A stretch of 64,000 nt of DNA from contig VXRC01000004.1 in NCBI GenBank assembly GCA_009838645.1, positions 1 to 64,000 on the forward strand. Direction: 5' to 3'. Made by a program: the position numbers and the translations under genes. How positions within the stretch are numbered: position 1 is the first letter of the stretch; every line of letters starts with the position of its first letter. Positions 1 through 64,000 of the stretch are shown piece by piece. The notes beneath the pieces are model-generated. The model did no database searches. It was given only the letters and a program-made list of their open reading frames with translations, and was not told where the DNA came from. This DNA comes from Gemmatimonadota bacterium. Its GTDB lineage: Bacteria; JAAXHH01.

Positions 1-777
1 ACCCAGCCCCGCCCGGCCCGGCCGCCCGTGCCCCTTGGCATCAACCTGGTCGAGACGAACACCGGAAGGCCGGCGGGCGCGGAAGAAGTAGTGGAAGAAC
101 TGGTCGCGGCGATGCGTCCCTTTCTGGGTGTTGCCGACTATGCGACGCTCAACCTGAACTGCCCGAATACAACTTCAGGCCGAAGCCCCTTCGACGAGCC
201 GGGCACGCTGGGGACGTTGCTCTCGGGATATGCCGATTACGACGCCATGCCACCCACCTTCCTGAAGGTGGTGCCGACCACTGACCCCGCAACGATCGAG
301 GGGACGCTCTCCGCCATGGATCCATTCCACTTCGTAAAGGGCATCGTGTTCGGTCTGCCGACCGGAAAGCCCTATGAAGGCCTGAAGACCCCGCCACAGG
401 TCCTCGACCGCATGCCCGGGACCCTTTGCGGCCGGCCGACCCGGGCGCTGAGCGACGCGTCCATCCAGGCCTGGTATTCCCGGATGGATCGCGGCCGCCA
501 CGTGATCGTGGGCACCGGGGGGATTTTCAATGCCGAAGACGTCTACCGGAAGATCCGGTTGGGTGCGACCCTGGTCCAGGTCTACACGGCCCTCGTCTAC
601 CACGGTCCGACCCTGGTAAAGCGCATCAACCGCGGCCTGTGCCGCCTGATGACCCGGGACGGCCTGGACCGGATTGCCGATGCCGTGGGCGTGGACAATC
701 CCCATACGAATCCGAACACGAATCCGCCTGCGAATCCGCGAAGTGCGCGAAATCCTGGTGGTGCCGTCGATGCCTGA
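1..777 (+). CDS. pyrD: Dihydroorotate dehydrogenase (quinone), class 2, 5'-truncated by the window edge
   Basis: This is the C-terminal part of a class 2 dihydroorotate dehydrogenase, the flavoprotein that oxidises dihydroorotate to orotate in pyrimidine synthesis and passes electrons to membrane quinone. The frame is open to base 1, so the N-terminal membrane-associating part and the first half of the barrel lie outside the window; the GTG at 28 is probably internal. The FMN/substrate motif NLNCPNTTSG and the late phosphate-binding segment GTGGIFNAEDVYRKIRLGA followed by QVYTALVYHGP are intact. The protein ends with an unusual Asn-Pro-rich tail (NPHTNPNTNPPANP) encoded by a 12-base tandem repeat after the normal family end. 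The stop overlaps the start of the downstream kinase by 8 bases, so the two are probably co-transcribed. The family call is secure. Confidence 0.92.
   Translation, partial: TQPRPARPPVPLGINLVETNTGRPAGAEEVVEELVAAMRPFLGVADYATLNLNCPNTTSGRSPFDEPGTLGTLLSGYADYDAMPPTFLKVVPTTDPATIEGTLSAMDPFHFVKGIVFGLPTGKPYEGLKTPPQVLDRMPGTLCGRPTRALSDASIQAWYSRMDRGRHVIVGTGGIFNAEDVYRKIRLGATLVQVYTALVYHGPTLVKRINRGLCRLMTRDGLDRIADAVGVDNPHTNPNTNPPANPRSARNPGGAVDA
696..737 (+). repeat. 12-base tandem repeat in the pyrD 3' end
   Basis: The hexamer (c/g)aatcc recurs at 696, 708, 720 and 732 with an exact 12-base period. It encodes the Asn-Pro tail of PyrD. It lies just upstream of the next gene's ATG at 770. Confidence 0.8.
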
Positions 778-1867
778 CGTAATCCCGTCCCTGGATTCGG
801 TCACACCCGAATGGCTGACCTCCTTGCTTCGACAACGCGGTGTACTCGAACGAGGGCGGGTCCTGGACGTCAAGATCCGGTCCAATCCCGCGTTCAACTC
901 AGTCGCGGCGCACCTGGAGCCCGTGTATTCCGCGGATGCCCCGGCAGGCGTCCCCGAACGCCTGTTCATCAAGATCAAACAGCATCGCTGGGGACGGGAT
1001 GAAGTCTCCTTCTACCGGATGGCCATGAGGCAGAAGCCGCCGCTGCCCATGCTGATCCCCTTCATCGACGGCGCGTACGACGAGGACACGGGGATTTCGC
1101 ACTGCCTGATGCTCGATGTCTCCGGAACGCATCATGCCCCCGTCTCCCGTGCAAGCCTGCTGGCAGGCGACGGCGTACCGAAAGCAGGGGAACTGGCCGG
1201 TTGCGTGGAAGCCCTGGCCAGCCTGCACGCATACTGGTGGGAACACCCGGACCTGAGGGACGGCCCTGTGAGGATCCCGACCCCTTTCACGGATGAAGAA
1301 AGTTACATGGCCGAGGTGCGGGACCAGGCCGAGGAATGGAGGCGATTCAGCGCATCGGCCGCTGCCGAACTGCCCCGCGAACTGATCGAGTTGTACGACC
1401 GTCGAATTGAAGCGCTGCCCACGCTGTGGGATCGATACCTGAAACATCGAATTGCCCGTTTCTCAAAGCTCACGGTGTGTCACTCGGACTGTTACTTCAC
1501 CCAGTTCCTCTGTCCCGACGACCCGGAGATACACGGAACCTACCTGTCGGATATGGAGGAGGCATGCATCTACCTGGGCGCCGAAGACCTGGTCTACGTG
1601 TTCGCGACGTTCTGGACGCGTGAACAGCGACAGGAAAACGACCGGGAGTTACGATGCTTGAAGCGGTATTACGAGACGCTGGTGAATCGTGGTGTGAAGG
1701 ATTACTCGTGGGATGATCTCTGCATGGATTACCGCCTGCAGATGATCTGGCGGGTTGAACTTCCCGTCTGGGATCAGCAGAACGGGAGTTCGCCGGACTA
1801 CTGGCGACCCAAGATGCAATGCCTGGCCGATGCGTACCGCGACTGGGACTGCGCGGCCCTGCTGTAA
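770..1867 (+). CDS. Aminoglycoside-phosphotransferase/ecdysteroid-kinase-like protein
   Basis: This 365-residue protein has the protein-kinase-like fold of the phosphotransferase (APH/EcKinase) superfamily and probably transfers a phosphate from ATP to a small molecule in the cytoplasm. Visible landmarks are LFIKIK near residue 65 (the ATP-anchoring lysine region), the catalytic loop CHSDCYFTQF around residue 240 (HxD plus a downstream polar residue) and SDMEEACIYLGAEDLVY as the metal-binding DxE segment. The substrate cannot be told. The ATG at 770 is preferred because it begins directly in conserved-looking sequence; an in-frame ATG at 674 would add an Arg/Ile-rich stretch that is only a second reading of the pyrD tail repeat. 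The gene overlaps pyrD by 8 bases, and its 3' end faces the Gfo/Idh gene 9 bases away. Confidence 0.8.
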   Translation: MPDVIPSLDSVTPEWLTSLLRQRGVLERGRVLDVKIRSNPAFNSVAAHLEPVYSADAPAGVPERLFIKIKQHRWGRDEVSFYRMAMRQKPPLPMLIPFIDGAYDEDTGISHCLMLDVSGTHHAPVSRASLLAGDGVPKAGELAGCVEALASLHAYWWEHPDLRDGPVRIPTPFTDEESYMAEVRDQAEEWRRFSASAAAELPRELIELYDRRIEALPTLWDRYLKHRIARFSKLTVCHSDCYFTQFLCPDDPEIHGTYLSDMEEACIYLGAEDLVYVFATFWTREQRQENDRELRCLKRYYETLVNRGVKDYSWDDLCMDYRLQMIWRVELPVWDQQNGSSPDYWRPKMQCLADAYRDWDCAALL

Positions 1868-1876
1868 CCGGCTCGC

Positions 1877-3037
1877 CTAGAACGTGCCTTCCACGCTCAG
1901 CGTCGTGCCGCCGGTCTCCTTCTTGCGCACCTTGGACGACCGTATCCGCTCCTGCAGCTTCTCGTAGTAGAGCGCTTCGTCCACCGGGATATCGACCCAG
2001 TCGTCCTGCCAGGCGGAGAGGAGCATGGCGTTGGCCAGTTCGACGCCCCGGATGCCTTCGACGCCCGGCGCGATGAGCGGCGTGCCCTCCAGGATCGCGC
2101 GCACCCAGTCCTTCGTGATGCCGCGATGCTCTTCGCCTCCGGCCTGGAAGGGGATTTCGCATTTCCAGGTCTCCGGGCTGCCGAACCCGCCCTTCCATTC
2201 GCGGTTGAAGACGTCCGCCGGCGTGCGATTGCGCCAGAAGGTGATCCGCCCTTCCTCCATGACCACCTTCCCGTTGTCGCCCGTGATCTCCATGCGGTTG
2301 GTCCCGGGCGACTCGCCCGTGGTCGTGATGAAAACGCCCGTGGCGCCGTTTTCGTACTCGGCGTAGGCCGTCACGTCGTCTTCGACTTCGATGTCGTGGT
2401 ACTTCCCGAAGCCGCAGAAGGCCCGGATGCGCACGGGCATGCCGCAGATCCACTGCCAGAGGTCGAGGTTGTGGGGGCACTGGTTGGCGAGCACGCCGCC
2501 GCCTTCACCGGACCACGTGGCGCGCCAACCGCCCGAGTCGTAGTAGCTCTGCGCACGGAACCAGTTCGTGATGATGTAGTTCGTCCGTCGTAGCTCGCCC
2601 AGTTCGCCCGATGACACGAGTTCCTTGAGCTTCCGGTGCTCGCCCAGCGTCCGCTGGTTGAACATCATTCCGAAGACGAGGCCGCTCTTCTCGGCCGCCG
2701 TGTTCATTTCCCGCACCTGGCGCGTGTATACGCCGGCCGGTTTTTCGCAGAGCACGTGCAGTCCCCGGTCAAAGGCCTTGATCGCCAGCGGCGGATGGTC
2801 GTAGTGGGGCGTCGCGATGATCAAGGCGTCGATCGCTGCGGACGCCAGTAGTTCATCGGCGCTTCCATAGGTCGAGACGTCGTCGCCGGCGAGCGATTTC
2901 GCCTGCGCCAGTTGATCCGGATCGACATCGCAGACGGCCTTCAGTACCGCGCCCGGCACTTCGTTCCCGGTGAGGTAATCGATGTGGAACCCGCCCATGT
3001 TCCCGAGGCCGATCACACCGATGCGTACGACGTCCAT
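1877..3037 (-). CDS. Gfo/Idh/MocA family NAD(P)-dependent oxidoreductase
   Basis: This 386-residue sugar/polyol dehydrogenase-like protein has a Rossmann N-terminus (GVIGLGNMGGFHIDYL, residues 8-23) and the family signature CEKPAGVY at residues 97-104, which holds the catalytic-site lysine. The C-terminal alpha/beta domain contains the GGWRATWSGEGGG and QCPHNLDLWQW segments expected of the substrate-binding half. It probably oxidises or isomerises a cyclic polyol, sugar or sugar acid; the substrate is unknown. The ATG is preceded by a good ribosome site (AAGGAG, six bases upstream) inside the 11-base gap from the PhyH gene, so the two are co-transcribed. Such PhyH-Gfo/Idh pairs are common in catabolic clusters of uncultured marine bacteria, but no other enzyme of a pathway lies next to this pair. 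Confidence 0.9.
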   Translation of the reverse strand: MDVVRIGVIGLGNMGGFHIDYLTGNEVPGAVLKAVCDVDPDQLAQAKSLAGDDVSTYGSADELLASAAIDALIIATPHYDHPPLAIKAFDRGLHVLCEKPAGVYTRQVREMNTAAEKSGLVFGMMFNQRTLGEHRKLKELVSSGELGELRRTNYIITNWFRAQSYYDSGGWRATWSGEGGGVLANQCPHNLDLWQWICGMPVRIRAFCGFGKYHDIEVEDDVTAYAEYENGATGVFITTTGESPGTNRMEITGDNGKVVMEEGRITFWRNRTPADVFNREWKGGFGSPETWKCEIPFQAGGEEHRGITKDWVRAILEGTPLIAPGVEGIRGVELANAMLLSAWQDDWVDIPVDEALYYEKLQERIRSSKVRKKETGGTTLSVEGTF

Positions 3038-3048
3038 GGATCACTCCT

Positions 3049-3912
3049 TCATCCGGCGAGAGCGGCCGGCTTTCCGTTTCTCATCACGAAGGGGAAATGC
3101 TCGCCCGCCTGGTTCATGGGTGCCCCGTCCGGCACGTCGACGAAGGCTTTCATGACGTGCTGCCCGGACGCGACGAAGCGGGACGCGCCCGTCATGTAGT
3201 GCATGGCGATGGCGCGCCTGGGTTGATCGGAATGATTGAAGGGCGAGCCGTGCCAGGTCAGCGAGTGGTGGAACGAGACTTCACCGGTCTTCACCGGCCA
3301 GGGCCGGGGATCTACCTTCTCCGCGCCACTGCGGCCCGGCGGCGTGAAGCCTTCGATCCGACCGAAGTCCTCCGTCTGCTGCAGGTGGGCCTGCGTCCGC
3401 AGGAACTCGATCTGGTTGCCCCACCGGTGGCTGCCCGGCGTCATCCACATGCACCCGTTCTCCACCGTCGCGTCGTCGAGGGCGACCCAGGCGGATACCG
3501 GCGTCATGGGCCGTATGATGGGCCACAGCGGCGCATCCTGGTGCCAACTGGTTACGCCGCCGTAGCCCGCCGGCTTGTACTGGATCTGGTCGTGCCAGAC
3601 CATCAGTTCGTCCGCCTCGGTGAGCCGGCTGATGGCATCCACGATGAAAGGATGGTGGATCAGGCGCCGGTAGGCGCCGGACACTTCCCAGATGTTCACG
3701 ATCTGCCAGACGCAGCGTTCCGGTTCCCGATCGCGGACCATGTTGTGGAAAAGCACCGGTCTCGGCCCGTCCTCGGGAAAACCTTCAGGGCCGGTGTCGA
3801 GCACGCGCTGCAACTCGTCGCGAAGTTCCTGGACCCCGGAGTCGTCCAGGACGCGGCCGCCGTTGAGGAACCCGTTGCGGTGAAATTCGGCTATTTGGTC
3901 ATCGGTCAACAT
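3049..3912 (-). CDS. Phytanoyl-CoA dioxygenase family protein (PhyH)
   Basis: This 287-residue Fe(II)/2-oxoglutarate-dependent oxygenase-like protein has the iron-binding facial triad: SWHQDA gives His124 and Asp126, and SLTWHGSPFNHS supplies the distal His221, followed by Arg233 in QPRRAI for 2-oxoglutarate binding. The opening LTDDQIAEFHRNGFL is typical of the family. The substrate is unknown; homologs hydroxylate acyl-CoAs, amino acids or small natural products. The ATG at 3912 is chosen because GGGAGG sits seven bases upstream; an upstream extension to 3996 is possible in frame but reads through a second ribosome-site-like sequence. The gene leads a two-gene unit with the Gfo/Idh oxidoreductase and is divergent from htpG. 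Confidence 0.9.
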   Translation of the reverse strand: MLTDDQIAEFHRNGFLNGGRVLDDSGVQELRDELQRVLDTGPEGFPEDGPRPVLFHNMVRDREPERCVWQIVNIWEVSGAYRRLIHHPFIVDAISRLTEADELMVWHDQIQYKPAGYGGVTSWHQDAPLWPIIRPMTPVSAWVALDDATVENGCMWMTPGSHRWGNQIEFLRTQAHLQQTEDFGRIEGFTPPGRSGAEKVDPRPWPVKTGEVSFHHSLTWHGSPFNHSDQPRRAIAMHYMTGASRFVASGQHVMKAFVDVPDGAPMNQAGEHFPFVMRNGKPAALAG

Positions 3913-3973
3913 CCCGGCGCCTCCCGTTTCGTCCGCGTACGAAGCACGGGAACAACCCATGCCATCGACGCAT
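3899..3973 (-). other. Possible 24-residue leader ORF overlapping the PhyH start
   Basis: A small frame begins with ATG at 3973 behind a strong ribosome site (AAAGGAGACGGAA) and ends with TGA at 3899-3901, overlapping the PhyH start codon region by 14 bases. The predicted peptide is short, Arg-rich and has no recognisable family. The arrangement would permit translational coupling, but coding status rests only on the ribosome site and position. Confidence 0.3.
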
Positions 3974-4085
3974 TTCCGTCTCCTTTGATGACGCATCTGC
4001 TGTATTCATGAACGTGTATATTCCAGGTTACCAATTTACCCCCCGGCACGAAGCCGCCAAAGCCTTTTTTGAAGGAAGCCCCGTG

Positions 4086-4114
4086 TTGACAATACCGGCT
4101 TAAATCCCTATAAT
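4086..4114 (+). promoter_or_regulatory. Consensus sigma70 promoter for htpG
   Basis: A perfect TTGACA (4086-4091) and a perfect TATAAT (4109-4114) are separated by exactly 17 bases. Transcription would begin near 4121, giving an untranslated leader of about 160 bases before htpG. No CIRCE element (TTAGCACTC-N9-GAGTGCTAA) was seen. The rest of the 3913-4282 gap holds only the PhyH ribosome site and the possible leader ORF. Confidence 0.85.
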
Positions 4115-4282
4115 ACGCATGTTGTCCGGCCCGGATCGATCGGACCGCATACCGGCAGAAAGCACCATGTTCTGCATGTGAAAAACTAACCAGACCCGTA
4201 GTATCCGGGCGTAAATCACGGTCCGGAACGCCATGTCCATCCGGAGCAAACCGCTCCCCTGCCCAGGAGGAAAGGCCAGCCG

Positions 4283-6211
4283 ATGTCCGAAGCACCTACC
4301 GCACCCACCGAAACCATGGAATTCAAGAGCGAGTTGCGGCAGATCCTTCACCTGATCACCCATTCGCTCTACTCCAACAAGGAAATCTTCCTCCGCGAAC
4401 TGATCAGCAACGCCAGCGACGCGATCAACAAGATCCGCTTCAATTCCATCAACAACAGCGACCTGCTCGACGGCGACACCGAGTGGAAGATCAAGCTGAT
4501 TGCAGACAAGGACAAGAACACGCTGACGGTTTCCGACAACGGCACGGGGATGTCCCGCGAAACCATTATTGATCAGCTGGGCACGATCGCGAAGTCCGGC
4601 ACCCGGGCCTTCCTGGAGACCCTGCGGCAGGCGGACGAAGCCAGCCGTCCCGAGTTGATCGGCCAGTTCGGCGTGGGTTTCTACTCGGCGTTCATGGTGG
4701 CCGACCGGGTGACGGTGGTCTCCCGCCTGGCGGGCGATCCGAAAGACCAGGGCGTCCGCTGGGTCTCCGCGGGAGAGGGCGAGTTCACCATCAAGTCGGT
4801 GGAGAAGGAGGCCCACGGGACCGACGTCACGCTCCATCTTAAGGAGGACGAGAAGGAGTTCCTGGAGGAATGGCGGCTGCGGCAGGTGGTCAAGGAGTTC
4901 TCCGATTTCATCGAGTACCCGGTCGTCATGGACGTGGAACGGCACGAACCCGTCGAGGGAGAGGACGACAAGACGGAGGCGGTGGTCCGGGAAGAGACGC
5001 TCAATTCCATGAAGGCCCTCTGGCTGCGTTCGAAGGACGAGATCGAAGAAGACGAGTACAACGCCTTCTACCGCCAGATCTCCCACGATTACGGCGATCC
5101 TGCGAAGGTGATCCACTACACCGCCGAGGGGCTGACGGAGTTCAAGGTGCTGCTCTTCATCCCGGCGAAGCGGCCCTTCGACATGATGTTCGGCGATCCC
5201 AAGGTAGGACCCAGGCTGTACGTGCAGCGGGTCCAGATCATGGAAAACTGCGAGGAGCTGCTGCCGCCCTACCTGCGCTTCATCAAGGGCGTGGTGGACT
5301 GCGCGGACCTGCCCCTCAACGTCTCCCGCGAGATCCTGCAGCAGAACCCCATCCTCGACCGCATCCGGAAGAACATCGTCAAGCGGATCTTCACGGTGCT
5401 GGAGGAGATGAAGAAGGACGAGTTCGACAAGTACGTGGAATTCTACCGGGAACTGGGCCTGATCCTCAAGGAGGGGATGGCGCAGGACTTCGAGAACCGG
5501 GACACCCTGACCTCTCTGGCCGTGTACGAGTCCATGAACACCGAGGCCGGGAAGTACATTTCCATGGATGAATACGTAGACCAGATGCCGCCCGACCAGG
5601 ATGAGATCTACTACCTGATCGGCGAGCACCGCGGCATGCTCGAGCGGACGCCGTACCTGGAGGTCTTCCGGGACCGCGGCTGGAACGTCCTCTTCATGAC
5701 GGACCCCATCGACGAATTCGTCATGTCGTCGGTGGACGAGTACCGCGAGAAGAAGTACAAGGCGGCGGACAAAGGCGACATTGCGGCGGACGAAACCGAT
5801 AAGGCCAAAGCGGAAGACGACGAGAAGACCTTCCAGGCCCTGATCGAGGCCCTGAAGGGCAAGATTCCGGAGGTGCAGGATATCCGGCTGTCCACGCGCC
5901 TCAAGGACAGCGCCTCCTGCCTGGTGGCCGACGAGGGCGCCATGAGCGCCCACATGGAACGGCTCATGCAGCGCATGGGCGAGGGCGGCGGCCAGACCTC
6001 CAAGCGCATCCTGGAACTCAACGCCGGACATCCCGTGGTCCAGGGCCTGCAGAAGCTCCACGACAGCGACGGCGAAGATGCACGCGTCGAATCCATCGGC
6101 CGCCTGCTGTACGAGCAGGCCGTGGTGGCCGAGGGGTCCAAGCTCGACGATCCCGTAGGCTTCGCGAGCCGGATCAACGACCTGCTGGTCAAGGAACTGA
6201 TCCGGATTTAG
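4283..6211 (+). CDS. htpG: Molecular chaperone HtpG (bacterial Hsp90)
   Basis: This 642-residue Hsp90 is a dimeric ATP-driven chaperone of the cytoplasm that remodels client proteins with DnaK. The N-terminal ATPase domain shows ELISNASDAINKIRF (catalytic Glu and nucleotide Asn), SDNGTGM, GQFGVGFYSAFMVAD and GTDVTLHL. The middle domain carries the conserved YVQRVQIMENCEELLPPYL and LPLNVSREILQQN segments, and the C-terminal dimerisation part follows after an acidic Lys/Asp/Glu-rich linker around residues 490-515. The length matches the bacterial family. AGGAGG lies 12 bases before the ATG. The gene is probably monocistronic from the consensus promoter at 4086, with a leader long enough to hold RNA structure. 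Confidence 0.97.
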   Translation: MSEAPTAPTETMEFKSELRQILHLITHSLYSNKEIFLRELISNASDAINKIRFNSINNSDLLDGDTEWKIKLIADKDKNTLTVSDNGTGMSRETIIDQLGTIAKSGTRAFLETLRQADEASRPELIGQFGVGFYSAFMVADRVTVVSRLAGDPKDQGVRWVSAGEGEFTIKSVEKEAHGTDVTLHLKEDEKEFLEEWRLRQVVKEFSDFIEYPVVMDVERHEPVEGEDDKTEAVVREETLNSMKALWLRSKDEIEEDEYNAFYRQISHDYGDPAKVIHYTAEGLTEFKVLLFIPAKRPFDMMFGDPKVGPRLYVQRVQIMENCEELLPPYLRFIKGVVDCADLPLNVSREILQQNPILDRIRKNIVKRIFTVLEEMKKDEFDKYVEFYRELGLILKEGMAQDFENRDTLTSLAVYESMNTEAGKYISMDEYVDQMPPDQDEIYYLIGEHRGMLERTPYLEVFRDRGWNVLFMTDPIDEFVMSSVDEYREKKYKAADKGDIAADETDKAKAEDDEKTFQALIEALKGKIPEVQDIRLSTRLKDSASCLVADEGAMSAHMERLMQRMGEGGGQTSKRILELNAGHPVVQGLQKLHDSDGEDARVESIGRLLYEQAVVAEGSKLDDPVGFASRINDLLVKELIRI

Positions 6212-6238
6212 CGCGGCACAACGAGACGACTGTACGCC

Positions 6239-7918
6239 ATGCGCACTCCCACCGTACTTGTATCGATCCTCTTGCTGGCCTCCTGCGGCGAAAGTGAGCG
6301 CGGCGGGGAACAGTCGGGGACCACCACGGAAGGCGGCCGCGTCAACTCGATCGGTGTGACGCTGCCCGACGACGCCGTGGACGCCTCCCGCCAGGTGCTC
6401 CGGTCCATGAGCCCCGAGCCGAAGAGCCTGGACCCCAGTATCGAGCCCTACGACACCGAGCAGACGATCCTGCCCTTCGAGGCCCTGTTGTTCAAGGACG
6501 AGCACTGGAACCCGATCCCGGGCGCCGCGCACAGCTGGGGCTCGGATGACGGGATAATCTGGACCTTCAACCTCAGGTCCGGGATGCGCTGGAGCGACGG
6601 GTCGCCGCTGACGGCCCACGACTTCGTGTATTCCTACCGCCGGATGCTCGACCCCGAATCCACCAACATCTACGCTTTCTTCTATTACGACATCAAGAAC
6701 GCCGAAGCGATCGTCAAGGGGGAGAACAAGGACCTCGGGTCCCTGGGCGTCCGGGCCGTGGACGATACGACCCTGGTCATCGAAACCGAAAAGCGGGCGC
6801 CCTACCTGCCCCATATCGTTTCTTTCGGCGACGCCATGCCGGTGCCGAAGCGGCTCGTGGACAAATACGGCCGCAAGTGGACCGAACCGCAGAACATCAT
6901 CACGAATTCCGGCTTCATGGTCACGGAGTGGGTCAACGGCAGCCACATGACGCTTGTTCCCAATCCCTACTACAACGGCCCCCACAAGCCCTTCCTGGAG
7001 AAGGTGATCCACCCTTTTCGCAACGCGGCCGCGGCCACCATCCTTCCTTACGAGAGCGACGAGGTCGACATGGAGAACGTGGACGTGAACGACCTGGAAC
7101 GCATCGAGCGTGATCCCGAACTGAAGAAAGATCTCGTGCGCTTTCACGGACTGAATACCTGGTATCTCTTCTTCAGGACGCAGCTGCCGCCCTTCGACGA
7201 CATTCGCGTCCGGGAAGCCTTCACGCGGGTGATGGACCGCGACAACATCTGCAACATCATCCTGCGGGGCGGGGCCGTGCCGGCCTATTCCATGATCCCA
7301 CCCGGCTTCAGGGAATTCGAGGGCGACACGCACGCCGCGGTGCAGGGATTCGATCCCGAACGGGCGCGGCAACTGATGCGCGAGGCCGGATATCCAGGTG
7401 GTCAGGGATTCCCCCGCCAGGAACTGTGGCTAAGGGCGCCTACCCCCTCCGACCGCCTGATCGGCGTGGCGATACAGAGCATGCTGAAAGAACATCTCGG
7501 CGTCGACGTGGACATCCGGACGGCCGACCTGCACACCTACATGGACCATCTGTACGAGTGGAACATGAACCTCGGGCTGATCGCCTTCGGCGCCGATTTC
7601 CTCGACCCCCGCAACATACTGGACATGATCTGGCACTCCCAGCCCCGGGGCCACGGCCGGCAGGACTGGCACAATCCCGACTTCGACCGCCTCGTGGATG
7701 CAGCCGCGGCCGAACTGAATCCGGAGATCAGGGAAAGTCTGTACCGTGAAGCCTCGGCCGTCCACGTGGCGGACTATCCCGGCGCGTTCCTCTATCACAA
7801 GATGGGTCTGCAGCTCCGGAAACCCTGGCTGAAGGGCTATGCCGTAAACGACGACGGCACCGTGGGTTCCTTCCGCTGGCATAAGTTATACATCGCCGAG
7901 GTGGAAGATGGGGAGTAG
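6239..7918 (+). CDS. ABC transporter substrate-binding lipoprotein, family 5 (OppA-like)
   Basis: This 559-residue solute-binding lipoprotein belongs to the peptide/nickel family 5. The N-terminus has a short hydrophobic run and a lipobox ending LLLASC, so it should be lipid-anchored in the periplasm after cleavage before Cys. Family features include RSMSPEPKSLDPSIEPYDTEQ, the WTFNLRSGMRWSDGSPLTAHDFVYSYRRM-type core (only part quoted: WSDGSPLTAHDFVYSYRRM), and RVREAFTRVMDRDNI. The likely ligand is an oligopeptide or murein peptide, but the binding pocket cannot be read from sequence. No permease or ATPase genes adjoin it, so it either docks on a transporter encoded elsewhere or is an orphan receptor. 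It overlaps the next gene by 11 bases, implying co-transcription with the phytase-like and cell-wall-sugar genes downstream. Confidence 0.9.
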   Translation: MRTPTVLVSILLLASCGESERGGEQSGTTTEGGRVNSIGVTLPDDAVDASRQVLRSMSPEPKSLDPSIEPYDTEQTILPFEALLFKDEHWNPIPGAAHSWGSDDGIIWTFNLRSGMRWSDGSPLTAHDFVYSYRRMLDPESTNIYAFFYYDIKNAEAIVKGENKDLGSLGVRAVDDTTLVIETEKRAPYLPHIVSFGDAMPVPKRLVDKYGRKWTEPQNIITNSGFMVTEWVNGSHMTLVPNPYYNGPHKPFLEKVIHPFRNAAAATILPYESDEVDMENVDVNDLERIERDPELKKDLVRFHGLNTWYLFFRTQLPPFDDIRVREAFTRVMDRDNICNIILRGGAVPAYSMIPPGFREFEGDTHAAVQGFDPERARQLMREAGYPGGQGFPRQELWLRAPTPSDRLIGVAIQSMLKEHLGVDVDIRTADLHTYMDHLYEWNMNLGLIAFGADFLDPRNILDMIWHSQPRGHGRQDWHNPDFDRLVDAAAAELNPEIRESLYREASAVHVADYPGAFLYHKMGLQLRKPWLKGYAVNDDGTVGSFRWHKLYIAEVEDGE

Positions 7919-8918
7919 GGATCTTTCCGGGAGTAAGCGGGGCCCGGCCGTCCTTCGTTTACCGGCCGCGCTACGCCGGCCGCTCGGATACCGTCTCCTG
8001 CCCGCGCCGCTCGTATTGCCCACCTGTCACTTGTTCATTACGCCGCTCGCCCTATGCTTTGCGGCCTTGCTTTGGATGCCCGGGTCGGCCGCAGCCCAGG
8101 AAAGCCCGGTCCTCCTCGAAGCGATCAGCGTCCTCCCCGTCGAGGGTCCCGAATCCAACCAGCCATCGGGACTCTTCGTCCATAACGACACCCTGTACAC
8201 CGTTTCCGACAAGCACGACGATACCATCTTCCGGATTGAACTCCGGGAGGATGTCGCGGTATTCGTTCCGCATATACGGTTCGAGGCGCCCAAACCCTTC
8301 GGGGTGTTCAGGCTGGACCTGGAGGGCATCACCCGCGATGACGACGGAAGCTTCTATCTCGCCAGCGAAGGGGCGTTCGCCATTCTGAAGGTCGACGCGG
8401 ACGGAAAGAAGGCATCCTGGGTCACCACGAGCCTCCGGAAAACAGGCGCATCGGCGGGGCTTTTCCAGACGCGCGGCGGATATCTCGAGGGCATCACGCT
8501 GATGGCCCGGGACCGGTTCCTGGTCACCGCGGAAAGGGAGCCCTGCGGCCTGATCGAAGTCGACATGGCCCCGGTGCAAAGGATCGTGGAGATCGCCAAT
8601 CATGGCGCAACGGACAGTTACACGGGCCTGCACCGGGAGGTCGAAAACGTATACATCCTTCAGAGAAGCACCGCGACCATCCGGAGGACCATCCGGTACC
8701 TGGACGTGGACAGTCCCTCAACGATCTGGTCCTTCGCCCATATCGTCAACGACCCGGAATACCTCTATCAGCACGAACAGTTTGGCGCGAAAACGGCGGA
8801 GGGGCTCGCCATGGACCGCGACCGGGTCTACGTCATCCTCGACAACAACAACGACGCGCGCCGGATGTACCCCACCGATCACAGACCCTTGCTCCTGATC
8901 ATGAAGCGGCCCGGGTGA
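7908..8918 (+). CDS. Secreted esterase-like/phytase-like beta-propeller protein
   Basis: This 336-residue exported protein resembles the 'esterase-like activity of phytase' family (PF13449 type), which adopts a beta-propeller. An unusually long basic N-region precedes the hydrophobic core LFITPLALCFAALLWM and an AAAQE cleavage-like site near residue 63. The diagnostic DLEGITRDDDGSFYLASEG segment (residues about 130-150) and the matching GYLEGITLM and TAEGLAMDRDRVYVILDNNNDARR segments are present. The catalytic role is uncertain; family members act on phosphate esters or are only structural. The ATG lies within the preceding gene's end, with GAGG upstream. A start nearer the hydrophobic core is possible. 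Confidence 0.75.
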   Translation: MGSRDLSGSKRGPAVLRLPAALRRPLGYRLLPAPLVLPTCHLFITPLALCFAALLWMPGSAAAQESPVLLEAISVLPVEGPESNQPSGLFVHNDTLYTVSDKHDDTIFRIELREDVAVFVPHIRFEAPKPFGVFRLDLEGITRDDDGSFYLASEGAFAILKVDADGKKASWVTTSLRKTGASAGLFQTRGGYLEGITLMARDRFLVTAEREPCGLIEVDMAPVQRIVEIANHGATDSYTGLHREVENVYILQRSTATIRRTIRYLDVDSPSTIWSFAHIVNDPEYLYQHEQFGAKTAEGLAMDRDRVYVILDNNNDARRMYPTDHRPLLLIMKRPG

Positions 8919-8925
8919 AGCGGCC

Positions 8926-10362
8926 ATGAATCGTGATGCCCAGGACAGGCTGGTACGCCTCTTCCGCCGTACGTTCGGCCGTGCGCCGTCGCGCATCGCC
9001 GCCCTAGGCGCGGACGGCTCGAGTCGGCAATACTTTCGGCTGGCGGACGGGGGACGGACGGTCATCGGGACGGCAAACGAAGACCTCCGGGAAAACGTCG
9101 CCTTCCTTACGCTGTCCCGCCACTTCCGCCGCCATGGCCTGCCGGTGCCCGAGATCTTCGCCGAGGACCTGGAACAGGGCGTCTATCTGCAGCAGGACCT
9201 GGGTGACGAGACGCTGTACGACCGGGTGGCCGCCACGCGAGCGGAGGAGGGCACTTTTTCGGAAGGGCCGGCCGCGATGTACCGGCGGGTGCTCGACGAC
9301 CTGCCCCGTTTCCAGGTCACCGCGGCAGCGGACCTGGACTTCTCGGTCTGTTACCCCAGGAGCCGGTTCGACGCGCAGTCCATCCGGTGGGACCTGAACT
9401 ACTTCAAGTATCACTTCTTGAAGCTCGTGCCGGTGGACTTCGACGAGCAGGCCCTCGAAAACGATTTCGAGCGGCTCACGGCGTTCCTCCTGGAAGCGGA
9501 TACCCATTTCTTCCTGTACCGTGACTTCCAGTCCCGCAACATCATGTGGCATGAGGGACGCCCGCATTACATCGACTACCAGGGCGGGCGGCAGGGCGCG
9601 CTTCAATACGACGTGGCGTCTCTTCTGCTGGATGCCAAGGCCGACATCCCGTGGGAGATCCGGGACGAACTCCTGGATCACTATGTCGAAGCGGCCGGCG
9701 AGTATGCCCCCCTTCGCCGGGATGCGTTCCTGGCGCACTATTACGGTTACGCCCTGGTCCGTCTCATGCAGGCGCTGGGCGCCTACGGGTACCGTGGCTT
9801 GTACGAAGGCAAGTCCCACTTCCTGACCAGCATCTCCCACGGCGTCCGCAACCTCGAGGGGCTGCTCGAGCGGGACGGCCCGCCGGTCGACCTGCCTGAG
9901 TTGAACCGTGCCTGGTCGCGCATCGTCGACGACCCGGCGCTTCGGAGAATGGGCGAGGTTTCCGGCGAAGGACTGACCGTCCACCTCTGGAGTTTTTCCT
10001 ATCACCTCGGTCTGCCCCGGGATCCGAGCGGAAACGGCGGCGGGTTCATCTTCGACTGCCGGATCGTGAAGAACCCCGGCCGTATACCGGAATACGCGGA
10101 TCTGACGGGAAAGGACGCGCCGGTGGCGGCCTTCCTGGACGAACTCGAGGAGGCACGGTCCTTCCTGGGGGATGCGCTGACCATGGTCGACCGGGCGGTC
10201 GAACACCACCTGCGTCGCGGGTTCACGGACCTGACCGTCGCCTTCGGGTGCACGGGCGGTCAGCACCGCTCGGTGTATTTCGCGGAACGGCTGGCGGCGC
10301 ACCTGAAGGAGCGTCCGGGCTTGAAGGTCCGGCTCAGGCACCGGGAGCAGGAGGATTCGTGA
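8926..10362 (+). CDS. AmgK-like sugar kinase fused to a RapZ C-terminal domain
   Basis: This 478-residue two-domain protein joins an aminoglycoside-phosphotransferase-fold kinase (about residues 20-330) to a RapZ C-terminal domain (about 345-475). The kinase shows YRDFQSRNIMWH at residue 198 onward (catalytic Asp and metal Asn) and HYIDYQGGRQGALQYDVASLL, the arrangement seen in AmgK, which phosphorylates the anomeric hydroxyl of MurNAc/GlcNAc. The C-domain has HLWSFSYHLGLP, FIFDCRIVKNPG and AFGCTGGQHRSVYFAERLA, matching the part of RapZ known to sense glucosamine-6-phosphate; the RapZ N-terminal ATPase with its Walker motif is absent. The stop overlaps the next gene's GTG (GTGA), so expression is coupled to the MurU-like enzyme. 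The substrate is inferred from this pairing and is not proven. Confidence 0.85.
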   Translation: MNRDAQDRLVRLFRRTFGRAPSRIAALGADGSSRQYFRLADGGRTVIGTANEDLRENVAFLTLSRHFRRHGLPVPEIFAEDLEQGVYLQQDLGDETLYDRVAATRAEEGTFSEGPAAMYRRVLDDLPRFQVTAAADLDFSVCYPRSRFDAQSIRWDLNYFKYHFLKLVPVDFDEQALENDFERLTAFLLEADTHFFLYRDFQSRNIMWHEGRPHYIDYQGGRQGALQYDVASLLLDAKADIPWEIRDELLDHYVEAAGEYAPLRRDAFLAHYYGYALVRLMQALGAYGYRGLYEGKSHFLTSISHGVRNLEGLLERDGPPVDLPELNRAWSRIVDDPALRRMGEVSGEGLTVHLWSFSYHLGLPRDPSGNGGGFIFDCRIVKNPGRIPEYADLTGKDAPVAAFLDELEEARSFLGDALTMVDRAVEHHLRRGFTDLTVAFGCTGGQHRSVYFAERLAAHLKERPGLKVRLRHREQEDS

Positions 10363-11174
10363 AGGCCATGATCCTTGCGGCGGGCCTGGGCACCCGGCTC
10401 CGGCCCCTCACCGACGCCCGGCCCAAAGCCCTTGTAGAGGTCGCCGGCCGGCCGATGCTTTACTGGGTGATCGCGCGGCTCGCCCGCCATGGTTTCAACG
10501 ACATCATCATCAATGCTCACCATTTCGCGGAACAGATCGAGGCCTTCGCGGCCGCGTACGATAGTCCCGGCGTTTCGCTGACCGTTTCCGTGGAGGAGGA
10601 GATCCTCGACACGGGCGGCGGGGTGCGCATGGCCGCGTGGTTCTTCCACCGCGAGGAGCCGTTCCTGGTGCACAACGTGGATGTGCTGACCGACCTGGAT
10701 CTGTCCGCGCTGATGACGGCCCACCGGGCATCGGAAGCCGGTTCGGCGTGTGGCGCTCGTTCGGCGCCGGGTGCCCACCGGGCATCGGAAGCCGGTTCGG
10801 CGAGTGGCGCCCTGGTCACCGTCGCCGTGAAGAAAAGGAAGAGTACGCGCCACCTGCTTTTCGACGAGGCGGGACGGCTGGGCGGCTGGCGTTCGGATAT
10901 CACGGGAGAGACGCGCACGGTCCGGCCGATGGAGGGTCCCGTCACCTCCCTGCCCTTCATGGGCGTCTACGTCATGTCGCTGGCGGCGTTGGGCAAGATG
11001 ACCGGTTCCGGTTCCTTTTCGATCATCGACTTCTTCCTGGATCTGGCGGGTACGGGCAGCCCAATTCAGGCCTTTCGGGCCGAAGAAGCCCGGTGGGCGG
11101 ATCTCGGAAGCGTGGACCGAATCGCGGCGGCGGAGCGGCTGTTCGGAAAGGACTGGTTCGCGGATTTCGGTTAG
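10359..11174 (+). CDS. MurU-like sugar-1-phosphate nucleotidyltransferase
   Basis: This 271-residue nucleotidyltransferase (GlmU/RmlA fold) would make an NDP-sugar from a sugar 1-phosphate. It shows the nucleotide-binding opening AMILAAGLGTRLRPLTDARPK, GRPMLYWVIARLARHG, and the metal-binding NVDVLTDLDL. Its coupling to an AmgK-like kinase suggests a MurU role, UDP-MurNAc formation in peptidoglycan-sugar recycling. The GTG at 10359 is favoured: it lies in a GTGA overlap with AGCAGGAGG upstream; the ATG at 10368 is the alternative. Compared with the family, a 54-base direct duplication inserts an Ala/Gly/Ser-rich segment (HRASEAGSACGARSAPGA and a second copy) at residues about 121-156, just after the metal-binding motif, where a short loop is normal. 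The reading frame stays open. Confidence 0.85.
   Translation: MKAMILAAGLGTRLRPLTDARPKALVEVAGRPMLYWVIARLARHGFNDIIINAHHFAEQIEAFAAAYDSPGVSLTVSVEEEILDTGGGVRMAAWFFHREEPFLVHNVDVLTDLDLSALMTAHRASEAGSACGARSAPGAHRASEAGSASGALVTVAVKKRKSTRHLLFDEAGRLGGWRSDITGETRTVRPMEGPVTSLPFMGVYVMSLAALGKMTGSGSFSIIDFFLDLAGTGSPIQAFRAEEARWADLGSVDRIAAAERLFGKDWFADFG
10719..10826 (+). repeat. 54-base in-frame direct duplication inside the MurU-like gene
   Basis: The sequence beginning gcccaccgggcatcggaagc at 10719 recurs at 10773, a period of 54 bases (18 codons). The first 29 bases or so are identical in both copies, and the later part is partly diverged. Confidence 0.85.
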
Positions 11175-11316
11175 TCCGTTCTCCAGGAAAACACCGGTGC
11201 GCAAAGGCCGGGCTTCGCGCCAACGGTCGAAAAGACTTGAAGCGCCAGGCGCCTGCGGTTATCTTAAGACTGTACCTATCTTCCTCTAAACACGCCCTCA
11301 CCCAAAGGAGGTTTAA

Positions 11317-11409
11317 GTGGACGTATCGTCCTCCCGCGGCGCGAGGCAGTGTCTGCGTAGTCTGCTCTATCGCGGTTGTTGCCCCCGCCGAAACTTGTCT
11401 CCCACATAA
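11317..11409 (+). other. Candidate small ORF (30 residues) with perfect Shine-Dalgarno
   Basis: AAAGGAGGT at 11304-11312, an ideal anti-16S match, stands five bases before GTG at 11317; the frame closes with TAA at 11407-11409. The predicted peptide has three cysteines (QCLRSLLYRGCC) and no known family. It could be a leader peptide or small protein; coding potential is unproven. Confidence 0.35.
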
Positions 11410-11464
11410 CCGGCGACAGCGGGTAATTGCGCGACTAAGACTTATCCCTCGGGATTCGCGCTCA

Positions 11465-11501
11465 TTGAGTGTCTCTAGTTGAGCGTCACGATTTGAGCGT
11501 C
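11465..11501 (+). repeat. Three TTGAGYGTC direct repeats, 14-base period
   Basis: TTGAGTGTC at 11465, TTGAGCGTC at 11479 and TTGAGCGTC at 11493 are spaced exactly 14 bases apart, with non-conserved bases between them. Confidence 0.8.
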
Positions 11502-11673
11502 TCCGATAGTTCTCGCGGAACGGCTTTCTCCCAATTTGCGGCCCCGACGGCCTTCTTGTTCGTTCCACCCGGGGCGATGGCGGTTCGTGGATGCACGGGC
11601 ATCCCTGCTTGAAACCGCCTGGATTCCGATCCAATCGCAGCTTTTCTTTTCTCCCCGCGCGGATCGAACTACA

Positions 11674-11760
11674 GGGTCCGAGCCGCTCTTCGTGGGTCCG
11701 AGCCGCCCTTCGTGAGTCCGCGATGTTACACTTGGGTCCGCGCCACAATGAACGGGTCTG
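11674..11760 (+). repeat. Five GGGTCCG-like repeats with exact 20-base period
   Basis: The heptamer appears at 11674 (GGGTCCG), 11694 (GGGTCCG), 11714 (GAGTCCG), 11734 (GGGTCCG) and 11754 (GGGTCTG). The first two 20-base units are almost identical (gagccgctcttcgt versus gagccgcccttcgt after the heptamer); the others keep only the heptamer, so phase is conserved better than the filler. Confidence 0.85.
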
Positions 11761-11864
11761 ACGCCCCATCCCGTCGCTACCCGAAACGAGTCGAGTTGCG
11801 AGGAGCACGCGGCGCGGTTCCAATCTCCGGACGCCGGATATCCGTTATCAGTAAGGAAGGTACC

Positions 11865-13259
11865 ATGATTAGAAGCATGAATGGCAAGACCCCCAGGTTT
11901 CGGATATACGATCTCAGGAACTACAGGAAAATACCGCAGATCGACAGGCTCCCGGACGACCTGAAGTTCGAAATGGAAGTCGTGGCGCGGGTTCTGCCGT
12001 TCCGGACCAATTCCCACGTGGTGGAGCACCTGATCCAATGGGAGAATATCCCTGACGATCCCATGTTCCAGCTCACTTTCCCGCAGCGGGAAATGCTGTC
12101 GCCGGACCACTTCGACGAGGTGGCGGCCCTGGTGAAAAAAGAGGCGGGTGAAGCGGAAATGGAGCGGACCGTGAACCGGATCCGATGGGATCTGAACCCA
12201 CAGCCCGCGGGTCAACTCGAGCACAACGTCCCCAGGGAGGACAACGAGAAACTGGACGGCATGCAGCACAAGTACCGGGAAACGGTCCTGTTCTTCCCGT
12301 CCCAGGGCCAGACCTGCCACGCCTACTGTACCTTCTGCTTCCGCTGGCCCCAGTTCGTGGGCATCGATGAGCTGAAGTTCGCCAGCCGCGAGGTCGAAAG
12401 CCTCATCAGGTACCTCGAAGACAATCCCCAGGTCACCGACGTGCTTTTCACGGGCGGCGATCCCATGGTCATGCGGGCAAAGAACCTCAGCGTGTATATC
12501 GATGCGTTGCTGAAGGCGGATCTCCCTAATCTGCACACGATCCGGATCGGGACGAAATCGCTGGCCTACTGGCCTTACAAGTACCTCACCGACCCGGATG
12601 CGGACGACGTGCTGGCGTTGTTCGAACGGATCACCCGCGCCGGCAAGCACCTGGCGGTCATGGCCCATTGCAGCCATCCCGCCGAACTCCAGCCCGACGT
12701 GGTGTCAAAGGCGGTCAGCCGGATCCGCGGTACGGGAGCGAAGGTTTACACGCAGTCGCCCATCCTGAGGAACATCAACGACGATCCGGACACGTGGGCG
12801 ACCATGTGGCGCAGGCAGGTGGACCTGGGGATGGTGCCGTACTACATGTTCATGGTGCGGGACACCGGCGTGCAGCACTTCTTCGCCGTGCCGATGGTAC
12901 GGGCCTGGGAGATCTTCCAGAACGCCTATCAGCAGGTAAGCGGGATCTGCCGAACCGTGCGCGGACCCAGCATGTCGGCCCATCCCGGCAAGGTCCACGT
13001 AATGGGCATCAGCGAGGTCCACGGGGAGAAGATCATCGCCCTCCGGTTCCTGCAGGGACGCAATCCCGACTGGGTCCTGCGGCCGTTTTTTGCCAGGTAC
13101 GACGAAGAAGCCATCTGGCTGGACGACCTCGAGCCGGCCTTCGGCGAAGAGACGTTCTTTTTCGAGAAGGAACTGGCGCAGTTGTGCGAGGAGGACCAGC
13201 CCTCCGGCCAGTGGGACGAAATGGAATCGCTGGTGCTGGAAGGCGTGGGGTGGAATTGA
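11865..13259 (+). CDS. KamA-family radical SAM protein (lysine 2,3-aminomutase-like)
   Basis: This 464-residue radical SAM enzyme has the cluster-binding CxxxCxxC at Cys151, Cys155 and Cys158 (CHAYCTFCF), followed by LFTGGDPMVM near residue 195, the glycine-rich segment that contacts S-adenosylmethionine. A PLP lysine is plausible at Lys376 in HPGKVHVMGI, since lysine 2,3-aminomutases use PLP together with the radical cluster. The sequence departs from true lysine aminomutase and EpmB around the cluster (FRWPQF instead of an Arg-rich stretch), so it is best placed with aminomutase-related proteins of unknown substrate. The ATG at 11865 follows AAGGAAGG at good spacing; an upstream in-frame start at 11712 falls inside the 20-base repeat array and is rejected. 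The gene converges on the hicB-like gene. Confidence 0.88.
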   Translation: MIRSMNGKTPRFRIYDLRNYRKIPQIDRLPDDLKFEMEVVARVLPFRTNSHVVEHLIQWENIPDDPMFQLTFPQREMLSPDHFDEVAALVKKEAGEAEMERTVNRIRWDLNPQPAGQLEHNVPREDNEKLDGMQHKYRETVLFFPSQGQTCHAYCTFCFRWPQFVGIDELKFASREVESLIRYLEDNPQVTDVLFTGGDPMVMRAKNLSVYIDALLKADLPNLHTIRIGTKSLAYWPYKYLTDPDADDVLALFERITRAGKHLAVMAHCSHPAELQPDVVSKAVSRIRGTGAKVYTQSPILRNINDDPDTWATMWRRQVDLGMVPYYMFMVRDTGVQHFFAVPMVRAWEIFQNAYQQVSGICRTVRGPSMSAHPGKVHVMGISEVHGEKIIALRFLQGRNPDWVLRPFFARYDEEAIWLDDLEPAFGEETFFFEKELAQLCEEDQPSGQWDEMESLVLEGVGWN

Positions 13260-13281
13260 TGCGTTGTGCAGGTTAAGGTCC

Positions 13282-13314
13282 GGTACCACTAAACAGTTCT
13301 GCAATCGTGGTACC
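13282..13314. terminator. Stem-loop between convergent genes
   Basis: GGTACCAC (13282-13289) and GTGGTACC (13307-13314) form a perfect 8-base inverted repeat with a 17-base loop just after the radical SAM gene. There is no T-run, so its role as a terminator is tentative. Confidence 0.4.
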
Positions 13315-13328
13315 TTGGGATTCCCGCG

Positions 13329-13360
13329 GATCCTGGCTACCCACCAGGTAAGCCAGGATC
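13329..13360. terminator. Second stem-loop, 10-base perfect stem, overlapping the hicB stop
   Basis: GATCCTGGCT (13329-13338) pairs perfectly with AGCCAGGATC (13351-13360) around a 12-base loop. It spans the last codons and stop of the hicB-like gene and lies between convergent genes, so it may end transcription from either side. There is no U-tract. Confidence 0.45.
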
Positions 13361-13717
13361 GGTTCTAGTTCCTGAGGTCTGTTCTTCTCCAACTACCGCC
13401 GCGGTCAACTTTTCCCCGGCCCACTGGTTTATACTCACGCCGTCGACTTCGGCCGCCTCGGCTACCGCTGCGTGGATTTCAGGATCAATACGCAACAGAA
13501 GTCTCCCGGAATAAGGTTTGTTCGGAGTCTCTCCCCGTTCGTCACAGCTTTCCAGGTAGAACTCAACCGCCTCTTCAAAAGCCTCGCGAACTTCTCCTAC
13601 GCTTTCTCCGTGAAACGTGATGATGTCGCGAATACCAGCCACACGTCCGACGAAACATCCGTCCTCGTCGCTGTATTCGATGCGCGCTGGATATCCTCTG
13701 TAACGCATCGGTTTCAT
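13337..13717 (-). CDS. HicB-family antitoxin-like protein (orphan)
   Basis: This protein of about 126 residues has the HicB partially degraded RNase-H-like fold (YPARIEYSDEDGCFVGRVAG, then ITFHGESVGEVREAFEEAV) followed by a ribbon-helix-helix DNA-binding tail (LLLRIDPEIHAAVAEAAE, SINQWAGEKL). In HicAB systems it neutralises the HicA mRNA interferase and represses its own operon. No HicA frame (about 60 residues, double-stranded-RNA-binding-like) is found in the roughly 110 bases upstream or downstream, so it appears orphaned. The start is ambiguous among GTG 13726, ATG 13717 and ATG 13708, as no strong ribosome site decides; 13717 is adopted. A palindrome overlapping a TATAAT box upstream suggests autoregulation. 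Confidence 0.85.
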   Translation of the reverse strand: MKPMRYRGYPARIEYSDEDGCFVGRVAGIRDIITFHGESVGEVREAFEEAVEFYLESCDERGETPNKPYSGRLLLRIDPEIHAAVAEAAEVDGVSINQWAGEKLTAAVVGEEQTSGTRTDPGLPGG

Positions 13718-13770
13718 GGCCGACACCCGTCTTCGGGAGAGGTCTTCCGTTGGCGACTATTCATGCTAAA

Positions 13771-13791
13771 TGATATCACATTATAATATCA
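13771..13791 (-). promoter_or_regulatory. Palindromic operator candidate over the hicB -10 box
   Basis: TGATAT (13771-13776) and ATATCA (13786-13791) form a perfect inverted repeat with a nine-base centre. A minus-strand TATAAT occupies 13785-13780 inside it. Ribbon-helix-helix antitoxins typically bind such AT-rich palindromes to repress themselves. No good -35 was found. Confidence 0.5.
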
Positions 13792-13830
13792 CCAGCAAGT
13801 TTTTTTTATTCGTCACCGCAAGCGCCAGGT

Positions 13831-15291
13831 CTAATCCCCCAACCCCGCATGCCGGCAGACGATTTCCACGGCCTTGACCAGGGTCTTCGCGCCGCGCACC
13901 GCGTATTCCTCGATCAGGTTGCCCTCCTGGTCTAACGTACCCAGGCCGGGCCCGAGGAACATCTTCCCACTGTAGATCGTGGCGGGTTCGACGCCCATGT
14001 GCTCCTGGGCGAGCACGATGGGGTTGGTATTGGCCCACAGGTCTTCGAGGTTGAAGATCGGGATGCCGAAGGCGCCGTCCTTCCACGTGCGTTCGTAGTT
14101 GAGCTCGGTGCCGCCCAACTGGTAGGTCTTCGTGAAGATCAGGTCGTCGCGGAAGCGCGCGGGCTCCATCTCCGCGAATTCCTCCACGATGATTTCGTGG
14201 AACCGGTCTATGGGGTCCGTGACCAGTCGGGGCCGGTCGCGCAGGACCTTCAGGTAGGCGGTCAGGCCCACCAGGGTGTCCCGGCCCGGATCGCTGAAGG
14301 TGTAGACCGCCTTTCCGTGGGAGGACAGTTCGCCGTAGCGCTGACCGCCAAGGCCCATGCCCTTTCGAATCGGGTTGATGGTCTCCTCTTTTCCGATGAG
14401 CAGTCCCGATGCGGGCGCGCGGCCCGGCTTGTCCATGCTGTAAGTGATGATGTCGCAGCCGATGTCCCGCGGGTCCATGCCCACGATGGGAATCGAGCCC
14501 CCTGTGTCGACGATGTATGGGACGTCGTAATCCCGGGCCACGTCGGCCAGTTCCTTAAGGAGGATGGGCGCGCCATTCTCGTCCTGCGCACCGAGCCCGT
14601 AGCTGGGGGTGTCGTATCCCACCGTGGCGATGCCCGTGAGCAGCGAAGCGTTTCGCTTGGCGGCTTTCTTCACGTTTTCGATGGTGCCGTCCACGTCGAC
14701 GGAGGTGAGCAGCGACGTGGGATTGTACCGGATCCCGTGGGGATCGTACTTCGCACCGGCCATGCGGACGTAGAGCGTCTCGAGGTTCGCGAGGCTCTTG
14801 TTCTCGATGCCCAGTTCGCCGCCGGCGATGGTCCGGTCCACGAGGAGGTTCTTGTACCGCGGCGGGAAGGCCCGTCCGTATCCGCCGATCCATTCGTAGT
14901 CTTCCCCGTAGGGCATGATCAGGCGGCCGCGGTAGATGTCGCCGTGGCGCATGGAGGGCGGCGCGCACAGGGTCTCGAGCGTGAGGCGCAGCAGCGCTTC
15001 GCAGGTATTGGCGGCTACTGCGTCGTACTCGTCGCCGTAGACGTCCTTGACGACTTCACGGAGTTCGTCTTCGATCACCCGGACCGGGAAGGTCTTGCCG
15101 CCCCGGTTGGCTTCCACGATCGCGTCGAGTACGTAGTCGGGCAGGTTGCCCGGCCTGGCCGAGCTGCCAGCGTACAGGCCGATGTCCTGCTTCAGCTTCA
15201 GCGTGCCGATTTCCTCACCGTATCGTCGTGCCTCCTCGACGATACCGGGAAAGCTGTCGTAGATCGACTGGTACCACTGGTACTTGTACAT
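13831..15291 (-). CDS. PLP-dependent fold-type I enzyme, function unassigned
   Basis: This 486-residue protein looks like a fold-type I PLP enzyme. YIVDTGGSIPIVGMD fits the cofactor-ring Asp region, and ITYSMDKPGRAPASGLLIG supplies a candidate Schiff-base lysine at residue 288. The N-terminal half (YAGSSARPGNLPDYVLDAI; AANTCEALLRLTLETL) resembles SelA/SepSecS-like or aromatic lyase-like enzymes more than ordinary transaminases, but I do not recognise the exact family. It is the last gene of a minus-strand run with a class V aminotransferase, a class I/II aminotransferase and an ornithine-cyclodeaminase-like protein, so amino-acid conversion is the safest inference. The next gene upstream ends 102 bases away, so it may be transcribed separately. 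Confidence 0.75.
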   Translation of the reverse strand: MYKYQWYQSIYDSFPGIVEEARRYGEEIGTLKLKQDIGLYAGSSARPGNLPDYVLDAIVEANRGGKTFPVRVIEDELREVVKDVYGDEYDAVAANTCEALLRLTLETLCAPPSMRHGDIYRGRLIMPYGEDYEWIGGYGRAFPPRYKNLLVDRTIAGGELGIENKSLANLETLYVRMAGAKYDPHGIRYNPTSLLTSVDVDGTIENVKKAAKRNASLLTGIATVGYDTPSYGLGAQDENGAPILLKELADVARDYDVPYIVDTGGSIPIVGMDPRDIGCDIITYSMDKPGRAPASGLLIGKEETINPIRKGMGLGGQRYGELSSHGKAVYTFSDPGRDTLVGLTAYLKVLRDRPRLVTDPIDRFHEIIVEEFAEMEPARFRDDLIFTKTYQLGGTELNYERTWKDGAFGIPIFNLEDLWANTNPIVLAQEHMGVEPATIYSGKMFLGPGLGTLDQEGNLIEEYAVRGAKTLVKAVEIVCRHAGLGD

Positions 15292-15393
15292 GGTTGGTCT
15301 TTTTCGGATCGAAGGTCCACCCGGACCGACCCGGTGTCGGACGTGCCGGAAAACGCTTCTGATGTCGGCACCCGCGCCGGATCGGCGGCGGAA

Positions 15394-16545
15394 TCAGGGC
15401 ATGCCGGAGATCACTTCAAGCGCTCGTTCCACGTCGGCCATCCGGTTGTACAGGTGGGGCGAGAAGCGGATCACGGGACCGCGCAGGGCGACCATGACGT
15501 TGGCTTGCTTCAGGTACCGCTCCACGTCCGAGACATCGCGGCCCGGAAAGCGGGTGGTGACGATGGCCGAACGCTCGTCGGCGTCCCGGGGGGAGGTGAC
15601 CTCGGCGCCGATCGCGGCCAGGCCGTCGATGAGGTGGTCGGCCAGCACCTGGTTGTGGGCGAAGATCCGGTCGATACCGGTGTCCACGAGAAACTCTATC
15701 GATTTAGCGAACCCGCCGGCCAGCCCGTAAGCCATGGTGCTGAACTCGAAACGGGACGCGTCCTCCGGGTAGTCCGGCGGATCGGTGCGGATATCCCAGA
15801 TGTCCTTCTGACTTCTGAAGCCCACCAGGCCGGGCTCGAGACGTGTGGCCAGGTGCGGCGCGAGGTACATGACGGCCACGCCGAAAGGGCCGCACAGCCA
15901 CTTGTACGCCCCGGCGGCCACGGCGTCCACGCCCATGCCGGTCGCGTCGATGGGCACCGCGCCCGCGGACTGCGTGGCATCCACGACCAGCAGGGCGCCG
16001 TGACGGTGTGCGATGTCCGCGAAGGCGGCCAGGTCCCAGCGCTGGCCGCTGCGGAACTCCACGTGGGACAGGGCCACCACCGCCGTATTGTCGTCCACGA
16101 GATCCCTGACGCGATCCGGCTCGACGGTTTCTCCCCGCGCGTGCGCCAGCCGGATCTCGCAGCCCGTGTGATTGGCGACCCGTCTCCAGGGATACACCGA
16201 GGCGGGGAAGGAGACGTCGGTACTGACGACGTTGGTATCCGGTCCGGGCATGACCGCCCAGGCGAGGGAACTCAGGAGCTCGGTGGTGCTGGATCCGGCG
16301 GCGATGTCTGCCGGGGACGCGTTGAATAGGCGGGCCGCCTGCCGGTGGAGTTCGTCGAAGACCGTGGCTTCGGCTTCTTCGTCGAAGTGGTTGCTGCCGT
16401 ACTCGGCGACGTCCCGGTACCATTCGGTGATCGCCGCGGCCGCAGGACGGTACATGGGCGTCACGTTGGCCGCGTTGATATACGTGCAGGTCTGTGCTAC
16501 GGGAAACTCGTCGACCGGTACCAGCGGATCGAGGGACGGCTTCAT
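15394..16545 (-). CDS. Aminotransferase class V (cysteine desulfurase/isopenicillin-N-epimerase-like)
   Basis: This 383-residue fold-type I PLP enzyme is of class V. It shows TCTYINAANVTPMYRPAAAAI near the N-terminus, LLVVDATQSAGAVPID (cofactor-stacking and Asp/His region) and AAGAYKWLCGPFGVA with the PLP lysine at residue 215. It lacks the Cys-containing mobile loop of dedicated sulfur-mobilising IscS proteins, and a bona fide IscS is encoded at 36135, so a role in amino-acid racemisation, lyase or desulfination chemistry is more likely. It lies 18 bases downstream of the class I/II aminotransferase gene, suggesting co-transcription and a shared substrate pathway. Confidence 0.85.
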   Translation of the reverse strand: MKPSLDPLVPVDEFPVAQTCTYINAANVTPMYRPAAAAITEWYRDVAEYGSNHFDEEAEATVFDELHRQAARLFNASPADIAAGSSTTELLSSLAWAVMPGPDTNVVSTDVSFPASVYPWRRVANHTGCEIRLAHARGETVEPDRVRDLVDDNTAVVALSHVEFRSGQRWDLAAFADIAHRHGALLVVDATQSAGAVPIDATGMGVDAVAAGAYKWLCGPFGVAVMYLAPHLATRLEPGLVGFRSQKDIWDIRTDPPDYPEDASRFEFSTMAYGLAGGFAKSIEFLVDTGIDRIFAHNQVLADHLIDGLAAIGAEVTSPRDADERSAIVTTRFPGRDVSDVERYLKQANVMVALRGPVIRFSPHLYNRMADVERALEVISGMP

Positions 16546-16563
16546 GGCAGGCCCTTCCCGAGA

Positions 16564-17742
16564 TCAGCCGGCGGCCGCGCCGCGCTCGTTCTCGGATCCG
16601 GCGGCCTCTTCCTCGGCGACCTGGCGGAGCAGGCTGGAGATCCGGCGCAGCCCCTCGTTCAGGTAATCGGGCGGCAGGCCGTAGCTGATGCGGAGATGGT
16701 TGGGCACGCCGAAGTAGTCGCCCGGCCCGATGAGCACCGATTTCTCCTGGATCAGCCGGTTCACGAGCGTCGCGGAGTCGGTCTTCAGGTTGTACCGGAC
16801 GAAGGAAATGGCCGTCGCCTGGGGCGGCACGAGACTCAGGATGTCCGCGTTGTCGTCGATCCAGGCCCGGTAGTTGTCCCATCCCCGGCGGATATAGCCC
16901 CGCGTCCTCTCGAAGATGGTCTGCCGCACGTCCGGACGCAGCGCCAGCGGCGCGAGGAAGTGGTTGGACAGCTTGGCCGTGCTCAGCGTCAGGTACTCGT
17001 GGCGCATCCAGAGCTTTCTGATCAGGTCTTCGGGACCGACGAGCCAGCCGATCCGCAGGCCGGGCATGGCGAAGGACTTGGACATGCTGCCCGCCGAGAT
17101 GACCCGGTCGTACCGGCCGTAGAAGGTGGGCGACACTTCCTCGCGTTCCCGTTCGGACCCGGCGTAGATCTCGTCCGCGAGCAGGTAGGCGCCGCTGCCT
17201 TCGGCCACACGGACGACGGCGTCCATTTCGGCTTCCGTCAGTATCTGTCCGGACGGGTTGTTCGGATTGCAGATGGAGATCAGTTTGGTTTCGTCCGAGA
17301 CGGCGGCTTCGAGACTGTCCGTATCGAGCGCCCAGTCGCGGTCGGGATCGAGCTTGAACGTCCGCCGGACGGCGCCCAGGTTGTGCGCGAGTCCCCAGCT
17401 CTGGAGGTAGCAGGGCACCTGGACCGCAACTTCTCCGCCGCCTTCCAGCAGCGTTTGGAACGTGATGAAATTGGCCTCGATGCACCCGATGGTCACCAGC
17501 ACGTTCTCGGCGGTCGCGCCGGGGTAGTACTGGGCGATGGCCTCCCTCAGTTCCGGCGAGCCATTCGCGTATCCGTAGCCCAGTTCGGTGTCCAGCATAC
17601 GGTCCAGGATGTCCGGATCGTGTTCTATCAGTTCCCTGACTTTAACCGGGTGCGCGCCGCTCTCGGACAGGTTGTACTCCACGATTTGCTCCCAGTCCGA
17701 CATGATGCGTTCCAGTTCGAAAGGCTGGAAGGCCGCTGCCAT
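16564..17742 (-). CDS. Aminotransferase class I/II
   Basis: This 392-residue PLP-dependent transaminase has the standard fold-type I landmarks: TELGYGYANGSPELREAIAQ (substrate entrance), ISICNPNNPSGQILTEAEM, YLLADEIYAGSE (Asp to pyridine nitrogen) and SAGSMSKSFAMPGLRIGW with the PLP lysine at residue 222. A C-terminal Arg in HLRISYGLPPDY would bind the substrate carboxylate. The amino donor cannot be specified. The C-terminal tail is Ala/Glu/Gly-rich. It lies 36 bases downstream of the ornithine-cyclodeaminase-like gene in the same run and probably shares the promoter at 18841. Confidence 0.88.
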   Translation of the reverse strand: MAAAFQPFELERIMSDWEQIVEYNLSESGAHPVKVRELIEHDPDILDRMLDTELGYGYANGSPELREAIAQYYPGATAENVLVTIGCIEANFITFQTLLEGGGEVAVQVPCYLQSWGLAHNLGAVRRTFKLDPDRDWALDTDSLEAAVSDETKLISICNPNNPSGQILTEAEMDAVVRVAEGSGAYLLADEIYAGSEREREEVSPTFYGRYDRVISAGSMSKSFAMPGLRIGWLVGPEDLIRKLWMRHEYLTLSTAKLSNHFLAPLALRPDVRQTIFERTRGYIRRGWDNYRAWIDDNADILSLVPPQATAISFVRYNLKTDSATLVNRLIQEKSVLIGPGDYFGVPNHLRISYGLPPDYLNEGLRRISSLLRQVAEEEAAGSENERGAAAG

Positions 17743-17778
17743 GTGCTTGCTCCTTGGTTTGATGCTTCGCCCGCTCCG

Positions 17779-18726
17779 CTACTTTACAGCGTGGTAGACG
17801 GCCTTGGATATCTGGATGTCCTGTACCGCGACACCCGTCGAATCGGCGATCGAAATCTGATCGTCGGAAGTGCGGCCCAGGGATGGATCCTGGATCACGT
17901 TTCCGAGCTCGACCACCTTGTCCTCGGTAATGGCGCCCGCCTTCATCGCCTGGGCGATCTCGCCGCGCAGCCTGCACTGCGGAATGCTGTCCGCCACGAC
18001 CACGTCGGCCTTCGCGAGGACGCCGGGATCGAGTTCGATCTTGTCCGGCGTGTCGGAACCCATTGCGGTGATGTGCGTGCCGGGACGCACCTGGTCGGCG
18101 GTAAGCAGCGGTGACAGGGACGGCGTGGACATGATGATGAGATTGCTTGTCGCCGCCACGGCACCGGCGTCATCCGTGATCTCTACGGTGTATCCCCGGG
18201 CTTCCATTTCGTTCTTGTATGAGGCCTTGCTCTCGGCGGAACGGCCCCAGGCGATCACGTCCGTGCAGTCGACGACGCCCTTGAGGTACTCGACCTGCAT
18301 GCGCGCCTGGAGACCCGTGCCGAACACGCCGATGCGGCTGACGTTCTTCGGTGCGAGGACTTTGGCCACGACCGGCCCCATGGCGGCCGTGCGCACGTTG
18401 GTGAGGTAGCCCTGGTCGAGCAGAAACGCCACGGGCTGGCCCGTCCGCTGGTTGAAGATCAGCATCATGCCCTGGACGCGGGGCAGTCCGACCGTCGGGT
18501 TGTCGTTGAACCCGGACGCCAGCTTGATGACGTAGTAGTCGTCGTCGTTGATCGCGCCGTACTTGATGTGCACGTTCCCGGGAGGATCCTCGAAGTGCAT
18601 CTCGCCGACCGGCGGCACCTGCACCTTTCCCTGCGAATAGGCGACAAAACCGTCTTCTATATCCTGAATGACGTCAATGCCCTCTACGGCTTCCTTGATG
18701 CGGTCCAGCTCGACGATGAGCGGCAT
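17779..18726 (-). CDS. Ornithine cyclodeaminase/mu-crystallin family protein
   Basis: This 315-residue NAD(P)-binding protein belongs to the family that includes ornithine cyclodeaminase, alanine dehydrogenase of the AlaDH archaeal type, and imine reductases. The family pattern GNVHIKYGAI, GLPRVQGMMLIFNQRTGQPVA (only partly quoted: QGMMLIFNQRTGQPVAFL), TNVRTAAMGPVVAKVLA and the Rossmann turn IGVFGTGLQARMQVEYL are all present, as is GTHITAMGSDTPDKIELD. It may form a cyclic amino acid or reduce an imine made by the neighbouring PLP enzymes. GGAGGAG precedes the ATG. It leads the minus-strand amino-acid run. Confidence 0.9.
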   Translation of the reverse strand: MPLIVELDRIKEAVEGIDVIQDIEDGFVAYSQGKVQVPPVGEMHFEDPPGNVHIKYGAINDDDYYVIKLASGFNDNPTVGLPRVQGMMLIFNQRTGQPVAFLLDQGYLTNVRTAAMGPVVAKVLAPKNVSRIGVFGTGLQARMQVEYLKGVVDCTDVIAWGRSAESKASYKNEMEARGYTVEITDDAGAVAATSNLIIMSTPSLSPLLTADQVRPGTHITAMGSDTPDKIELDPGVLAKADVVVADSIPQCRLRGEIAQAMKAGAITEDKVVELGNVIQDPSLGRTSDDQISIADSTGVAVQDIQISKAVYHAVK

Positions 18727-18812
18727 GGTAAGACTCCTCCCGGCAGTCCGGCTATCTGAGGTTTGCGCACGGTGCGACAGGCAAGTGGATTGTTTTCCAA
18801 AAATGAGCAGAC

Positions 18813-18841
18813 AAAATAACGTTTTTCCGGGGCAAAGTCAA
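18813..18841 (-). promoter_or_regulatory. Sigma70-like promoter for the amino-acid enzyme run
   Basis: On the minus strand TTGACT (18841-18836) and TATTTT (18818-18813) are separated by 17 bases, about 90 bases upstream of the ornithine-cyclodeaminase-like start. Base matches are 5/6 and 4/6. Confidence 0.6.
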
Positions 18842-18944
18842 ATAAAACCGCGCGGATACCGCGTCTGGCAGGCGTGAGCCGGACACGCCGGCAAGGCCGC
18901 CTCGACGGGCTGCCGGGGCAGACCGGTCCGGCGGGGATATTGTA

Positions 18945-18973
18945 TTGACAAAAACCCCGGAGGGTAACACAAT
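18945..18973 (+). promoter_or_regulatory. Sigma70-like promoter for the UgpC-like gene
   Basis: TTGACA (18945-18950) is followed after 17 bases by CACAAT (18968-18973), with the ABC ATPase ATG about 48 bases further on. The -35 is perfect; the -10 is 4/6. It is divergent from the promoter at 18841. Confidence 0.6.
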
Positions 18974-19020
18974 ACGGGAGTCTCACAGACCGGCCGGCAA
19001 AGTCCCGGAGGAGTGCTTAC

Positions 19021-20121
19021 ATGGCGGATGTGGTCCTGAAGAACGTGGACAAGCGGTTCGACAAGAACTCTGTGGTCCGTAACGTCAACCTGGAAATCAG
19101 GGACCGGGAGTTCGTGGTCCTCGTCGGACCCTCAGGCTGCGGCAAGTCCACCACGCTGCGCATGATCGCCGGACTTGAAGAAGTGACCTCCGGCGAAATC
19201 CACATCGACGGTAAACGCGTGAACGACGTCCCGCCGAAGGACCGGGACATCGCCATGGTGTTCCAGAACTACGCGCTGTACCCCCACATGACGGTCTACG
19301 AGAACATGGCCTTCGGGCTCAAGCTGCGCAAGTATCCCCGTTCCGAGATCGAGGCGCGGGTCAACGAGACCGCCGGCATCCTGGGCATCGGCCATCTCCT
19401 CGCGCGCAAGCCGAAGGCGCTGTCGGGCGGCGAGCGCCAGCGCGTGGCGGTGGGCCGCGCCATCGTGCGCAAGCCAAAGGTGTTCCTCTTCGACGAACCC
19501 CTCTCGAACCTGGACGCCAAGCTGCGCGTGCAGATGCGGACGGAGATCAGCAAGCTCCACAACAGCCTCGAAGCGACCATCGTCTACGTCACCCACGACC
19601 AGGTCGAAGCCATGACCATGGGCGACCGGATCGCCGTGATGAAAGACGGCGAGGTGCAGCAGGTCGCGGCGCCCCTCGAGCTATACGAGAACCCGGCGAA
19701 CCGGTTCGTCGCGGGTTTCATCGGCAGTCCGGGCATGAACTTCCTGGAAGGCCGGGTCGTCTTCGACAACGGGCATGCGGCCTTCGACGAAGGCAGCCTC
19801 CGGCTTCCCATTCCGGACGGCATGCGGGAGGCCCTTGCGCCCTGGCGGGACCGGGAGGTCACTTTCGGCATCCGTCCGGAGGACATCACTTCCGTGGATG
19901 CGAACAAGGACTGGCGGGAAGCCCGTCAGATCAAGGCGACCGTCGAGGTGGTGGAACCCATGGGAAGCGAGACTTTCCTCTACATGACGACCGGCCGGTA
20001 CCCGTTCATCGCCAGGGTGGACGCCTTCGTAGACCCCGCCATTAACACGGAACTGCCGCTTCTCGTGAACATGGCCAGGGCCCACTTCTTCTCCAGGGAA
20101 GATGAAGCGGCCATCGTATGA
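19021..20121 (+). CDS. ugpC: Carbohydrate ABC transporter ATP-binding protein (UgpC/MsmK/MalK type)
   Basis: This 366-residue ATPase energises sugar or glycerol-phosphate importers at the inner membrane. Motifs in order are Walker A GPSGCGKST near residue 37, Q-loop VFQNYALYPHMT, signature LSGGERQRVAVGRA, Walker B VFLFDEPLSNLDAKL, and switch His in VYVTHDQVEAMT. A C-terminal TOBE/regulatory region follows (residues about 235-355: FIGSPGMNFLEG, FGIRPEDI). No permease or binding protein lies alongside, so it is likely a shared ATPase serving several importers, as MsmK does. GGAGGAG stands upstream of the ATG. The symbol reflects family membership, not a proven substrate. Confidence 0.93.
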   Translation: MADVVLKNVDKRFDKNSVVRNVNLEIRDREFVVLVGPSGCGKSTTLRMIAGLEEVTSGEIHIDGKRVNDVPPKDRDIAMVFQNYALYPHMTVYENMAFGLKLRKYPRSEIEARVNETAGILGIGHLLARKPKALSGGERQRVAVGRAIVRKPKVFLFDEPLSNLDAKLRVQMRTEISKLHNSLEATIVYVTHDQVEAMTMGDRIAVMKDGEVQQVAAPLELYENPANRFVAGFIGSPGMNFLEGRVVFDNGHAAFDEGSLRLPIPDGMREALAPWRDREVTFGIRPEDITSVDANKDWREARQIKATVEVVEPMGSETFLYMTTGRYPFIARVDAFVDPAINTELPLLVNMARAHFFSREDEAAIV

Positions 20122-20138
20122 CCGGTTAGCGAAGGGCG

Positions 20139-20178
20139 TCAGCCCAGGTGGGCGCGGCCGTCAGCCCAGGTGGGCGCG
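20139..20178. repeat. 22-base tandem duplication over the DUF58 gene stop
   Basis: tcagcccaggtgggcgcg occurs at 20139 and again at 20161 (period 22). The second copy supplies the last codons and TGA of the DUF58 gene on the minus strand. Each copy contains the short hairpin GCCCAGGTGGGC, which may help stop transcription between convergent genes. Confidence 0.8.
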
Positions 20179-21060
20179 CTTGGCCAGGAAGGTCAACAGG
20201 GCCTGGTCGAAGGGCGTGCCGGTGTCCAGGCTGAGATAGTCCGCGGCGTTCTCCCGGCAGACGCGGGTGTACAGTTCGTCCTGTTCCTTCAGGTCCCCCA
20301 GGTAGGCTTCACGTATAACGTGCGGGTGGGTATACACCTCTTCCCCGGTCTCCATGTCGCGGAAACGGGCGGGATGGCGGAACTCGAAGTCCTTCTCGGC
20401 GGGATCCAGCAGGCGAAACACGATCACTTCATGTTTTCGATGGCGGAAATGCCGGATGCTGTCGACGATATCCCCGGGTTCGTCGAACAGATCGGAAATG
20501 ATGATGATCAGCCCGCGCCGCTTGATCCGTTCCGCCAGCGAGTGAAAGGTCGCCCGGCTTCGTGTTCCGGAACCGGCCGCCGCGGCGTGCAGCCGTTGCA
20601 GGATGATGTGCAGATGGTTGCGGACCGACCGCGGGGGAACGTATTGCCTGATCCGCTCGTCGTACAGCACCAGCCCCACGGAGTCCTGCTGGCTCAGCAT
20701 GAGATAGGTGAGCGCGGCCGCCAGGTATCTCCCGTACTCCAGCTTGCTTATCCCCGTAGACACGAATTCCATCGAAGCGCTGACGTCCAGGAAGATATAG
20801 GACTTCAGATTGGTTTCTTCTTCGTATTCCTTGATGTAGAACCGGTCTGACTTGGCGAAGACCTTCCAGTCGATATGCTTGATGGGATCGCCCGGCATGT
20901 ACTGCCGGTGTTCCGCGTATTCGACGCTGAACCCGTGGTAGGGACTGCTGTGCAGCCCGGCGATGAACCCTTCCACGACCAGCCGCGCCTTGAGGTCCAG
21001 CCGGGCGAGCCGGGACACGGTCATTGGATCGAGGTACTTGCGGTATTCGGTCGAATTCAT
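20161..21060 (-). CDS. DUF58 domain-containing protein
   Basis: This 299-residue protein belongs to the DUF58/von Willebrand A-like family. It contains VEYAEHRQYMPGDPIKHIDWKVFAKSD, here seen as the typical RQYMPGDPIKHIDWKVFA core, and FLDVSASMEF, the MIDAS-like DxSxS metal site. DUF58 proteins are nearly always encoded beside MoxR ATPases and batA/batB-like proteins and are thought to be chaperone or assembly partners at the envelope. The ATG at 21060 is preferred, since the upstream extension reads through the duplicated moxR end. No bat-like genes follow; the downstream gene is convergent. It starts 46 bases after the moxR stop. Confidence 0.9.
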   Translation of the reverse strand: MNSTEYRKYLDPMTVSRLARLDLKARLVVEGFIAGLHSSPYHGFSVEYAEHRQYMPGDPIKHIDWKVFAKSDRFYIKEYEEETNLKSYIFLDVSASMEFVSTGISKLEYGRYLAAALTYLMLSQQDSVGLVLYDERIRQYVPPRSVRNHLHIILQRLHAAAAGSGTRSRATFHSLAERIKRRGLIIIISDLFDEPGDIVDSIRHFRHRKHEVIVFRLLDPAEKDFEFRHPARFRDMETGEEVYTHPHVIREAYLGDLKEQDELYTRVCRENAADYLSLDTGTPFDQALLTFLAKRAHLG

Positions 21061-21083
21061 GGAATGCTGTCGAGCTTGCGGAA

Positions 21084-21121
21084 GGATCAGGCGCCTTCCG
21101 TCAGGATCAGGCGCCTTCCGT
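21084..21121. repeat. 20-base tandem duplication over the moxR stop
   Basis: ggatcaggcgccttccgt occurs at 21084 and at 21104. The second copy contains the last codons and TGA of moxR on the minus strand, so the gene end including its stop is duplicated in the moxR-DUF58 spacer. Confidence 0.8.
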
Positions 21122-22111
21122 TTCATCCATCAGCTGGGTGATGATGTCATCAGCGGTGACCCCGTCCGCGTCGGCGTTGAAATTGGTCACGATGCGGTGC
21201 CTCAGTACGGGCAGTGCCAGGGCGCGCACGTCTTCCGGCGTGGGCGTATAGTTTCCCATGAGCACCGACCGGGCCTTTGCGCCCAGGATCAGGTACTGGG
21301 AAGCCCGCGGTCCGGCGCCCCAACTGACCCTGTCCCGGATGAAGGGCGGGGCGTCCGGCTCGTTCGGACGGGTCATGCGCGCCAGGGAGACGGCGTACTC
21401 GATCACATGGTCCGCCACGGGCACTCTACGGATCAGTTGCTGCAGTTTCTTCACGTCGCTTCCCGTCAGGATATGTTCCGGCTCGGCTTCCTGAACGCTC
21501 GTCGTGCTCCGGGCGATTTCGATCTCTTCAGTGCGGGACGGATAATCCATGTAGATACTGAACATGAAGCGGTCCAACTGGGCTTCGGGCAGCGGATAGG
21601 TGCCTTCCTGTTCGATGGGGTTTTGCGTCGCCAGGACGAAAAAGGGCTCGTCGAGCTTCATGGACTCCCCCGCGGCCGTCACTTCGTGTTCCTGCATCGC
21701 CTGCAGAAGGGCCGCCTGGGTCTTGGGCGGCGTACGGTTAACCTCGTCGGCCAGGATTACGTTCGCGAAAATCGGACCGCGGATGAACTTGAACTCACGG
21801 TGACCGGTCGTCCGGTCCTCTTCCAGGATTTCCGTTCCCGTGATGTCGGACGGCATCAGGTCGGGTGTGAACTGAATGCGGCTGAACTTGAGATCGAGCG
21901 TCCTGGAGAGCGTATTGATCAGAAGGGTCTTGGCAAGCCCCGGAACGCCGATCAGCAGGGCGTGGCCGTTTGCCAGGAGGACGGTCAGAAGTTGTTGAAT
22001 CACGTCCTGCTGGCCGATGATGACCTTGGAAATTTCAGTCCGTATGCGATCTCCCGCCTCTTTCAATTCCTCGACGATTTTCAGATCGTCGTGCTGCTGT
22101 TCTTCATTCAT
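21107..22111 (-). CDS. MoxR-type AAA+ ATPase
   Basis: This 334-residue AAA+ ATPase of the MoxR group shows Walker A LIGVPGLAKTLLINTLSR around residue 50, Walker B VILADEVNRTPPKTQAALL, sensor ATQNPIEQEGTYPLPEAQLDRF and the C-terminal lid with GPRASQYLI. MoxR proteins act as chaperones that activate or assemble metal- or envelope-associated complexes with vWA-domain partners; the DUF58 gene downstream fits this. The ATG at 22111 is preceded by AAGGAAG and starts an acidic helix (NEEQQHDDLKIVEELKE); longer in-frame extensions to 22261 are Arg/Gly-rich and not supported. Confidence 0.92.
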   Translation of the reverse strand: MNEEQQHDDLKIVEELKEAGDRIRTEISKVIIGQQDVIQQLLTVLLANGHALLIGVPGLAKTLLINTLSRTLDLKFSRIQFTPDLMPSDITGTEILEEDRTTGHREFKFIRGPIFANVILADEVNRTPPKTQAALLQAMQEHEVTAAGESMKLDEPFFVLATQNPIEQEGTYPLPEAQLDRFMFSIYMDYPSRTEEIEIARSTTSVQEAEPEHILTGSDVKKLQQLIRRVPVADHVIEYAVSLARMTRPNEPDAPPFIRDRVSWGAGPRASQYLILGAKARSVLMGNYTPTPEDVRALALPVLRHRIVTNFNADADGVTADDIITQLMDETEGA

Positions 22112-22342
22112 GTGCACTTCCTTCGAATGTGCGAATCCGATTCCATCGCCGCGCGACATCAGTGTCCGATGTCGGACCGTACCGCAAGCCCGGCCCGATC
22201 CGACAGTCCTCGGAGACCCGGACCGCCAGCGCGCCGATGCTGTGAAGATACAGCCCGACAAGATACAGGATGACTGGATGGGCTTTCAAGGAGTTTAAGC
22301 GGCAGACGGAGTCTCCTCATTCGCTATCCAAGTAGACTCGAA

Positions 22343-22699
22343 CTACAATTTTGCCAGTACTTTGACCAGGAGATCCTTGATCTCCGCCACGTCCGTTTCA
22401 ATCCGATCCAATCGCTGTTCCACGGCATCGAGTCGCTGTTCCACGGCATCGAGTCGCTGTTCCACGGCATCGAACCGCCGGTCAACGGCCTCAAATCGCT
22501 GATCCATAGCCTCGAACCGTCTGTCAACGGCCTCGAACCGCCGTTCAACGCACCCGTGTAGCGCACTGATCTTCCTCGTTACTTCTCTGGCAAAGAGGTT
22601 GAATTTGTTGATCATGTCTTTCTCAAACAAATCCATCCGTTCGGTCATGTTCTTCTCAAATAAATCGAACCTCTTGTTTAAATCTCCATTGGTCGACAT
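22343..22699 (-). CDS. Small heptad-repeat coiled-coil protein
   Basis: This 118-residue protein is almost entirely a predicted coiled coil. Residues about 48-97 consist of seven 7-residue units of the type FEAVDRR and DAVEQRL, encoded by a 21-base tandem repeat at 22412-22558. The N-terminal part (NKRFDLFEKNMTERMDLFEKD) repeats an 11-12-residue motif. It has no signal peptide or membrane segment and no recognised enzyme domain, so it may be a small oligomeric scaffold. The ATG is set by AGGAGG seven bases upstream. An inverted repeat upstream (22708-22753) could overlap that ribosome site. Other frames over this stretch encode low-complexity peptides and are rejected. Confidence 0.7.
   Translation of the reverse strand: MSTNGDLNKRFDLFEKNMTERMDLFEKDMINKFNLFAREVTRKISALHGCVERRFEAVDRRFEAMDQRFEAVDRRFDAVEQRLDAVEQRLDAVEQRLDRIETDVAEIKDLLVKVLAKL
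22412..22558. repeat. 21-base tandem repeat coding heptads
   Basis: Seven 21-base units run from 22412. The first three (22412, 22433, 22454) are nearly identical (tcgctgttccacggcatcga plus one base); the later four are diverged. They encode the coiled-coil heptads on the minus strand. Confidence 0.85.
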
Positions 22700-22707
22700 G
22701 GACGCCT

Positions 22708-22753
22708 CCTGTGAGTGCTGTTTAAATAGGGTCGCGAATGTGCCTCTCACAGG
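22708..22753 (-). promoter_or_regulatory. Inverted repeat near the coiled-coil gene ribosome site
   Basis: CCTGTGAG (22708-22715) and CTCACAGG (22746-22753) are perfect complements separated by 30 bases. In the minus-strand transcript the 3' arm runs into the AGGAGG ribosome site (22710-22705), so folding might partly hide it. Confidence 0.35.
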
Positions 22754-22844
22754 ATTAGTCGGAGCCATGGTGGTTTTCTCGTACAATGCGTAAATCTTTG
22801 AGTTTTTAGGATTCCGAGCCCGGATCACCCGGCCTGTTGTCCCG

Positions 22845-24017
22845 TCAAGCCGCAGGTTGTTCCCACTGCGCCCGCGGTCCGTCCACGTAGTCCAGGAAAC
22901 GGTCCGCGATGGCCGCTTCGCGCGTATCGCCGGTGTGAATGACGACGCGCCACCGGAAGGTAGTCTCCGTATCCGCGTCGCAGTGGTGGTCGTCCCAGAC
23001 CATCCAGCAGTTCGCGGCGAACAGGCCATACCCTCTCACGTGCCAGGCCGTGGGGTAGCGGAGGTTGTCCGGGTGGTCGAACACGGCGAAGCCTGCGGTC
23101 AGCCCGATCTCGCCGACCTTGCCGATCTCTCCGGTCCCGCCGGTCTCGCCGGTCGGCCGGGCGTCGCCGGTCTCGCCACCCACCGGGCCGCAGTAGTCCA
23201 TCCAGTGTGCCCGGCGGGACCAGCAACCGGTCTCGTCGTCCGCGCCGTAGGCGTTGCGCATCCGGCCGTCGCCCGACGCGTTCATGGTAGGATTGACGCG
23301 GATGCTCAGGAACCCGCCCTCCTTCGTGGACCCGATCGTCACGGGACCGTGGTCGGTGATGAGCGTGAAGAGCACATCCAGTATCACGGCGTCGCGGCCG
23401 GTGTCGAAGAGCCGGTACCACCGGCGGTCGGACATGAGCGGCCGGTCCGCCTCGTACCAGGTGTTGCCCGTGGCGATCGTGAGAGATAGCGGTCCCCGGT
23501 GGATGGACATCTCATCCTGGACGGTCCGTCCGAACCCGGGCCGGTCGAATTCACCCCAGCAATCCACTCCGTTGATGGCGCCCTGCATCAGGGTGAGTCC
23601 CCGTTGCCAGGGGTGCTCCCCCTCGCTGTATGCCGGCATGGGCGCTCTCAGCATGTTGACGCCGCCGGGCGTGAGAATGGGATTGATGAAGGGTTTGGGA
23701 TATGCGACACCGTGGTGAAAGGTCATGAACGGCGCGCCGCCCAGCGACACTTCCACCCGGTCTTCGCGGCATACGTGTTCGATGCCGCAGCGGGGCGCCG
23801 GATCATCGGCGGCGGTCGCATCCCACGTTGCCACCTCGCCGGATTCCATGGACGGCAGGATGGCGTGGTATATGGCGGAAAGGGGATCCCGTTCGGCCAG
23901 AAGGGTCGAACCGCCGCTTCCAGTCAGACGAAGCACTTGCGCATCACAACCATCCGGCGCCGGAATGGCAGCCAACTGCGCTGATCTGGACCGCGGCGAA
24001 GTCAGGGTGAGTTCCAT
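22845..24017 (-). CDS. PmoA-like family protein (DUF6807)
   Basis: This 390-residue protein resembles the 'PmoA family' (DUF6807), all-beta proteins found in planctomycete and Latescibacteria-type catabolic clusters; the name does not imply methane oxidation. Diagnostic pieces are YPKPFINPILTPGG, HPWQRGLTLMQGAINGVDCWGE and HPDNLRYPTAWHVRGYGLFAAN. No signal peptide is apparent. Residues about 280-306 form an insertion with glycine at nearly every third position (GETGGTGEIGKVGEIG), coded by a 9-base-period repeat, which looks collagen-like and is atypical of the family. AAAGGAG stands ahead of the ATG, 18 bases after the aminotransferase stop. The biochemical role is unknown. Confidence 0.8.
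   Translation of the reverse strand: MELTLTSPRSRSAQLAAIPAPDGCDAQVLRLTGSGGSTLLAERDPLSAIYHAILPSMESGEVATWDATAADDPAPRCGIEHVCREDRVEVSLGGAPFMTFHHGVAYPKPFINPILTPGGVNMLRAPMPAYSEGEHPWQRGLTLMQGAINGVDCWGEFDRPGFGRTVQDEMSIHRGPLSLTIATGNTWYEADRPLMSDRRWYRLFDTGRDAVILDVLFTLITDHGPVTIGSTKEGGFLSIRVNPTMNASGDGRMRNAYGADDETGCWSRRAHWMDYCGPVGGETGDARPTGETGGTGEIGKVGEIGLTAGFAVFDHPDNLRYPTAWHVRGYGLFAANCWMVWDDHHCDADTETTFRWRVVIHTGDTREAAIADRFLDYVDGPRAQWEQPAA
23103..23180. repeat. 9-base-period repeat coding a collagen-like Gly-X-Y tract
   Basis: About eight to nine glycine triplets in the DUF6807 protein (GET, GDA, RPT, GET, GGT, GEI, GKV, GEI) derive from an imperfect 9-base repeat of ggtctcgcc type. Only one triplet lacks Gly. 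Confidence 0.7.
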
Positions 24018-24035
24018 TTGACCAATCGCTCCTTT

Positions 24036-25406
24036 CTACTTGAGTGTCGCGATCACGCGCTCCCGGACCAGGGCCCGTATGACGTCTCCGAAGGCGTCCA
24101 GCGTCAGCGCGATATCCTCGTCGGTATGGGCGGAGGAGGTGACGCCTCCCGTGTAGGAGACCAGGTCGATGCCGCGCGCGAGCAGCATCTTCTGGAAGGC
24201 GGAGACCACGGGAGCCGGGATCCCCTTGAGTACGTTCACGTCGCGGGTGACCAGTCGTTCACGGTCGGAGGCGCCGCTTCCCGGAAAGGCCTCCAGGTAG
24301 ACGTGGAAGATGGACGCGTCGCCGTAGGCGTAACCGGCCACGCCTTCCTCGCGGAGGATGCTGTCCATGCCATGGCGCAGCCGCTCTGCCAGCCGGTTCG
24401 CCTGTTCCTGGGGCAGACCGGTGGCAACGCGTTTCAAAGTGGCGATGCCGGCGGCGGTGGAGACCGGGTTTGCGTTGAAGGTCCCCAGGTGATGCACCCG
24501 TTCGTACCGGTCCCGGTGGGCGTCGCCGGTATAGTCGAACACTTCCATGATATCGGCGCGGCCCGCGAGCACGCCGCCTGGCATGCCGCCCGCCAGGATC
24601 TTGCCGTGGAAGCTCATGTCCGGTGTGATTCCGGCGTATTCCTGGTAGCCACCCGGTGCGTAGCGGAACCCCGTTATGACCTCGTCGTAGATCAGGAGCA
24701 CGCCGTGGTCCCGGGTCAGATCGCGAAGCCCCTCGTTGAAGGCCACGGTAAGGGGTCCGGTACCCCAGGACGCGCCGGACGGCTCCAGCATGACGGCGGC
24801 GATGTCCCGGTCCTTCTCCAGCACTTCGGCGACGCGGTCGAGGTCCGCCGGGATGACTTCGATCGTATCGAGAACGGCCGGCGGGATGCCTGCCGAGACG
24901 GGCTTGTCGAAGGGGATCATGGCCCCCTTGCCCACGCCGTCGTGCCATCCGCTGAAGTGTCCCTCGAAGCGCAGCACCCTGATCTTGCCGGTGAAGGTCC
25001 GGGCAACGCGAAGCGCGAGCATGCTGCCCTCGGACCCCGAGTTTACGAAGCGCACGCGTTCCGCGCAGGGGACCATCCTCTGGATCAGCTCGGCCCATTC
25101 CAGCTGCATCGGATGGTCGTTGCCGAAATGAAATCCCAGATCGAGGGCGTCGCGCATGGCCCGGCACACTTCCGGTGGCGCGTGCCCCAGCAGCAGCGCG
25201 GCGTTGCCCATGCCGTAGTCGATGTACTCCCGGCCGTCCTCGTCCCGCTTTCGTGAGCCTGCCGCACGGGAAATGTACAAAGGAAGGGGATGGCCCCTGC
25301 GCAGGTCGTGTCCCACCCCGCCGGCCAGTGATTCCAGCGCACGCGAATACAGTTCCTCGGCCCTGGGGCGGGACTTCCTGTACTGCTCGATCGGTTTATC
25401 ACCCAT
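24036..25406 (-). CDS. Class III aminotransferase (glutamate-1-semialdehyde aminomutase-like)
   Basis: This 456-residue fold-type I PLP enzyme is of class III. Landmarks are RFVNSGSEGSMLALRVARTF (phosphate-binding), LLIYDEVITGFRYAPGGYQ (cofactor Asp) and MSFHGKILAGGMPGGVLAG with the PLP lysine at residue 269. It resembles HemL, but its setting in a catabolic cluster with a ceramidase-like hydrolase, an isomerase and PhyH argues for a side-chain amino-group role rather than tetrapyrrole synthesis. The ATG at 25406 follows GAGG at seven bases. An alternative ATG at 25436 overlaps the upstream stop (ATGA) and would imply direct coupling. Confidence 0.88.
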   Translation of the reverse strand: MGDKPIEQYRKSRPRAEELYSRALESLAGGVGHDLRRGHPLPLYISRAAGSRKRDEDGREYIDYGMGNAALLLGHAPPEVCRAMRDALDLGFHFGNDHPMQLEWAELIQRMVPCAERVRFVNSGSEGSMLALRVARTFTGKIRVLRFEGHFSGWHDGVGKGAMIPFDKPVSAGIPPAVLDTIEVIPADLDRVAEVLEKDRDIAAVMLEPSGASWGTGPLTVAFNEGLRDLTRDHGVLLIYDEVITGFRYAPGGYQEYAGITPDMSFHGKILAGGMPGGVLAGRADIMEVFDYTGDAHRDRYERVHHLGTFNANPVSTAAGIATLKRVATGLPQEQANRLAERLRHGMDSILREEGVAGYAYGDASIFHVYLEAFPGSGASDRERLVTRDVNVLKGIPAPVVSAFQKMLLARGIDLVSYTGGVTSSAHTDEDIALTLDAFGDVIRALVRERVIATLK

Positions 25407-25432
25407 CTTCAGTCCTCGCCTTCGCCCGTAGC

Positions 25433-26872
25433 TCATCGCAGCCCGTTGATCAATGTCAGCGTGGCGTCGACGACCCGCTGCTCCGAATCGGGGCGGATGG
25501 CCGTGGGCATGCTGTAGGCCTGGAACAGCAGGTCGGGCACGCCGTACCAGCGCTTGCGGATGTCCCAGCCGCCCGCCGGGAAATCCTCCGCCCTGGGCAG
25601 GTAGCATACGCATCCGTTGGTGTAACCCATGACCAGGGTCTGGGGGAACGGCGATCCGGCCTTGATGGCCAGTCCGGTTTCAAAAAAGGTCTCCGTGCTG
25701 TTCGCGGCCAGGACGATATCGTTGATCCGTATGGCCTGGACCACGACGTCGATCGAGGCGCCGCCGGATTCAACGGCCTCGACGAGCCGGTCGCTCCAGT
25801 CCGCGAACCTCGTGGTTACGAGAAACTCCCATACCTCGCCGCCCTGTGCGCGGACTTTGTCCCGCGCATCGTGGCATTTCGCCCGGATGGCCCGGGCCTC
25901 TTCGGGCGGCGGCAGGTCGATGAACCCGAGCGAAAGGGATTCGTCCGCGGCGGCCAGGCGGGTGCACGCCTCGCCGGTGACCGGCTCCCACGGCCAGACG
26001 GTAATTCGGGACAGCGATCCCATGCGCCGGCGCTCCCCGCGCATCCGGTGGGTGTGGATGGCTGCGGCGGTCTTGACGACTTCGGCGCCCAGCGTGGCCC
26101 CGATGCGGTCTTTCTCGTCCCTGCAGTCGGCTTCCATGCTCAGGCCGCCCCGCGGCATGATGTTCCCGCCGCATCCCTGGAGAAAGAGCGACAGTCCCCC
26201 GATCGCGTGCTCGACCAGGTCCCTGGCCGCGCCCGGGAAATCCGGGGATGCCGCCATGGACCGGGGTCCGACGGTCACCGGGTGGCAGCCATAGGAAAAC
26301 AACGTGGCGATGGGACGGCCTTCCAGGTCGTCCACGCGTAGGACCCCCACGGACGGGTCGGTCGGATGACGGGGTACTTCGCCGAGGAAGACCTCGCCGT
26401 CGGCATCGGTCTCCCGGCGGTATACCCCGACGCGGCAATCGCCCCGCCCCGCGCCGATACGCGCCGCAACCTTCCGTTCGTCCGCTTCCCGAGCCGCATC
26501 CGTGATCCAGCCGCACAGATCCTCCTGGTACCGGGACTGCAGCGCGATCTGTTCGGGTTCATCGGGGAACCACTCCGGCGTGGCGGGCGAGCTGTGGGTG
26601 TGGTTGAGATTGACCATGACGTGGGAGGAGGCGGTTCCCGCCGCTTCGGCGATGCGCGCCCGCAGTCCGTTTATCACGGGCAGGTCCATCCACCCGGTAT
26701 CCGTCGCGACGATCACGACCTTGGTCCTTCCGTCCGAAAGGACCAGCGCCGTGGCCGTCAGATCGCTTTCGATCGACTGGACGAGTCCTTCCCGCGAACT
26801 GAAGCCGAAGGTCCGGATACCCAGTGGAGGGTTGATCACGCGCCGGGCGGCGCCGGCGTAGAGTTCGGGCAT
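25433..26872 (-). CDS. Neutral/alkaline ceramidase-like hydrolase
   Basis: This 479-residue protein resembles the N-terminal catalytic region of neutral/alkaline non-lysosomal ceramidases, zinc amidohydrolases that cleave amide bonds of ceramides; many bacterial members have unknown substrates. YAGAARRVINPPLG, LNHTHSSPATPEW (zinc-ligand His region), LFSYGCHPVTVGP and FLQGCGGNIMPR match the family. It lacks an obvious signal peptide and the C-terminal immunoglobulin-like domain, so it appears cytoplasmic and short-form. It lies six bases after the isomerase stop and overlaps or abuts the class III aminotransferase, so all are one unit. Confidence 0.82.
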   Translation of the reverse strand: MPELYAGAARRVINPPLGIRTFGFSSREGLVQSIESDLTATALVLSDGRTKVVIVATDTGWMDLPVINGLRARIAEAAGTASSHVMVNLNHTHSSPATPEWFPDEPEQIALQSRYQEDLCGWITDAAREADERKVAARIGAGRGDCRVGVYRRETDADGEVFLGEVPRHPTDPSVGVLRVDDLEGRPIATLFSYGCHPVTVGPRSMAASPDFPGAARDLVEHAIGGLSLFLQGCGGNIMPRGGLSMEADCRDEKDRIGATLGAEVVKTAAAIHTHRMRGERRRMGSLSRITVWPWEPVTGEACTRLAAADESLSLGFIDLPPPEEARAIRAKCHDARDKVRAQGGEVWEFLVTTRFADWSDRLVEAVESGGASIDVVVQAIRINDIVLAANSTETFFETGLAIKAGSPFPQTLVMGYTNGCVCYLPRAEDFPAGGWDIRKRWYGVPDLLFQAYSMPTAIRPDSEQRVVDATLTLINGLR

Positions 26873-26878
26873 GTCGCG

Positions 26879-27721
26879 TTACACCGGCACGTGCGGCTGC
26901 ATGAGGTCTTTCGTGAAGATGGTCTCCGTCAGGCAGTCGACCCGGTTGCAGTCGAACCACGTCATGTACACGAACTCGATGGACAGGCAGCCCCGGTAGT
27001 CCAGCGCTTCGAGCCGCCGGGCGATGTCCACGAAATCGATGGTGTTCTCGTCGAGCCGGGACTGCAGTTTCCCGGGCCGCGCCGCGCGGATGTGGAAATG
27101 ATCGGTACGGGCGAGGAGCGGGTGGATCCGATCCTCGGGGATGTACTGCATGACGAAGTGCGAGTAGTCCAGCGTGACCGTGGCCTCCGGCGCACGCTCC
27201 AGCAGGGCCAGCGCCCTTTCCGGCGTGTCGACGACGGACTGGACGTGAGGTTCGAAGCGGACCGTGATGTCCCGCTCGCTGGCCAGATCGGTCAGGTCGT
27301 TCATGGCTTCGACGGCCGTGTCGAGATTCTCCTCGAAGGAGCGGCCCGGATGGTGCGTGCCCGGGCTGATCGTGAATCCCGGTATGCCGACGGCCTCGCA
27401 GAAGCGGATGATCCCCTCGAATGAAGTCCTGTTCCGCTTCCGCACCGCCGGGTCCGGGGCATTGAAGGACCGTTCTTCGAGGGATGCGCCGAACTGCGGA
27501 AAGAAATCGACGGCTTCCAGTTCGTATTTCGCCAGCATCCGGTTGAGGCGGTTCGCATGGCCCAGCGGATCCGCGCCCACTTCGTCAGGCTCCAGGCTGC
27601 ATCGGCCCCGGTCGTGAAACCCGGCGATGTCTACGCCCTTGAAGCCGATGGCCCGGGCCAGCGCCAGCGTGCCCTCCAGGTCGAGATACTCGAAGGAATG
27701 GTTGCTAACGGTCAGGCGCAT
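26879..27721 (-). CDS. Sugar phosphate isomerase/epimerase (xylose-isomerase-like TIM barrel)
   Basis: This 280-residue TIM-barrel protein belongs to the AP-endonuclease-2/xylose-isomerase-like superfamily, with metal-ligand segments in VRFEPHVQSVVDTPERAL, VTLDYSHFVMQYIPEDRI, HFHIRAARPG and LSIEFVYMTWFDCN. It probably isomerises or epimerises a sugar or polyol derivative in the cytoplasm using a divalent metal. The ATG at 27721 follows GGGAG at six bases; a TTG two codons earlier is possible. Its start overlaps the end of the PhyH gene by 17 bases, a sign of tight co-transcription. Confidence 0.85.
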   Translation of the reverse strand: MRLTVSNHSFEYLDLEGTLALARAIGFKGVDIAGFHDRGRCSLEPDEVGADPLGHANRLNRMLAKYELEAVDFFPQFGASLEERSFNAPDPAVRKRNRTSFEGIIRFCEAVGIPGFTISPGTHHPGRSFEENLDTAVEAMNDLTDLASERDITVRFEPHVQSVVDTPERALALLERAPEATVTLDYSHFVMQYIPEDRIHPLLARTDHFHIRAARPGKLQSRLDENTIDFVDIARRLEALDYRGCLSIEFVYMTWFDCNRVDCLTETIFTKDLMQPHVPV

Positions 27722-28493
27722 CGGCAACTCCCAGCAGGTTGTTCCAGCATTTCCACCGAATCTGGCGCTCCTTGTAGTGATCGCTTTGCCCGACGCCGAT
27801 GGGGTTGCCGAAAGACAGGACGTTCTTTGGATCGTCCCGTTTCCCGCCCCAGGCGGTGGGCACGTTCATGGATTCGGGATCGTGGTTCCAGGTCGGCGCC
27901 CGGTTGTCCCGCACCCGCCTGAAAAGGAACTTGATCATGTGGCGTTTGATGGATGTTCGATTGGCCGCGGTACCGTGCCAGAGGTCATAGTGGGTCAGGG
28001 CGAAGGTCCCGGCCCTGACGACCATCGGCACCTGTCCATGGATGTTGGTGTAGGTGGCCATGCGGTCCGTGGGCGCGTTGCGGAACTGCGTGCCCGGGAC
28101 GATGATCGTGGGTCCCATCTCCGGGGTGATGTCGGTGGGATAGAACAGCCCGAGCAGCCGGTCGATGCGGGTATCCCGGCTGTTGGTGCTGTCCTGGTGC
28201 CAGGACATGTGGCCGGTGTGCGGCTGCTTGCAGTGCCAGTGGCGGTGGCCCTGTACCTCGTAGTCCTCGCCGAGCAGGCTGACCAGGGCGCCTTTCACGG
28301 CGGGATGTTCGACCGCCTGCCAGAGCTCCGGCACCTCCTCCGCGATGGCGTCGCCGGGATTGTGGTCCAGTTCGTCCAGCCGGCCGGCGATGCGCTCGTT
28401 GAGTCCCTCGGAAAGATCGAGTTCGAGCAGGTGATAGCCGTTTACGATAAATCCGACCATCTCCATATCCGTGAGCAGATGGGATTTATCCAT
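27705..28493 (-). CDS. Phytanoyl-CoA dioxygenase-like protein (second PhyH)
   Basis: This 262-residue Fe(II)/2-oxoglutarate oxygenase-like protein has iron-ligand candidates His99 and Asp101 in MSWHQDSTNSRD and His173 in DLWHGTAANRTSIKRHM, with a downstream basic residue for 2-oxoglutarate. It is only distantly related to the first PhyH in the window. The ATG at 28493 is fixed by GGAGGAGG six bases upstream; longer frames are Ser/Thr/Arg-rich shadows. It overlaps the 98-residue gene upstream by eight bases and the isomerase downstream by 17. A hydroxylation early in the pathway encoded by this run is the natural inference. Confidence 0.88.
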   Translation of the reverse strand: MDKSHLLTDMEMVGFIVNGYHLLELDLSEGLNERIAGRLDELDHNPGDAIAEEVPELWQAVEHPAVKGALVSLLGEDYEVQGHRHWHCKQPHTGHMSWHQDSTNSRDTRIDRLLGLFYPTDITPEMGPTIIVPGTQFRNAPTDRMATYTNIHGQVPMVVRAGTFALTHYDLWHGTAANRTSIKRHMIKFLFRRVRDNRAPTWNHDPESMNVPTAWGGKRDDPKNVLSFGNPIGVGQSDHYKERQIRWKCWNNLLGVADAPDR

Positions 28494-28782
28494 CCCGGAC
28501 CTCCTCCAGTTTCTGCAAGATGAACTCGTATCCCACGACGTCCAGGTCCCGGTCGTCGATAGGCGCCTGGAGATGGGGAAACTGCACGATCTGCCACCCG
28601 TCGACGAGCGCGTCGTGCACGGTGTTGTAGGGCCAGTCGGGGACGTCCGCCGTGATTTCCACCCGGTAGTCCTTGACGGGTTCAATGGGGGTAAATCCCA
28701 GGATCTCGGAGAATACGCTGGGCGTCCGCGCGTGCAGGTACAGCAACCGCTGCCTTACGCCTGGGTTGGGGGTTGAAGACAT
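28486..28782 (-). CDS. Small conserved-looking protein of unknown function
   Basis: This 98-residue soluble protein has no recognised motif. The sequence is mixed alpha/beta in character, with HARTPSVFSEILGFTPIEPVK near the N-terminus (partly quoted) and VVGYEFILQKLEEV at the C-terminus, and has no signal peptide or membrane segment. It is called a gene because its stop overlaps the well-supported PhyH start by eight bases and its frame has no low-complexity bias. The ATG at 28782 lacks a strong ribosome site. It heads the catabolic run that reaches down to 22845. Confidence 0.6.
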   Translation of the reverse strand: MSSTPNPGVRQRLLYLHARTPSVFSEILGFTPIEPVKDYRVEITADVPDWPYNTVHDALVDGWQIVQFPHLQAPIDDRDLDVVGYEFILQKLEEVRDG

Positions 28783-28940
28783 GTTGGCCTGGACAGTAAT
28801 GATAGTCGATCAGGTTTCGGGGTGCTCGACGTTGTAAAATGACGGATCCGGACGCCGCGTCCAAGGGAATAATGCGGCATGCTATTCGGTTGACAACGTA
28901 GGCGACAACGGGTCCATGTCGTAATTCACGTTCGTCCCCA

Positions 28941-29696
28941 TCACCCACCCCTTCCCGCCGCCCAGGTGGCGAAGTATTCAGGCGCCCAGCGCCTGGCGAC
29001 GTGGAAGTCGTGGCGCTGAGCGGCCGCCAGCGGCGGCGCCGTCTCCGCGTCGATCCAGGCCTCGATGCCGGCCAGTCCGCGGAATTCCAGGATCCAGGCG
29101 TAATCTCCGCGGTCGCTGGCTCCCAACGATTGGAAAACCTCGCCGTGGAAGAGGCCGTGGTCCCGGCTCACCTCCCGCATGCGTCGCCATCTCTCTTCGT
29201 CTTGCTCATCGGAATCGTACGCGTCCGCACCCCGGTGCCGGCCGCCGAAGGCCAGCAGGACGATCGACGAAGGATCGGCCGACAGGGCCGGTATGATGTG
29301 CGGATCGGCGTCGGGGGTCACCGGCGATTCGGCTTTGCGCGGCAACCAGTTAAGGCACTCCGGTTGCCAGCGGCGGGCGAGGGTATAGTCGTAGTGACCG
29401 TAGCGTCCGTATGGTGGTTCCGCCTCGGCCGACATCCAGGCCTCCGCGCCGGCGAGATCCGGAAATTCGATGGTCCAGAACCGCTCCCAGTTTCCACGGG
29501 GCCCCAGCAGCCGGTATCCGTGGATGCCGATCAGGCCGTGACGGTCGGCAACCGACAGCATAAGGTCGACGTGCCGGCGCTCGTAGTCGGTCCGCCGGGC
29601 CTCGTCCAGCTGATGCCATTCCGGCAGACGACCGCCGCGAAAGAGAATGATGACGTTTTCGCCTGGTCCGGTCACGAAAACCCTCCTCTCGGACAA
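28941..29696 (-). CDS. Protein with two copies of a dimeric alpha/beta-barrel-like domain
   Basis: This 251-residue protein is built from two similar halves. Each starts with a beta strand (VIILFRGGR and IVLLAFGGRHRG), has a helical middle with RHGLIGIHGYRLLG or DHGLFHGEVFQSLG, then a strand-helix WTIEFPDLAGAEAWMSAE or WILEFRGLAGIEAWIDAE, and ends YDYTLARRWQPE or HDFHVARRWAPE. This is the look of ferredoxin-like (dimeric alpha-beta-barrel, ABM/YCII-type) domains fused in one chain. No catalytic role is evident. It lies 106 bases downstream of the PfkB gene, after a GC-rich hairpin, and 158 bases from the catabolic run, so it may be an independent unit. Confidence 0.7.
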   Translation of the reverse strand: MSERRVFVTGPGENVIILFRGGRLPEWHQLDEARRTDYERRHVDLMLSVADRHGLIGIHGYRLLGPRGNWERFWTIEFPDLAGAEAWMSAEAEPPYGRYGHYDYTLARRWQPECLNWLPRKAESPVTPDADPHIIPALSADPSSIVLLAFGGRHRGADAYDSDEQDEERWRRMREVSRDHGLFHGEVFQSLGASDRGDYAWILEFRGLAGIEAWIDAETAPPLAAAQRHDFHVARRWAPEYFATWAAGRGG

Positions 29697-29728
29697 GTTG
29701 GACTCATTGCCTGTTCAGGGCGCTCCTT

Positions 29729-29744
29729 CGGGCCGCCAGGCCCG
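29729..29744 (-). terminator. GC-rich hairpin after the PfkB gene
   Basis: CGGGCC (29729-29734) and GGCCCG (29739-29744) form a perfect six-base stem with a four-base loop in the 106-base gap after the PfkB gene. No T-run follows on the minus strand, so it is only a candidate. Confidence 0.4.
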
Positions 29745-29803
29745 ATAGGGAGGAGCAGGCGGACCGTCCTCCCGGCACCAAGTCCAGGCGGAACAAGGTC
29801 CTG

Positions 29804-30724
29804 TCACAAACGGATATCGGAGAACGTTCCGGTATTCGGCAATCCCGCGACGGTGCAGTTCACGCTCGCGACACGATTCGCGAGGCGGGTCGCACCGATC
29901 GGGTCTTTCGTACCCGCATATTCGACGACGAAACCGGCGGCGAAGGCGTCTCCGCAGCCGGTAGTGTCGACTACCTCCCGGGCCGGCTCAGAAGGGATGG
30001 CGATGGCCCTGGTTTCCCGGTCCTTTCGGTAAACCGTGGCGGGACCGAGAGGCCCCCGCGTAATGACGCATACCGAGGGACCGAGCGCTGTAACGGACCG
30101 TCCGAAGGCGATGAAATCATCCACCGTTTCCAGCAGTCCGCCTGGCACGCCGGCGAGCAGACGGGCCTCCACTTCGTTCATCTGAACGACGTCGAACATC
30201 TCGATCCATCGGTGCCAGTCCCCGGGCGCCCGTCTTTGCCGGTAGCCCTCCGCGTCAATGCCGAGACACAGATTGTGCACGTCCAGGTACAGCAAACCGG
30301 TGGCCCTTTCCCGCACGGACGCCATGGTTTCCAGGCTGATATCGTCGCCCACGATGAAATTCACCAGCAGGGCGTCAAGATCGAGAAACGGTTCGATCTG
30401 TTCAAAGGGTATGGGACCGATATGGTTGGTCAGTTGCTCGACTTTCTCCATTTCTTCGTCGTAACGGATCCGGTTCCGGCTGGTACCCGTTCGTGAAACG
30501 CGGACGCCGCGGTTGCTGACGGCGGGGCGCGGATCCAGAATGGCGCGCATGGCGTCGTAACAATCCGTTCCGATGCGGCTGATGGGATACAGTGCGTCGC
30601 CTTCGCCCACGAGGTCGGCCATTACGGTGGTGTTGTACAATATGCCGCCGAGGTCCTGGATCCGGCGGCCGCCGGCCATGAAGATGGTGTCGTGGTTGAT
30701 GAGGCCGATGATGCCAACGCGCAT
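29804..30724 (-). CDS. PfkB-family carbohydrate kinase
   Basis: This 306-residue ribokinase-type kinase has the second PfkB signature VVDTTGCGDAFAAGFVVEY, containing the catalytic Asp and anion-hole Gly-rich turn, near residue 260. The N-terminus (VGIIGLINHDTIF; IQDLGGILYNTTVMADL) fits the substrate lid region. It would phosphorylate a sugar or nucleoside in the cytoplasm. It follows the glycosyltransferase 9 gene by 12 bases, so it could make a phosphorylated precursor for LPS inner-core heptose (compare HldE-type kinases), but this is inference from position only. Confidence 0.85.
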   Translation of the reverse strand: MRVGIIGLINHDTIFMAGGRRIQDLGGILYNTTVMADLVGEGDALYPISRIGTDCYDAMRAILDPRPAVSNRGVRVSRTGTSRNRIRYDEEMEKVEQLTNHIGPIPFEQIEPFLDLDALLVNFIVGDDISLETMASVRERATGLLYLDVHNLCLGIDAEGYRQRRAPGDWHRWIEMFDVVQMNEVEARLLAGVPGGLLETVDDFIAFGRSVTALGPSVCVITRGPLGPATVYRKDRETRAIAIPSEPAREVVDTTGCGDAFAAGFVVEYAGTKDPIGATRLANRVASVNCTVAGLPNTGTFSDIRL

Positions 30725-30736
30725 GTTGTTTCCAGT

Positions 30737-31792
30737 TCAGTCTGCCACGGACGGCCCGTGTTTCCCGGACAGCCCGAGTTGGACGGACACGGCTTCAATC
30801 ACCCGTTCCACGGTAATGCCGCGCATGCAGTCGTGGGTTCCGATGGGACACCGGTTCCCGCCATGGGAACTGCATGGCCGGCAGTCCAGGGGGATCTCGA
30901 CGACCTGGTGCCCCGATCCGTGAGGGACGAACCCAAAAGCGGGTACCGTCGGCCCGAAAAGGGCCACGACGGGCGTATCCATGGCGGCGGCCACGTGGCC
31001 CATCCCCGTGTCGTTTGAAACCACGACGGAGCAACGGGCGGCGAGCGCCGCCGATTGCAGCAGGGTCAACGTGCCGGCCGAGTTCAGCGGGTCGACACCG
31101 GACTCGGCGGCGATATCGGCGCAAAGCGGCCGGTCCCCGGAACTGCCGAAGAGCACGGATCGGTATCCGTATTCTCGGGAGAGACGGCGGATCAGCGCGG
31201 CGTATCGGCCGGGGAGCCACCGCTTGGTCGCCCAGACCGAACCGGGGCTTACGCCGCACAGTGGTTCAGACGGCGCGACGTCCGATTTCCACATCAGCGC
31301 ATCCACCCGCATCCGGTCCTCGACATCCGGGTACAGGGCCGGGCGAATCCCATCCGTATCCACCTCCCATGAAGCCAGAAGAGAGCGGTTTCGGTCGACT
31401 TCGTGGACGGACCGGTAGGGGACTAGGTCCGTCAGGAGCAGCCTGCCTGCGCTTCGATCGAAGCCCACCCGGACGGGAATGCCCGCCAGGAAACCCAGCA
31501 GTGCGCTTCTCACGGATCGGTGGGGGATCAACGCCGCATCGTAGCCGGCGCCGCGCAGCCTACGGGCGAGGCGAAGCAGTTCCAGGGGTCCTTTTTGCGC
31601 GCCATGCTTGTCGTAGACGACGATATCGTCGACGTGGGGATTGTTCCGAAGCAGGTTCGCCGTCTCGGGCCGCACGACGGCGCCGACACGGCCGGCGCCC
31701 AGCCGCGTCCTGGCCGCTTCGAACAAAGGGGTGGACAAAACGAGATCGCCCACGAATGCGGTTTGTATGACAAGTATGCTCAACCCGCTCAA
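30737..31792 (-). CDS. Glycosyltransferase family 9 (LPS heptosyltransferase-like)
   Basis: This 351-residue GT9 enzyme of the WaaF/WaaC type would add heptose from ADP-heptose to the growing LPS core at the inner face of the inner membrane. It shows the opening LSILVIQTAFVGDLVLSTPL, GVSPGSVWATKRWLPGRYAALI (partly quoted), SNDTGMGHVAAAMDTPVVALFGPT and a DCRPCSSHGGNRCPIGTHDCM C-terminal segment with four cysteines typical of heptosyltransferase II-like proteins. No ATG is available: TTG at 31792 has GAGG close upstream, and TTG at 31783 is an alternative. It lies 44 bases from a lipoprotein gene in the LPS gene run. Confidence 0.88.
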   Translation of the reverse strand: MSGLSILVIQTAFVGDLVLSTPLFEAARTRLGAGRVGAVVRPETANLLRNNPHVDDIVVYDKHGAQKGPLELLRLARRLRGAGYDAALIPHRSVRSALLGFLAGIPVRVGFDRSAGRLLLTDLVPYRSVHEVDRNRSLLASWEVDTDGIRPALYPDVEDRMRVDALMWKSDVAPSEPLCGVSPGSVWATKRWLPGRYAALIRRLSREYGYRSVLFGSSGDRPLCADIAAESGVDPLNSAGTLTLLQSAALAARCSVVVSNDTGMGHVAAAMDTPVVALFGPTVPAFGFVPHGSGHQVVEIPLDCRPCSSHGGNRCPIGTHDCMRGITVERVIEAVSVQLGLSGKHGPSVAD

Positions 31793-31836
31793 GATGCCTC
31801 GTCGGAACGCGGACTCAAGGGCCTCGCGCAGTTGTT

Positions 31837-32505
31837 TTACTTTAGCGAACTCAGGAACGCCTGGAACTCGCCATCCGCGCTGAGGACCGTCTTCTCCGGT
31901 CCGGTGAGCTTGACGAACACGTTGCCTTCCGGCGCCTCGATAATGGCGCCAAGCATCCTGTAGCCTGGTTTTTTAACGGTGCCGGATTGGAACATGGGAC
32001 CCATGGAGGCGAGGTACGTCCCCGCCAGGGACACCGTGGTCACGGCCAGGCCGTTGATGGTCGATTTCCGCTCGGCCAGTGACGGCTGACCGCCCGTATC
32101 CGTCTCGAACTGTTCCTGCCAACGCTGCAGGTTCAGGTCTACGCTGCCTCCCTGTCCACGGCCGAAATAGAACACGGCGCACTCGCCCGGTTCGTCGTCC
32201 TCGTCGGCCTTCGGGATCAGATAGGTCGCCATGCGCATCGTGCGGGGTGGCTGCACCTCCCAACGTGGCGGCACGGTCCAGGCGACCCCCGCGGCTGCGC
32301 CCGTTGTCGATTGTTCCTGGGCATTCACCGGTGCCGGGCCAGGGGAGTCCGGACGCTCCGCGACAGCGGGCGCCGCCACCAGCGGCGGAGGATCGGCCGG
32401 CGGTTCCGGCGAACGTGGTTCGGACTGTTCTCCTCCGTTTCCGCAGGCTGCGGAGATACCGAACAGCAATACGACACAAATGGCGATGACCGGGTGGCGT
32501 GGCAT
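31837..32505 (-). CDS. Lipoprotein of unknown function
   Basis: This 222-residue exported protein has a clear lipoprotein signal: hydrophobic VIAICVVLLFGI and a lipobox ISAAC at residue 20, followed by a Pro/Glu/Ala-rich linker of about 45 residues. The folded part (VAWTVPPRWEVQPPRTMRMA onward) contains SLAGTYLASMGPMF and YRMLGAIIEAPEGNVFVKLTGP, resembling secreted domains that bind or sense small molecules, but no family is confidently recognised. AAGGAG precedes the ATG at good spacing. It lies between the acyltransferase and the heptosyltransferase, so an outer-membrane role is plausible. Confidence 0.75.
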   Translation of the reverse strand: MPRHPVIAICVVLLFGISAACGNGGEQSEPRSPEPPADPPPLVAAPAVAERPDSPGPAPVNAQEQSTTGAAAGVAWTVPPRWEVQPPRTMRMATYLIPKADEDDEPGECAVFYFGRGQGGSVDLNLQRWQEQFETDTGGQPSLAERKSTINGLAVTTVSLAGTYLASMGPMFQSGTVKKPGYRMLGAIIEAPEGNVFVKLTGPEKTVLSADGEFQAFLSSLK

Positions 32506-32519
32506 AGAAGAAGTCTCCT

Positions 32520-33425
32520 TTACTGTACTTGGTTTGAATCGTCGGGCGCCGGGGTCTTCCACCGCCGGTGTACCCAGAACCAGTGATCGGGATAATTCAT
32601 GATGTACCGGGCCAGTACGTCCGTGTAGGCCTGGGTAGTCCGTGCGATGTCGACCGGTTCGTCACCGGTCGACATCGCTTCGATCGGAGTTTCGAAACAG
32701 ACTCGGTGCCGTTCCGGACCGGATCGAATGATGAAACACGGCACGATGGGAGCGCCCGTGCGCAACGCAAAAAGCGCCGGTCCCTGGTAGGTGGACGCCC
32801 TCGTTCCCAGAAAATCGACGAACACCCCGCCGGCCCCCGCGTCCTGGTCCGCGAGCAGCCCGACACATTCGTTGCGCCGAAGCGCCCTGAAGACGGCGGC
32901 CGGCGCTTTGTCCATCGTGGCCACCGCCATGCCCAACCGCTCGCGTCCCGCGTGCACCAGGCGGTCGACGGCGGGATTGTGCAGCTTCTTCGCGACGACG
33001 GTAATGGGATAGCCGAGCATTGCGACCGTCGCGCCAAGCAATTCCCAGTAACCGAAATGACCGGTGATCAGAATGACACCGCGCCCCCCTTTGACGGCAT
33101 GGGCGATATGTTCTTCTCCCGAGACGTCGAGCCGGTCCCGCAGATCCGCTGATCTCCCCGCGAGCAGGCGGGCATGTTCCACGGCGGTCCGGCCCAACTG
33201 GCGGTAAACGGACCGGGACATGGCTCGAAGCTCCCTGGAATCCCCGGTCATCCCGAAGACCCGGGCCATGTGCTCCATGACCAGCTTCTTCCTCATGCCG
33301 GTCACGTTAAAGACCAGTGCCCCAAGTACATCGCCCACCCGAGAAGCGCGGGCGGGCGCGAGCAGGCTGGTCAGCGACATCAACACCCGAAGTCCTGCGT
33401 ATTCGAGCCGGTGCGACAGCTTCAT
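32520..33425 (-). CDS. Lipid A acyltransferase family protein (LpxL/HtrB-like)
   Basis: This 301-residue protein belongs to the lysophospholipid/lipid A late-acyltransferase family, which adds secondary acyl chains to lipid A at the inner membrane. The catalytic HX4D/E-type motif is GHFGYWELLG, followed by ITVVAKKLHNPAVDRLV and CVGLLADQDAGAGGVFVDFLG. An N-terminal hydrophobic helix (VLMSLTSLLAPARA) could anchor it. It is the family's normal length. No strong ribosome site precedes the ATG, which lies 27 bases after the metallopeptidase stop. Together with the GT9 gene it argues for an LPS-bearing outer membrane. Confidence 0.88.
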   Translation of the reverse strand: MKLSHRLEYAGLRVLMSLTSLLAPARASRVGDVLGALVFNVTGMRKKLVMEHMARVFGMTGDSRELRAMSRSVYRQLGRTAVEHARLLAGRSADLRDRLDVSGEEHIAHAVKGGRGVILITGHFGYWELLGATVAMLGYPITVVAKKLHNPAVDRLVHAGRERLGMAVATMDKAPAAVFRALRRNECVGLLADQDAGAGGVFVDFLGTRASTYQGPALFALRTGAPIVPCFIIRSGPERHRVCFETPIEAMSTGDEPVDIARTTQAYTDVLARYIMNYPDHWFWVHRRWKTPAPDDSNQVQ

Positions 33426-33452
33426 TCGAAACGCGCTCTCAATAGCGCACGG

Positions 33453-34466
33453 TCATTCATCCCGCTCCCTGGACATAACCCACTCTTCGTTCCTTCTTCG
33501 CCAGTCATCTTCGTCCGTGCGCCAGTCGTCGACTTCCTCATGCGCCCAGCGGCGCAGCGTGGCCCGCCTCCGCCTTCGGATCTGCAGGAAGGCGAGCAGG
33601 CAAAGCACGCCGAACAGGGGCGCGATCACGAGGGACAGGCTTTCGCCGAGTAACATGCGCCAGCCGTAGTTGCGTTCCATGTAAGTGAGCCAGTCCCGTT
33701 CGAACTCCACGACACTGACGCCGAATGTCTCGAAACAGGCCCGGTCAATGGAGCCGGTCCGCCTCAGGCTGTCGAACAGGGCGTGCAGTCCCGCTTCGCC
33801 GTACCTCCTGAGTATGTACTGCACGGCGAGGGCGCTTTGCTGGTAGGCCAGATGGGCCCGATGTTCGGGGAACCTGTTCACGCCCTGGATGGCGCCCAGG
33901 GAGACCAGGTTTCCCGATACGACGGCGACCACCAGGGACGCCCGGTCCCAGAACCCCCAATCCCGCGCCATGTGCATCGCGAACCCCTCGTCCAGCCAGC
34001 GGGGTATATCCACGCCGCGAAGCGCGCTGTGCAGCATCACGTGGGCCAGTTCATGCACCACGAGTTCTTCGGAACCGTCATACGTACCGGTAATCCGGGG
34101 CGACCTGAGCACCACGAGCCTTCGGTGCGGCACGGCGTAGCCCGCGCCCCAGTCGGGTATTGCGCCGGGTGTATAGGTCAGGAAGGCTTCCTGCGTGGAG
34201 GCGATATGGATGTGGATGGTATCGGCGGAGGGCACACCCAGCGTGGCGCGCAGATCAGGCGACGCCTCACGCACGATGTCCAGTACGTGTTCCACGAAGG
34301 GGGCGTCGGTGGGTTCGAAGGTCACACGAACGCCATGGTCGATTCTCACGGATTCTTCCGCGCCTGCTCCGGCACCCGGCAGCAGCACAAGCACGCTGCA
34401 GGCCAGTCCGAGGCACCAGGAACGAAGATAGCCTGAAACCCGCGCAGGCGCCCTATCGAAGCGCAT
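33453..34466 (-). CDS. Exported, membrane-anchored MA-type metallopeptidase
   Basis: This 337-residue protein has a signal peptide (SWCLGLACSVLVLLPGAGAGA), an extracytoplasmic peptidase-MA-like domain with the zinc motif HELAH (ELVVHELAHVMLHSAL) and a downstream Glu in WLDEGFAMHMARDWG, and a C-terminal transmembrane helix (LSLVIAPLFGVLCLLAFL) followed by an Arg-rich cytoplasmic tail. It should face the periplasm and cleave unknown proteins or peptides. TGAGG precedes the ATG at 34466, only seven bases from the mnmA stop, so it is the tail of the iscS-iscU-mnmA unit. Longer in-frame starts overlap mnmA and are not supported. Confidence 0.85.
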   Translation of the reverse strand: MRFDRAPARVSGYLRSWCLGLACSVLVLLPGAGAGAEESVRIDHGVRVTFEPTDAPFVEHVLDIVREASPDLRATLGVPSADTIHIHIASTQEAFLTYTPGAIPDWGAGYAVPHRRLVVLRSPRITGTYDGSEELVVHELAHVMLHSALRGVDIPRWLDEGFAMHMARDWGFWDRASLVVAVVSGNLVSLGAIQGVNRFPEHRAHLAYQQSALAVQYILRRYGEAGLHALFDSLRRTGSIDRACFETFGVSVVEFERDWLTYMERNYGWRMLLGESLSLVIAPLFGVLCLLAFLQIRRRRRATLRRWAHEEVDDWRTDEDDWRRRNEEWVMSRERDE

Positions 34467-34473
34467 AACGACC

Positions 34474-35736
34474 TCATTCGCGTATGATGCCGCCTCCCAG
34501 GACGGTCTCGCCGTCGTAGAAGACGACGGACTGTCCCGGCGTGACCGCCCGCTGGGGATGCTCGAAGTCGACCCGCGCGACGTCGGATCCACAGGGCGTG
34601 ATGACCGCGGGCGTCGCTTCCTGCCGGTACCGGATCTTCGCCTGGCCGCGGACCTCTCCCGCCGGGGCATCCGTGGAATGCCAGTTGACCCCGTCCGCGA
34701 TGAGCCGGTCGCTGAGGAGATCCTCGTCCTCGCCCACCACGATCGTATTCGTATCGGGCAGGATGTCGACCACGTACACCGGGCGTCCCGCGGCCAGGCC
34801 AAGCCCCTTGCGCTGCCCGATCGTGTAGAGGGGATGGCCCCGGTGTTCACCCAGGATCTGGCCTTTCGCGTCCACGATCGGTCCAGGCCGTATGGGGTCC
34901 TCGATGGAAAGCAGCCCTTCCTCGGTATTCACGGGATGATTCGCCGTCCACTCCCTGAGGAACCTTTCATGGCCCCGGTCCTGGATGAAGCAGATCTCGT
35001 AGCTGTCCTTCTTGCCGGCCACCCGCGGCGCGAGTCGTTCGGCGATTTCCCGCGTCTGTGCCTTCGTGAGCATGCCGACGGGGAAGGCGGTCCGGGCCAG
35101 CTCGTCCTGGGTCATCTCCCACAGGGCGTAGGACTGGTCCTTGTTTCCGTCGACGCCCCGCTTCAATACAAAGCGGCCCGCCCGGTTCGTATCGCCCGCC
35201 TGGACCGCCTGACTCGTCTTGTCCGCATCGCCCACGGTCTCATCCAGCGCCACGCGGGCGTAGTGTCCGGTCGCCACGTAGTCGGCGCCGAGTTCACGAG
35301 CCCGGTCGAGCAGCACGCCGAACTTGACCCGGCTGTTGCAGGCCACGCAGGGATTGGGCGTGCGCCCCCGCACGTACTCGGAGACGAAATTGGAGATGAC
35401 GCCCCGCTCGAACTCCTCGCGGAAATCCACCACGTAGTAGGGGATGCCGAGTTTGCCGGCAACGACCCGCGCGTCGTTGCGGTCCTCGACCGTGCAGCAG
35501 CCGTGTTCGAACTGCGCATTTCCGCCCACGCGGTCGTAGTCCCACAGGTGCATCGTTACGCCGATGACCTCGCAGCCCGCTTCCTTGAGCATCGCGGCCG
35601 CCACCGAGCTGTCCACGCCTCCGCTCATTGCCACGACGACCTTCGCCCCTGCCGGCGGCAGCCGGTTGACGGAGGGATCGAAAGCGGAAGCCGTGGCGTC
35701 TTCGCCGCGGTCAGAAGAATGGGTTGTCGCCGGCAT
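34474..35736 (-). CDS. mnmA: tRNA-specific 2-thiouridylase MnmA
   Basis: This 420-residue enzyme thiolates uridine-34 of Lys, Glu and Gln tRNAs, using sulfur from IscS. It has the PP-loop VVVAMSGGVDSSVAAAML, the sulfur-handling first cysteine in RTPNPCVACNSRVKFG, and the second in DSYEICFIQDRGHERFL, then the C-terminal beta-barrel with GQRKGLGLAAGRP. A short insert rich in Thr/Asp/Gln (SQAVQAGDTNRAGR) follows the ATGHYAR motif. The ATG at 35736 is chosen over upstream in-frame codons that overlap the iscU-like gene. It lies four bases after the iscU-like stop, consistent with a thiolation operon. Confidence 0.95.
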   Translation of the reverse strand: MPATTHSSDRGEDATASAFDPSVNRLPPAGAKVVVAMSGGVDSSVAAAMLKEAGCEVIGVTMHLWDYDRVGGNAQFEHGCCTVEDRNDARVVAGKLGIPYYVVDFREEFERGVISNFVSEYVRGRTPNPCVACNSRVKFGVLLDRARELGADYVATGHYARVALDETVGDADKTSQAVQAGDTNRAGRFVLKRGVDGNKDQSYALWEMTQDELARTAFPVGMLTKAQTREIAERLAPRVAGKKDSYEICFIQDRGHERFLREWTANHPVNTEEGLLSIEDPIRPGPIVDAKGQILGEHRGHPLYTIGQRKGLGLAAGRPVYVVDILPDTNTIVVGEDEDLLSDRLIADGVNWHSTDAPAGEVRGQAKIRYRQEATPAVITPCGSDVARVDFEHPQRAVTPGQSVVFYDGETVLGGGIIRE

Positions 35737-35740
35737 AATA

Positions 35741-36124
35741 TCAGTCTTTCCTGAACGTGCCGTGACGGGATCGGTAATCTTCGATCGCCGTCCGCACGCC
35801 GTCCGCGGCCATGGCGGAGCAGTGCATCTTGGTAGGCGGAAGACCGCCCAGGGCATCCGCGATCGTATGGTTTTCGATGGACGCGGCTTCTTCGGTCGTC
35901 CTTCCGATAACCCATTCGGTGACCATGCTGCTTGCCGCGATGGACGCCGCGCAGCCGAAGGTCCTGAACTTCGCGTCCGTAACGGTCCCGTCCGCGATCC
36001 TCAGATACAATGCAATGGTATTCCCGCTGATGGGGTTTCCGGCGTTGCCCACGCCGTCCGCGTCGGGAAGATCGCCCACGTTGCGGGGCGAGTGAAAGTG
36101 GTCCATTACGATGGATGAGTACAT
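35741..36124 (-). CDS. iscU: IscU/NifU-type Fe-S cluster scaffold, atypical ligand site
   Basis: This 127-residue scaffold-like protein keeps the IscU fold signatures MYSSIVMDHFHSPRNVGDL, FRTFGCAASIAASSMVTEWV and PPTKMHCSAMAADGVRTAI. The first ligand loop, normally Cys-Gly-Asp, reads NPISGNTIALY, so the first cluster cysteine is Ser33 and the adjacent conserved Asp is Asn35; two of the three usual cysteines remain. It may still accept sulfur or clusters, or have become a specialised sulfur-relay partner for MnmA. It starts 10 bases downstream of iscS, with GAGG before the ATG. The symbol denotes family only. Confidence 0.88.
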   Translation of the reverse strand: MYSSIVMDHFHSPRNVGDLPDADGVGNAGNPISGNTIALYLRIADGTVTDAKFRTFGCAASIAASSMVTEWVIGRTTEEAASIENHTIADALGGLPPTKMHCSAMAADGVRTAIEDYRSRHGTFRKD

Positions 36125-36134
36125 GAAACTCGCC

Positions 36135-37298
36135 TCAACCGGGTACCTGCGCGGCGGAAACTTCGCGGAGGCGGGCTACGATGCCGGGCAGCCTGTCCAT
36201 GACGCAGTCCACGTCCCCCATGGTATTGTCCCGCCCGAAGCTGAACCGGACCGAACCGAGGGCGGTGCGCGGGTCCCTGCCCAGCGCCAGCAGCACGTGG
36301 GACGGTTCGATGGCACCCGATGTGCAGGCCGAACCGGTGGACACGGCGATGCCCGCGAGATCCAGACTCATGATCAGCGATTCGCCTTCCGCGCCGGGGA
36401 AGGACACGTTCAGCGTACCGGGCAGGCGCCGATCCGGATGCCCGTTCACCCGCGCGCATTCGATCTCGACCCGGATGCGCGCTTCCAGGGCATCGCGCAT
36501 TTCGGACAGGTGCCGGTATTCGCTTTCCCGCTCTTCTGCCGCCAGTTCGGCGGCCTTGCCCAGGCCCACGATGCCCACGGTGTTCTCCGTGCCGGACCGC
36601 ACGTCGTTTTCATGATGGCCGCCGTGGGCCGTGGGTTCGATCTCGACGCCCTTTCGGATGTAGATGGCCCCCACCCCCTTGGGACCGTAGATCTTGTGGC
36701 CCGAAAGCGAAAGGAGGTCCGCGCCCATCGCTTCCACGTCGACCGGCAGCTTGCCGGCGGACTGCACCGCGTCCGTGTGGAAGCACACGCCGCGCGCCCG
36801 GGCGATCCTGCCAATTTCGCCCACGGGTTGGACCGTGCCGATCTCATTGTTCGCGTGCATGATGCTGACCAGGATCGTCTGGTCGGTCAGGGCGTCCTCC
36901 ACCTGTCCGGGATCGACCCGGCCGTATTCGTCCACGGGAAGGTAGGTTGTTTCAAAACCTTCCCGCTCTAGAAAAGCGCAACTGTTCAGCACGGCCGAAT
37001 GTTCGATGTTCGTCGTGATGATGTGCCTGCCGCAGACCTTGCGTGCGTAGGCGGTGCCCTTGATCGCCAGGTTGTCGGACTCGGTGCCGCCGCTGGTGAA
37101 ATAGATCTCGCCGGGCCGTGCGTTCACCAGGCCGGCCACCCGGGCCCGTGCCTCTTCCACGGCCGCGCGCGCATCCTGTCCGTACCGGTGGATGCTCGAC
37201 GCGTTGCCGAACCGGTCTCTGAAGAAGGGTTCCATGACATCGAAGACTTCGGACCTGACCGGCGTGGTCGCGTTATGATCCAGGTAGATGCTCGCCAT
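36135..37298 (-). CDS. iscS: Cysteine desulfurase IscS/NifS
   Basis: This 387-residue PLP-dependent desulfurase releases sulfur from cysteine for tRNA thiolation and Fe-S clusters. It shows YLDHNATTPVRSEV at the N-terminus, CFHTDAVQSAGKLPVDVE (cofactor Asp), LSLSGHKIYGPKGVGAIY with the PLP lysine, and the mobile-loop cysteine in VSTGSACTSGAIEPSHV. It heads a minus-strand unit iscS-iscU-mnmA-metallopeptidase. A minus-strand promoter candidate lies at 37427-37401. No IscR, HscA/HscB or ferredoxin gene follows, so this looks like a sulfur-trafficking operon, not a complete ISC system. Confidence 0.95.
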   Translation of the reverse strand: MASIYLDHNATTPVRSEVFDVMEPFFRDRFGNASSIHRYGQDARAAVEEARARVAGLVNARPGEIYFTSGGTESDNLAIKGTAYARKVCGRHIITTNIEHSAVLNSCAFLEREGFETTYLPVDEYGRVDPGQVEDALTDQTILVSIMHANNEIGTVQPVGEIGRIARARGVCFHTDAVQSAGKLPVDVEAMGADLLSLSGHKIYGPKGVGAIYIRKGVEIEPTAHGGHHENDVRSGTENTVGIVGLGKAAELAAEERESEYRHLSEMRDALEARIRVEIECARVNGHPDRRLPGTLNVSFPGAEGESLIMSLDLAGIAVSTGSACTSGAIEPSHVLLALGRDPRTALGSVRFSFGRDNTMGDVDCVMDRLPGIVARLREVSAAQVPG

Positions 37299-37400
37299 GA
37301 GGAGCGCGGTCTCCGGGAAAGGGGCGGAATCCAGCCCCGTTCATCAAACATTCAAGACGTTCTGAAAACGGCTTCTTCCGTCGCGTCAACGGTCTTTGAA

Positions 37401-37427
37401 ATTAGAGATAATCCATTGAAATGTCAA
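37401..37427 (-). promoter_or_regulatory. Promoter candidate for the iscS operon
   Basis: On the minus strand TTGACA (37427-37422) and TCTAAT (37406-37401) are separated by only 15 bases, shorter than ideal but with 6/6 and 5/6 matches. It lies about 100 bases upstream of iscS in the 313-base divergent gap 37299-37611, which otherwise holds only the opposite-strand candidate at 37482. Confidence 0.5.
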
Positions 37428-37481
37428 GTGTCATCGGGGTTTCGCGGCGATTGCGCGGCCGGGGATATTCGCCGTCGCCGC

Positions 37482-37510
37482 TTGACTTTTCGTTCGGGAA
37501 TACGTAGTTT
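37482..37510 (+). promoter_or_regulatory. Promoter candidate for the lipoprotein gene at 37612
   Basis: TTGACT (37482-37487) is followed after 17 bases by TAGTTT (37505-37510). The -10 is weak (3/6), and a TAAACT slightly downstream is an alternative. Confidence 0.4.
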
Positions 37511-37611
37511 TCATGTAAACTGAATAAGGTATGCGCGAGCACGCTTTCAAGGCGTTTGCCGGCGGCGCAGACTGACCCGAAGCGGATGGACGTACCAGGG
37601 AGGAACAGCAT

Positions 37612-38241
37612 ATGCATGTACTGAAAACAGCGGCTGTACTGACGGCGGCCGTCCTTGTGGCGGGATGTACCCACAGCATCAGTCTGAATCCCAACATTGG
37701 CCCTTCGGCCAATATCGCCAGACCCGTGGATTTGCGCGTCGGAGTGTACATTCCCGTGGAAGTCAGCCAGTTCGTCATCGATGACAGGTCAGATCTCGAC
37801 AAATACATCTTTGAAATCGGTGAATCCCTCGAATCGATCATCACGAAATCAGCGAACCGTGTTTTCTCGCGGGTAACGATACTGGATGCGCAACCCACGG
37901 GCGAAGTGATCGAGGAAAGCGCACTCGATCTCGTCATGATTCCCAGGGTGACCGCGGCCATGGTAACGCTGAACAAGGAAGAAGGTCCGTTCCAGGACGA
38001 CGCCCGGGGAAACACGGCGATCACGGTCGAACTGATGTTCTATGACACGGAGATGATCCAGTACGCGTCCGTCATGGCATCGGGCATCGGCATCGCTTCT
38101 GAGAGAATCGGGTTCTTCAGCAGAGGCCAGAGAGAATATGCCGCATCGGTCGAAAGTGCCATTGTGAACCTGAGCAACGACATGGTCCGTCAGATGCATG
38201 GGAATTACGACATCCGCAAGAAGGGCGAGGAGCAGGAATAG
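37612..38241 (+). CDS. Lipoprotein of unknown function
   Basis: This 209-residue protein has a lipoprotein signal with the lipobox LVAGC at residue 19, preceded by AVLTAAVLVA. The mature part is alpha/beta with VDLRVGVYIPVEVSQFVID and IGESLESIITKSANRVFSRV, then ITVELMFYDTEMI and a final amphipathic helix. The pattern (a beta strand, a helix that makes an outer-membrane-lipoprotein-like domain, and a YajG/LptE-like feel) suggests a periplasmic assembly or transport helper, but I cannot name the family. GGGAGGAA stands upstream of the ATG. It may be co-transcribed with the next gene, 73 bases on. Confidence 0.72.
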   Translation: MHVLKTAAVLTAAVLVAGCTHSISLNPNIGPSANIARPVDLRVGVYIPVEVSQFVIDDRSDLDKYIFEIGESLESIITKSANRVFSRVTILDAQPTGEVIEESALDLVMIPRVTAAMVTLNKEEGPFQDDARGNTAITVELMFYDTEMIQYASVMASGIGIASERIGFFSRGQREYAASVESAIVNLSNDMVRQMHGNYDIRKKGEEQE

Positions 38242-38314
38242 CGCCGGAACCAGACTGCGGTCGCGCCGGACGGAATCACGTCAGCAGAACTCGCGTCAAC
38301 CCGGGTAACCACCT

Positions 38315-38878
38315 ATGGCAGGGATGTCCCGCAAAGACCGCTGGATTTACGGCTTGCATACCTGGTGGGGCCGATACCGTAACGCGGCGTTCAACCTGTC
38401 CGACATCCGCAACCGGCCGGTCCGGCTATTGATCTGCCTCCCGGCGAGTACCGAAGAAGCCCGAAAAGCGGTCGAAATCATCCCCGAACTGGTTGCGTGT
38501 CTGGACGCGAAGGTCGTTTTCGTGGTCGGCGAACCGCGATCCGTCGAGTATTGCGACCCGTCGGATGCGCGCATCACCGTGGTGCCGTTGGACCGGAGCG
38601 CCCGATGGTGGTTCGGCCTGCCTTCCTTCGGGATCGTCGACCGGTTGTCGGAAGCGGGGCTTAACCTGGCCGTCGATCTGAATCCATCCGCGGAACTGCT
38701 GCCCGCCGTACTTTGCCAGAGAATCGGTGCGAGGATTCGCCTGTGCCTGGACGATCCGCAACGGGGGCGCGTGTTCAACGTGCGGGTCCTGCTTGCGGAA
38801 GGACATGACTCGCCGTATGCGCGCATGCTGCGGGTCGTCCAGGCCGTCGCCCGCCCCGCGTCTCATCCCCGGATTTAA
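38315..38878 (+). CDS. Hypothetical protein, GT9-like fragment in appearance
   Basis: This 187-residue soluble protein has no signal peptide. RPVRLLICLPASTEEARKAV, then an alternating strand-helix pattern with VVFVVGEPRSVEYCD and LNLAVDLNPSAELLPAVLCQRIGARIRLCLDD, recalls the N-terminal Rossmann domain of GT9 heptosyltransferases without the ADP-sugar-binding C-terminal half. It could be a degenerate or single-domain relative. The start is uncertain (ATG 38315 or 38324), as no ribosome site is obvious. It precedes the TPR-GWxTD genes by 116 bases. Confidence 0.6.
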   Translation: MAGMSRKDRWIYGLHTWWGRYRNAAFNLSDIRNRPVRLLICLPASTEEARKAVEIIPELVACLDAKVVFVVGEPRSVEYCDPSDARITVVPLDRSARWWFGLPSFGIVDRLSEAGLNLAVDLNPSAELLPAVLCQRIGARIRLCLDDPQRGRVFNVRVLLAEGHDSPYARMLRVVQAVARPASHPRI

Positions 38879-38994
38879 CTTGACATCGGGCCCTCCAGCC
38901 GGGATATTCAATCAGGTTCTGGACAGGCCTTCCGAATCCCGTGCGACCGGGAACGGCTTGTCATCCAACCCATTCGATCCCACCCGATAGTCCT

Positions 38995-41589
38995 ATGTCC
39001 GCCCTGTCTCCACGACCGCTCCTGTGTCGTAAAATTGCCGGATTCCTGCTGTCCTGCTGCCTGATGAGTCCCATCGCGGACGCTGCGGCATCGAACATGC
39101 AGCCCGAACCCGGACCAGCCATGCCAGCCATGCCAGCCATGCCGGCCATGCCGGCCGCTACGCTGGATGCCCTGCTGGCGGAAGGCATATCCCTCTACGA
39201 TCAGCGGAAATTCGAGGAAGCGAAAACGGTCTTCGAGGAGGCGGTCCGCCTCAAGTCCAGGTCCGGGGAAGCCCGGTACTGGCTGGGCGTCAGTCACTAT
39301 GAGCTCGGGGAAGACCGGGAAGCGGCGAAACAACTGCGCATCGCCGTACGGCACGACCGGAAGAACCCGGATGCGCACCTCGCACTGGGCCGGACGTACA
39401 TGCGCATGAAGAACCGCATGGTCGACGCGCGCAAGAGCCTCAAGCAGGCCCTCCGTTACGATCCGGAACACTCCGAAGTGCACTACTACCTGGGCATCTC
39501 GTACATGGCGCAGAGCAAGAGAGATCCCGCGGCGCCGCTCTACGTGATGCAGGCCCGGAGATCCTTCGGCCGGGCGGCGGCGGCGAATCCCCTGCACCCG
39601 GACGCCTACTACCGGTTGGGGCTGTCCTACGAAAACCCCTCTCGCGATTACAAGAGGGCGCTGGCCCTCTTCTACCGGCAACTGATGGTAAAACCGGATC
39701 ATCGGGATGCGCTCCACCACCTGGAGCGATGCAGTTACATGCTCAAGCAGTTCCAGGAAGGCATCAATCTCCTGACGCAGGTGGTCGAAGTCCACGGGGA
39801 CGCCGTGCCGGACTACGTGCATACTTTGATCAACAAGCTTAAGGCCACGTCGCTGCAGTCACAGAGCCGATACGCCGAAGCGGACCGGGCCTACGGCGAA
39901 TTCCTGGTCGACGCGGCGCCGGAGGAACGCGCGCACTACATGGATCTGGCCCACGTGACGTCGGAAGAAGAATTCCGGCAGTACCAGGCGCTGGAAACGC
40001 AGGAAGCGAAAGCGGAATTCAGACGCAGGTTCTGGGCGGCCCGCGATCCGAAGCCGGCCACCGCCGTGAACGAGCGGCTCGTGGAACACTACCGGCGGGT
40101 CATGCACGCGCGGGAGCATTTCTCCAGTGGCCAGCAGCCATGGGATCGCCGCGGCGGGATCTATATTCGGTACGGCGAACCGGACGATTTGCAGCATTTC
40201 ATCATGCAGACCGGCGAGAACGCCATGAAGAACTACCAGCCGACCGGAGACGCCCGTATCGATGCGATCCGCGAGCGTAATTTCATATTGCGGTACCGCC
40301 TGAAGATCGATAACTCCGGCACGACGTGGAGCGACCCGGCAACGCGCGGCACCAGCGATCCTGATGCGGGGGACTACCTGCACGAACTGGAAGCGCAGCA
40401 GGACGACTACTCAAATATCGTTTCGTCCGCGGTTAGAGGGGGAAAGGAAGTCGCCAACACAGCCACCTTTTCGGCCATATCCACCAGGGCACAATCACTG
40501 GGCTTTCTCGCCGAAAGCTGGGTATACCTGGAGCACGACCTGGAGTTGTTCTTCGTCGACCAGGTCGGGGTCGGCAAGTTCGACTATCCGCTGCAGGTGC
40601 ACGAGACGAACATTACCGAGGCCATCGTCCAGGACAAGTATAATCCCAGGCGCATCGCGGCCTCGCTGATGGAGAAGACTCCGGAGTCCTACGAGTTCGA
40701 CTACGGCGGCGGACCGCTGCGGTTCATGTACGACATCGTGTCCTACAAGGGTCGGGACGGCAGGGCCGAAGTGGAAGCCGCCTACATGATCCCTGCCGAA
40801 CAACTGGCAACGGTGAAGGACGGGCAGGGATTGCGCACGTGGTTTGACGGCCACATGGTGTTTCATGACGACGATTACAACCGCGTAGCCCAGACTTCCA
40901 GGCGTATCGGACCCATCGACCGGCCGCTCGTACCGGCGACCGGGAACGACCCGGGCATCGAACTTCATACCGGTATGATGGAGATGGAAGCACCGCCCGG
41001 CAGTTACCATGCCGCCATAGAAGTCCAGGACGAGACCACCCGGCGTATCGGCATATACGAACAGGCGTATGCCGTTCCCGATTACGCCGGCGACGCGCTG
41101 GTGTTGAGCGATATCAAGCTGGCGGTATCCATCGCACCGGCCGATTCAATCCACGGCCCCTTCGTGCGCAACGGACTTGAAATCGTACCCAATCCGGCGC
41201 GCATGTACCAGCGCACCGACCCCGTGCACTTCTATTACGAGATCTACAACCTCGCCCTGCCTGAGTCCGGTCGAACCGCTTACCGGGTGGAACTGGAAGT
41301 GAAGAACAAGGACCGGCCGCAGAATCTCTTCTGGCGTATTCTGAAGGGGATTGACCGGCTGGTACGGCGTACGGACAACGAACAGTCCGTGCTCATGGTA
41401 TTCGAGAACGAAGGCAACCGCTCGGACGAGTACAGTTACACTTCCATCGATACGGGCGCCACACCCACCGGCGCCTACGAGATGACGGTTCGCGTCACGG
41501 ATCTGCATTCCGGACAAACCGCCACGCGGCAGAAAGTCTTCGTCGTGACCAATGACCGGGTCGCGGAATTCAAGGCGGACCCGGAATAG
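38995..41589 (+). CDS. TPR-GWxTD domain secreted protein A
   Basis: This 864-residue exported protein has a signal peptide (LCRKIAGFLLSCCLMSPIADA), a short Met-Pro-Ala tandem repeat (AMPAMPAMPAMPAMPAA), about eight TPR-like units (residues about 58-330), and a GWxTD-type domain around residues 340-420 (FWAARDPKPATAVNERLVEH then RYGEPDD), followed by a beta-rich C-terminal region containing HFYYEIYNLALPESGRTAY. GWxTD proteins are widespread in Gemmatimonadota, Acidobacteriota and relatives with unknown function, presumably envelope-associated. The ATG at 38995 starts the signal peptide; an in-frame start at 38941 would add a His/Pro-rich stretch. A paralog follows 38 bases later. Confidence 0.85.
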   Translation: MSALSPRPLLCRKIAGFLLSCCLMSPIADAAASNMQPEPGPAMPAMPAMPAMPAATLDALLAEGISLYDQRKFEEAKTVFEEAVRLKSRSGEARYWLGVSHYELGEDREAAKQLRIAVRHDRKNPDAHLALGRTYMRMKNRMVDARKSLKQALRYDPEHSEVHYYLGISYMAQSKRDPAAPLYVMQARRSFGRAAAANPLHPDAYYRLGLSYENPSRDYKRALALFYRQLMVKPDHRDALHHLERCSYMLKQFQEGINLLTQVVEVHGDAVPDYVHTLINKLKATSLQSQSRYAEADRAYGEFLVDAAPEERAHYMDLAHVTSEEEFRQYQALETQEAKAEFRRRFWAARDPKPATAVNERLVEHYRRVMHAREHFSSGQQPWDRRGGIYIRYGEPDDLQHFIMQTGENAMKNYQPTGDARIDAIRERNFILRYRLKIDNSGTTWSDPATRGTSDPDAGDYLHELEAQQDDYSNIVSSAVRGGKEVANTATFSAISTRAQSLGFLAESWVYLEHDLELFFVDQVGVGKFDYPLQVHETNITEAIVQDKYNPRRIAASLMEKTPESYEFDYGGGPLRFMYDIVSYKGRDGRAEVEAAYMIPAEQLATVKDGQGLRTWFDGHMVFHDDDYNRVAQTSRRIGPIDRPLVPATGNDPGIELHTGMMEMEAPPGSYHAAIEVQDETTRRIGIYEQAYAVPDYAGDALVLSDIKLAVSIAPADSIHGPFVRNGLEIVPNPARMYQRTDPVHFYYEIYNLALPESGRTAYRVELEVKNKDRPQNLFWRILKGIDRLVRRTDNEQSVLMVFENEGNRSDEYSYTSIDTGATPTGAYEMTVRVTDLHSGQTATRQKVFVVTNDRVAEFKADPE
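39112..39156 (+). repeat. 9-base tandem repeat coding Met-Pro-Ala
   Basis: Four ATGCC(A/G)GCC units at 39121, 39130, 39139 and 39148, with a preceding degenerate unit at 39112, encode the MPA repeat just after the signal peptide of TPR-GWxTD protein A. Confidence 0.85.
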
Positions 41590-41627
41590 CTTCCCGCTTA
41601 CATCCGCGCGCTGAAGGACGGCGCAAT

Positions 41628-44030
41628 ATGTCCAACCTGAGCAAAATCACCGCGCTGCTTGTCCTGCTGATGCCATTCACCTGGCTGCCGCCCGCCGCCG
41701 CCAAGGAAGCGAGGTTCCTCGCCGCCCAGGAGGCCGAGTCCCTCCTGGACCAGGCCAGGGCACAGTACGACCTGGGCGAATTCCAGGGAGCGGAGTCCAC
41801 GCTGAGAAGCCTGCTCCAGGAGCAACCCGGATCGTCCACGGTCCACCTGTGGCTGAGCCGCGCGCTGGACCGGCAGGAAAAGTATGACGAGGCCGAGCGC
41901 GCCGCAGAGGAAGCGCTTGAGATCGACAGCGCGTCCCCTGAAATCCTCATACAACTCGCGCGGGTCTACATTCTCAAAGACAAGAAGAAGGATGCGCGGG
42001 AGTTCCTGGACGAGGCCGAGAAACTGGCGCCGGGCATGGCGGACATATACTACTACCGCGGCCGCACGTACGGTAAGATCCGGATGGCGCTGTTCCGGCC
42101 CGGTACGGCCGAACGGGAATACAGGATCCAGGATGCGTCCTACCGGCGTGCCATCGCGTTGAATCCGAGCCATCACGATGCCTTTTTTCAACTGGGATAC
42201 GTCATCGAGGAGATCCGGGACGACCCGGAATCCGCGATGGACTGGTATGTCAGGCAGGCATCCGTGAATCCGGCGCACGATGAGGCCGTCCATCGCCTGG
42301 CCGCCTGCGCCATCGAGTTACGGGAGTACCAGAAAGGGTACGCGCAGTTGCAGCAGGTCGCCGCGGCCCAGTATAAGGCCGTCAATCCCCTGGTCGAAGG
42401 ACTGGCGGCACAACTCGAAGCCTACCGGTACCATGCCCTGGACCAGCACGTGCGAGCGTACCGGTCCATGAGGCGGTACATCGCGGTCCTGTCCGAGTTC
42501 GACCCCGGTAGAGTCGCCCTGTACAAGGATCTCTCCATCGTAGCCTCCTCAAAGGAAGCCGATGCCTTTCTCGAAGCGACGGAACAGGAAAGGGAAGAGG
42601 CTTGGCGTACCTACTGGGCGGCCCGTGACCCCGATCCCACGACACGGATCAACGAACGGCTGGTGGAACACTACCGTCGGGTGATCTTCTCCAGGCTGCA
42701 TTTTTCAGTGGGCAAGGACCCGTGGGACCGCCGCGGCGAGATCTATGTCCGGTACGGTCATCCCGACGACCGTCAGCAGTTCATCCTCAAGTCCGGTGAG
42801 GACGTGGTCAACGCGATTTTCCCGACCGGGATGCGGGCCGTGGACATGATCCGCGAAACCAGCCGACAGCGATTGGATATGCAGGTCAGCACCGGGGCGC
42901 CGGTCCAGGACTTCGGCATATTCAGCGCACGGGCCGGGCGCGAGACGAAGTCGGTGGCGTTCCCGACGGAAAGCTGGGTCTACGTCCCCTTCGGCCTGGA
43001 GATCTTCTTTACGGATCAGCGGAATTCGAAGGTGTTCGACTACCCGCTCGAAGTGATCGATCTTCCCGGCCAGTCGACCAACTTCGGCGCGACGGACCGG
43101 CTTGCGTACAGCTTCCTGAACACGCCGAGGAAACAGGCCGAAGAACTCATCCGGCAAGTACCCGAAGCCCACCGGCACGACTACGGCGGCGAGCCGCTCT
43201 CGTTCGTTTCCCAGCTGGCCTCCTTCAAGGGCGCCGGCGACTGGGCCGACGTGGAAGTGGCCTACAGCCTTCCCGCGGCCCAACTGGGCAACGTGGAGGA
43301 CGGACTCGGAGAGAGGACCTGGCTGTCCGGCCGAATCGCCTTGCAGGACATGGACTTCAACTACGTGCAAGCGATGCCCTTCAAAATGGGACCGCTTCGC
43401 CGCCCCGTGTCGGAACAGGACAATCTGCAGCTCAGTACGGGCGCGTTCCGGTTCAGTGCGCAGCCCGGGGCGTACCGGTCCGCGGTTTCTCTGCGGGATT
43501 CCCTTTCTCAGAAGTACGGGGTCTTTACCGCGCCGCTCCAGATCTCGGATTACAGCGCGGACCGGATGTTGCTGAGTGATGTAAAGCTCGCCGCATCCAT
43601 CGTACCCACCGACGCGGAGGGACTGCTCGTCCGCAACGGCCTGTTCATCACGCCCCACCCCGCACGCCTCTATTCCAGTACGACGCCGGTGTTCATCTAT
43701 TATGAGATCTACAACCTGGAGCGGGACGCCGAAGGCCGGACGGGCTTTCGCACGGAGCTGGAGATAGCCGCCAGGGAACCCAGGCGCAATGTCGTCCTCA
43801 AATTCCTCACCGCCCTGGGGCGCATGGTCGGCCAACGGTCCGACGATCAGACGGCCTACGTGACCTTCGAAGACAGCGGCACGTCGCCGGACGATTTCAA
43901 GTACACCTCGATCGAAACGGCGGACCTGGATCCCGGGACCTATACCGTGACGCTGACCGTCACGGATCTCCATTCCGGACAGCAGGACACGAAGATGGTC
44001 GATTTCATCGTGGTCCAGGTCCAGGGCTGA
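41628..44030 (+). CDS. TPR-GWxTD domain secreted protein B
   Basis: This 800-residue paralog of the preceding gene has the same order: signal peptide (ITALLVLLMPFTWLPPAAA), TPR array (residues about 30-310), GWxTD domain (TYWAARDPDPTTRINERLVEH then YVRYGHPDDRQQFI) and a beta-rich C-terminal part with VFIYYEIYNLERDAEGRTGF. GAAGGA lies upstream of the ATG, 38 bases after gene A, so the pair is an operon. The two proteins differ by the Met-Pro-Ala repeat of A and in TPR number. They may form a complex on the outer face of a membrane. The function is unknown. Confidence 0.87.
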   Translation: MSNLSKITALLVLLMPFTWLPPAAAKEARFLAAQEAESLLDQARAQYDLGEFQGAESTLRSLLQEQPGSSTVHLWLSRALDRQEKYDEAERAAEEALEIDSASPEILIQLARVYILKDKKKDAREFLDEAEKLAPGMADIYYYRGRTYGKIRMALFRPGTAEREYRIQDASYRRAIALNPSHHDAFFQLGYVIEEIRDDPESAMDWYVRQASVNPAHDEAVHRLAACAIELREYQKGYAQLQQVAAAQYKAVNPLVEGLAAQLEAYRYHALDQHVRAYRSMRRYIAVLSEFDPGRVALYKDLSIVASSKEADAFLEATEQEREEAWRTYWAARDPDPTTRINERLVEHYRRVIFSRLHFSVGKDPWDRRGEIYVRYGHPDDRQQFILKSGEDVVNAIFPTGMRAVDMIRETSRQRLDMQVSTGAPVQDFGIFSARAGRETKSVAFPTESWVYVPFGLEIFFTDQRNSKVFDYPLEVIDLPGQSTNFGATDRLAYSFLNTPRKQAEELIRQVPEAHRHDYGGEPLSFVSQLASFKGAGDWADVEVAYSLPAAQLGNVEDGLGERTWLSGRIALQDMDFNYVQAMPFKMGPLRRPVSEQDNLQLSTGAFRFSAQPGAYRSAVSLRDSLSQKYGVFTAPLQISDYSADRMLLSDVKLAASIVPTDAEGLLVRNGLFITPHPARLYSSTTPVFIYYEIYNLERDAEGRTGFRTELEIAAREPRRNVVLKFLTALGRMVGQRSDDQTAYVTFEDSGTSPDDFKYTSIETADLDPGTYTVTLTVTDLHSGQQDTKMVDFIVVQVQG

Positions 44031-44035
44031 AGGGG

Positions 44036-44068
44036 CTACAACCCCGGCTTATCCGCGTCCTCCGCGGT
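44036..44068 (-). pseudogene. Relic of a sulfatase gene 3' end
   Basis: On the minus strand this reads TAEDADKPGL then TAG, matching the last residues AAEDAEKPGL of the intact sulfatase at 59446-60978. The 33 bases differ from 59446-59478 at only three positions. Nothing sulfatase-like continues upstream; the match ends where the inverted-repeat-bracketed ATPase cassette begins. Confidence 0.6.
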
Positions 44069-44071
44069 AGC

Positions 44072-44086
44072 CTGTCAGCCGTTATG
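44072..44086 (+). repeat. Left 15-base inverted repeat of the ATPase cassette
   Basis: CTGTCAGCCGTTATG here is the reverse complement, with one mismatch, of CATAACGGCTGTCAG at 45303-45317. The pair encloses a single ATPase gene and its promoter. Confidence 0.65.
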
Positions 44087-44100
44087 CATGAAAATCCACC

Positions 44101-44128
44101 TTGACATACTCGATTATCATGGTATTTT
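44101..44128 (+). promoter_or_regulatory. Promoter for a probably leaderless ATPase mRNA
   Basis: TTGACA (44101-44106) and TATTTT (44123-44128) are 16 bases apart. The expected transcription start, six or seven bases after the -10, coincides with the ATG at 44135, and there is no ribosome site. Confidence 0.55.
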
Positions 44129-44134
44129 CATCGT

Positions 44135-45307
44135 ATGGTTCCCCGACCCGCCATCTTGACGTCTATCACGACAGCCCTCTCGCGTAGTCCCATCGCCCTG
44201 CTTCTGGGACCTCGGCAGTGCGGAAAAACGACCTTGGCCCGGCAACTGGTGCCATATGACGACCTGAACTACTTCGACCTCGAAGACCCGGCCAGTCTGG
44301 CGAGGCTGGATGAGCCTATGACGGCGCTCGGTCCGCTCGAGGGCCTCGTGGTCATCGACGAGATACAGCGTCGGCAGGAGTTGTTCCCAATTCTGCGCGT
44401 ACTGGTCGACCGTACGCCATCGCCAGCGCGGTTCCTGATCCTGGGCAGCGCTTCTTCGGACTTGATGCGTCACGCGTCGGAATCGCTGGCCGGGCGCGTG
44501 GAACGCATCATGATGCGGGGATTCAGCTTATCCGAGGTAGAAATCGTCCACCAGCGGAAGCACTGGCTGCGCGGGGGATTTCCGAGGTCGTACCTCGCCG
44601 CGACCGAGGTGGATAGCGCCGTTTGGCGCAGGGAATTCATGCAAACGGTGGTCGAAAGGGACGTGCCGCAACTCGGCCTGCGTCTGCCGGCCGCCACGCT
44701 GTTCAGGTTCTGGACCATGCTGGCCCATTATCACGGCCAGATATGGAACGCGGCCGAATCGGCCAGGTCACTTGGTGTCGCCGAAACCACGACCCGCCGC
44801 TATCTCGACGTGCTTGAAGGACTGCTCATGGTCAGGCGGCTGAATCCATGGTTCGCCAACCTGAAGAAGAGGCAGGTCAGGTCGCCGAGGATATTCGTCC
44901 GGGACAGCGGTCTGCTTCATGCGCTTTTGGGCATTCGGTCGGAAAGGGACCTGCTGTCCCATCCAAAGTCGGGGGCATCGTGGGAAGGGTACGTCGTCGA
45001 GGAGGTTCTGTCTGCCTTTGAGCCCGAAGAGGCCTGTTTCTGGGCGACCCATAACGGCGCCGAACTGGACCTTTACCTGGTCAGGGACGGCCGAAGGATC
45101 GGCGTGGAGTGCAAACGTCAGGACGCGCCGCGCGTGACGCGTTCCATGCGTGTTGCGCTGGAGGATCTGGCCCTGGATCATCTGTACGTCGTCTATCCCG
45201 GTTGTAAGACCTATGCAATCGGCAAGGACATTACCGTAACGTCCCTTTCACACATTAAAACCCCCGGGCTCTCCGCACCTGCAACCGAGGATTCTTCGGG
45301 TTCATAA
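44135..45307 (+). CDS. AAA-family ATPase with DUF4143 C-terminus
   Basis: This 390-residue P-loop ATPase is of the type common in mobile or defence-associated loci, often carried as single genes. The Walker A is LLLGPRQCGKTTLARQLV near residue 22, Walker B LVVIDEIQRRQELFPIL, and sensor FLILGSASSDLMRHASESLAGR. A winged-helix-like segment follows (AESARSLGVAETTTRRYLDVL), and a C-terminal DUF4143 nuclease-like fold has the GAELDLYLVRDGRRIGVECKRQ motif (GxELDxxL...ExK). Function is unproven; the C-terminal motif resembles PD-(D/E)XK nucleases. It is bracketed by 15-base inverted repeats, has its own promoter, and sits beside a sulfatase relic. Confidence 0.9.
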   Translation: MVPRPAILTSITTALSRSPIALLLGPRQCGKTTLARQLVPYDDLNYFDLEDPASLARLDEPMTALGPLEGLVVIDEIQRRQELFPILRVLVDRTPSPARFLILGSASSDLMRHASESLAGRVERIMMRGFSLSEVEIVHQRKHWLRGGFPRSYLAATEVDSAVWRREFMQTVVERDVPQLGLRLPAATLFRFWTMLAHYHGQIWNAAESARSLGVAETTTRRYLDVLEGLLMVRRLNPWFANLKKRQVRSPRIFVRDSGLLHALLGIRSERDLLSHPKSGASWEGYVVEEVLSAFEPEEACFWATHNGAELDLYLVRDGRRIGVECKRQDAPRVTRSMRVALEDLALDHLYVVYPGCKTYAIGKDITVTSLSHIKTPGLSAPATEDSSGS

Positions 45308-45317
45308 CGGCTGTCAG
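45303..45317 (-). repeat. Right 15-base inverted repeat of the ATPase cassette
   Basis: CATAACGGCTGTCAG overlaps the ATPase stop codon (TAA at 45305-45307) and is the reverse complement of 44072-44086 with one mismatch. No target-site duplication is evident outside the repeats. Confidence 0.65.
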
Positions 45318-45359
45318 CCAGCCGGTGTGCATGGCCGATGATAAGGATGAGTCGCGACG

Positions 45360-48300
45360 TCACGCTTGCTTCCCACGGTCTCCAGGCGCGATCAGGCGGT
45401 AGAGCGCCGGTGTGACGAACAGCACCAGCAGCGTGGACAGCGTGAGCCCGCTCAGACCGGTGTAGGAAAGACTGATCCAGAGGTCTCGCGTCGAGGGATG
45501 CCCGGCGAAGAGCAGGGGGGTCAGTCCCACCAGCGTGGTGAGGGAAGTAATCAGGATGGGACGGACGCGCTGCCGGGCTGCTGTAATGACTGCCTCGTCG
45601 AGGAGCATGCCCTCCCGTTGCAGCCGGGCCATGCGGTCCACCAGCAGGATCGCGTTGTTGACCACGATCCCGACCATGAAAATGGTCCCCAGGAAAGCCC
45701 CCCGGTCGAATGAGAGTTCGAAGATCCAGAATACCAGGAAGATGCCGGTGAGTCCCATGGGTACGGTCAGCAGGGCGACCGCGGCGCGGCGGAAGGACTC
45801 GAACAAAGCGGAAGTCACCAGAAGGACCAGCACGAAAGCCAGGCAGACGGCCAGGTACAGGTCACGCTCCTCTCCCCAGTCGAATCCTCCCCACGATCTA
45901 CTTTCGATCCGGTAGCCCGGAGGCAACTCGACGGCGTTCAGAAAGGCCTCTTGAAACCTTCCTGCCAGTCGCCCGGCGCCCACGAACTCGTAAGATATCC
46001 ACCTCTCATACTGCTGGTCACTGCGCATGATGGCCGTGGGGACCCGGTTGAACGCCAGGTATCCGGCGTCTCCCATGTCAAGGGTGACGTCGGTGTTCCG
46101 TATCGGAAGGCGGCCTAAGTCGGACGCCGAGGCGGACCGGTCGACGACCACGCGGAACGGAATCCGGCGTCCGTCGAGATGCAGTTCGCCGTCGTGGCCT
46201 TCCCGGTCTGCGTAAAGCCGTAGCAATTCGTCCAAATCGCCCAGATTGACGCCGGCCCTCGCGAGCGTACGTTGCGCGGGGTTGAATTGCAGTTCGTAAT
46301 AGGGACCTCCACCGAAACTCCACATAGTACTGTTGGTGGTTTCGACCTTTCGCACGCGCCGGTTCCGTTCCAGTTGCCGCGCAACGCGCTCTGCGTGGTC
46401 TCGCAAGTCGTCGTAGTTGTAACCGACCATCTTCAGGTTGAATGGGATAGCCCCTCCCCTTCCGGTAGAGAAACCGGTTCCCATACCAGAAACGCCTATG
46501 GACAATCCACCGAAGTGAGTCACCAGGTTCATCATCCGGCCCAGCATTTCAAGAGGCAGTGCCGTCAAGGCGGACTCCTCCGAAAACCTGGTCAGCATGC
46601 TGGCGTTGGTTCCGTCGATCCGGGTCACCACTTCCACGTTCTTCCCACCGGCTTCCACCGCATAGCGTTCGAAGGCCAGCGCCACCGAATCGATCGTGGA
46701 CGTCTCCATGCCCGGGTGTCCGCCGATTTGGACGCTGATACGTGTTTCATCGGCAAACCAACCGAAACTCGGACCTTTCCACACGTCGGTCGTGAACAGA
46801 AAGACGCTGATCCCGAAGATACCGAAAGTCGAGAGCGCCACGGACCACCGCCAGCGGACCATGCGCGATACGGCGCGTCCATACCAGCCCACGAAACGCA
46901 TCACATACGCCGGTCGGTGCTCCGAGGATACCTTCCTGTCCAGCCGGTGCGTAACGACCGGAACCCAGATACCCGCGACCACGATGGACGCGGCGAGGGT
47001 CAGGCCGAGGCCGAGCGCAAAAGGAGCGAAGTCCCGTCTGAACTCGTCCGAAAGGTAGACGATCGGAACCAGGGCGGCGATCGTGGTCATCGTAGTCGCT
47101 GCAACGGGGATCAGCATCTCCGATGTACCGCGAACGGTCGCCGCGTCCGGTTTATCGCCTTCCTCGCGGCACCGGCGGATGTTCTCGTAGATCACCACCG
47201 CGTTGTCCACAAGTATGCCGAAGGCCAGTGCAAGGCCGGAGATGGTGAGCAGATCGAGCCCCAGCCCCATGGCCTCGAAGCAGATCATGGCGGCGAGCAT
47301 GGAGAGTCCGATGGAACTGAAGAGGACGATCGAAGCCCGAATCTGACGGATAAAGACCAGGAGGAGGGCGATGATAGCGACCAGGGCAATGGCGACGCGC
47401 ACGAAAAGGTCGTCCAGCGCCTGCCGGACGTCTTCGCTCCGGTCGGTGACCAGGTTCGCCAGGACGCCCGCCGGCAGACCCCGCGCCAGCTCATCCATGC
47501 GCGTTCGTACGCGATCCGCGACATCCAGCATGTTGGTGCCCGGCTGCTGGTCGATTTCAATGGAAATGGCGGACTGGCCGTTCAAACGTGAAATGCTGCG
47601 CGGTTTCGTCAGTCCCATGCGCGAATCCACGAGGTCGCCGAGGCGGATAAGCTCGTCGCGGCCCGTCGCGACGGGCAGCTCGGGAAGATCTTCCATCACC
47701 GTCGACATGGGTTTCGTGTACAGCGGGATCAAAGTGGACTTACCGTGTACAGCCCCGGCGGCATGAGACTTGAAGGTGTCGTTGATCGCGATTTGCACCT
47801 GCGACGGGGTAAGGCCGGAACTGTGCAGTCGGTCGGCATCGAGCCGAAGGACCAGTTCTTCTTCCCGCCCCCCGATGACTTCGACGTTCCGAACGCCGTC
47901 GAGGGAGGATAGGACCGGCAGGATTTCCTCGATGGCCAGCGCGCGCAACGCGAAGTCGGTCATTGGTCCGGACAGACGATAGCTCATGAACCCTTCGAGA
48001 TCACGGAACATCTGAGGGGTTCTTTCCGATATGCGGGGCTCGACGCCGTCCGGCAACTCCTCTCGCAGGGATGCGAGCCGGTCCCTGAGCAGGGCCCGGG
48101 CCGATGCGATCGACAGGGTATGATCGAAAGTCGCGTAAATACCTGCCATACCTTCCTTAGTTTCCGATCGTATTTCGATGATGCCCGGCACGGAGGAGAT
48201 TTCCGATTCGATCAAAGCCGTCACGTGCTTGACGACGGCTTCCGAAGAAGCCCCCGGCCAGGCGACCGCAATGTTCAACCCCGGATAATCCTTATCGGGC

Positions 48301-48413
48301 TCGAGCGACAGCGGCAGGCGCAGGACGGCTGTCGTCCCGAGGGCCAGTACGACGAGGGCCACGGCGGTCACGGCGATGGGTCGATGGATCGCGGATGTGA
48401 GGAATCTTTCCAT
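45360..48413 (-). CDS. RND efflux transporter, inner-membrane pump 2
   Basis: This 1017-residue AcrB/MdtC-type RND pump exports substrates from the inner membrane and periplasm using the proton gradient. It shows the N-terminal helix and porter domain (RFLTSAIHRPIAVTAVALVV, LRLPLSLEPDKDYPGLNI), a second set of helices with the proton-relay segment GILVDNAVVIYENI in TM4, and C-terminal helices with GIVVNNAILLVDRMARLQREG. The ATG at 48413 begins the conserved protein; the long upstream extension overlaps pump 1 and is rejected. It starts 20 bases after pump 1 stops and is the last gene of the adaptor-propeller-pump unit. Confidence 0.93.
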   Translation of the reverse strand: MERFLTSAIHRPIAVTAVALVVLALGTTAVLRLPLSLEPDKDYPGLNIAVAWPGASSEAVVKHVTALIESEISSVPGIIEIRSETKEGMAGIYATFDHTLSIASARALLRDRLASLREELPDGVEPRISERTPQMFRDLEGFMSYRLSGPMTDFALRALAIEEILPVLSSLDGVRNVEVIGGREEELVLRLDADRLHSSGLTPSQVQIAINDTFKSHAAGAVHGKSTLIPLYTKPMSTVMEDLPELPVATGRDELIRLGDLVDSRMGLTKPRSISRLNGQSAISIEIDQQPGTNMLDVADRVRTRMDELARGLPAGVLANLVTDRSEDVRQALDDLFVRVAIALVAIIALLLVFIRQIRASIVLFSSIGLSMLAAMICFEAMGLGLDLLTISGLALAFGILVDNAVVIYENIRRCREEGDKPDAATVRGTSEMLIPVAATTMTTIAALVPIVYLSDEFRRDFAPFALGLGLTLAASIVVAGIWVPVVTHRLDRKVSSEHRPAYVMRFVGWYGRAVSRMVRWRWSVALSTFGIFGISVFLFTTDVWKGPSFGWFADETRISVQIGGHPGMETSTIDSVALAFERYAVEAGGKNVEVVTRIDGTNASMLTRFSEESALTALPLEMLGRMMNLVTHFGGLSIGVSGMGTGFSTGRGGAIPFNLKMVGYNYDDLRDHAERVARQLERNRRVRKVETTNSTMWSFGGGPYYELQFNPAQRTLARAGVNLGDLDELLRLYADREGHDGELHLDGRRIPFRVVVDRSASASDLGRLPIRNTDVTLDMGDAGYLAFNRVPTAIMRSDQQYERWISYEFVGAGRLAGRFQEAFLNAVELPPGYRIESRSWGGFDWGEERDLYLAVCLAFVLVLLVTSALFESFRRAAVALLTVPMGLTGIFLVFWIFELSFDRGAFLGTIFMVGIVVNNAILLVDRMARLQREGMLLDEAVITAARQRVRPILITSLTTLVGLTPLLFAGHPSTRDLWISLSYTGLSGLTLSTLLVLFVTPALYRLIAPGDRGKQA

Positions 48414-48433
48414 GATTCGATTGCGCGTAGCGA

Positions 48434-51400
48434 TTACCGGGACTCGGCAGTCCCGGAGGTCGACGGCCTGGCGAACAGGCTGTACAGGATCGGAACGACG
48501 AATAGCGTCAGCCCCGAACCGAGGATGAGGCCGCCGATCAGCGTGCGGGCCAGGGGCATGCCGAGTTCTCCCCCGGTCCCGAAGCCCAGGGCCAGCGGAA
48601 GCACGCCGCATATGGTGGTGACGGTGGTCATCAGGATCGGCCTGAGCCGCCGCCTGCCCGCCTCGTGGATCGCATCCCTTCGGGACAGGCCGTCTCGTTC
48701 GGCCCGGACGATGAAATCGACCTTGAGGATGGCGTCGTTCACGACGATGCCCACGAGGACGATGGCGCCGATCCACGTGATGATGTTCAGGCTTTCTCCA
48801 AGCAGCGTCAGCACGTAGACCGACCCGGCCAGCGCGAGGGGAATCACCGCGATGATGATCCAGGGAAGGCGCAGCGACTCGAACTGGGCGGCGAGTATGA
48901 GCAGGACGACCACGATGGAGAAGAGCAGCGAGACCAGCAGGGAACGGTAGGCGGTCCTGAGTGTCTGGTGCGTGCCGGTGAATTCCACGTAGTGCCCGTT
49001 GAACCGGTTGTCGGCCAGCCCTTCCTGCGCCATCAGGTCTCTGACCCGGTCCGCCACACCGACGAGGTCGTCACTGGCAATATCCACATCGACGATGACC
49101 ATGGGCGCCTGGTCCATGCGCAGGATTTCTCCCGCGACTTCGACGGGTTCGATCGTGGCCAGCACACGAAGGGGGATCGGTCCATTCAGTGTATCCACGG
49201 CTAAATCCAGCAAGTCGCGGATGTCCGTGTCGTCCTGGCTTCTGCCGTGCAGGACGATCGGTATGCGTTCATCGGTGCGGTCCAGGTGTGTGGCCGTCCG
49301 GCCGCCCAGGTAGGTGCGCAGGGTTTCGGCGATTCCTTCGGGCTTCACGTCCAGGCGCGCGGCCAGGCGTGCGTCTATGTCGATCCGGTAGGAAGGCCGG
49401 AGATCGACGCCCCGCAGCGTGATGTCGGCGAGCGGGAGCATGGATTCGAACAGAAGCGACCGGATGAATTCCGCGGTTTCCGACATGCGCCGCTGGTCCG
49501 AGTCGACAGGGTCGGCGGTTCGTTTATCCATGTGCAGACGTATCGACAGGTCGGGCTGGCGCCCGCCGAGGATCGAGGACAGTGCCGAGACCGGCGGCTT
49601 CAGGTCAACCTGGCTTTGCATGCCGGGAGGGATGCTGTAGCGTAAGGCGGCCATGACGGCGGGTGTGTCCGGCTGCTCTTCATCCAGGAAAACCTGCACG
49701 CGGGCCGTTTCGAGTCTGGTGGCGCCAGGCGCCGTTCCGGGCACGAAGGCCGCTCCGGCCGCTCCGGCCGTCGTCAACGTATGGCGCACGCCGGGGATGG
49801 TAAGCGCCAGGGCGGAAAGGGTCCGCGCGCGCTCCACCGTGGTTTCCAGCGACGTCCCGGACACGAGCGAAAGGTCCATCCAGAACACGCCTTGATCCAC
49901 CTCCGGGTAGAAGGATCGCGGCAGGTTGCGTCCGATGAATCCGGCGATAAGGGCAAAGCCCAGCAGCAGGATCAGTCCCCGGACCGGATGATTGATGGCG
50001 GCATCCACGGCGCGGCGATAGGTACCGTATAGGCTGGCGGGCTGCCGTGCTCTGCGTGCTGTCGCCCGCCGGCTCCACCGGGCGACGAGCGCGGGCAACA
50101 GCGTCAACGCGGCCGTCCAGGAGAGGATGAGCGACGCGGTGACCGCAAGGGCCTGGTCTCTGAAAAGCTGCCCGGCGACCCCGGGCGTCAGGGCCATGGG
50201 CAGAAACACGGCGACGGTGGTCAGTGTGGAGGCGGCCATGGGCAGTGCCACTTCGGCCGCGCCGTTGCCCGCGGCCGACTGGACGTCGGGATCGGTCTCC
50301 CGGTGCCGCACGATGTTCTCGACCGAGATGATGGCGTTGTCCACCAGCATGCCGATGCCGAGGGCCAGACCGCCGATCGACATGATATTCAGCCCTACGC
50401 CCGTCGCGTCGAACACGGCGAAGGCGGCGATGACGGCCACCGGCATGGTCAGCGCCACGGGTATGGCGTACCGGAAACTGCGGAACCAGGCCAGCAGGAC
50501 GATCAGCGCGAGGACGCCGCCCCCGGCCAGCGCGGTCAGCGCATTGCGTATGGAACCGCGTACGAAGGTGGCCTGGTCGAAGGCGACCGTCAGCGATACA
50601 TCGGGGAACTCGACGTTGTACTGTCGTACCAGGGCATTGACGGCTTCACTGGCCGCAAGCAGGTTGGCGTCGGCCGTCTTCTGCACCAGGACGCCGATGG
50701 CGGGCGTTCCGTCGAAGAGCACGGCGCCGCGCCGGTCCTGTTCGCCCATGCGCACCGTCGCCACGTCCCGGACCCGTATCAGCGCGCCGTCCGGCCGGGT
50801 CGCCAGAACCGTGGCGCGCATGTCGTCAAGGGATCGGAATGCGCCGTCGATACGCAGCGTGTAACGATAGTTGCCCCGGCGCATCAGACCGGCGGGCAGG
50901 TCGCGATTGGAAGCGTTCAGCACGTCCTGGACCAAGTCGAGAGACAGCCCGAACGCGGCCAGGCGCGCAGGGTCGATATTGATCTGTACTTCGGGCCTGG
51001 CACCGCCGACGATGCTCGCGCGGGCCACTTCAGGCAGCTGTTCGAGTCTCGGCCGGAGGACCTGTTCGGCCAGTCTTTGCAGGGAAGAAGTGGCACCGTC
51101 GTCATTCCGCGTTCCGGACTCGAGCACCAGTCCCATCATGGGCGCCCGGTCAGGGTCGGTATCCAGCAGGACCGGACGATCGCTTTCGGCCGGAAGGAGG
51201 AACCGTTGCGTGTCGAGGCGTTCCCGGGCGGTGAGCAGCGTGGACTGAAGGTCGGCGCCCCAGTCGAGCTCGACGGTTACGAGCGATTCGCCCTCGCGGG
51301 AAATGGAACGGACCTGCATCGCACCGGGCAGATTCCGCAACGCGGACTCGATCGGTTCGGTAATCTCGCGGGCCACGATCTCCGGCGGCGTATCGGTCCA

Positions 51401-51550
51401 CGTCGTCCATACCGTGACGGTCGGTATCTCGAGGGGCGGCAGCAGGTTGACGGGCAGGCGGGTAAGCGCGATGATCCCGATGAGAACGGCGGCGCACGTA
51501 AGGCAGCACGTGGCTACCGGCCGACGAACGGCGATCTGGGGAAGATTCAT
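48434..51550 (-). CDS. RND efflux transporter, inner-membrane pump 1
   Basis: This 1038-residue RND pump, a paralog of the one downstream, would act as one half of a hetero-oligomeric or alternative pump, as in MdtBC. It has the opening NLPQIAVRRPVATCCLTCAA and VNLLPPLEIPTVTVWTTW, the proton-relay helix GIGMLVDNAIISVENIVRHR, and the C-terminal VGIVVNDAILKVDFIVRAE with FGTGGELGMPLARTLIGG. It starts 18 bases after the last propeller gene ends. No TolC-type outer-membrane channel is encoded in the window, so it must rely on one elsewhere. Confidence 0.93.
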   Translation of the reverse strand: MNLPQIAVRRPVATCCLTCAAVLIGIIALTRLPVNLLPPLEIPTVTVWTTWTDTPPEIVAREITEPIESALRNLPGAMQVRSISREGESLVTVELDWGADLQSTLLTARERLDTQRFLLPAESDRPVLLDTDPDRAPMMGLVLESGTRNDDGATSSLQRLAEQVLRPRLEQLPEVARASIVGGARPEVQINIDPARLAAFGLSLDLVQDVLNASNRDLPAGLMRRGNYRYTLRIDGAFRSLDDMRATVLATRPDGALIRVRDVATVRMGEQDRRGAVLFDGTPAIGVLVQKTADANLLAASEAVNALVRQYNVEFPDVSLTVAFDQATFVRGSIRNALTALAGGGVLALIVLLAWFRSFRYAIPVALTMPVAVIAAFAVFDATGVGLNIMSIGGLALGIGMLVDNAIISVENIVRHRETDPDVQSAAGNGAAEVALPMAASTLTTVAVFLPMALTPGVAGQLFRDQALAVTASLILSWTAALTLLPALVARWSRRATARRARQPASLYGTYRRAVDAAINHPVRGLILLLGFALIAGFIGRNLPRSFYPEVDQGVFWMDLSLVSGTSLETTVERARTLSALALTIPGVRHTLTTAGAAGAAFVPGTAPGATRLETARVQVFLDEEQPDTPAVMAALRYSIPPGMQSQVDLKPPVSALSSILGGRQPDLSIRLHMDKRTADPVDSDQRRMSETAEFIRSLLFESMLPLADITLRGVDLRPSYRIDIDARLAARLDVKPEGIAETLRTYLGGRTATHLDRTDERIPIVLHGRSQDDTDIRDLLDLAVDTLNGPIPLRVLATIEPVEVAGEILRMDQAPMVIVDVDIASDDLVGVADRVRDLMAQEGLADNRFNGHYVEFTGTHQTLRTAYRSLLVSLLFSIVVVLLILAAQFESLRLPWIIIAVIPLALAGSVYVLTLLGESLNIITWIGAIVLVGIVVNDAILKVDFIVRAERDGLSRRDAIHEAGRRRLRPILMTTVTTICGVLPLALGFGTGGELGMPLARTLIGGLILGSGLTLFVVPILYSLFARPSTSGTAESR

Positions 51551-51568
51551 GATCGGTCCCGTTCCGGC

Positions 51569-52552
51569 TCAGTTTCTCAACTGGTAGACCACGATACTGG
51601 GATTGAGTTCCCCTTCTTCCACGGGGGACGTGTCGATGGCGTACAGATCATCGCCGTCGGCGTGGTCAAAATGAAGGGTTGACTCGATATCCATCTGGAT
51701 GAGCGTTCCGTCTCTTCCGAACAGGTCGATATGCCGGACGCGGGTATTGTCCGGACCGTTTCTGTCCCGCTGTACGAGCACGAAATCACCGACGACCAGA
51801 GGTCGAAACATACGGGTCGATCTATTCAACTCTTCCGACGCAGTCTCCCTACTCGTAATCACCATGGGATAGTATCCTGGCGGTTCGGCTGCATACGTCG
51901 CGACGATACTGCCATCCCATTCCATATCGTACACCTGGTAGGTCTTGACGGATGAGTATAGAATGCGGCCTTCCGGGGTGAGCGACATGTGCAGGAACGA
52001 GCCTCCCATCCGGACCGGAATGGGCGGATCCGGCGGCCAGGGCCGGCTGCCCATATCGTGACTCTTGTTGCCTTTCGAGTCGTACACTGTAAGCAGCGAT
52101 TCGCCCATGAGGGAACTCACGGCGCAGCGTTCTTCACTTCCGCAAATGATGTTATCCGGTCCGGGCCTGTCGATTCGGAACGAAGCCTGGTGGACTCCGT
52201 CCAGGTTGAATGTTGACACACGGAAGTTTTCCTTGTCGAATACCACGATGCGGTCGTCGAATACCGTAACATTCTGAGGTTTCGACATCTCCCCCGGTCC
52301 GGATCCCTCCTGGCCGATACGACGGATCATCTTCCCGCTCGGATCCGTTACCCAGACCGTATGCTGCTGCCAGTCTGGCAGGTAGAAGTTCCCTACTCCG
52401 TCCCGGGCGAGATCGGAGATTTGACCAACGAATTCATTCCCCAGATCGATAGGGATCTCTCGCACTTTTTCGATAGTGTAGTTCTGGGCCGCAGCCGGGG
52501 TGGTCCATTGTTGAAGAAGCATTGCTGCCAGGAGTAGTAATACGTATCTCAT
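51569..52552 (-). CDS. Secreted 6-bladed beta-propeller, paralog 1 of 5 (nearest the pumps)
   Basis: This 327-residue protein has a signal peptide (RYVLLLLAAMLLQQWTTPAAA) and a 6-bladed beta-propeller of the NHL/DUF5128-like type found in FCB-group bacteria. The array's shared signatures appear: FYLPDWQQHTVWVTDPSGK, RRIGQEGSGPGEMSKP, YSSVKTYQVYDMEWDGS and the C-terminal AIDTSPVEEGELNPSIVVYQL. GGAGGAG stands seven bases before the ATG at 52552. It is 44 bases from paralog 2 and 18 bases from pump 1, so it is in the pump operon. Function is unknown; propellers of this kind may bind ligands in the periplasm. Confidence 0.88.
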   Translation of the reverse strand: MRYVLLLLAAMLLQQWTTPAAAQNYTIEKVREIPIDLGNEFVGQISDLARDGVGNFYLPDWQQHTVWVTDPSGKMIRRIGQEGSGPGEMSKPQNVTVFDDRIVVFDKENFRVSTFNLDGVHQASFRIDRPGPDNIICGSEERCAVSSLMGESLLTVYDSKGNKSHDMGSRPWPPDPPIPVRMGGSFLHMSLTPEGRILYSSVKTYQVYDMEWDGSIVATYAAEPPGYYPMVITSRETASEELNRSTRMFRPLVVGDFVLVQRDRNGPDNTRVRHIDLFGRDGTLIQMDIESTLHFDHADGDDLYAIDTSPVEEGELNPSIVVYQLRN

Positions 52553-52596
52553 AAAGAAGCTCCTCCAGATGACTCGATCGCATGGATCAATCACAG

Positions 52597-53592
52597 CTAT
52601 TCTGACCCGCCGCTCAATCGGTAGACCACGATATGCGGATTGGGTTCACCTTCTTCAACAGGTGCTGTATCGATGCCGTACAGGGTTCGTTCTTCGGCAT
52701 AGACGAAAGTGAAGGGTATTTCGATTCCGAGTTGTAACACGTTGCCGTCCTGAACAAACAGATCGCCGCGTATTCTTGATTCACCCCCCTCTACGGGAAG
52801 GCTTCTTTGAACTAATACGTGGTCCCCAAATTGCAATGGCCGTCCTATCCAAGACCAGTAGATGCTCATACTGAATCCACCTAGATCAGGGGTAACAGAA
52901 AATGGAACGTAACCGGGAGGTTCCGCCGAATAGGTTGCCAGCACCGTGCCATCCCAATGCAGTCTCGACACTACGTAACGTTTCACCGGCGAATACAGCA
53001 CGTCTCCATTCGGTGTGCCGGATACATGTTGGAACAACTGATAGGATCCGCCGATGACCCCGACGGGCCTGGCCTCCGCCTCACGGCTGCCGCCATCGTA
53101 AAGCTTCGCGCCATCGGTGTCGTAAACCGTGAAAAATGACGGAGCCAGCACAGAAGAAACAGCGATGTGGCCATCGTCGTTTATCAACATACCTGTCGAT
53201 AGGTACACATCGATTCGATGGCTGGAGAGATGCTGTCCAGAAATGGAAAAAGCGGAGATTCTGTCGTTGTCGTTGTCGAGCACGAAAACCTTACCGTCGT
53301 GCAACGCCACACTGCGGGGATTGGTCAGTTCGCCCGGTCCCCTTCCCGCCTGCCCGATTTTCCGAATCAACCTGCCCTGAGGGGCCACCACCCAGACCGT
53401 ATGCTGTTGCCAGTCGGGCAGGTAGAAATTACCCTCTGCGTCCCGGGTCAGATCAGCGATTTCTCCGACGATTTCATCACCCAGATCAAGCGGAATCTCC
53501 GATTCCTTTACGATTGTGAATCCTTGTGCGGAAACATCAATACAAAAAGCCGTGACCAGGCTGAAAAGCAATGTAAGTACTATACTTTTCAT
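52597..53592 (-). CDS. Secreted 6-bladed beta-propeller, paralog 2 of 5
   Basis: This 331-residue protein has a signal peptide (SIVLTLLFSLVTAFCIDVSA) and the same array signatures: FYLPDWQQHTVWVVAPQGR, RKIGQAGRGPGELTNP, YSPVKRYVVSRLHWDGTVLA and GIDTAPVEEGEPNPHIVVYRL (partly quoted). The ATG at 53592 has TGAGG six bases upstream; the ATG at 53598 is too close to that site. This gene diverges from paralogs 4 and 5 mainly in the middle blades. It lies between paralogs 1 and 3 with gaps of 44 and 45 bases. Confidence 0.87.
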   Translation of the reverse strand: MKSIVLTLLFSLVTAFCIDVSAQGFTIVKESEIPLDLGDEIVGEIADLTRDAEGNFYLPDWQQHTVWVVAPQGRLIRKIGQAGRGPGELTNPRSVALHDGKVFVLDNDNDRISAFSISGQHLSSHRIDVYLSTGMLINDDGHIAVSSVLAPSFFTVYDTDGAKLYDGGSREAEARPVGVIGGSYQLFQHVSGTPNGDVLYSPVKRYVVSRLHWDGTVLATYSAEPPGYVPFSVTPDLGGFSMSIYWSWIGRPLQFGDHVLVQRSLPVEGGESRIRGDLFVQDGNVLQLGIEIPFTFVYAEERTLYGIDTAPVEEGEPNPHIVVYRLSGGSE

Positions 53593-53637
53593 TGGCATGC
53601 CTCATTGGTGTTTCGATGCTGGTTATTCTTGTAAATA

Positions 53638-54618
53638 TCACTCACCCCCGACTAAACGGTAGACCACGATATTCGGGTTGTCCTCCCCTTCTTCTACGGG
53701 CGCGGTATCGATCCCATAACACTTGTCGCCATCGGAGTAGAAAAACACCATTGGCAGTTCGATCCCGGTCTGCACGATGGTTCCGTCATCGGTGAAGATA
53801 TCTCCGAAAAGTCCGTATACACCGCTTGTGTCTTTCCCCTGTCTTTGGACGAGAACATGACCGCTGACATACAGGGGCCGGAACAGCGGAGTAAAGGTAA
53901 CCAGCTTTTGAGGAGGTGCGTCAGGAAACGGACTATATCCGTAAGGGTCCGCACTGTATGTATCGAGTATCGAACCGTCCCAATCGAGGCGAAACACCTC
54001 GTATCTCTTGACCGTAGAATTGAGGATGAGGCCGTCAGCAGCTTGCGACACATGGTGAAAGTTCATTCGAATGGGCATGATCAGCAGGCCACCGACGCCG
54101 GTATCGGGCGTGCCGATTTCACGTACAATCGTACCGGCCATGTCAAAAACCGTAAAATGTGGTTTGTCCGTTGCGTAACTCACAGCGATCATCCCACCGC
54201 CGCCGACCAACAGTCCGCTGGGTGGCAGTACAGGGGCGATGCGAAAGTCCGACAGGTACGTTCCGTCCTGTGTGAAGATCTTCACGCGGTTGTCGCCCGT
54301 ATCGAGGACGACAACCTTATCCTCGAAAACGGCCACACTTCTTGGTTCCACCAACTCTCCAGGTCCGGTTCCTCCTCGACCCAAACGTTGGGAGATAACA
54401 CCCGACGACTCAGCTACCCAGATCGTATGTTGCCCGTAGTCTGAAAGAAAAAACCGGCCATCGGCATCCATGACCATGTCCGAAACACCGCCGACAATGT
54501 CATCATCCAGAAGCAGTGGGATTTCACGCACCTTTTCAACGGTGTAGGTCTGTCCAATGGATGGACCTGCCGAAGCAAGTAAAAGGTATGCGATGGCGAA
54601 GGCTGCGATGTGTCTCAC
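53638..54618 (-). CDS. Secreted 6-bladed beta-propeller, paralog 3 of 5
   Basis: This 326-residue protein begins with GTG at 54618, seven bases after AGGAAGG. A signal peptide (AAFAIAYLLLASAGPSIG) and the propeller signatures FFLSDYGQHTIWVAESSG, QRLGRGGTGPGELVEP, NSTVKRYEVFRLDWDGSILD and GIDTAPVEEGEDNPNIVVYRL (partly quoted) are present. The conserved W in DWQQHTVW is replaced (DYGQHTIW), so this copy is the most diverged. The gap to paralog 4 is the largest in the array (121 bases) and holds no convincing promoter. Confidence 0.86.
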   Translation of the reverse strand: MRHIAAFAIAYLLLASAGPSIGQTYTVEKVREIPLLLDDDIVGGVSDMVMDADGRFFLSDYGQHTIWVAESSGVISQRLGRGGTGPGELVEPRSVAVFEDKVVVLDTGDNRVKIFTQDGTYLSDFRIAPVLPPSGLLVGGGGMIAVSYATDKPHFTVFDMAGTIVREIGTPDTGVGGLLIMPIRMNFHHVSQAADGLILNSTVKRYEVFRLDWDGSILDTYSADPYGYSPFPDAPPQKLVTFTPLFRPLYVSGHVLVQRQGKDTSGVYGLFGDIFTDDGTIVQTGIELPMVFFYSDGDKCYGIDTAPVEEGEDNPNIVVYRLVGGE

Positions 54619-54739
54619 TGCATTACCTTCCTATTCGTGCTGACTGATTGGGTACGGTTTCCCGCTTAAGTTTATGGTTGGAGAACTGGCGGCCAGGAGT
54701 CTCCGAGTGGAATGCAACAGCAAGCCAATTCGAGGTGGG

Positions 54740-55732
54740 TCATCGGCCGTTTACTTCCGTCAGCCGGTACACCACGATATACGGATTGTCCGCTCCTTCA
54801 TCCAAGGGCGTCGTGTCGATGCCATAAAGGAGATCGTCATCCACCGCGTAAAACTGATAAGGCAGTTCCATGGCCAACTGTACCGGTGCGCCATCCATGG
54901 TGAACAGATCGCCGAAGTACTCTATGCCACTTTCCAAATCCACCTTTTTGCGTTGTACCAGAACGTGATCACCAATGGCCAACGGACGCAGAATCGGTGT
55001 CCAGGTCTTCAAGATGTCGCTGATCTTTGGGAACTGAACGCCGGACGGAAATACGAGTTTTCCGTATCCAGGGGAATCGGCCTCATATTCCGCGAGTACG
55101 GTACCATCCCACTTCATTCTGAGTACGGGGTATTCCTTAACCGTGGAGTACAGAATGTGACCGGCCGATGTCTGGTTGAAATGCTGATCCCCCATCATTG
55201 TAAAAACCGACTGATCCGGTACTCTTTCACCTCTACTTCCTACAACACTTCCATCCATATCATAAACCGTGAAAAGTGTTGGCTCCCAGAGAGAATTTAC
55301 CGCTATGCGGCCGTCTTTACTCGCCAGAATCCCAGTTGCCATAAAGTAGTCAATTCGGAAGTCGTCTACATACGTGCCATCCATCGTGAAAACCACTACC
55401 CGACTGTTACCTTTGTCGAGCACGATGACTTTGTCTTCGTATACAGTTGTTCCACTCGGCAAGTTCAGTTCACCCGGACCGGCTCCTTCCCGGCCCAAAC
55501 GCCGGATCAATCTGCCTTTGGTATCACACATCCAGACCGTATTCTGCTGAAAGTCGGTCAAGTAGAACCGACCGGCGGTGTCCTGAATTAGATCTCCGAT
55601 TTGTCCGGCAATCTCATCACCCAGATCCAGGGGAATGTCGCTGGTTTTCTCGAAGGAGAAGGTCTGGGCGGAAACGTCCGAAACGGGTATCAGAGCCAAC
55701 CCGGTCACAAGGACAGCAGCAACCAACTTCAT
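54740..55732 (-). CDS. Secreted 6-bladed beta-propeller, paralog 4 of 5
   Basis: This 330-residue protein has a signal peptide (KLVAAVLVTGLALIPVSDVSA) and the array signatures FYLTDFQQNTVWMCDTKGR, RRLGREGAGPGELNLP, YSTVKEYPVLRMKWDGTVLA and GIDTTPLDEGADNPYIVVYRL (partly quoted). GGGAG stands eight bases before the ATG. In its central blades it is nearly identical to paralog 5 (NSLWEPTLFTVYDMDG, YSTVKEYPVLRMKWDG), pointing to a recent duplication or gene conversion between the two. Confidence 0.87.
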   Translation of the reverse strand: MKLVAAVLVTGLALIPVSDVSAQTFSFEKTSDIPLDLGDEIAGQIGDLIQDTAGRFYLTDFQQNTVWMCDTKGRLIRRLGREGAGPGELNLPSGTTVYEDKVIVLDKGNSRVVVFTMDGTYVDDFRIDYFMATGILASKDGRIAVNSLWEPTLFTVYDMDGSVVGSRGERVPDQSVFTMMGDQHFNQTSAGHILYSTVKEYPVLRMKWDGTVLAEYEADSPGYGKLVFPSGVQFPKISDILKTWTPILRPLAIGDHVLVQRKKVDLESGIEYFGDLFTMDGAPVQLAMELPYQFYAVDDDLLYGIDTTPLDEGADNPYIVVYRLTEVNGR

Positions 55733-55823
55733 ACATTGATCTCCCTATTTGGTTCGGAGCGATTGACTACAACGGTTTCCCTATCGGGCGGTATCGGAAA
55801 CTTAACAGCACGAATTCACCCAA

Positions 55824-56810
55824 CTACAGTTCACCCAGCCGGTACACCACGATATGCGGATTGTCCTCCCCCTCATCCATGGGCGTGGAGTCGATGCCAA
55901 AGAGGAGATCGCCATCCACCGCGTAGAACTGAAGGGCCAGTTCCAAGGCCAACTGTATCGGTTCGCCGTCCATGGTGAACAGATCGCCGTAGTATTTCGG
56001 TGGACCTTTCTCCCAATCTTCCTTCTTCCGCTGCGCGAGTACGCAATCAGAGACAATGAGGGCACGTAGTATGGGCGTCCAGGTTTTCATGATCTCCCTG
56101 TGGTTTAGAAACAAGGCACCGGACGGATAGGTAAGCTTTCCGTAACCAGGGGAATCGGCCTCGTAGGTCGCGAGAACGGTACCGTCCCACTTCATTCTTA
56201 ACACAGGGTATTCCTTGACCGTGGAGTACAGGATATGACCTTCCGGTGTCTGACTTAAATGCTGATCACCAATGGCATAACCAACAGCCTGGTCCGGCAC
56301 TCTTTCACCTCGGCTGCCAATGATCCCGCCATCCATATCGTAAACCGTGAAAAGCGTTGGCTCCCAGAGAGAATTAACCGCGATCCGGCCATCCTTGCTA
56401 ACCAGGATCCCCGAAGTCATTTGGAAGTCCAACCTGAAGTCGTTTGAATAGGTCCCATCCTTCTTGAATATCATTACCCGGCCATTGCCGGTATCCAGCA
56501 CGATAACCTTGTCTTCAAATACAGCGGTTCCGGTGGGATGCTGCAACTCGCCGGGACCGGCTCCCTCCCGCCCGACACGTCGGACCAGCTTGCCCTTTGA
56601 GTCACATATCCAGACGGTATGCTGCTGCCAGTCCGTCAGGTAGAACCGTCCGTCCGTGTCCAGAAACAGATCTGAGATTAGTCCGACAAACTCATCTCCA
56701 AGCTGAAGCGGGATTGCTCTTACTTTCTCGATCGCGAATGGCTGGGCATCTGCTGTACCTAAAGCAGCCGTGAAAACAAATGTTGATACGACGGAGATTA
56801 GCCTTTTCAG
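55824..56810 (-). CDS. Secreted 6-bladed beta-propeller, paralog 5 of 5, probable CTG start
   Basis: This protein of about 328 residues has no ATG, GTG or TTG in frame upstream of base 56546, yet the frame is open and homologous to its paralogs well beyond that point. Reading up to CTG at 56810 yields a signal peptide aligned with the others (KRLISVVSTFVFTAALGTADA), then PFAIEKVRAIPLQLGDEFVG, LTDWQQHTVWICDSKGKLVR and GREGAGPGELQHPTGTAVF. AAGGTG lies eight bases before the CTG. Starting at the TTG at 56546 would remove the signal peptide and first blade. It is either a rare CTG initiator or a copy with a damaged start. It is 64 bases after the adaptor gene. Confidence 0.8.
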   Translation of the reverse strand: MKRLISVVSTFVFTAALGTADAQPFAIEKVRAIPLQLGDEFVGLISDLFLDTDGRFYLTDWQQHTVWICDSKGKLVRRVGREGAGPGELQHPTGTAVFEDKVIVLDTGNGRVMIFKKDGTYSNDFRLDFQMTSGILVSKDGRIAVNSLWEPTLFTVYDMDGGIIGSRGERVPDQAVGYAIGDQHLSQTPEGHILYSTVKEYPVLRMKWDGTVLATYEADSPGYGKLTYPSGALFLNHREIMKTWTPILRALIVSDCVLAQRKKEDWEKGPPKYYGDLFTMDGEPIQLALELALQFYAVDGDLLFGIDSTPMDEGEDNPHIVVYRLGEL

Positions 56811-56874
56811 ATTGAAATCACCTTTCTTCAGGAATACACTTTCTGCAGAAATACACGTGCATTAGCCAGGCGCC

Positions 56875-58110
56875 TCATTCCCTCAGCCGTACCCGGACCG
56901 GTACGTCGTGGGCCAGCGTGATGTTGCCGGTGACGGCCACCGTGTCGCCCTCGCTGACCCCGGAGGTCACCTCTCTCCAGGCGTCGCCTTCCTGCCCCAG
57001 GGTGACGTAGGACCATTGGGCCCTTCCGCCTTGAACGACAAACACAAGCGTGCGTTCGTCGCGGCTGACGATGGCTTCGTCCGGTACGGCGATCCGGTTT
57101 TCGTATGAAGTGCCCTCGATGAGCACCTCGGCGAACATGCCGGGTTTGAGCCGCCCGCCCGGGTTGGCCAGTTCCGCTTCGACGATGGCCGTTCCGCTCT
57201 CTTCGTCGACGGTGGGGTGTATGCGGGAGATCCTGCCTTCGAAGAACTCGCCGGGCCACGTGGTGACGCTGATGCGTATTCCGTGTCCGACACCGACGGC
57301 GCCCAGGTCACTTTCGAGCACGGCAGCTCTGACGCGTACCCTGGAGATGTCGATCAGTTCGAAACAGGTCTCTCCCGAGCCGACCTGCTGTCCTTCCTCT
57401 ACCAGTCTTTCTGCGATGATGCCCGAAAACGGAGCATGGACGGAGGTCTGCTCGAGTTCCCACCACACGCGGGCATGTTCTACTTCGGCCAGGATGAGTC
57501 CCGTGTTCTGCGCAATGAGATCCAGCCGTCGTGATCCACTGAGCAATTCCGCGGCATCCAGGTTCCTTTGCGCCGACTTCAGTTCCCCGGCATCGATTTC
57601 GCCAAGCTCGAAGGCCTGACGAGCCTTTGCCAGTGCATCGCGTTCACGTATCACCCAGGTTGTGTCCGAATTCAGGACGGCGGTAGTGTCCATGACGTAC
57701 ACGGCATAGTCGATCCGCTTGTCCAGCAGATCCGCTTCCGCTTTCTCGACACTCAGTTTGAACGGCGCTTCGTCCAGGCGCAGCAGCAGGTCGCCTTCCT
57801 TGACGCGATCGCCCTCGCGCACCAGGACTTTCAATGCCATGCCCGAGACGCCGGTGCTCAACTCGGTACGCCGGTGGGCTATGAGGCGGCCTGATGCGAC
57901 GATCGAACGGGTCAGTGTGCGGGGGCTTACCACCACGGCTTCGACCGGGAAGGGCTGCACGGTGTTTTCGGATGCATTTTCTTCGGCAGCCCCTTCGGCA
58001 ACCCCCTCGGCGGCTTCCTCCCCGGGATCTGCCGTGCACGCACTCAGGAAGGCTGTGAAGGTAACGACGACCGCAACTAAGATAGCGAAGGTTGTTACTC
58101 GTATTTTCAC
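56875..58110 (-). CDS. RND efflux periplasmic adaptor (HlyD/MFP family) lipoprotein
   Basis: This 411-residue membrane-fusion protein links the RND pump to an outer-membrane channel. It starts at GTG 58110 with a lipoprotein signal (TFAILVAVVVTFTAFLSAC, lipobox at Cys25) and a Glu/Ala-rich linker. Lipoyl-like halves are split by an alpha-helical hairpin: TELSTGVSGMALKVLVREGD then AEADLLDKRIDYAVYVMD and KARQAFELGEIDAGELKSAQ, and TSVHAPFSGIIAERLVEEG; the barrel (ESGTAIVEAELANPGGRLKPG) and C-terminal domain follow. It heads the operon; the promoter candidate at 58208 is weak. Confidence 0.92.
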   Translation of the reverse strand: MKIRVTTFAILVAVVVTFTAFLSACTADPGEEAAEGVAEGAAEENASENTVQPFPVEAVVVSPRTLTRSIVASGRLIAHRRTELSTGVSGMALKVLVREGDRVKEGDLLLRLDEAPFKLSVEKAEADLLDKRIDYAVYVMDTTAVLNSDTTWVIRERDALAKARQAFELGEIDAGELKSAQRNLDAAELLSGSRRLDLIAQNTGLILAEVEHARVWWELEQTSVHAPFSGIIAERLVEEGQQVGSGETCFELIDISRVRVRAAVLESDLGAVGVGHGIRISVTTWPGEFFEGRISRIHPTVDEESGTAIVEAELANPGGRLKPGMFAEVLIEGTSYENRIAVPDEAIVSRDERTLVFVVQGGRAQWSYVTLGQEGDAWREVTSGVSEGDTVAVTGNITLAHDVPVRVRLRE

Positions 58111-58179
58111 AGGTATTCGTCCTTGAGGATCGGACCATCAAAACAGGGTCGGTCCATTAACAAATCGGGAACCATCAAA

Positions 58180-58208
58180 TCGTTACCGTTTTCAAATATT
58201 TCTGTCAA
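58180..58208 (-). promoter_or_regulatory. Weak promoter candidate for the RND/propeller operon
   Basis: Minus-strand TTGACA (58208-58203) is perfect, but the hexamer 17 bases downstream, TAACGA (58185-58180), matches poorly. Transcription could instead continue from the sixth propeller gene, 144 bases upstream. Confidence 0.35.
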
Positions 58209-58254
58209 GCCGCAAAGCACCGTGCTTCAACCAGGCAAGTGGTTGAGAACGGGC

Positions 58255-59283
58255 CTATAAATCGTCGAGAGACCGTCTCAGGGTGTAGACGGCCACCGAT
58301 GGATTCGCCTGGTCATCCGACGGTTCCAGCAGCATGTAGAGCCGATCGCCGCGGGAGAACAGCGCACCGGGCGCCATTTTGTAATCCGGCAATTGGATAT
58401 CTTCCGCGATCGGGTTGAGGTCTGAATCGTAGAGGGCAAGGTACGCGCCTGAATAACCGGGTGCTGCGAACACCACGGCCAGGCCCCTGTCGCCGATCCG
58501 CAGGATCTGAAGGATATGGCTCCATTGGTCATGGTACTCGTCAAGACGGGGAATGTCGTTCAGGATACGTACGTCGAATTGCTCCGGCGGTGGGACATAG
58601 TGCGCCGACCGGCCTTGAATCGAGTCGACTAGGACGCCATCCAGCGAATACTTCGAAAGGGTGTACTCGTAAGGCGATATGGTGTAGAGGAATCCCCCCG
58701 ATATCACCACGCCCCCGCCCGCTGATCTGGCCGCTTCATTGTGGTTTTCTGACTGAGGCGCAAACCTTCGCAAAAGCTGGCCCTGATCGTCCAGTTCGCA
58801 CACCAGTTCAGAGGGATGGGTGGACCAGTAACCGTACAGCCGGCCCTCTTCGGAGTAATCGATTTCATCCAGGAGCTCCGATACCGGAATGGAACTGACG
58901 AAGCGGTATGATCCGTCATAGCAGGATATACGGGACATCATGCTGTCGTACAGGTACAGATTCCCGTTGTGGGAGGCTATCGAGACCGGATTGCGGTACT
59001 CTCCCGGGCCATCGCCCGGTCCGCCGATCATGCCCTTGCCCGCCCCGGATCTGTCGTAGATCCCCGCACGGGGCGTGATATCCAGTATGATGATGTCTCC
59101 ACCTGCGGTTACCGTGGCGATTCGGGGGAGTGGTCCAATGAGAAACTCGTCGCGCGAATCCAGCACTATTTGTGACTCTTCCTGGAAAACGTCCTCGAAA
59201 ACGAGCGTTCTGGCCTCCGCGCAACCCGTCAACCACACCGGAAACACGGTCGAGACGGCGAACATCATCAATACAGAATACAT
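58255..59283 (-). CDS. Lipoprotein 6-bladed beta-propeller (sixth, divergent copy)
   Basis: This 342-residue protein is a lipoprotein (hydrophobic LMMFAVSTVFPVWLTGC, lipobox Cys) with a beta-propeller that keeps only part of the array signatures: GGPGDGPGEYRNPVSIA in place of GPGEL, YLYDSMMSRISCYDG, and the C-terminal LEPSDDQANPSVAVYTL, equivalent to the EEGExNPxIVVYRL end. It lies upstream of the adaptor in the same direction but is clearly older than the five tandem copies. The start at 59283 fits the lipoprotein signal; an ATG at 59310 is possible. Confidence 0.8.
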   Translation of the reverse strand: MYSVLMMFAVSTVFPVWLTGCAEARTLVFEDVFQEESQIVLDSRDEFLIGPLPRIATVTAGGDIIILDITPRAGIYDRSGAGKGMIGGPGDGPGEYRNPVSIASHNGNLYLYDSMMSRISCYDGSYRFVSSIPVSELLDEIDYSEEGRLYGYWSTHPSELVCELDDQGQLLRRFAPQSENHNEAARSAGGGVVISGGFLYTISPYEYTLSKYSLDGVLVDSIQGRSAHYVPPPEQFDVRILNDIPRLDEYHDQWSHILQILRIGDRGLAVVFAAPGYSGAYLALYDSDLNPIAEDIQLPDYKMAPGALFSRGDRLYMLLEPSDDQANPSVAVYTLRRSLDDL

Positions 59284-59445
59284 AGGGGTCACCCGGAATG
59301 ATCCGTTCATATGATGCCAAGCCTAAGGTATCAGACAACAAAATACAAAGAATCACCGCCATCAATAGGGTATCACCCTACTTAAAGCGCATGATCTCGC
59401 GTTACGAATTGATGAGAACGGGTGTGTGTTAGCCAGGATGCCGGA

Positions 59446-60978
59446 CTACAACCCCGGCTTCTCCGCGTCTTCCGCGGCCGGCCCCTGCAAGTTGACGTTG
59501 TCCCCGGTGGGCCACCGCACGTTGTAGTGCGCGGAGCGGTCCCGCTTGTATCCCGCGTGCCAGTAGTTGCTGGCCGCCAGCCATTCCAGCAGGTCTTCCT
59601 TCATCTTCGCCTTGATCCCGGTATACGCATCGTCGTCCCACCGGTTCCATAGCTCTGCGGGATCGGTCTCCAGGTCGTACAGCTCGCCCTCCTCCTGGCC
59701 GATGTAGTAAACCATCTTGTGGGCCGGGCTCCGCATCATGATCTGGTAGTTGTCCTCGCAGAAGACGTAGTCACGCGGCGTGACGGAGGAGTCCGGGTCG
59801 GCATAGGGCAGTAAGGACCGCCCTTCCAGGTAGGTGGGGACCGGCACGCCGGCCGCCTCGAGGATGGTGGGACCCAGGTCCATGAGGGAGACCAGGTCGC
59901 TAACGTGGTCGCCCCTTCGCCGGCGGTCCGGGTAGCGGATGATGAGGGGGATGTGGGTGATGGTGTCGTACATCAGCCACTTGTAGGCCAGGGCGTGGTC
60001 GCCCAGGTTCTCGCCGTGGTCCGAGCAGAAGATGACCAGGGTGTTGTCCAGGTAGCCCCTTTCCTCCAGGGCGTCCAGGATCTCTCCCATCTTCTCGTCC
60101 ACCGTGGTCACCTTGGCGTAGTAGTGCCGGCGCATGCGGTCGATGCGTTCGTCGTTGGCCAGGTACATGTTGATGCCGGATTCGTGGCCGGCCGTGGAGA
60201 ACATCTTCTTCAGCGCTTCCTGCTGGGGCGGCTTTTCCGCCAGTTCGTTCTCCCGGGTTACCGGCATGGGTATCTCGACATCTTCGTACAGGCCCAGGTG
60301 ACGGGGGAGGGGATCCCAGGGTTCATGGGGACCCGTAAATCCGATTTCGAGGAAGAAGGGCTTTTCGCCGCGGTGGCTGCGGATCCAGTTGAGCGCCGAG
60401 TTTCCGATGAAGACGTCGCTGTGGAAGCGCTCCTCCTCGTGCCACTGCACGCCCTGCAGTCTGGTCCACCAGTCGGGGTCCGTCAGGTGGCGGTCGTTGG
60501 GCCGCTCCACGCCGTGAAAGGTCATGTAGCGGCCCCAGTCGTCGTCCGCGCCGCCGCCGGCCAGGCTCATCCCGGTCGGGTTCTCGACGACGACCCGCTC
60601 GTGGAACCCGCCGGGGATGTCCCGGGGCATGAAGTGCATCTTGCCGATGCTGGCGCACCAGTAGCCGCTTTCCGCCAGGTCCTGCACCCAGTTGCGGTGG
60701 CGTCCCCAGGGCTGGAAACTGTAGACGCCCGTGTTATGGGGGTACATGCCGGTGAAGACGGCGGCCCGCGAGGCCACGCAGGTGGCGCCCGGACAGTAGG
60801 CCTGCCGGAAGGAAACCCCCTCGGCGGCCAGCCGGTCGTGGGCCGGGGTGATCATGTGGGGCTGGTCCCAGCCGCGGATCGTATCGATACGCTGCTGGTC
60901 CGTCATGATGAGGATGATGTTGGGGCGGTCCGGGCCAGGCGGACCAGGTGGGCTAGGCGGTCCAGGTGGGCTAGGCAA
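59446..60978 (-). CDS. Sulfatase family protein
   Basis: This 510-residue alkaline-phosphatase-superfamily sulfatase has PNIILIMTDQQRIDTIRGW (metal Asp), the formylglycine motif CVASR (TCVASRAAVFTGMYPHNTG, of the CX(P/A)SR type), SIGKMHFMP, and VIFCSDHGENLGDHALAYKW with further metal ligands. It hydrolyses sulfate esters of sugars or other metabolites once the Cys is matured by a formylglycine-generating enzyme encoded elsewhere. There is no signal peptide; the N-terminus is a Pro-Gly repeat (PSPPGPPSPPGPPGP). It begins with TTG inside the end of the CorC gene, with GGAGG six bases upstream, so it is co-transcribed with phoH-ybeY-corC. Its 3' end matches a relic at 44036. Confidence 0.9.
   Translation of the reverse strand: MPSPPGPPSPPGPPGPDRPNIILIMTDQQRIDTIRGWDQPHMITPAHDRLAAEGVSFRQAYCPGATCVASRAAVFTGMYPHNTGVYSFQPWGRHRNWVQDLAESGYWCASIGKMHFMPRDIPGGFHERVVVENPTGMSLAGGGADDDWGRYMTFHGVERPNDRHLTDPDWWTRLQGVQWHEEERFHSDVFIGNSALNWIRSHRGEKPFFLEIGFTGPHEPWDPLPRHLGLYEDVEIPMPVTRENELAEKPPQQEALKKMFSTAGHESGINMYLANDERIDRMRRHYYAKVTTVDEKMGEILDALEERGYLDNTLVIFCSDHGENLGDHALAYKWLMYDTITHIPLIIRYPDRRRRGDHVSDLVSLMDLGPTILEAAGVPVPTYLEGRSLLPYADPDSSVTPRDYVFCEDNYQIMMRSPAHKMVYYIGQEEGELYDLETDPAELWNRWDDDAYTGIKAKMKEDLLEWLAASNYWHAGYKRDRSAHYNVRWPTGDNVNLQGPAAEDAEKPGL
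60941..60976. repeat. 18-base tandem repeat coding the sulfatase Pro-Gly N-terminus
   Basis: ggaccaggtgggctaggc (60941-60958) and ggtccaggtgggctaggc (60959-60976) differ at one base, with a partial third copy before them. On the minus strand they encode PSPPGP units and overlap the CorC gene's stop. Confidence 0.85.
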
Positions 60979-62293
60979 CGCGGTCCTCCATCGCGCCGTC
61001 GCCGTCCTCTTCGGACCGGGGATGCAGCCGGGTCACCTCCGCCTTGATGATGCGTTGCCCTTCGACTTCGCGCACCACGATCCGGGCGTTCCGGAACGGC
61101 ACTTCCTCTCCGGGTTCGGGCACCCGGCCGAGCTCATTGAAGATGAGGCCGCCAACGGTTTCGAACCCGTCCGGCGTAATATCGAGGTCCAGGATATCGT
61201 TCAGCGTATCGATATTGAGCCGGGCGTGGACGATGTACGAGCCGTCGGGCGTCGCCTCGTACATGGGGTCCTCGTCGTCGTACTCGTCCTGTATCTCGCC
61301 GACGATCTCTTCGAGCAGGTCCTCCAGGGTCACCAGGCCCGCGGTGGTCCCGTGTTCGTCCACGACGATGGCCAGGTGGATCTTGTCCTGCTGGAACTCT
61401 TTCAGCAACTCGGCGGCTTTCTTGGTCTCCGGGACGACATAGGGCGGGCGAAGCAGGGCGTCCAGGTCCTTCTCCTCATCCGGGTCTTCGCTCAGCTGGA
61501 GCAGGTCCTTGGCGTAGACCACGCCCACGATATCGTCGACGGAATCGCCGTAGATCGGAATCCGGGAGTGTCCCATCTCGCGGATGAGCTCCAGCAGGTC
61601 GGGTATGGGCCTTGATCGTTCGGCGCACACCATGTCCACTCTCGGGACCATCACCTCGCGCACGTTGGTGTCGTGCATTTCGATGATGCTGCTGATCATC
61701 TCCTTGTCGTCGGGTTTCAGTTCGTGGGTTTCTTCCAGTTCGAGCACCCGGTGAAGTTCGTCGTCGAGCCAGTAAGGATTGCGACCGCTGCTGAAGAGCC
61801 CCCCGCGCGCCATGCGCAGGTTGACGAGCAGCAGCGGCGTGATCAGCGGCCAGAACAGCCAGTAGCTGATGAGCACGAGTACGGCGGAGACGCGGACGGT
61901 CGGGTCGGAATAGTGCGACACGAGCAGTCTCGGCAGCCATTCGATGAGCACCAGCAGGAGCCCGATGGCGCACAGCCCGGAAAGGGTCAGCGTCAGTGTC
62001 GAGCCGAACCAGTCGGTGAGCGGCGGGGTCAGGAACAGCGCCACCACGGAGACCACGACGCCGGCCGTGGTGATGATCTTCCCGATCAGCAGGGTGGTGA
62101 AAAGGCGTTCCTGGTTGTCCAGCCACCGGGTAACGCGGCTGGACTGTCCGCCCTCGTGGGCGGCCTTGAGTTCCTGGAGCGTGTTTTTAGGCAGGCTGGA
62201 AAACGCGGATTCCGCTCCGGTCAGGAGCATGGCGTAGAGGGTGCACCCAATGAGGACAAGCCATTCGACCAATAGGGGAATGTCGTCATCCAC
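60971..62293 (-). CDS. CNNM/CorC-family transporter (DUF21-CBS-CorC_HlyC)
   Basis: This 440-residue membrane protein has an N-terminal DUF21 domain with transmembrane helices (EWLVLIGCTLYAMLLTGAESAF; LIGKIITTAGVVVSVVALFL), a CBS-pair region (VMVPRVDMVCAERSRP; FQQDKIHLAIVVDEHGTTAG) and a C-terminal CorC/HlyC domain (FETVGGLIFNELGRVPEPGE). Such proteins mediate Mg2+/Co2+ handling at the inner membrane. It lies downstream of ybeY, overlapping it by eight bases, as in many bacteria. The last codons contain the ribosome site of the sulfatase gene. Confidence 0.92.
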   Translation of the reverse strand: MDDDIPLLVEWLVLIGCTLYAMLLTGAESAFSSLPKNTLQELKAAHEGGQSSRVTRWLDNQERLFTTLLIGKIITTAGVVVSVVALFLTPPLTDWFGSTLTLTLSGLCAIGLLLVLIEWLPRLLVSHYSDPTVRVSAVLVLISYWLFWPLITPLLLVNLRMARGGLFSSGRNPYWLDDELHRVLELEETHELKPDDKEMISSIIEMHDTNVREVMVPRVDMVCAERSRPIPDLLELIREMGHSRIPIYGDSVDDIVGVVYAKDLLQLSEDPDEEKDLDALLRPPYVVPETKKAAELLKEFQQDKIHLAIVVDEHGTTAGLVTLEDLLEEIVGEIQDEYDDEDPMYEATPDGSYIVHARLNIDTLNDILDLDITPDGFETVGGLIFNELGRVPEPGEEVPFRNARIVVREVEGQRIIKAEVTRLHPRSEEDGDGAMEDRVA

Positions 62294-62864
62294 AACGTTT
62301 TTCTCCTACTTGACCTTCCGGAATCCCGCGGTCAGCCTGGCCGGCCTGAGTGGCCTGGTCGGCCAGTACGGCCTGAGTGGCCTGGTTGGCCAGTACGGCC
62401 TGAGTGGCCTGGTCGGCCAGTACGGCTTGGTCGGCCCGGGCAGCCGCATCCGCGGAATAGACCTGTTCCTTTTCCCGCATCACTTTGCGCTGCGAAGCGG
62501 TGTGGTGGTCATATCCCAGCAGGTGCAGGCACCCATGGACCACGAGCCGGTGCAACTCGTCGTCCAGGGACACGTGATGACGGGCGGCCTGGTCCCGGGC
62601 CCGGTCGACGGATACGTACACGTCGCCCAGGGTTTCTCCTTCGGATCCGGGATCGTCGTCCATTCCGAACGACAGCACGTCCGTCGCGCGATCCAGATGG
62701 CGGTACTTGTGATTCAACTTCCGGATATAGGGGTCATCGACCAGTATCACGGTCACGGCCGCACGATCCCGGCCTTCGCCCCAGAGTACCCGGCAGACTG
62801 CGGTCCACATCGCCTCGCGCGGGATGTCCGGCGCGGGCAGGACGGTCTCGATCTCGATATTCAA
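62286..62864 (-). CDS. ybeY: Endoribonuclease YbeY with repeat-derived C-terminal tail
   Basis: This 192-residue zinc endoribonuclease acts in 16S rRNA 3'-end maturation and ribosome quality control. Its zinc motif is HGCLHLLGYDHHTASQRKVM, and the upstream core ATDVLSFGMDDDPGSEGETLGDVYVSVDRA (partly quoted: DVLSFGMDDDPGS) is typical. The normal protein ends near residue 150; here a tail of about 40 residues follows, containing Ala/Gln/Thr-rich 9-residue repeats (ATQAVLADQ type) encoded by a 27-base tandem repeat. The gene is between phoH (18 bases) and corC (eight-base overlap). Confidence 0.93.
   Translation of the reverse strand: MNIEIETVLPAPDIPREAMWTAVCRVLWGEGRDRAAVTVILVDDPYIRKLNHKYRHLDRATDVLSFGMDDDPGSEGETLGDVYVSVDRARDQAARHHVSLDDELHRLVVHGCLHLLGYDHHTASQRKVMREKEQVYSADAAARADQAVLADQATQAVLANQATQAVLADQATQAGQADRGIPEGQVGEKRCG
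62345..62425. repeat. 27-base tandem repeat in the ybeY 3' end
   Basis: Three almost identical 27-base units begin at 62345, 62372 and 62399 (ggcctgagtggcctggt then (c/t)ggccagtac). A degenerate fourth follows at 62426. They encode the YbeY tail on the minus strand. Confidence 0.9.
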
Positions 62865-62882
62865 GTGTCGTCGCGGGTGGAA

Positions 62883-63848
62883 TTACGGGTTTTCATGGCG
62901 TTCATAGGCCTTGATGATGTCCTGGACGAGCCGGTGCCTGACCACGTCCGTCTCCGTCAGGTACACGAAGGAGATCCCGCGGATGTCCGCGAGCACTTCC
63001 TGCACGTGCACCAGTCCGGAAACCTTTTCCTCGGGCAAGTCGATCTGGGTGATGTCCCCCGTGATGATCGCCTTGGAGTTCGCGCCCAGGCGGGTCAGGA
63101 ACATCTTCATCTGCGCGGTCGTCGTGTTCTGGGCTTCGTCGAGTATGACGAAGGCGTTGTTCAGCGTACGGCCGCGCATGTACGCCATGGCGATGATTTC
63201 TATGGTCCCGTCTTCGATGAGCCGCCCGGCCTTGTGGTTCGGGATCATGTCGTGCAGCGCGTCGTAGAGCGGCTTCAGGTACGGGTCCACTTTTTCCCGC
63301 GGGTCGCCGGGCAGAAAGCCGAGACTCTCACCCGCTTCAACGGCCGGCCGCGCCAGCACGATCCGGTCGACTTCCCCGTGGCGGAGGGCCGAGATGGCCA
63401 TGGCGACGGCCAGGTAGGTCTTCCCCGTGCCCGCGGGGCCGATGGAGAAGACGATATCGCACTTGCGGACCTGGTCCACGTAATTCTGCTGATTGGGACT
63501 CCGTGCCTGGATCCGTTCCCGCCGGGAGAGCACGTCGATGGACTCGCCGTACCCCGATCCCTGGCCTTCGTCGCTTTTCGTCCCGGTGCGTGTCGCCCGG
63601 ATGATGTCGTCCACTTCCTTCGTGCGGCCCTGCTGGACGGACTTGATCATCTCGCGCAGCACACGGGTGATCTGCCTTACCTCTTCCGCCTTGCCCGTGA
63701 TCACGACCTCTTCGCCCCGGGCGGTGATTTTGGCGTCGAATTCGCTTTCGATGGCGCGCAGCCTGGAGTCAAACTGGCCGTAGAGCGCGAGGGGATCGAT
63801 GCCCTTGGCCGACAGGCGTTGCGTAACCGTGTTTTTCAATGATGGCAT
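62883..63848 (-). CDS. PhoH-like ATPase
   Basis: This 321-residue P-loop ATPase (PhoH/YbeZ) is linked with YbeY in RNA metabolism. It has an N-terminal domain (ITARGEEVVITGKAEEVRQI), Walker A FSIGPAGTGKTYLAVAMA, VLARPAVEAGESLGFLPGD, Walker B NAFVILDEAQNTTTAQMKMF and sensor AIITGDITQIDLP. It heads the phoH-ybeY-corC-sulfatase unit. No strong ribosome site lies before the ATG; the promoter is at 63969. Confidence 0.94.
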   Translation of the reverse strand: MPSLKNTVTQRLSAKGIDPLALYGQFDSRLRAIESEFDAKITARGEEVVITGKAEEVRQITRVLREMIKSVQQGRTKEVDDIIRATRTGTKSDEGQGSGYGESIDVLSRRERIQARSPNQQNYVDQVRKCDIVFSIGPAGTGKTYLAVAMAISALRHGEVDRIVLARPAVEAGESLGFLPGDPREKVDPYLKPLYDALHDMIPNHKAGRLIEDGTIEIIAMAYMRGRTLNNAFVILDEAQNTTTAQMKMFLTRLGANSKAIITGDITQIDLPEEKVSGLVHVQEVLADIRGISFVYLTETDVVRHRLVQDIIKAYERHENP

Positions 63849-63940
63849 ATATTGGAAGGTCGATGCTTGTACGGTGCGATTCGCCGGCCTGTTCCGATTG
63901 TCCGGTCAGGCCGCGCTTTCGCCACGTTTTCCGTAAGTAA

Positions 63941-63969
63941 AATCTAACGTTAAAGCCGGTTCGTGTCAA
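63941..63969 (-). promoter_or_regulatory. Sigma70 promoter for the phoH operon
   Basis: On the minus strand TTGACA (63969-63964) and TAGATT (63946-63941) are 17 bases apart. Transcription would start near 63934, leaving an 85-base leader before phoH. Confidence 0.7.
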
Positions 63970-64000
63970 GCGTATTCCGAATGCGATTCGATGCCGAGGC

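Follow-up and report, generated by a model that had tools for sequence, protein, structure and literature searches.

What does a RapZ-type C-terminal domain do when it is joined to a sugar kinase-like protein and placed directly in front of a nucleotidyltransferase gene? This question is raised by a locus in the 64,000-nucleotide stretch of DNA analyzed here (the window), in which a single gene (K-R) encodes an AmgK-like kinase part (K) followed by a RapZ_C-like domain (R), and is itself followed by a gene encoding a MurU-like enzyme (U) ( Table 1 ). The known roles of RapZ are those of an RNA adapter and of a sensor of glucosamine-6-phosphate (GlcN6P). Pfam assigns residues 25-262 of the K-R protein to the APH family (PF01636, 46 bits against a cut-off of 23) and residues 351-475 to RapZ_C (PF22740, 115 bits against a cut-off of 27), and no match to the N-terminal Walker A ATPase domain of RapZ was found in K-R, the N-terminal part being APH. 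These results confirm the original prediction of a kinase joined to a complete RapZ C-domain without the RapZ ATPase. Its two hallmark motifs, YRDFQSRN and GCTGGQHRS, are located at residues 198-205 and 441-449, respectively, and K-R is the sole PF22740 match in the 3.8-Mb genome. Relatives with 83-91% identity come from metagenome-assembled genomes named Latescibacterota or Gemmatimonadetes and, by these names, the source genome is Candidatus Latescibacterota; an association of the organism with sponges is a reading of isolate names only.

Table 1. Location and supporting evidence of the features of the K-R-U locus and of its upstream neighbors (positions in the window).
Feature	Position	Strand	Basis
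OppA-like solute-binding lipoprotein, neighbor outside the module	6239..7918	+	PF00496, 269 bits
Phytase-like/SdiA-regulated-like protein, neighbor outside the module	7908..8918	+	Pfam; synteny within the genus only
Fusion gene K-R, 478 aa, AmgK-like phosphotransferase part and RapZ C-terminal domain	8926..10362	+	ATG ORF, Pfam, NCBIfam, full-length relatives
Kinase part K, aa 1-345, APH fold, AmgK-like	8926..9960	+	PF01636, 46 bits; AmgK models; PDB 3csv
Kinase catalytic loop RDFQSRN, aa 199-205 (Asp200, Asn205)	9520..9540	+	Invariance in 13 diverse fusions
Metal-binding IDYQ, aa 216-219 (Asp217)	9571..9582	+	I216 and D217 invariant in 13 fusions
RapZ_C-like domain R, aa 350-478	9973..10359	+	PF22740, 115 bits; PDB 5o5s
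Subfamily-specific Gly-rich insert and strand DPSGNGGGFIFDCR, aa 366-379	10021..10062	+	Alignment signature
Ligand loop CTGGQHRS, aa 442-449, C-X5-R-S	10249..10272	+	Alignment; pocket residues per PMC5737377
MurU-like sugar-1-phosphate nucleotidyltransferase U, 271 aa	10359..11174	+	GTG start, Pfam, MurU model, PDB 4y7t
Repeat insert in U, HRASEAGSA..GA twice, ~30 aa	10720..10812	+	Alignment

The best kinase models for K are those of NCBIfam for AmgK (69.8 and 60.8 bits, far under the equivalog cut-offs of 500 and 550 bits, respectively), and its top PDB match is 3csv (E 4e-23). AmgK is also the main kinase model in all 13 fusion proteins scanned, the other kinase-type matches being three in number, weak and limited to one member each. 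Residues R199, D200, F201, Q202, R204 and N205 are invariant in an alignment of 13 diverse fusions, and K carries both the catalytic Asp/Asn loop and the metal-binding Asp that characterize AmgK within the APH fold (D200, N205 and D217). The U gene starts at a GTG (10359) that overlaps the TGA stop codon of K-R (10360-10362), exactly the GTGA overlap reported at the outset; a 308-aa ORF starting at 10248 is only the longest frame. The best NCBIfam model for U, top of 32 families, is MurU (117.8 bits, below the equivalog cut-off of 250 bits), as it is for 10/10 partner nucleotidyltransferases, and the top PDB match is the MurU structure 4y7t (E 5e-23). U has the NTP_transferase fold with a GLGTRLRPLT..PK signature, and the U proteins of the module show, in the alignment, HNVD where NGD is usual. 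The repeat insert of U is lineage-specific, being shorter in one locus of the genus (L002) and absent from other relatives. Judged by these scores, both below the curated cut-offs, K is AmgK-like and U is MurU-like rather than members of the respective families. K is probably a kinase of cell-wall-sugar recycling. Adjacency of U to the AmgK-like kinase gene is conserved across families.

A survey of the spread of the fusion and of its gene neighbors revealed that K-R recurs widely, usually in the order K-R-U. The fusion is present in 15 of the 16 genomes of the phylum searched, the exception being an 83% complete genome, and a protein search over 191 genomes recovered further full-length fusions in distant families as well as, in some genomes, the kinase and RapZ_C encoded by separate neighboring genes. 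Full-length fusions with 39-43% identity occur in Bacteroides finegoldii, Phocaeicola massiliensis, Parabacteroides distasonis and a Prevotella (from a plasmid collection), and no relatives of K-R were found among viral contigs. An assembly error as the source of K-R is ruled out by its recurrence in the phylum and in Bacteroidota. The K-R architecture is common and simply mislabelled, since two of these Bacteroidales fusions are annotated as 'RNase adapter RapZ' and have a 'nucleotidyltransferase family protein' directly after them. The RefSeq name on the Bacteroides and Parabacteroides fusions (L055:9992-11422 and L056:9992-11422) hides a probable sugar kinase. No paper describing a K-R fusion was found in a literature search that covered few subscription papers.

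In the flanks read, the same-strand order K-R-U prevails in most families. K and R are fused in families f1, f2, f161, f101, f241, f249, f11, f33 and f199 and in Bacteroidales, and in one genome of f102, while G060, G114, G252, G335 and G348 encode K, R and U separately. In G022, K lies upstream of a gene in which R makes up the N-terminal part and U the remainder; an R-U fusion protein of 382 aa is encoded at L065:8237-9385, the kinase being a separate upstream gene. U is not adjacent to K/R in G013, G113 and G379 and was not detected in the Prevotella flank, and the contig of G251 ends soon after the fusion. Two f84 genomes (G096 and G237) have an R gene on its own, at a distance from both K and U; solo module-type RapZ_C proteins of 128-129 aa are encoded next to DUF1015 (L131:6228-6614) and next to an Mrp/NUBPL-type ATPase (L132:6039-6428). 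K-U pairs without R are present in G162 and, as one open frame, in G040; a MurU-like and an AmgK-like part share one frame, in the order U-K and without RapZ_C, at L136:5659-7440 in reverse-strand coordinates (forward ~5712-7319). The architecture labels require at least eight changes on the R tree, and the kinase tree shows three label changes with long branches meeting, a single and a repeated joining of R not being cleanly separated.

Judged from gene architecture, R is a third component of a salvage module and not only a kinase regulator, because it is found fused to K, as a separate gene, or fused to U. Counting against a module are the AmgK and MurU scores far below the cut-offs, the solo R domains and the non-adjacent U genes. 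The location of R between K and U, together with the K and U parts that share one frame without R in G040, would also suit a scaffold, in which an R dimer joins K and U and channels the labile sugar-1-phosphate, the ligand pocket being vestigial, and the RapZ C-terminal domain (CTD) does dimerize on its own (PMC5737377). Such a role is unlikely, however, given that solo R domains exist without K or U neighbors and that the T, G, H and R residues of the pocket are strictly conserved, unlike those of a vestigial pocket.

Upstream of K-R lie the genes for HtpG, for the OppA-like lipoprotein and for the phytase-like protein; they are syntenic in the loci of the genus (L002-L009), and none of the three turned up in the flanking regions that were read beyond it. 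The OppA-like lipoprotein, which had been proposed to feed murein peptides into the same process, was rejected as a part of the module because this synteny is genus-only, and a general role for it is not supported, its conservation beside K-R being confined to the genus. Muropeptide import by family-5 binding proteins is known from elsewhere (PMC9790009), so the feeding idea is not absurd, yet nothing ties the lipoprotein to the module. Two other genes of the window were also inspected: a KamA-family radical SAM protein of 515 aa with a provisional start (11712-13259; TIGR00238, 119 bits, below the 199-bit cut-off), and, on the reverse strand (13831-15291), a 486-aa protein with no Pfam match and weak SelA-like/SepCysS-like PLP-enzyme matches, which adjoins a cysteine-desulfurase-like gene.

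The top PDB match for R is the CTD of Escherichia coli RapZ (5o5s, E 2e-18). A GGG[FY]xFDCR signature occurs in 26 of 27 module-type R domains (the remaining one reads GEGFVFDCR) and in none of 21 canonical RapZ proteins, the fuller insert pattern common to module-type R being D..G.GGG[FY]xFDCR. Also, module-type R domains mostly have NPG[RK] at the position of NPH190 of E. coli, and in a tree they split from the 21 canonical RapZ proteins at a 100/100 branch. A module-R profile run over 384 genomes matched 187 of them, each with exactly one RapZ_C match, and its scores are bimodal (157-206 bits in 34 genomes, at most 116 bits in 153 genomes). No co-occurrence of module-type and canonical RapZ_C was found among the 187 matching genomes (384 surveyed); about eight overlaps would be expected by chance from 19 module-type and 153 canonical occurrences among some 368 genomes outside the order, a figure that is inflated by shared ancestry and describes a pattern rather than a test. 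On this sequence evidence, R belongs to a distinct and new RapZ_C subfamily.

The RNA-binding residues of RapZ, K270, K281, R282 and K283 (PMC5737377, PMC7073468), are not kept as a set in the alignment of module-type R domains, and the R domain of the window has L, D, S and a gap, respectively, at the equivalent positions. RNA-based control via R was rejected, as the RNA-binding residues are absent, in agreement with the original prediction of a control differing from the small-RNA-based one exerted by RapZ in E. coli. RapZ-type domains thus probably also have a wall-recycling job unrelated to small RNAs.

The ligand pocket presents a different picture of conservation. In E. coli, the pocket of the RapZ CTD is formed by His190, Thr248, Gly249, His252 and Arg253 (PMC5737377), and the loop CTGGQHRS of R holds the equivalents of T248, G249, H252 and R253, which are invariant in the 17 module-type R domains aligned, where the loop takes the general form C-T-G-G-x-H-R-S. 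The position of His190 is Gly in R; it is also variable among canonical RapZ proteins, and its loss was dropped as an argument against ligand binding. Since the E. coli CTD alone binds GlcN6P with a KD of ~10 nM (PMC7073468), R could be a non-catalytic sensor, in which a phosphosugar or nucleotide sugar held in the pocket (MurNAc-6-phosphate, GlcNAc-6-phosphate, GlcN6P or UDP-GlcNAc) switches K and/or U on or off, which is the idea of the original prediction with the ligand left open. A sensor would tolerate a natural fusion that lacks the loop Cys and keeps the phosphate-binding residues, as found in G251. However, R also occurs detached in the same operon position or fused to U, and so is not specifically a kinase gate, and GlcN6P has no recognized source in the genus; a purely sensory R is possible, though doubtful.

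The form of the loop, C-X5-R-S, may open a catalytic reading of R as well. Khan and Görke have likened the RapZ pocket to the loop of Cys-dependent tyrosine phosphatases and raised the hydrolysis of the ligand (PMC7199280), and this likeness is already known and not new here. When the module-R profile was compared with the PDB, the best non-RapZ match was the low-molecular-weight phosphatase (LMW-PTP) YwlE, at a non-significant E of 0.12-0.36, aligned at the C-X5-R-S loop over 38 columns. In R, C-X5-R-[ST] falls between a strand and a helix, as taken from the secondary structure of a low-confidence model: AlphaFold2 pLDDT values (52 for the fusion, with 8 close relatives, and 63 for R alone) are too weak, and a Foldseek search with the R model (pLDDT 63) gave no meaningful match, not even to RapZ, and thus lends no structural support to a phosphatase fold. 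The loop Cys is present in 27 of 28 module-type R domains; in the G251 fusion (L126:5153-6628) the sequence is GGTGGQHRS, with Gly for Cys and the other loop residues kept. No published phosphatase activity was found for canonical RapZ, which has the same loop.

The gene content of related genomes bears on both the pathway and the ligand. All eight genomes of the order that were tested encode AnmK, and no MurQ was detected in the nine examined for it, the matches being fragments that score no higher than 37 bits (cut-off 302 bits); MurA is present. Bacteria without MurQ use an anabolic route that requires a MurNAc-6-phosphate phosphatase before AmgK (Borisova et al. 2017, PMC5371407), and the AnmK+/MurQ- signature therefore calls for such a phosphatase. 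This signature, along with the leading AmgK and MurU models, supports the AmgK/MurU pathway context proposed originally. An alternative is that the product of the module is a different UDP- or GDP-activated sugar, serving as a glycan precursor, rather than UDP-MurNAc or UDP-GlcNAc, as could be suggested by the family scores of K and U below the curated cut-offs, by the unusual HNVD of the module U, and by the overlap of the G113 fusion with an ABC transporter gene. This is improbable, in that every member tested scores best with the AmgK and MurU models and the AnmK+/MurQ- content fits a wall-recycling route in the order. Also, AmgK and MurU of T. forsythia, a member of the same family as the K-R-carrying Parabacteroides, work in E. 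coli, letting it incorporate MurNAc probes (PMC13041923); having neither MurA nor MurB, T. forsythia depends on the AmgK/MurU route (PMC7670621). If its AmgK is fused as in K-R, the C1-kinase activity of a K-R protein would already have been shown.

No convincing GlmS match was obtained in 5/5 genomes of the genus (G000, G002, G003, G005 and G007), where the matches are partial (residues 1-222, up to 112 bits against a cut-off of 418 bits) and likely represent PurF-type amidotransferases; GlmS is present in two genomes of the same order (G013 and G014) and in 14/14 controls. Neither NagA (fragments of at most 31 bits) nor NagB had a clear match in 6/6 genomes of the genus, the 71-74-bit NagB match, in a frame of at least 620 aa, being taken as a 6-phosphogluconolactonase-like protein. 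The GlmM search was uninformative, its scores being weak even in relatives with GlmS. Most of the tested genomes lack the acetyltransferase domain of GlmU, so its absence is not genus-specific; in these genomes GlmU is only the N-terminal uridylyltransferase half, and acetyl transfer would therefore be carried out by another protein. Amino-sugar auxotrophy of the genus is possible, given the missing clear GlmS, NagA and NagB. Because of these same absences, GlcN6P has no clear source in the genus, barring some further route, and since MurNAc-6-phosphate is expected from AnmK, the latter appears the likelier ligand of R in this genus. The gating of the kinase by GlcN6P through R, as originally written, does not hold up well against this gene content, nor against R being a separate subfamily that is detachable or MurU-fused, and it gives way to the broader claim that a distinct RapZ_C subfamily acts as third member of a module for wall-sugar salvage.

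From the observed architecture, gene order, subfamily of R, absence of the RNA-binding residues and AnmK+/MurQ-/GlmS- content, we infer the substrates, ligand and catalysis of this module as follows. On balance, the locus would rather be a three-component module for UDP-amino-sugar salvage, composed of K, U and R, the last as the component that binds a 6-phosphorylated amino sugar. K would phosphorylate MurNAc, and probably GlcNAc too, at C1, and U would convert the sugar-1-phosphate into the UDP-sugar. R would bind the 6-phosphorylated amino sugar in its C-X5-R-S pocket, the ligand here being presumably MurNAc-6-phosphate from AnmK and not GlcN6P from GlmS, and could dephosphorylate it to free MurNAc for the kinase to which it is fused. 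Enzyme fusions often join consecutive steps. Dephosphorylation of the ligand is, tentatively, the single most likely action of R, followed closely by a non-catalytic role in which the bound ligand gates K and/or U, which is conceivable but uncertain. It is likewise possible but doubtful that R acts on amino-sugar-6-phosphates as a Cys-dependent phosphatase, taking the place of MupP without being of the HAD type; the Gly for Cys in G251 and the lack of AnmK in three module genomes (G045, G022 and G060) count against a phosphatase. If R is one, it would lie between AnmK and AmgK and therefore complete the pathway, K-R-U covering the whole route from MurNAc-6-phosphate to UDP-MurNAc, and an ancestral phosphatase would be the origin of the sensing by RapZ, or be retained in it.

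The analysis reveals a second RapZ_C clade, distinct from the first, within a probable wall-sugar salvage module of many bacteria, gut Bacteroides included. R is a candidate for the MurNAc-6-phosphate phosphatase step outside Proteobacteria, and it allows a direct test of the proposal (PMC7199280) that RapZ-type domains hydrolyze their sugar phosphate in the C-X5-R-S pocket. In addition, GlmS has apparently been lost in the genus, which suggests a dependence of these symbionts on amino-sugar salvage, and the K-R-U operon may therefore be essential to them.

Among known systems, the locus resembles the Pseudomonas-type recycling pathway (AnmK, MupP, AmgK, MurU) in having adjacent genes for a kinase and a MurU-like enzyme in an AnmK+, MurQ- background, and differs from it in the RapZ_C-like domain that lies, fused or separate, between K and U, and in its distant sequences. 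With RapZ of E. coli and YvcJ of B. subtilis, R shares the complete C-domain, the T248/G249/H252/R253 pocket and the C-X5-R-S loop; unlike them, K-R has no N-terminal ATPase and no K270/K281/R282/K283 and carries the Gly-rich insert, while R has Gly at H190 and forms a separate clade. The succession of strand, C-X5-R-S loop and helix is shared with the LMW-PTP YwlE (non-significant profile match, E 0.12 over 38 columns). The closest counterparts are the AmgK-RapZ_C fusions of Bacteroidales, which have the same full-length architecture, adjoin a nucleotidyltransferase in three of the four cases read, and differ from the K-R of the window in sequence, at 39-43% identity.

Follow-up and report, generated by a model that had tools for sequence, protein, structure and literature searches.

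The usual description of an RND exporter is that of a machine with three parts. Among them, MdtABC and MuxABC are tripartite exporters with two pumps per adaptor, and in CusCFBA the adaptor receives cargo from the protein CusF. Propellers of the DUF5128 type are widely found as secreted proteins, and we know of no function for them. The locus described here resembles MdtABC and MuxABC in pairing a single MFP adaptor with two neighbouring, distinct RND pump genes, and in the expectation of an external channel of the TolC type; it differs from them in that the operon contains propeller genes and lacks a TolC gene. With CusCFBA we propose a functional analogy, namely a periplasmic cargo-binding protein encoded inside an RND operon, as the propellers would be; however, CusF is a small metal-binding barrel in single copy, whereas the propellers are large and occur in several copies. 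The Bacteroides exported protein BF0058 (PDB 4raa) shares with the propeller array both the fold and the Pfam family, but known structures of this kind have no link to RND operons, whereas our locus holds a tandem mosaic array inside one. In the open-licence literature, we found no paper tying these propellers to RND operons.

Results

The window, i.e., the whole 64,000-nucleotide stretch of DNA that was analysed, corresponds to the initial 64 kb of contig C4 in a draft genome of 3.8 Mb. The comparison sample covered the genus with 12 genomes and the phylum with 16, and the wider set held 384 genomes. The unit is transcribed from the minus strand in the order lipoprop0, adaptor, prop1 to prop5, RND1, RND2, and the features of the region are as follows:

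58255..59310, minus strand: lipoprop0, lipoprotein six-bladed propeller, lipobox LTGC (DUF5128, 4.8e-13)
56875..58110, minus strand: HlyD/MFP-type periplasmic adaptor, lipoprotein, lipobox LSAC (Pfam HlyD_D23, 4.5e-30)
55824..56810, minus strand: prop1, exported six-bladed propeller (DUF5128, 2.8e-12; NHL, 5.5e-7)
54740..55732, minus strand: prop2, exported six-bladed propeller (DUF5128, 3.4e-10; AlphaFold2 model)
53638..54618, minus strand: prop3, exported six-bladed propeller (NHL, 3.1e-7; DUF5128, 7e-5)
52597..53598, minus strand: prop4, exported six-bladed propeller, likely start 53592 (DUF5128, 5e-9)
51569..52552, minus strand: prop5, exported six-bladed propeller (DUF5128, 4.4e-7; start from orthologue comparison)
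48434..51550, minus strand: RND1, first RND pump of the pair (ACR_tran, 1e-198)
45360..48437, minus strand: RND2, second RND pump of the pair (ACR_tran, 1.3e-149)
44135..45307, plus strand: DUF4143/AAA_14 ATPase gene at the insertion hotspot (DUF4143, 1e-41)
44036..44067, plus strand: left boundary of the insertion, marked by a 32-bp direct repeat (from repeat copy counts at empty and filled sites)
59446..59477, plus strand: right boundary of the insertion, marked by a 32-bp direct repeat where a sulfatase gene ends (3' end)

The genes lie where the original prediction had placed them, all on the minus strand, and both Pfam and NCBIfam confirm their assignments. The predicted gaps of 18 to 121 bases hold from the adaptor to RND1 (64, 91, 121, 45, 44, and 18 bases) and not between the pumps, whose reading frames overlap by 4 bases; the RND2 start, previously set at 48776, is corrected to near 48437. 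No terminator-like site was found on the minus strand in the adaptor-to-RND1 gaps. The prop5 reading frame is open to 52594, with 52552 as its most likely start. The prop1 gene has no ATG, GTG, or TTG start, and carries a CTG at 56810 where the G007 and G009 orthologues have TTG, which suggests that its start is weak or damaged: the CTG may be a start codon of a rare kind, or else a sign of incipient decay.

The five exported propellers all match DUF5128 and/or NHL, consistent with the paralogous six-bladed propellers that had been predicted. Five of the six propellers score above the DUF5128 (PF17170) cut-off of 22.9 bits, and prop3 falls just under it with 22.6 bits, reaching 23.4 when its neighbours are kept in frame. 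The array members are 43–68% identical to prop2 and form a single clade in the tree, separate from lipoprop0. The latter, with its DUF5128 match and 22% identity to prop2, agrees with the description of a sixth, divergent lipoprotein propeller just upstream. As read from the sequence, array members carry plain signal peptides and are accordingly expected to be soluble periplasmic proteins, while the adaptor and lipoprop0 carry lipoboxes.

The modelled fold rests on prop2, the lipoprop0 model being too poor for use. The AlphaFold2 model of prop2 (pLDDT 86.6, pTM 0.85) has six four-stranded blades by strand order, and its best PDB matches are six-bladed NHL domains, with a Foldseek E-value of 5.1e-12 against BF0058. 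Among the inter-blade loops of prop2, residues 127–131 and 217–250 are variable, 168–184 moderately variable, and 35–44, 80–91, and 307–317 conserved; going by the usual propeller topology, these loops would lie on one face.

The adaptor matches the TIGR01730 RND_mfp model (5.6e-59; 199.7 bits against a cut-off of 94.9). The ACR_tran domain spans the full length of both pumps, which have an LVDNA motif with the TM4 acidic proton-relay residue (residue 402/406), and in which Asn replaces AcrB Lys940. With the MdtB and MdtC models, both pumps score far below the respective cut-offs of 1774 and 1584, RND1 reaching 384 and 364 bits. A genome-wide search for the TolC family gave 12 domain matches in six genes, none in the operon and none on the contig, in agreement with the predicted lack of a TolC gene in the window. 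In the pump tree, RND1 and RND2 fall in two separate clades, each including one pump of the distant genome G359 (RND1 is sister of the first of them), which indicates that the pump pair is old. Outside the genus, no pump orthologue with at least 60% identity was found in the 384 sampled genomes, the homologues reaching 27–37% only.

Within the genus, the adaptor (at least 57% identity) and both pumps (at least 60%) are present in G000, G002, G004, G007, G009, and G010. All of these except G002 also have the array, and in each assembly that resolves its position it sits between the adaptor and RND1 (contig breaks fall inside the array in G004 and G007). The array as an oddity of a single genome is ruled out by four relatives. 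This layout is kept in five genomes while the pumps have diverged to 72–78% identity, which is more than expected by chance. The link was to be considered coincidental if arrays were seen elsewhere and RND genes without them: none of the 12 genus members has the array without the pumps, and the arrayless pumps of G002 keep two upstream propellers, so that the link is not refuted. Indeed, in G002 the adaptor and RND1 are one base apart and followed by RND2, with two lipoprop0-type lipoprotein propellers upstream.

Among the 16 genomes of the phylum, a lipoprop0 orthologue is present in 6/6 with intact RND1 and RND2 and in 0/10 without them, always upstream of the adaptor. Thus, lipoprop0, rather than the array, is the constant propeller of the unit, and the peripheral role first given to it does not fit the propeller most tightly linked to the pumps. 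In this count, G005 is taken as lacking the unit; it has, at a contig edge (C78, 3-281), an RND2 fragment (59%) with an internal deletion, located at the hotspot, which may be what is left of a decayed island.

The island occupies one chromosomal site in 5/12 genomes of the genus. The flanks of this site, which are conserved in the genus, consist of the sulfatase and CNNM genes at one end and of TPR genes at the opposite end. The site is empty in four genomes (G001, G006, G008, and G011), where the sulfatase-TPR gap is about 15 bases. The DUF4143 gene is found alone at the hotspot in G003 and at the matching locus of G002, whose RND unit sits elsewhere. The 32-bp repeat is present in single copy at empty sites and in two copies around inserts. 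The unit is therefore accessory, having been gained, lost, or moved; as the five array-bearing genomes form one clade, the insertion may have been a single event. The hotspot abuts the 3' end of the sulfatase gene. On its other side, paralogous TPR/GWxTD-type secreted proteins (window positions 38941-44030) flank it, and these are expanded in tandem in G013 (C36).

Whole-gene dN/dS values from pairs between genomes range from 0.03 to 0.37, by which positive selection on whole propeller genes is rejected; all the unit members compared are under purifying selection. Synonymous distance is uneven along the unit: between G000 and G009 it is 0.17–0.50 in the array and 0.17–0.27 in the pumps. Furthermore, the fifth array members of G007 and G009 are 69–100% identical at both ends and 37–68% in the middle, and the third members are near-identical except for residues 236-275 (61%). 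This pattern bears the mark of segment exchange rather than of simple descent. The proposed diversification "like a receptor repertoire" is thus matched by the mosaic copies and by the variability of some inter-blade loops, and not by positive selection on whole genes.

Same-strand propeller-RND operons were found in seven other families (G205; G366 and G096; G217; G230; G222; G359; G072), giving support to the predicted functional link between propellers and pumps. The loci were collected around the best distant pump homologues, except that of G072, which was reached from the propeller side; most of the propellers have Pfam support, and two further loci (G089 and G237) were left uncounted, their propeller being distant or on the other strand. 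Gene order varies among them: propeller upstream of the adaptor, in G366 and G096 with TolC in between (propeller-TolC-adaptor-RND-RND), propeller directly before the pump in G205 and G230, and propeller after the pumps in G222. In G072 the propeller lies between a truncated adaptor and the pump, with a thioredoxin-like gene beside it.

Propellers were found at 8/28 RND-anchored loci versus 1/20 random 20-kb windows of G359 (p = 0.04), and in operon with the pumps in 6/16 two-pump and 0/9 single-pump operons (p = 0.045); both tests are small, made after the fact, and ignore relatedness. The remaining ten of the 16 distant two-pump operons sampled have no propeller nearby. On the pump tree, the propeller label needs 6–8 changes, which indicates that the propeller-RND link was gained or lost repeatedly. 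On the tree of 79 propellers, the RND-linked label needs 6 changes versus 20.9 by shuffling, and thus is clustered; lipoprop0 groups with the G072 propeller (SH-aLRT 97%), in a tree whose deep branches are weak and long. Tandem arrays of four to five propellers also occur in G079, with no RND gene nearby.

In the complete genome G359 (C1:480000-499900) there are three tandem groups, each made of small secreted Cys peptides with a lipoprotein propeller after them, and MauE leads two of the groups; an O-antigen ligase, an adaptor, and two RND pumps follow. By its look, this is a small-peptide export system. It shares with the window tandem lipoprotein propellers upstream of an adaptor and two RND pumps, the first of them in the RND1 clade; it differs in having peptide, MauE, and ligase genes, whereas the window operon lacks these and has its array between adaptor and pumps. 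In G002 (14188-17960 region), we found a small secreted two-Cys peptide, a propeller, a thioredoxin-like protein, a propeller, and MauE, then a 149-aa protein before adaptor-RND1-RND2. The G359 and G002 peptides match no known family. Neither MauE nor a thioredoxin-like gene was matched in the window island, and hidden peptide genes in the window gaps were rejected, as no plausible ORF was found there. A published gene table (PMC10434189) places the Bacteroides thetaiotaomicron propeller BT0664 a few loci away from genes for an RND-type adaptor, an O-antigen ligase, and a signal peptidase.

Discussion

The recurrence of these pairings in several unrelated bacteria suggests that such exporters use the propellers as a functional component. 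From the observed linkage, conservation, selection, and mosaicism we infer a cargo and a mechanism, and the reading that we favour, tentatively and at a little under an even chance, is that of an accessory tripartite exporter with two distinct RND pumps, one adaptor, and periplasmic propellers dedicated to binding or presenting its cargo. The two pumps would share the single adaptor; lipoprop0 would be the constant propeller, and the array, with its five soluble members, a variable specificity set. Through their variable surface, the propellers would bind periplasmic cargo, perhaps small exported peptides, and would present it to the adaptor and to the pump porter domains, the conserved sector possibly being the contact that they have in common. 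With a TolC protein from another locus the channel would be complete, and export would be driven by proton-motive force. For the cargo of propeller-RND systems, exported peptides are our leading guess. Compared with the original interpretation, the propeller-pump link stands, given its recurrence in other families, and the view of lipoprop0 as peripheral does not; the ligand-binding or cargo-gating role that it gave to the propellers is still hypothetical.

The propellers could instead be partners of small secreted Cys peptides (receptors, folding helpers, or immunity proteins), with the RND pair exporting the peptides and the window array being a derived form whose peptide genes are elsewhere or lost. 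The peptide-propeller groups upstream of the adaptor and pumps in G359, the corresponding genes upstream of adaptor-RND1-RND2 in G002 (two-Cys peptide, propellers, thioredoxin-like protein, and MauE), and the thioredoxin-like gene beside the G072 propeller all point in this direction. We nevertheless consider it unlikely: genes for peptides, MauE, or thioredoxin-like proteins are all missing from the window island, none of the three kinds is visible in the propeller-TolC-adaptor-RND-RND operons of G366 and G096, and the peptides that were found lack a known-family match. Somewhat less likely still is a general envelope role for the propellers, as scaffold, stress, or surface proteins that share the exporter promoter and take no part in transport. 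DUF5128/NHL propellers are indeed widespread, with matches in 45/96 sampled genomes, most of the sampled propeller loci have no RND gene nearby, and the best matches among solved structures are NHL domains and uncharacterised exported proteins from Bacteroides. A mere sharing of the promoter, however, fits poorly with propellers placed inside the adaptor-pump gene run, with the strict co-occurrence of lipoprop0 and the pumps, and with the recurrence in other families and the clustering of RND-linked propellers in the tree.

It is also conceivable that the insertion hotspot united propellers and pumps by chance. The site, with its 32-bp repeats and its DUF4143 gene, is of the kind where genes may hitchhike, and G002 has the same pumps without the array. 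Nonetheless, every member compared is under purifying selection, the array was retained at the same spot while the pumps diverged to 72–78%, and lipoprop0 matches the pumps exactly, even at the different site of G002; with recurrence in other families also disfavouring it, we judge a chance association very improbable.

Returning to dedicated cargo-presenting propellers, a broader form of this reading, which we put forward as speculative and rather unlikely, is that secreted six-bladed propellers could be a general fourth component of a class of two-pump RND exporters for small peptides, each matched to a cargo, with the array of this genus as a recombining specificity repertoire for a shared pump pair. 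The recurrence of the operon link offers a concrete way into the role of DUF5128-type propellers, and it points toward RND systems whose periplasmic recognition parts are dedicated and exchangeable.
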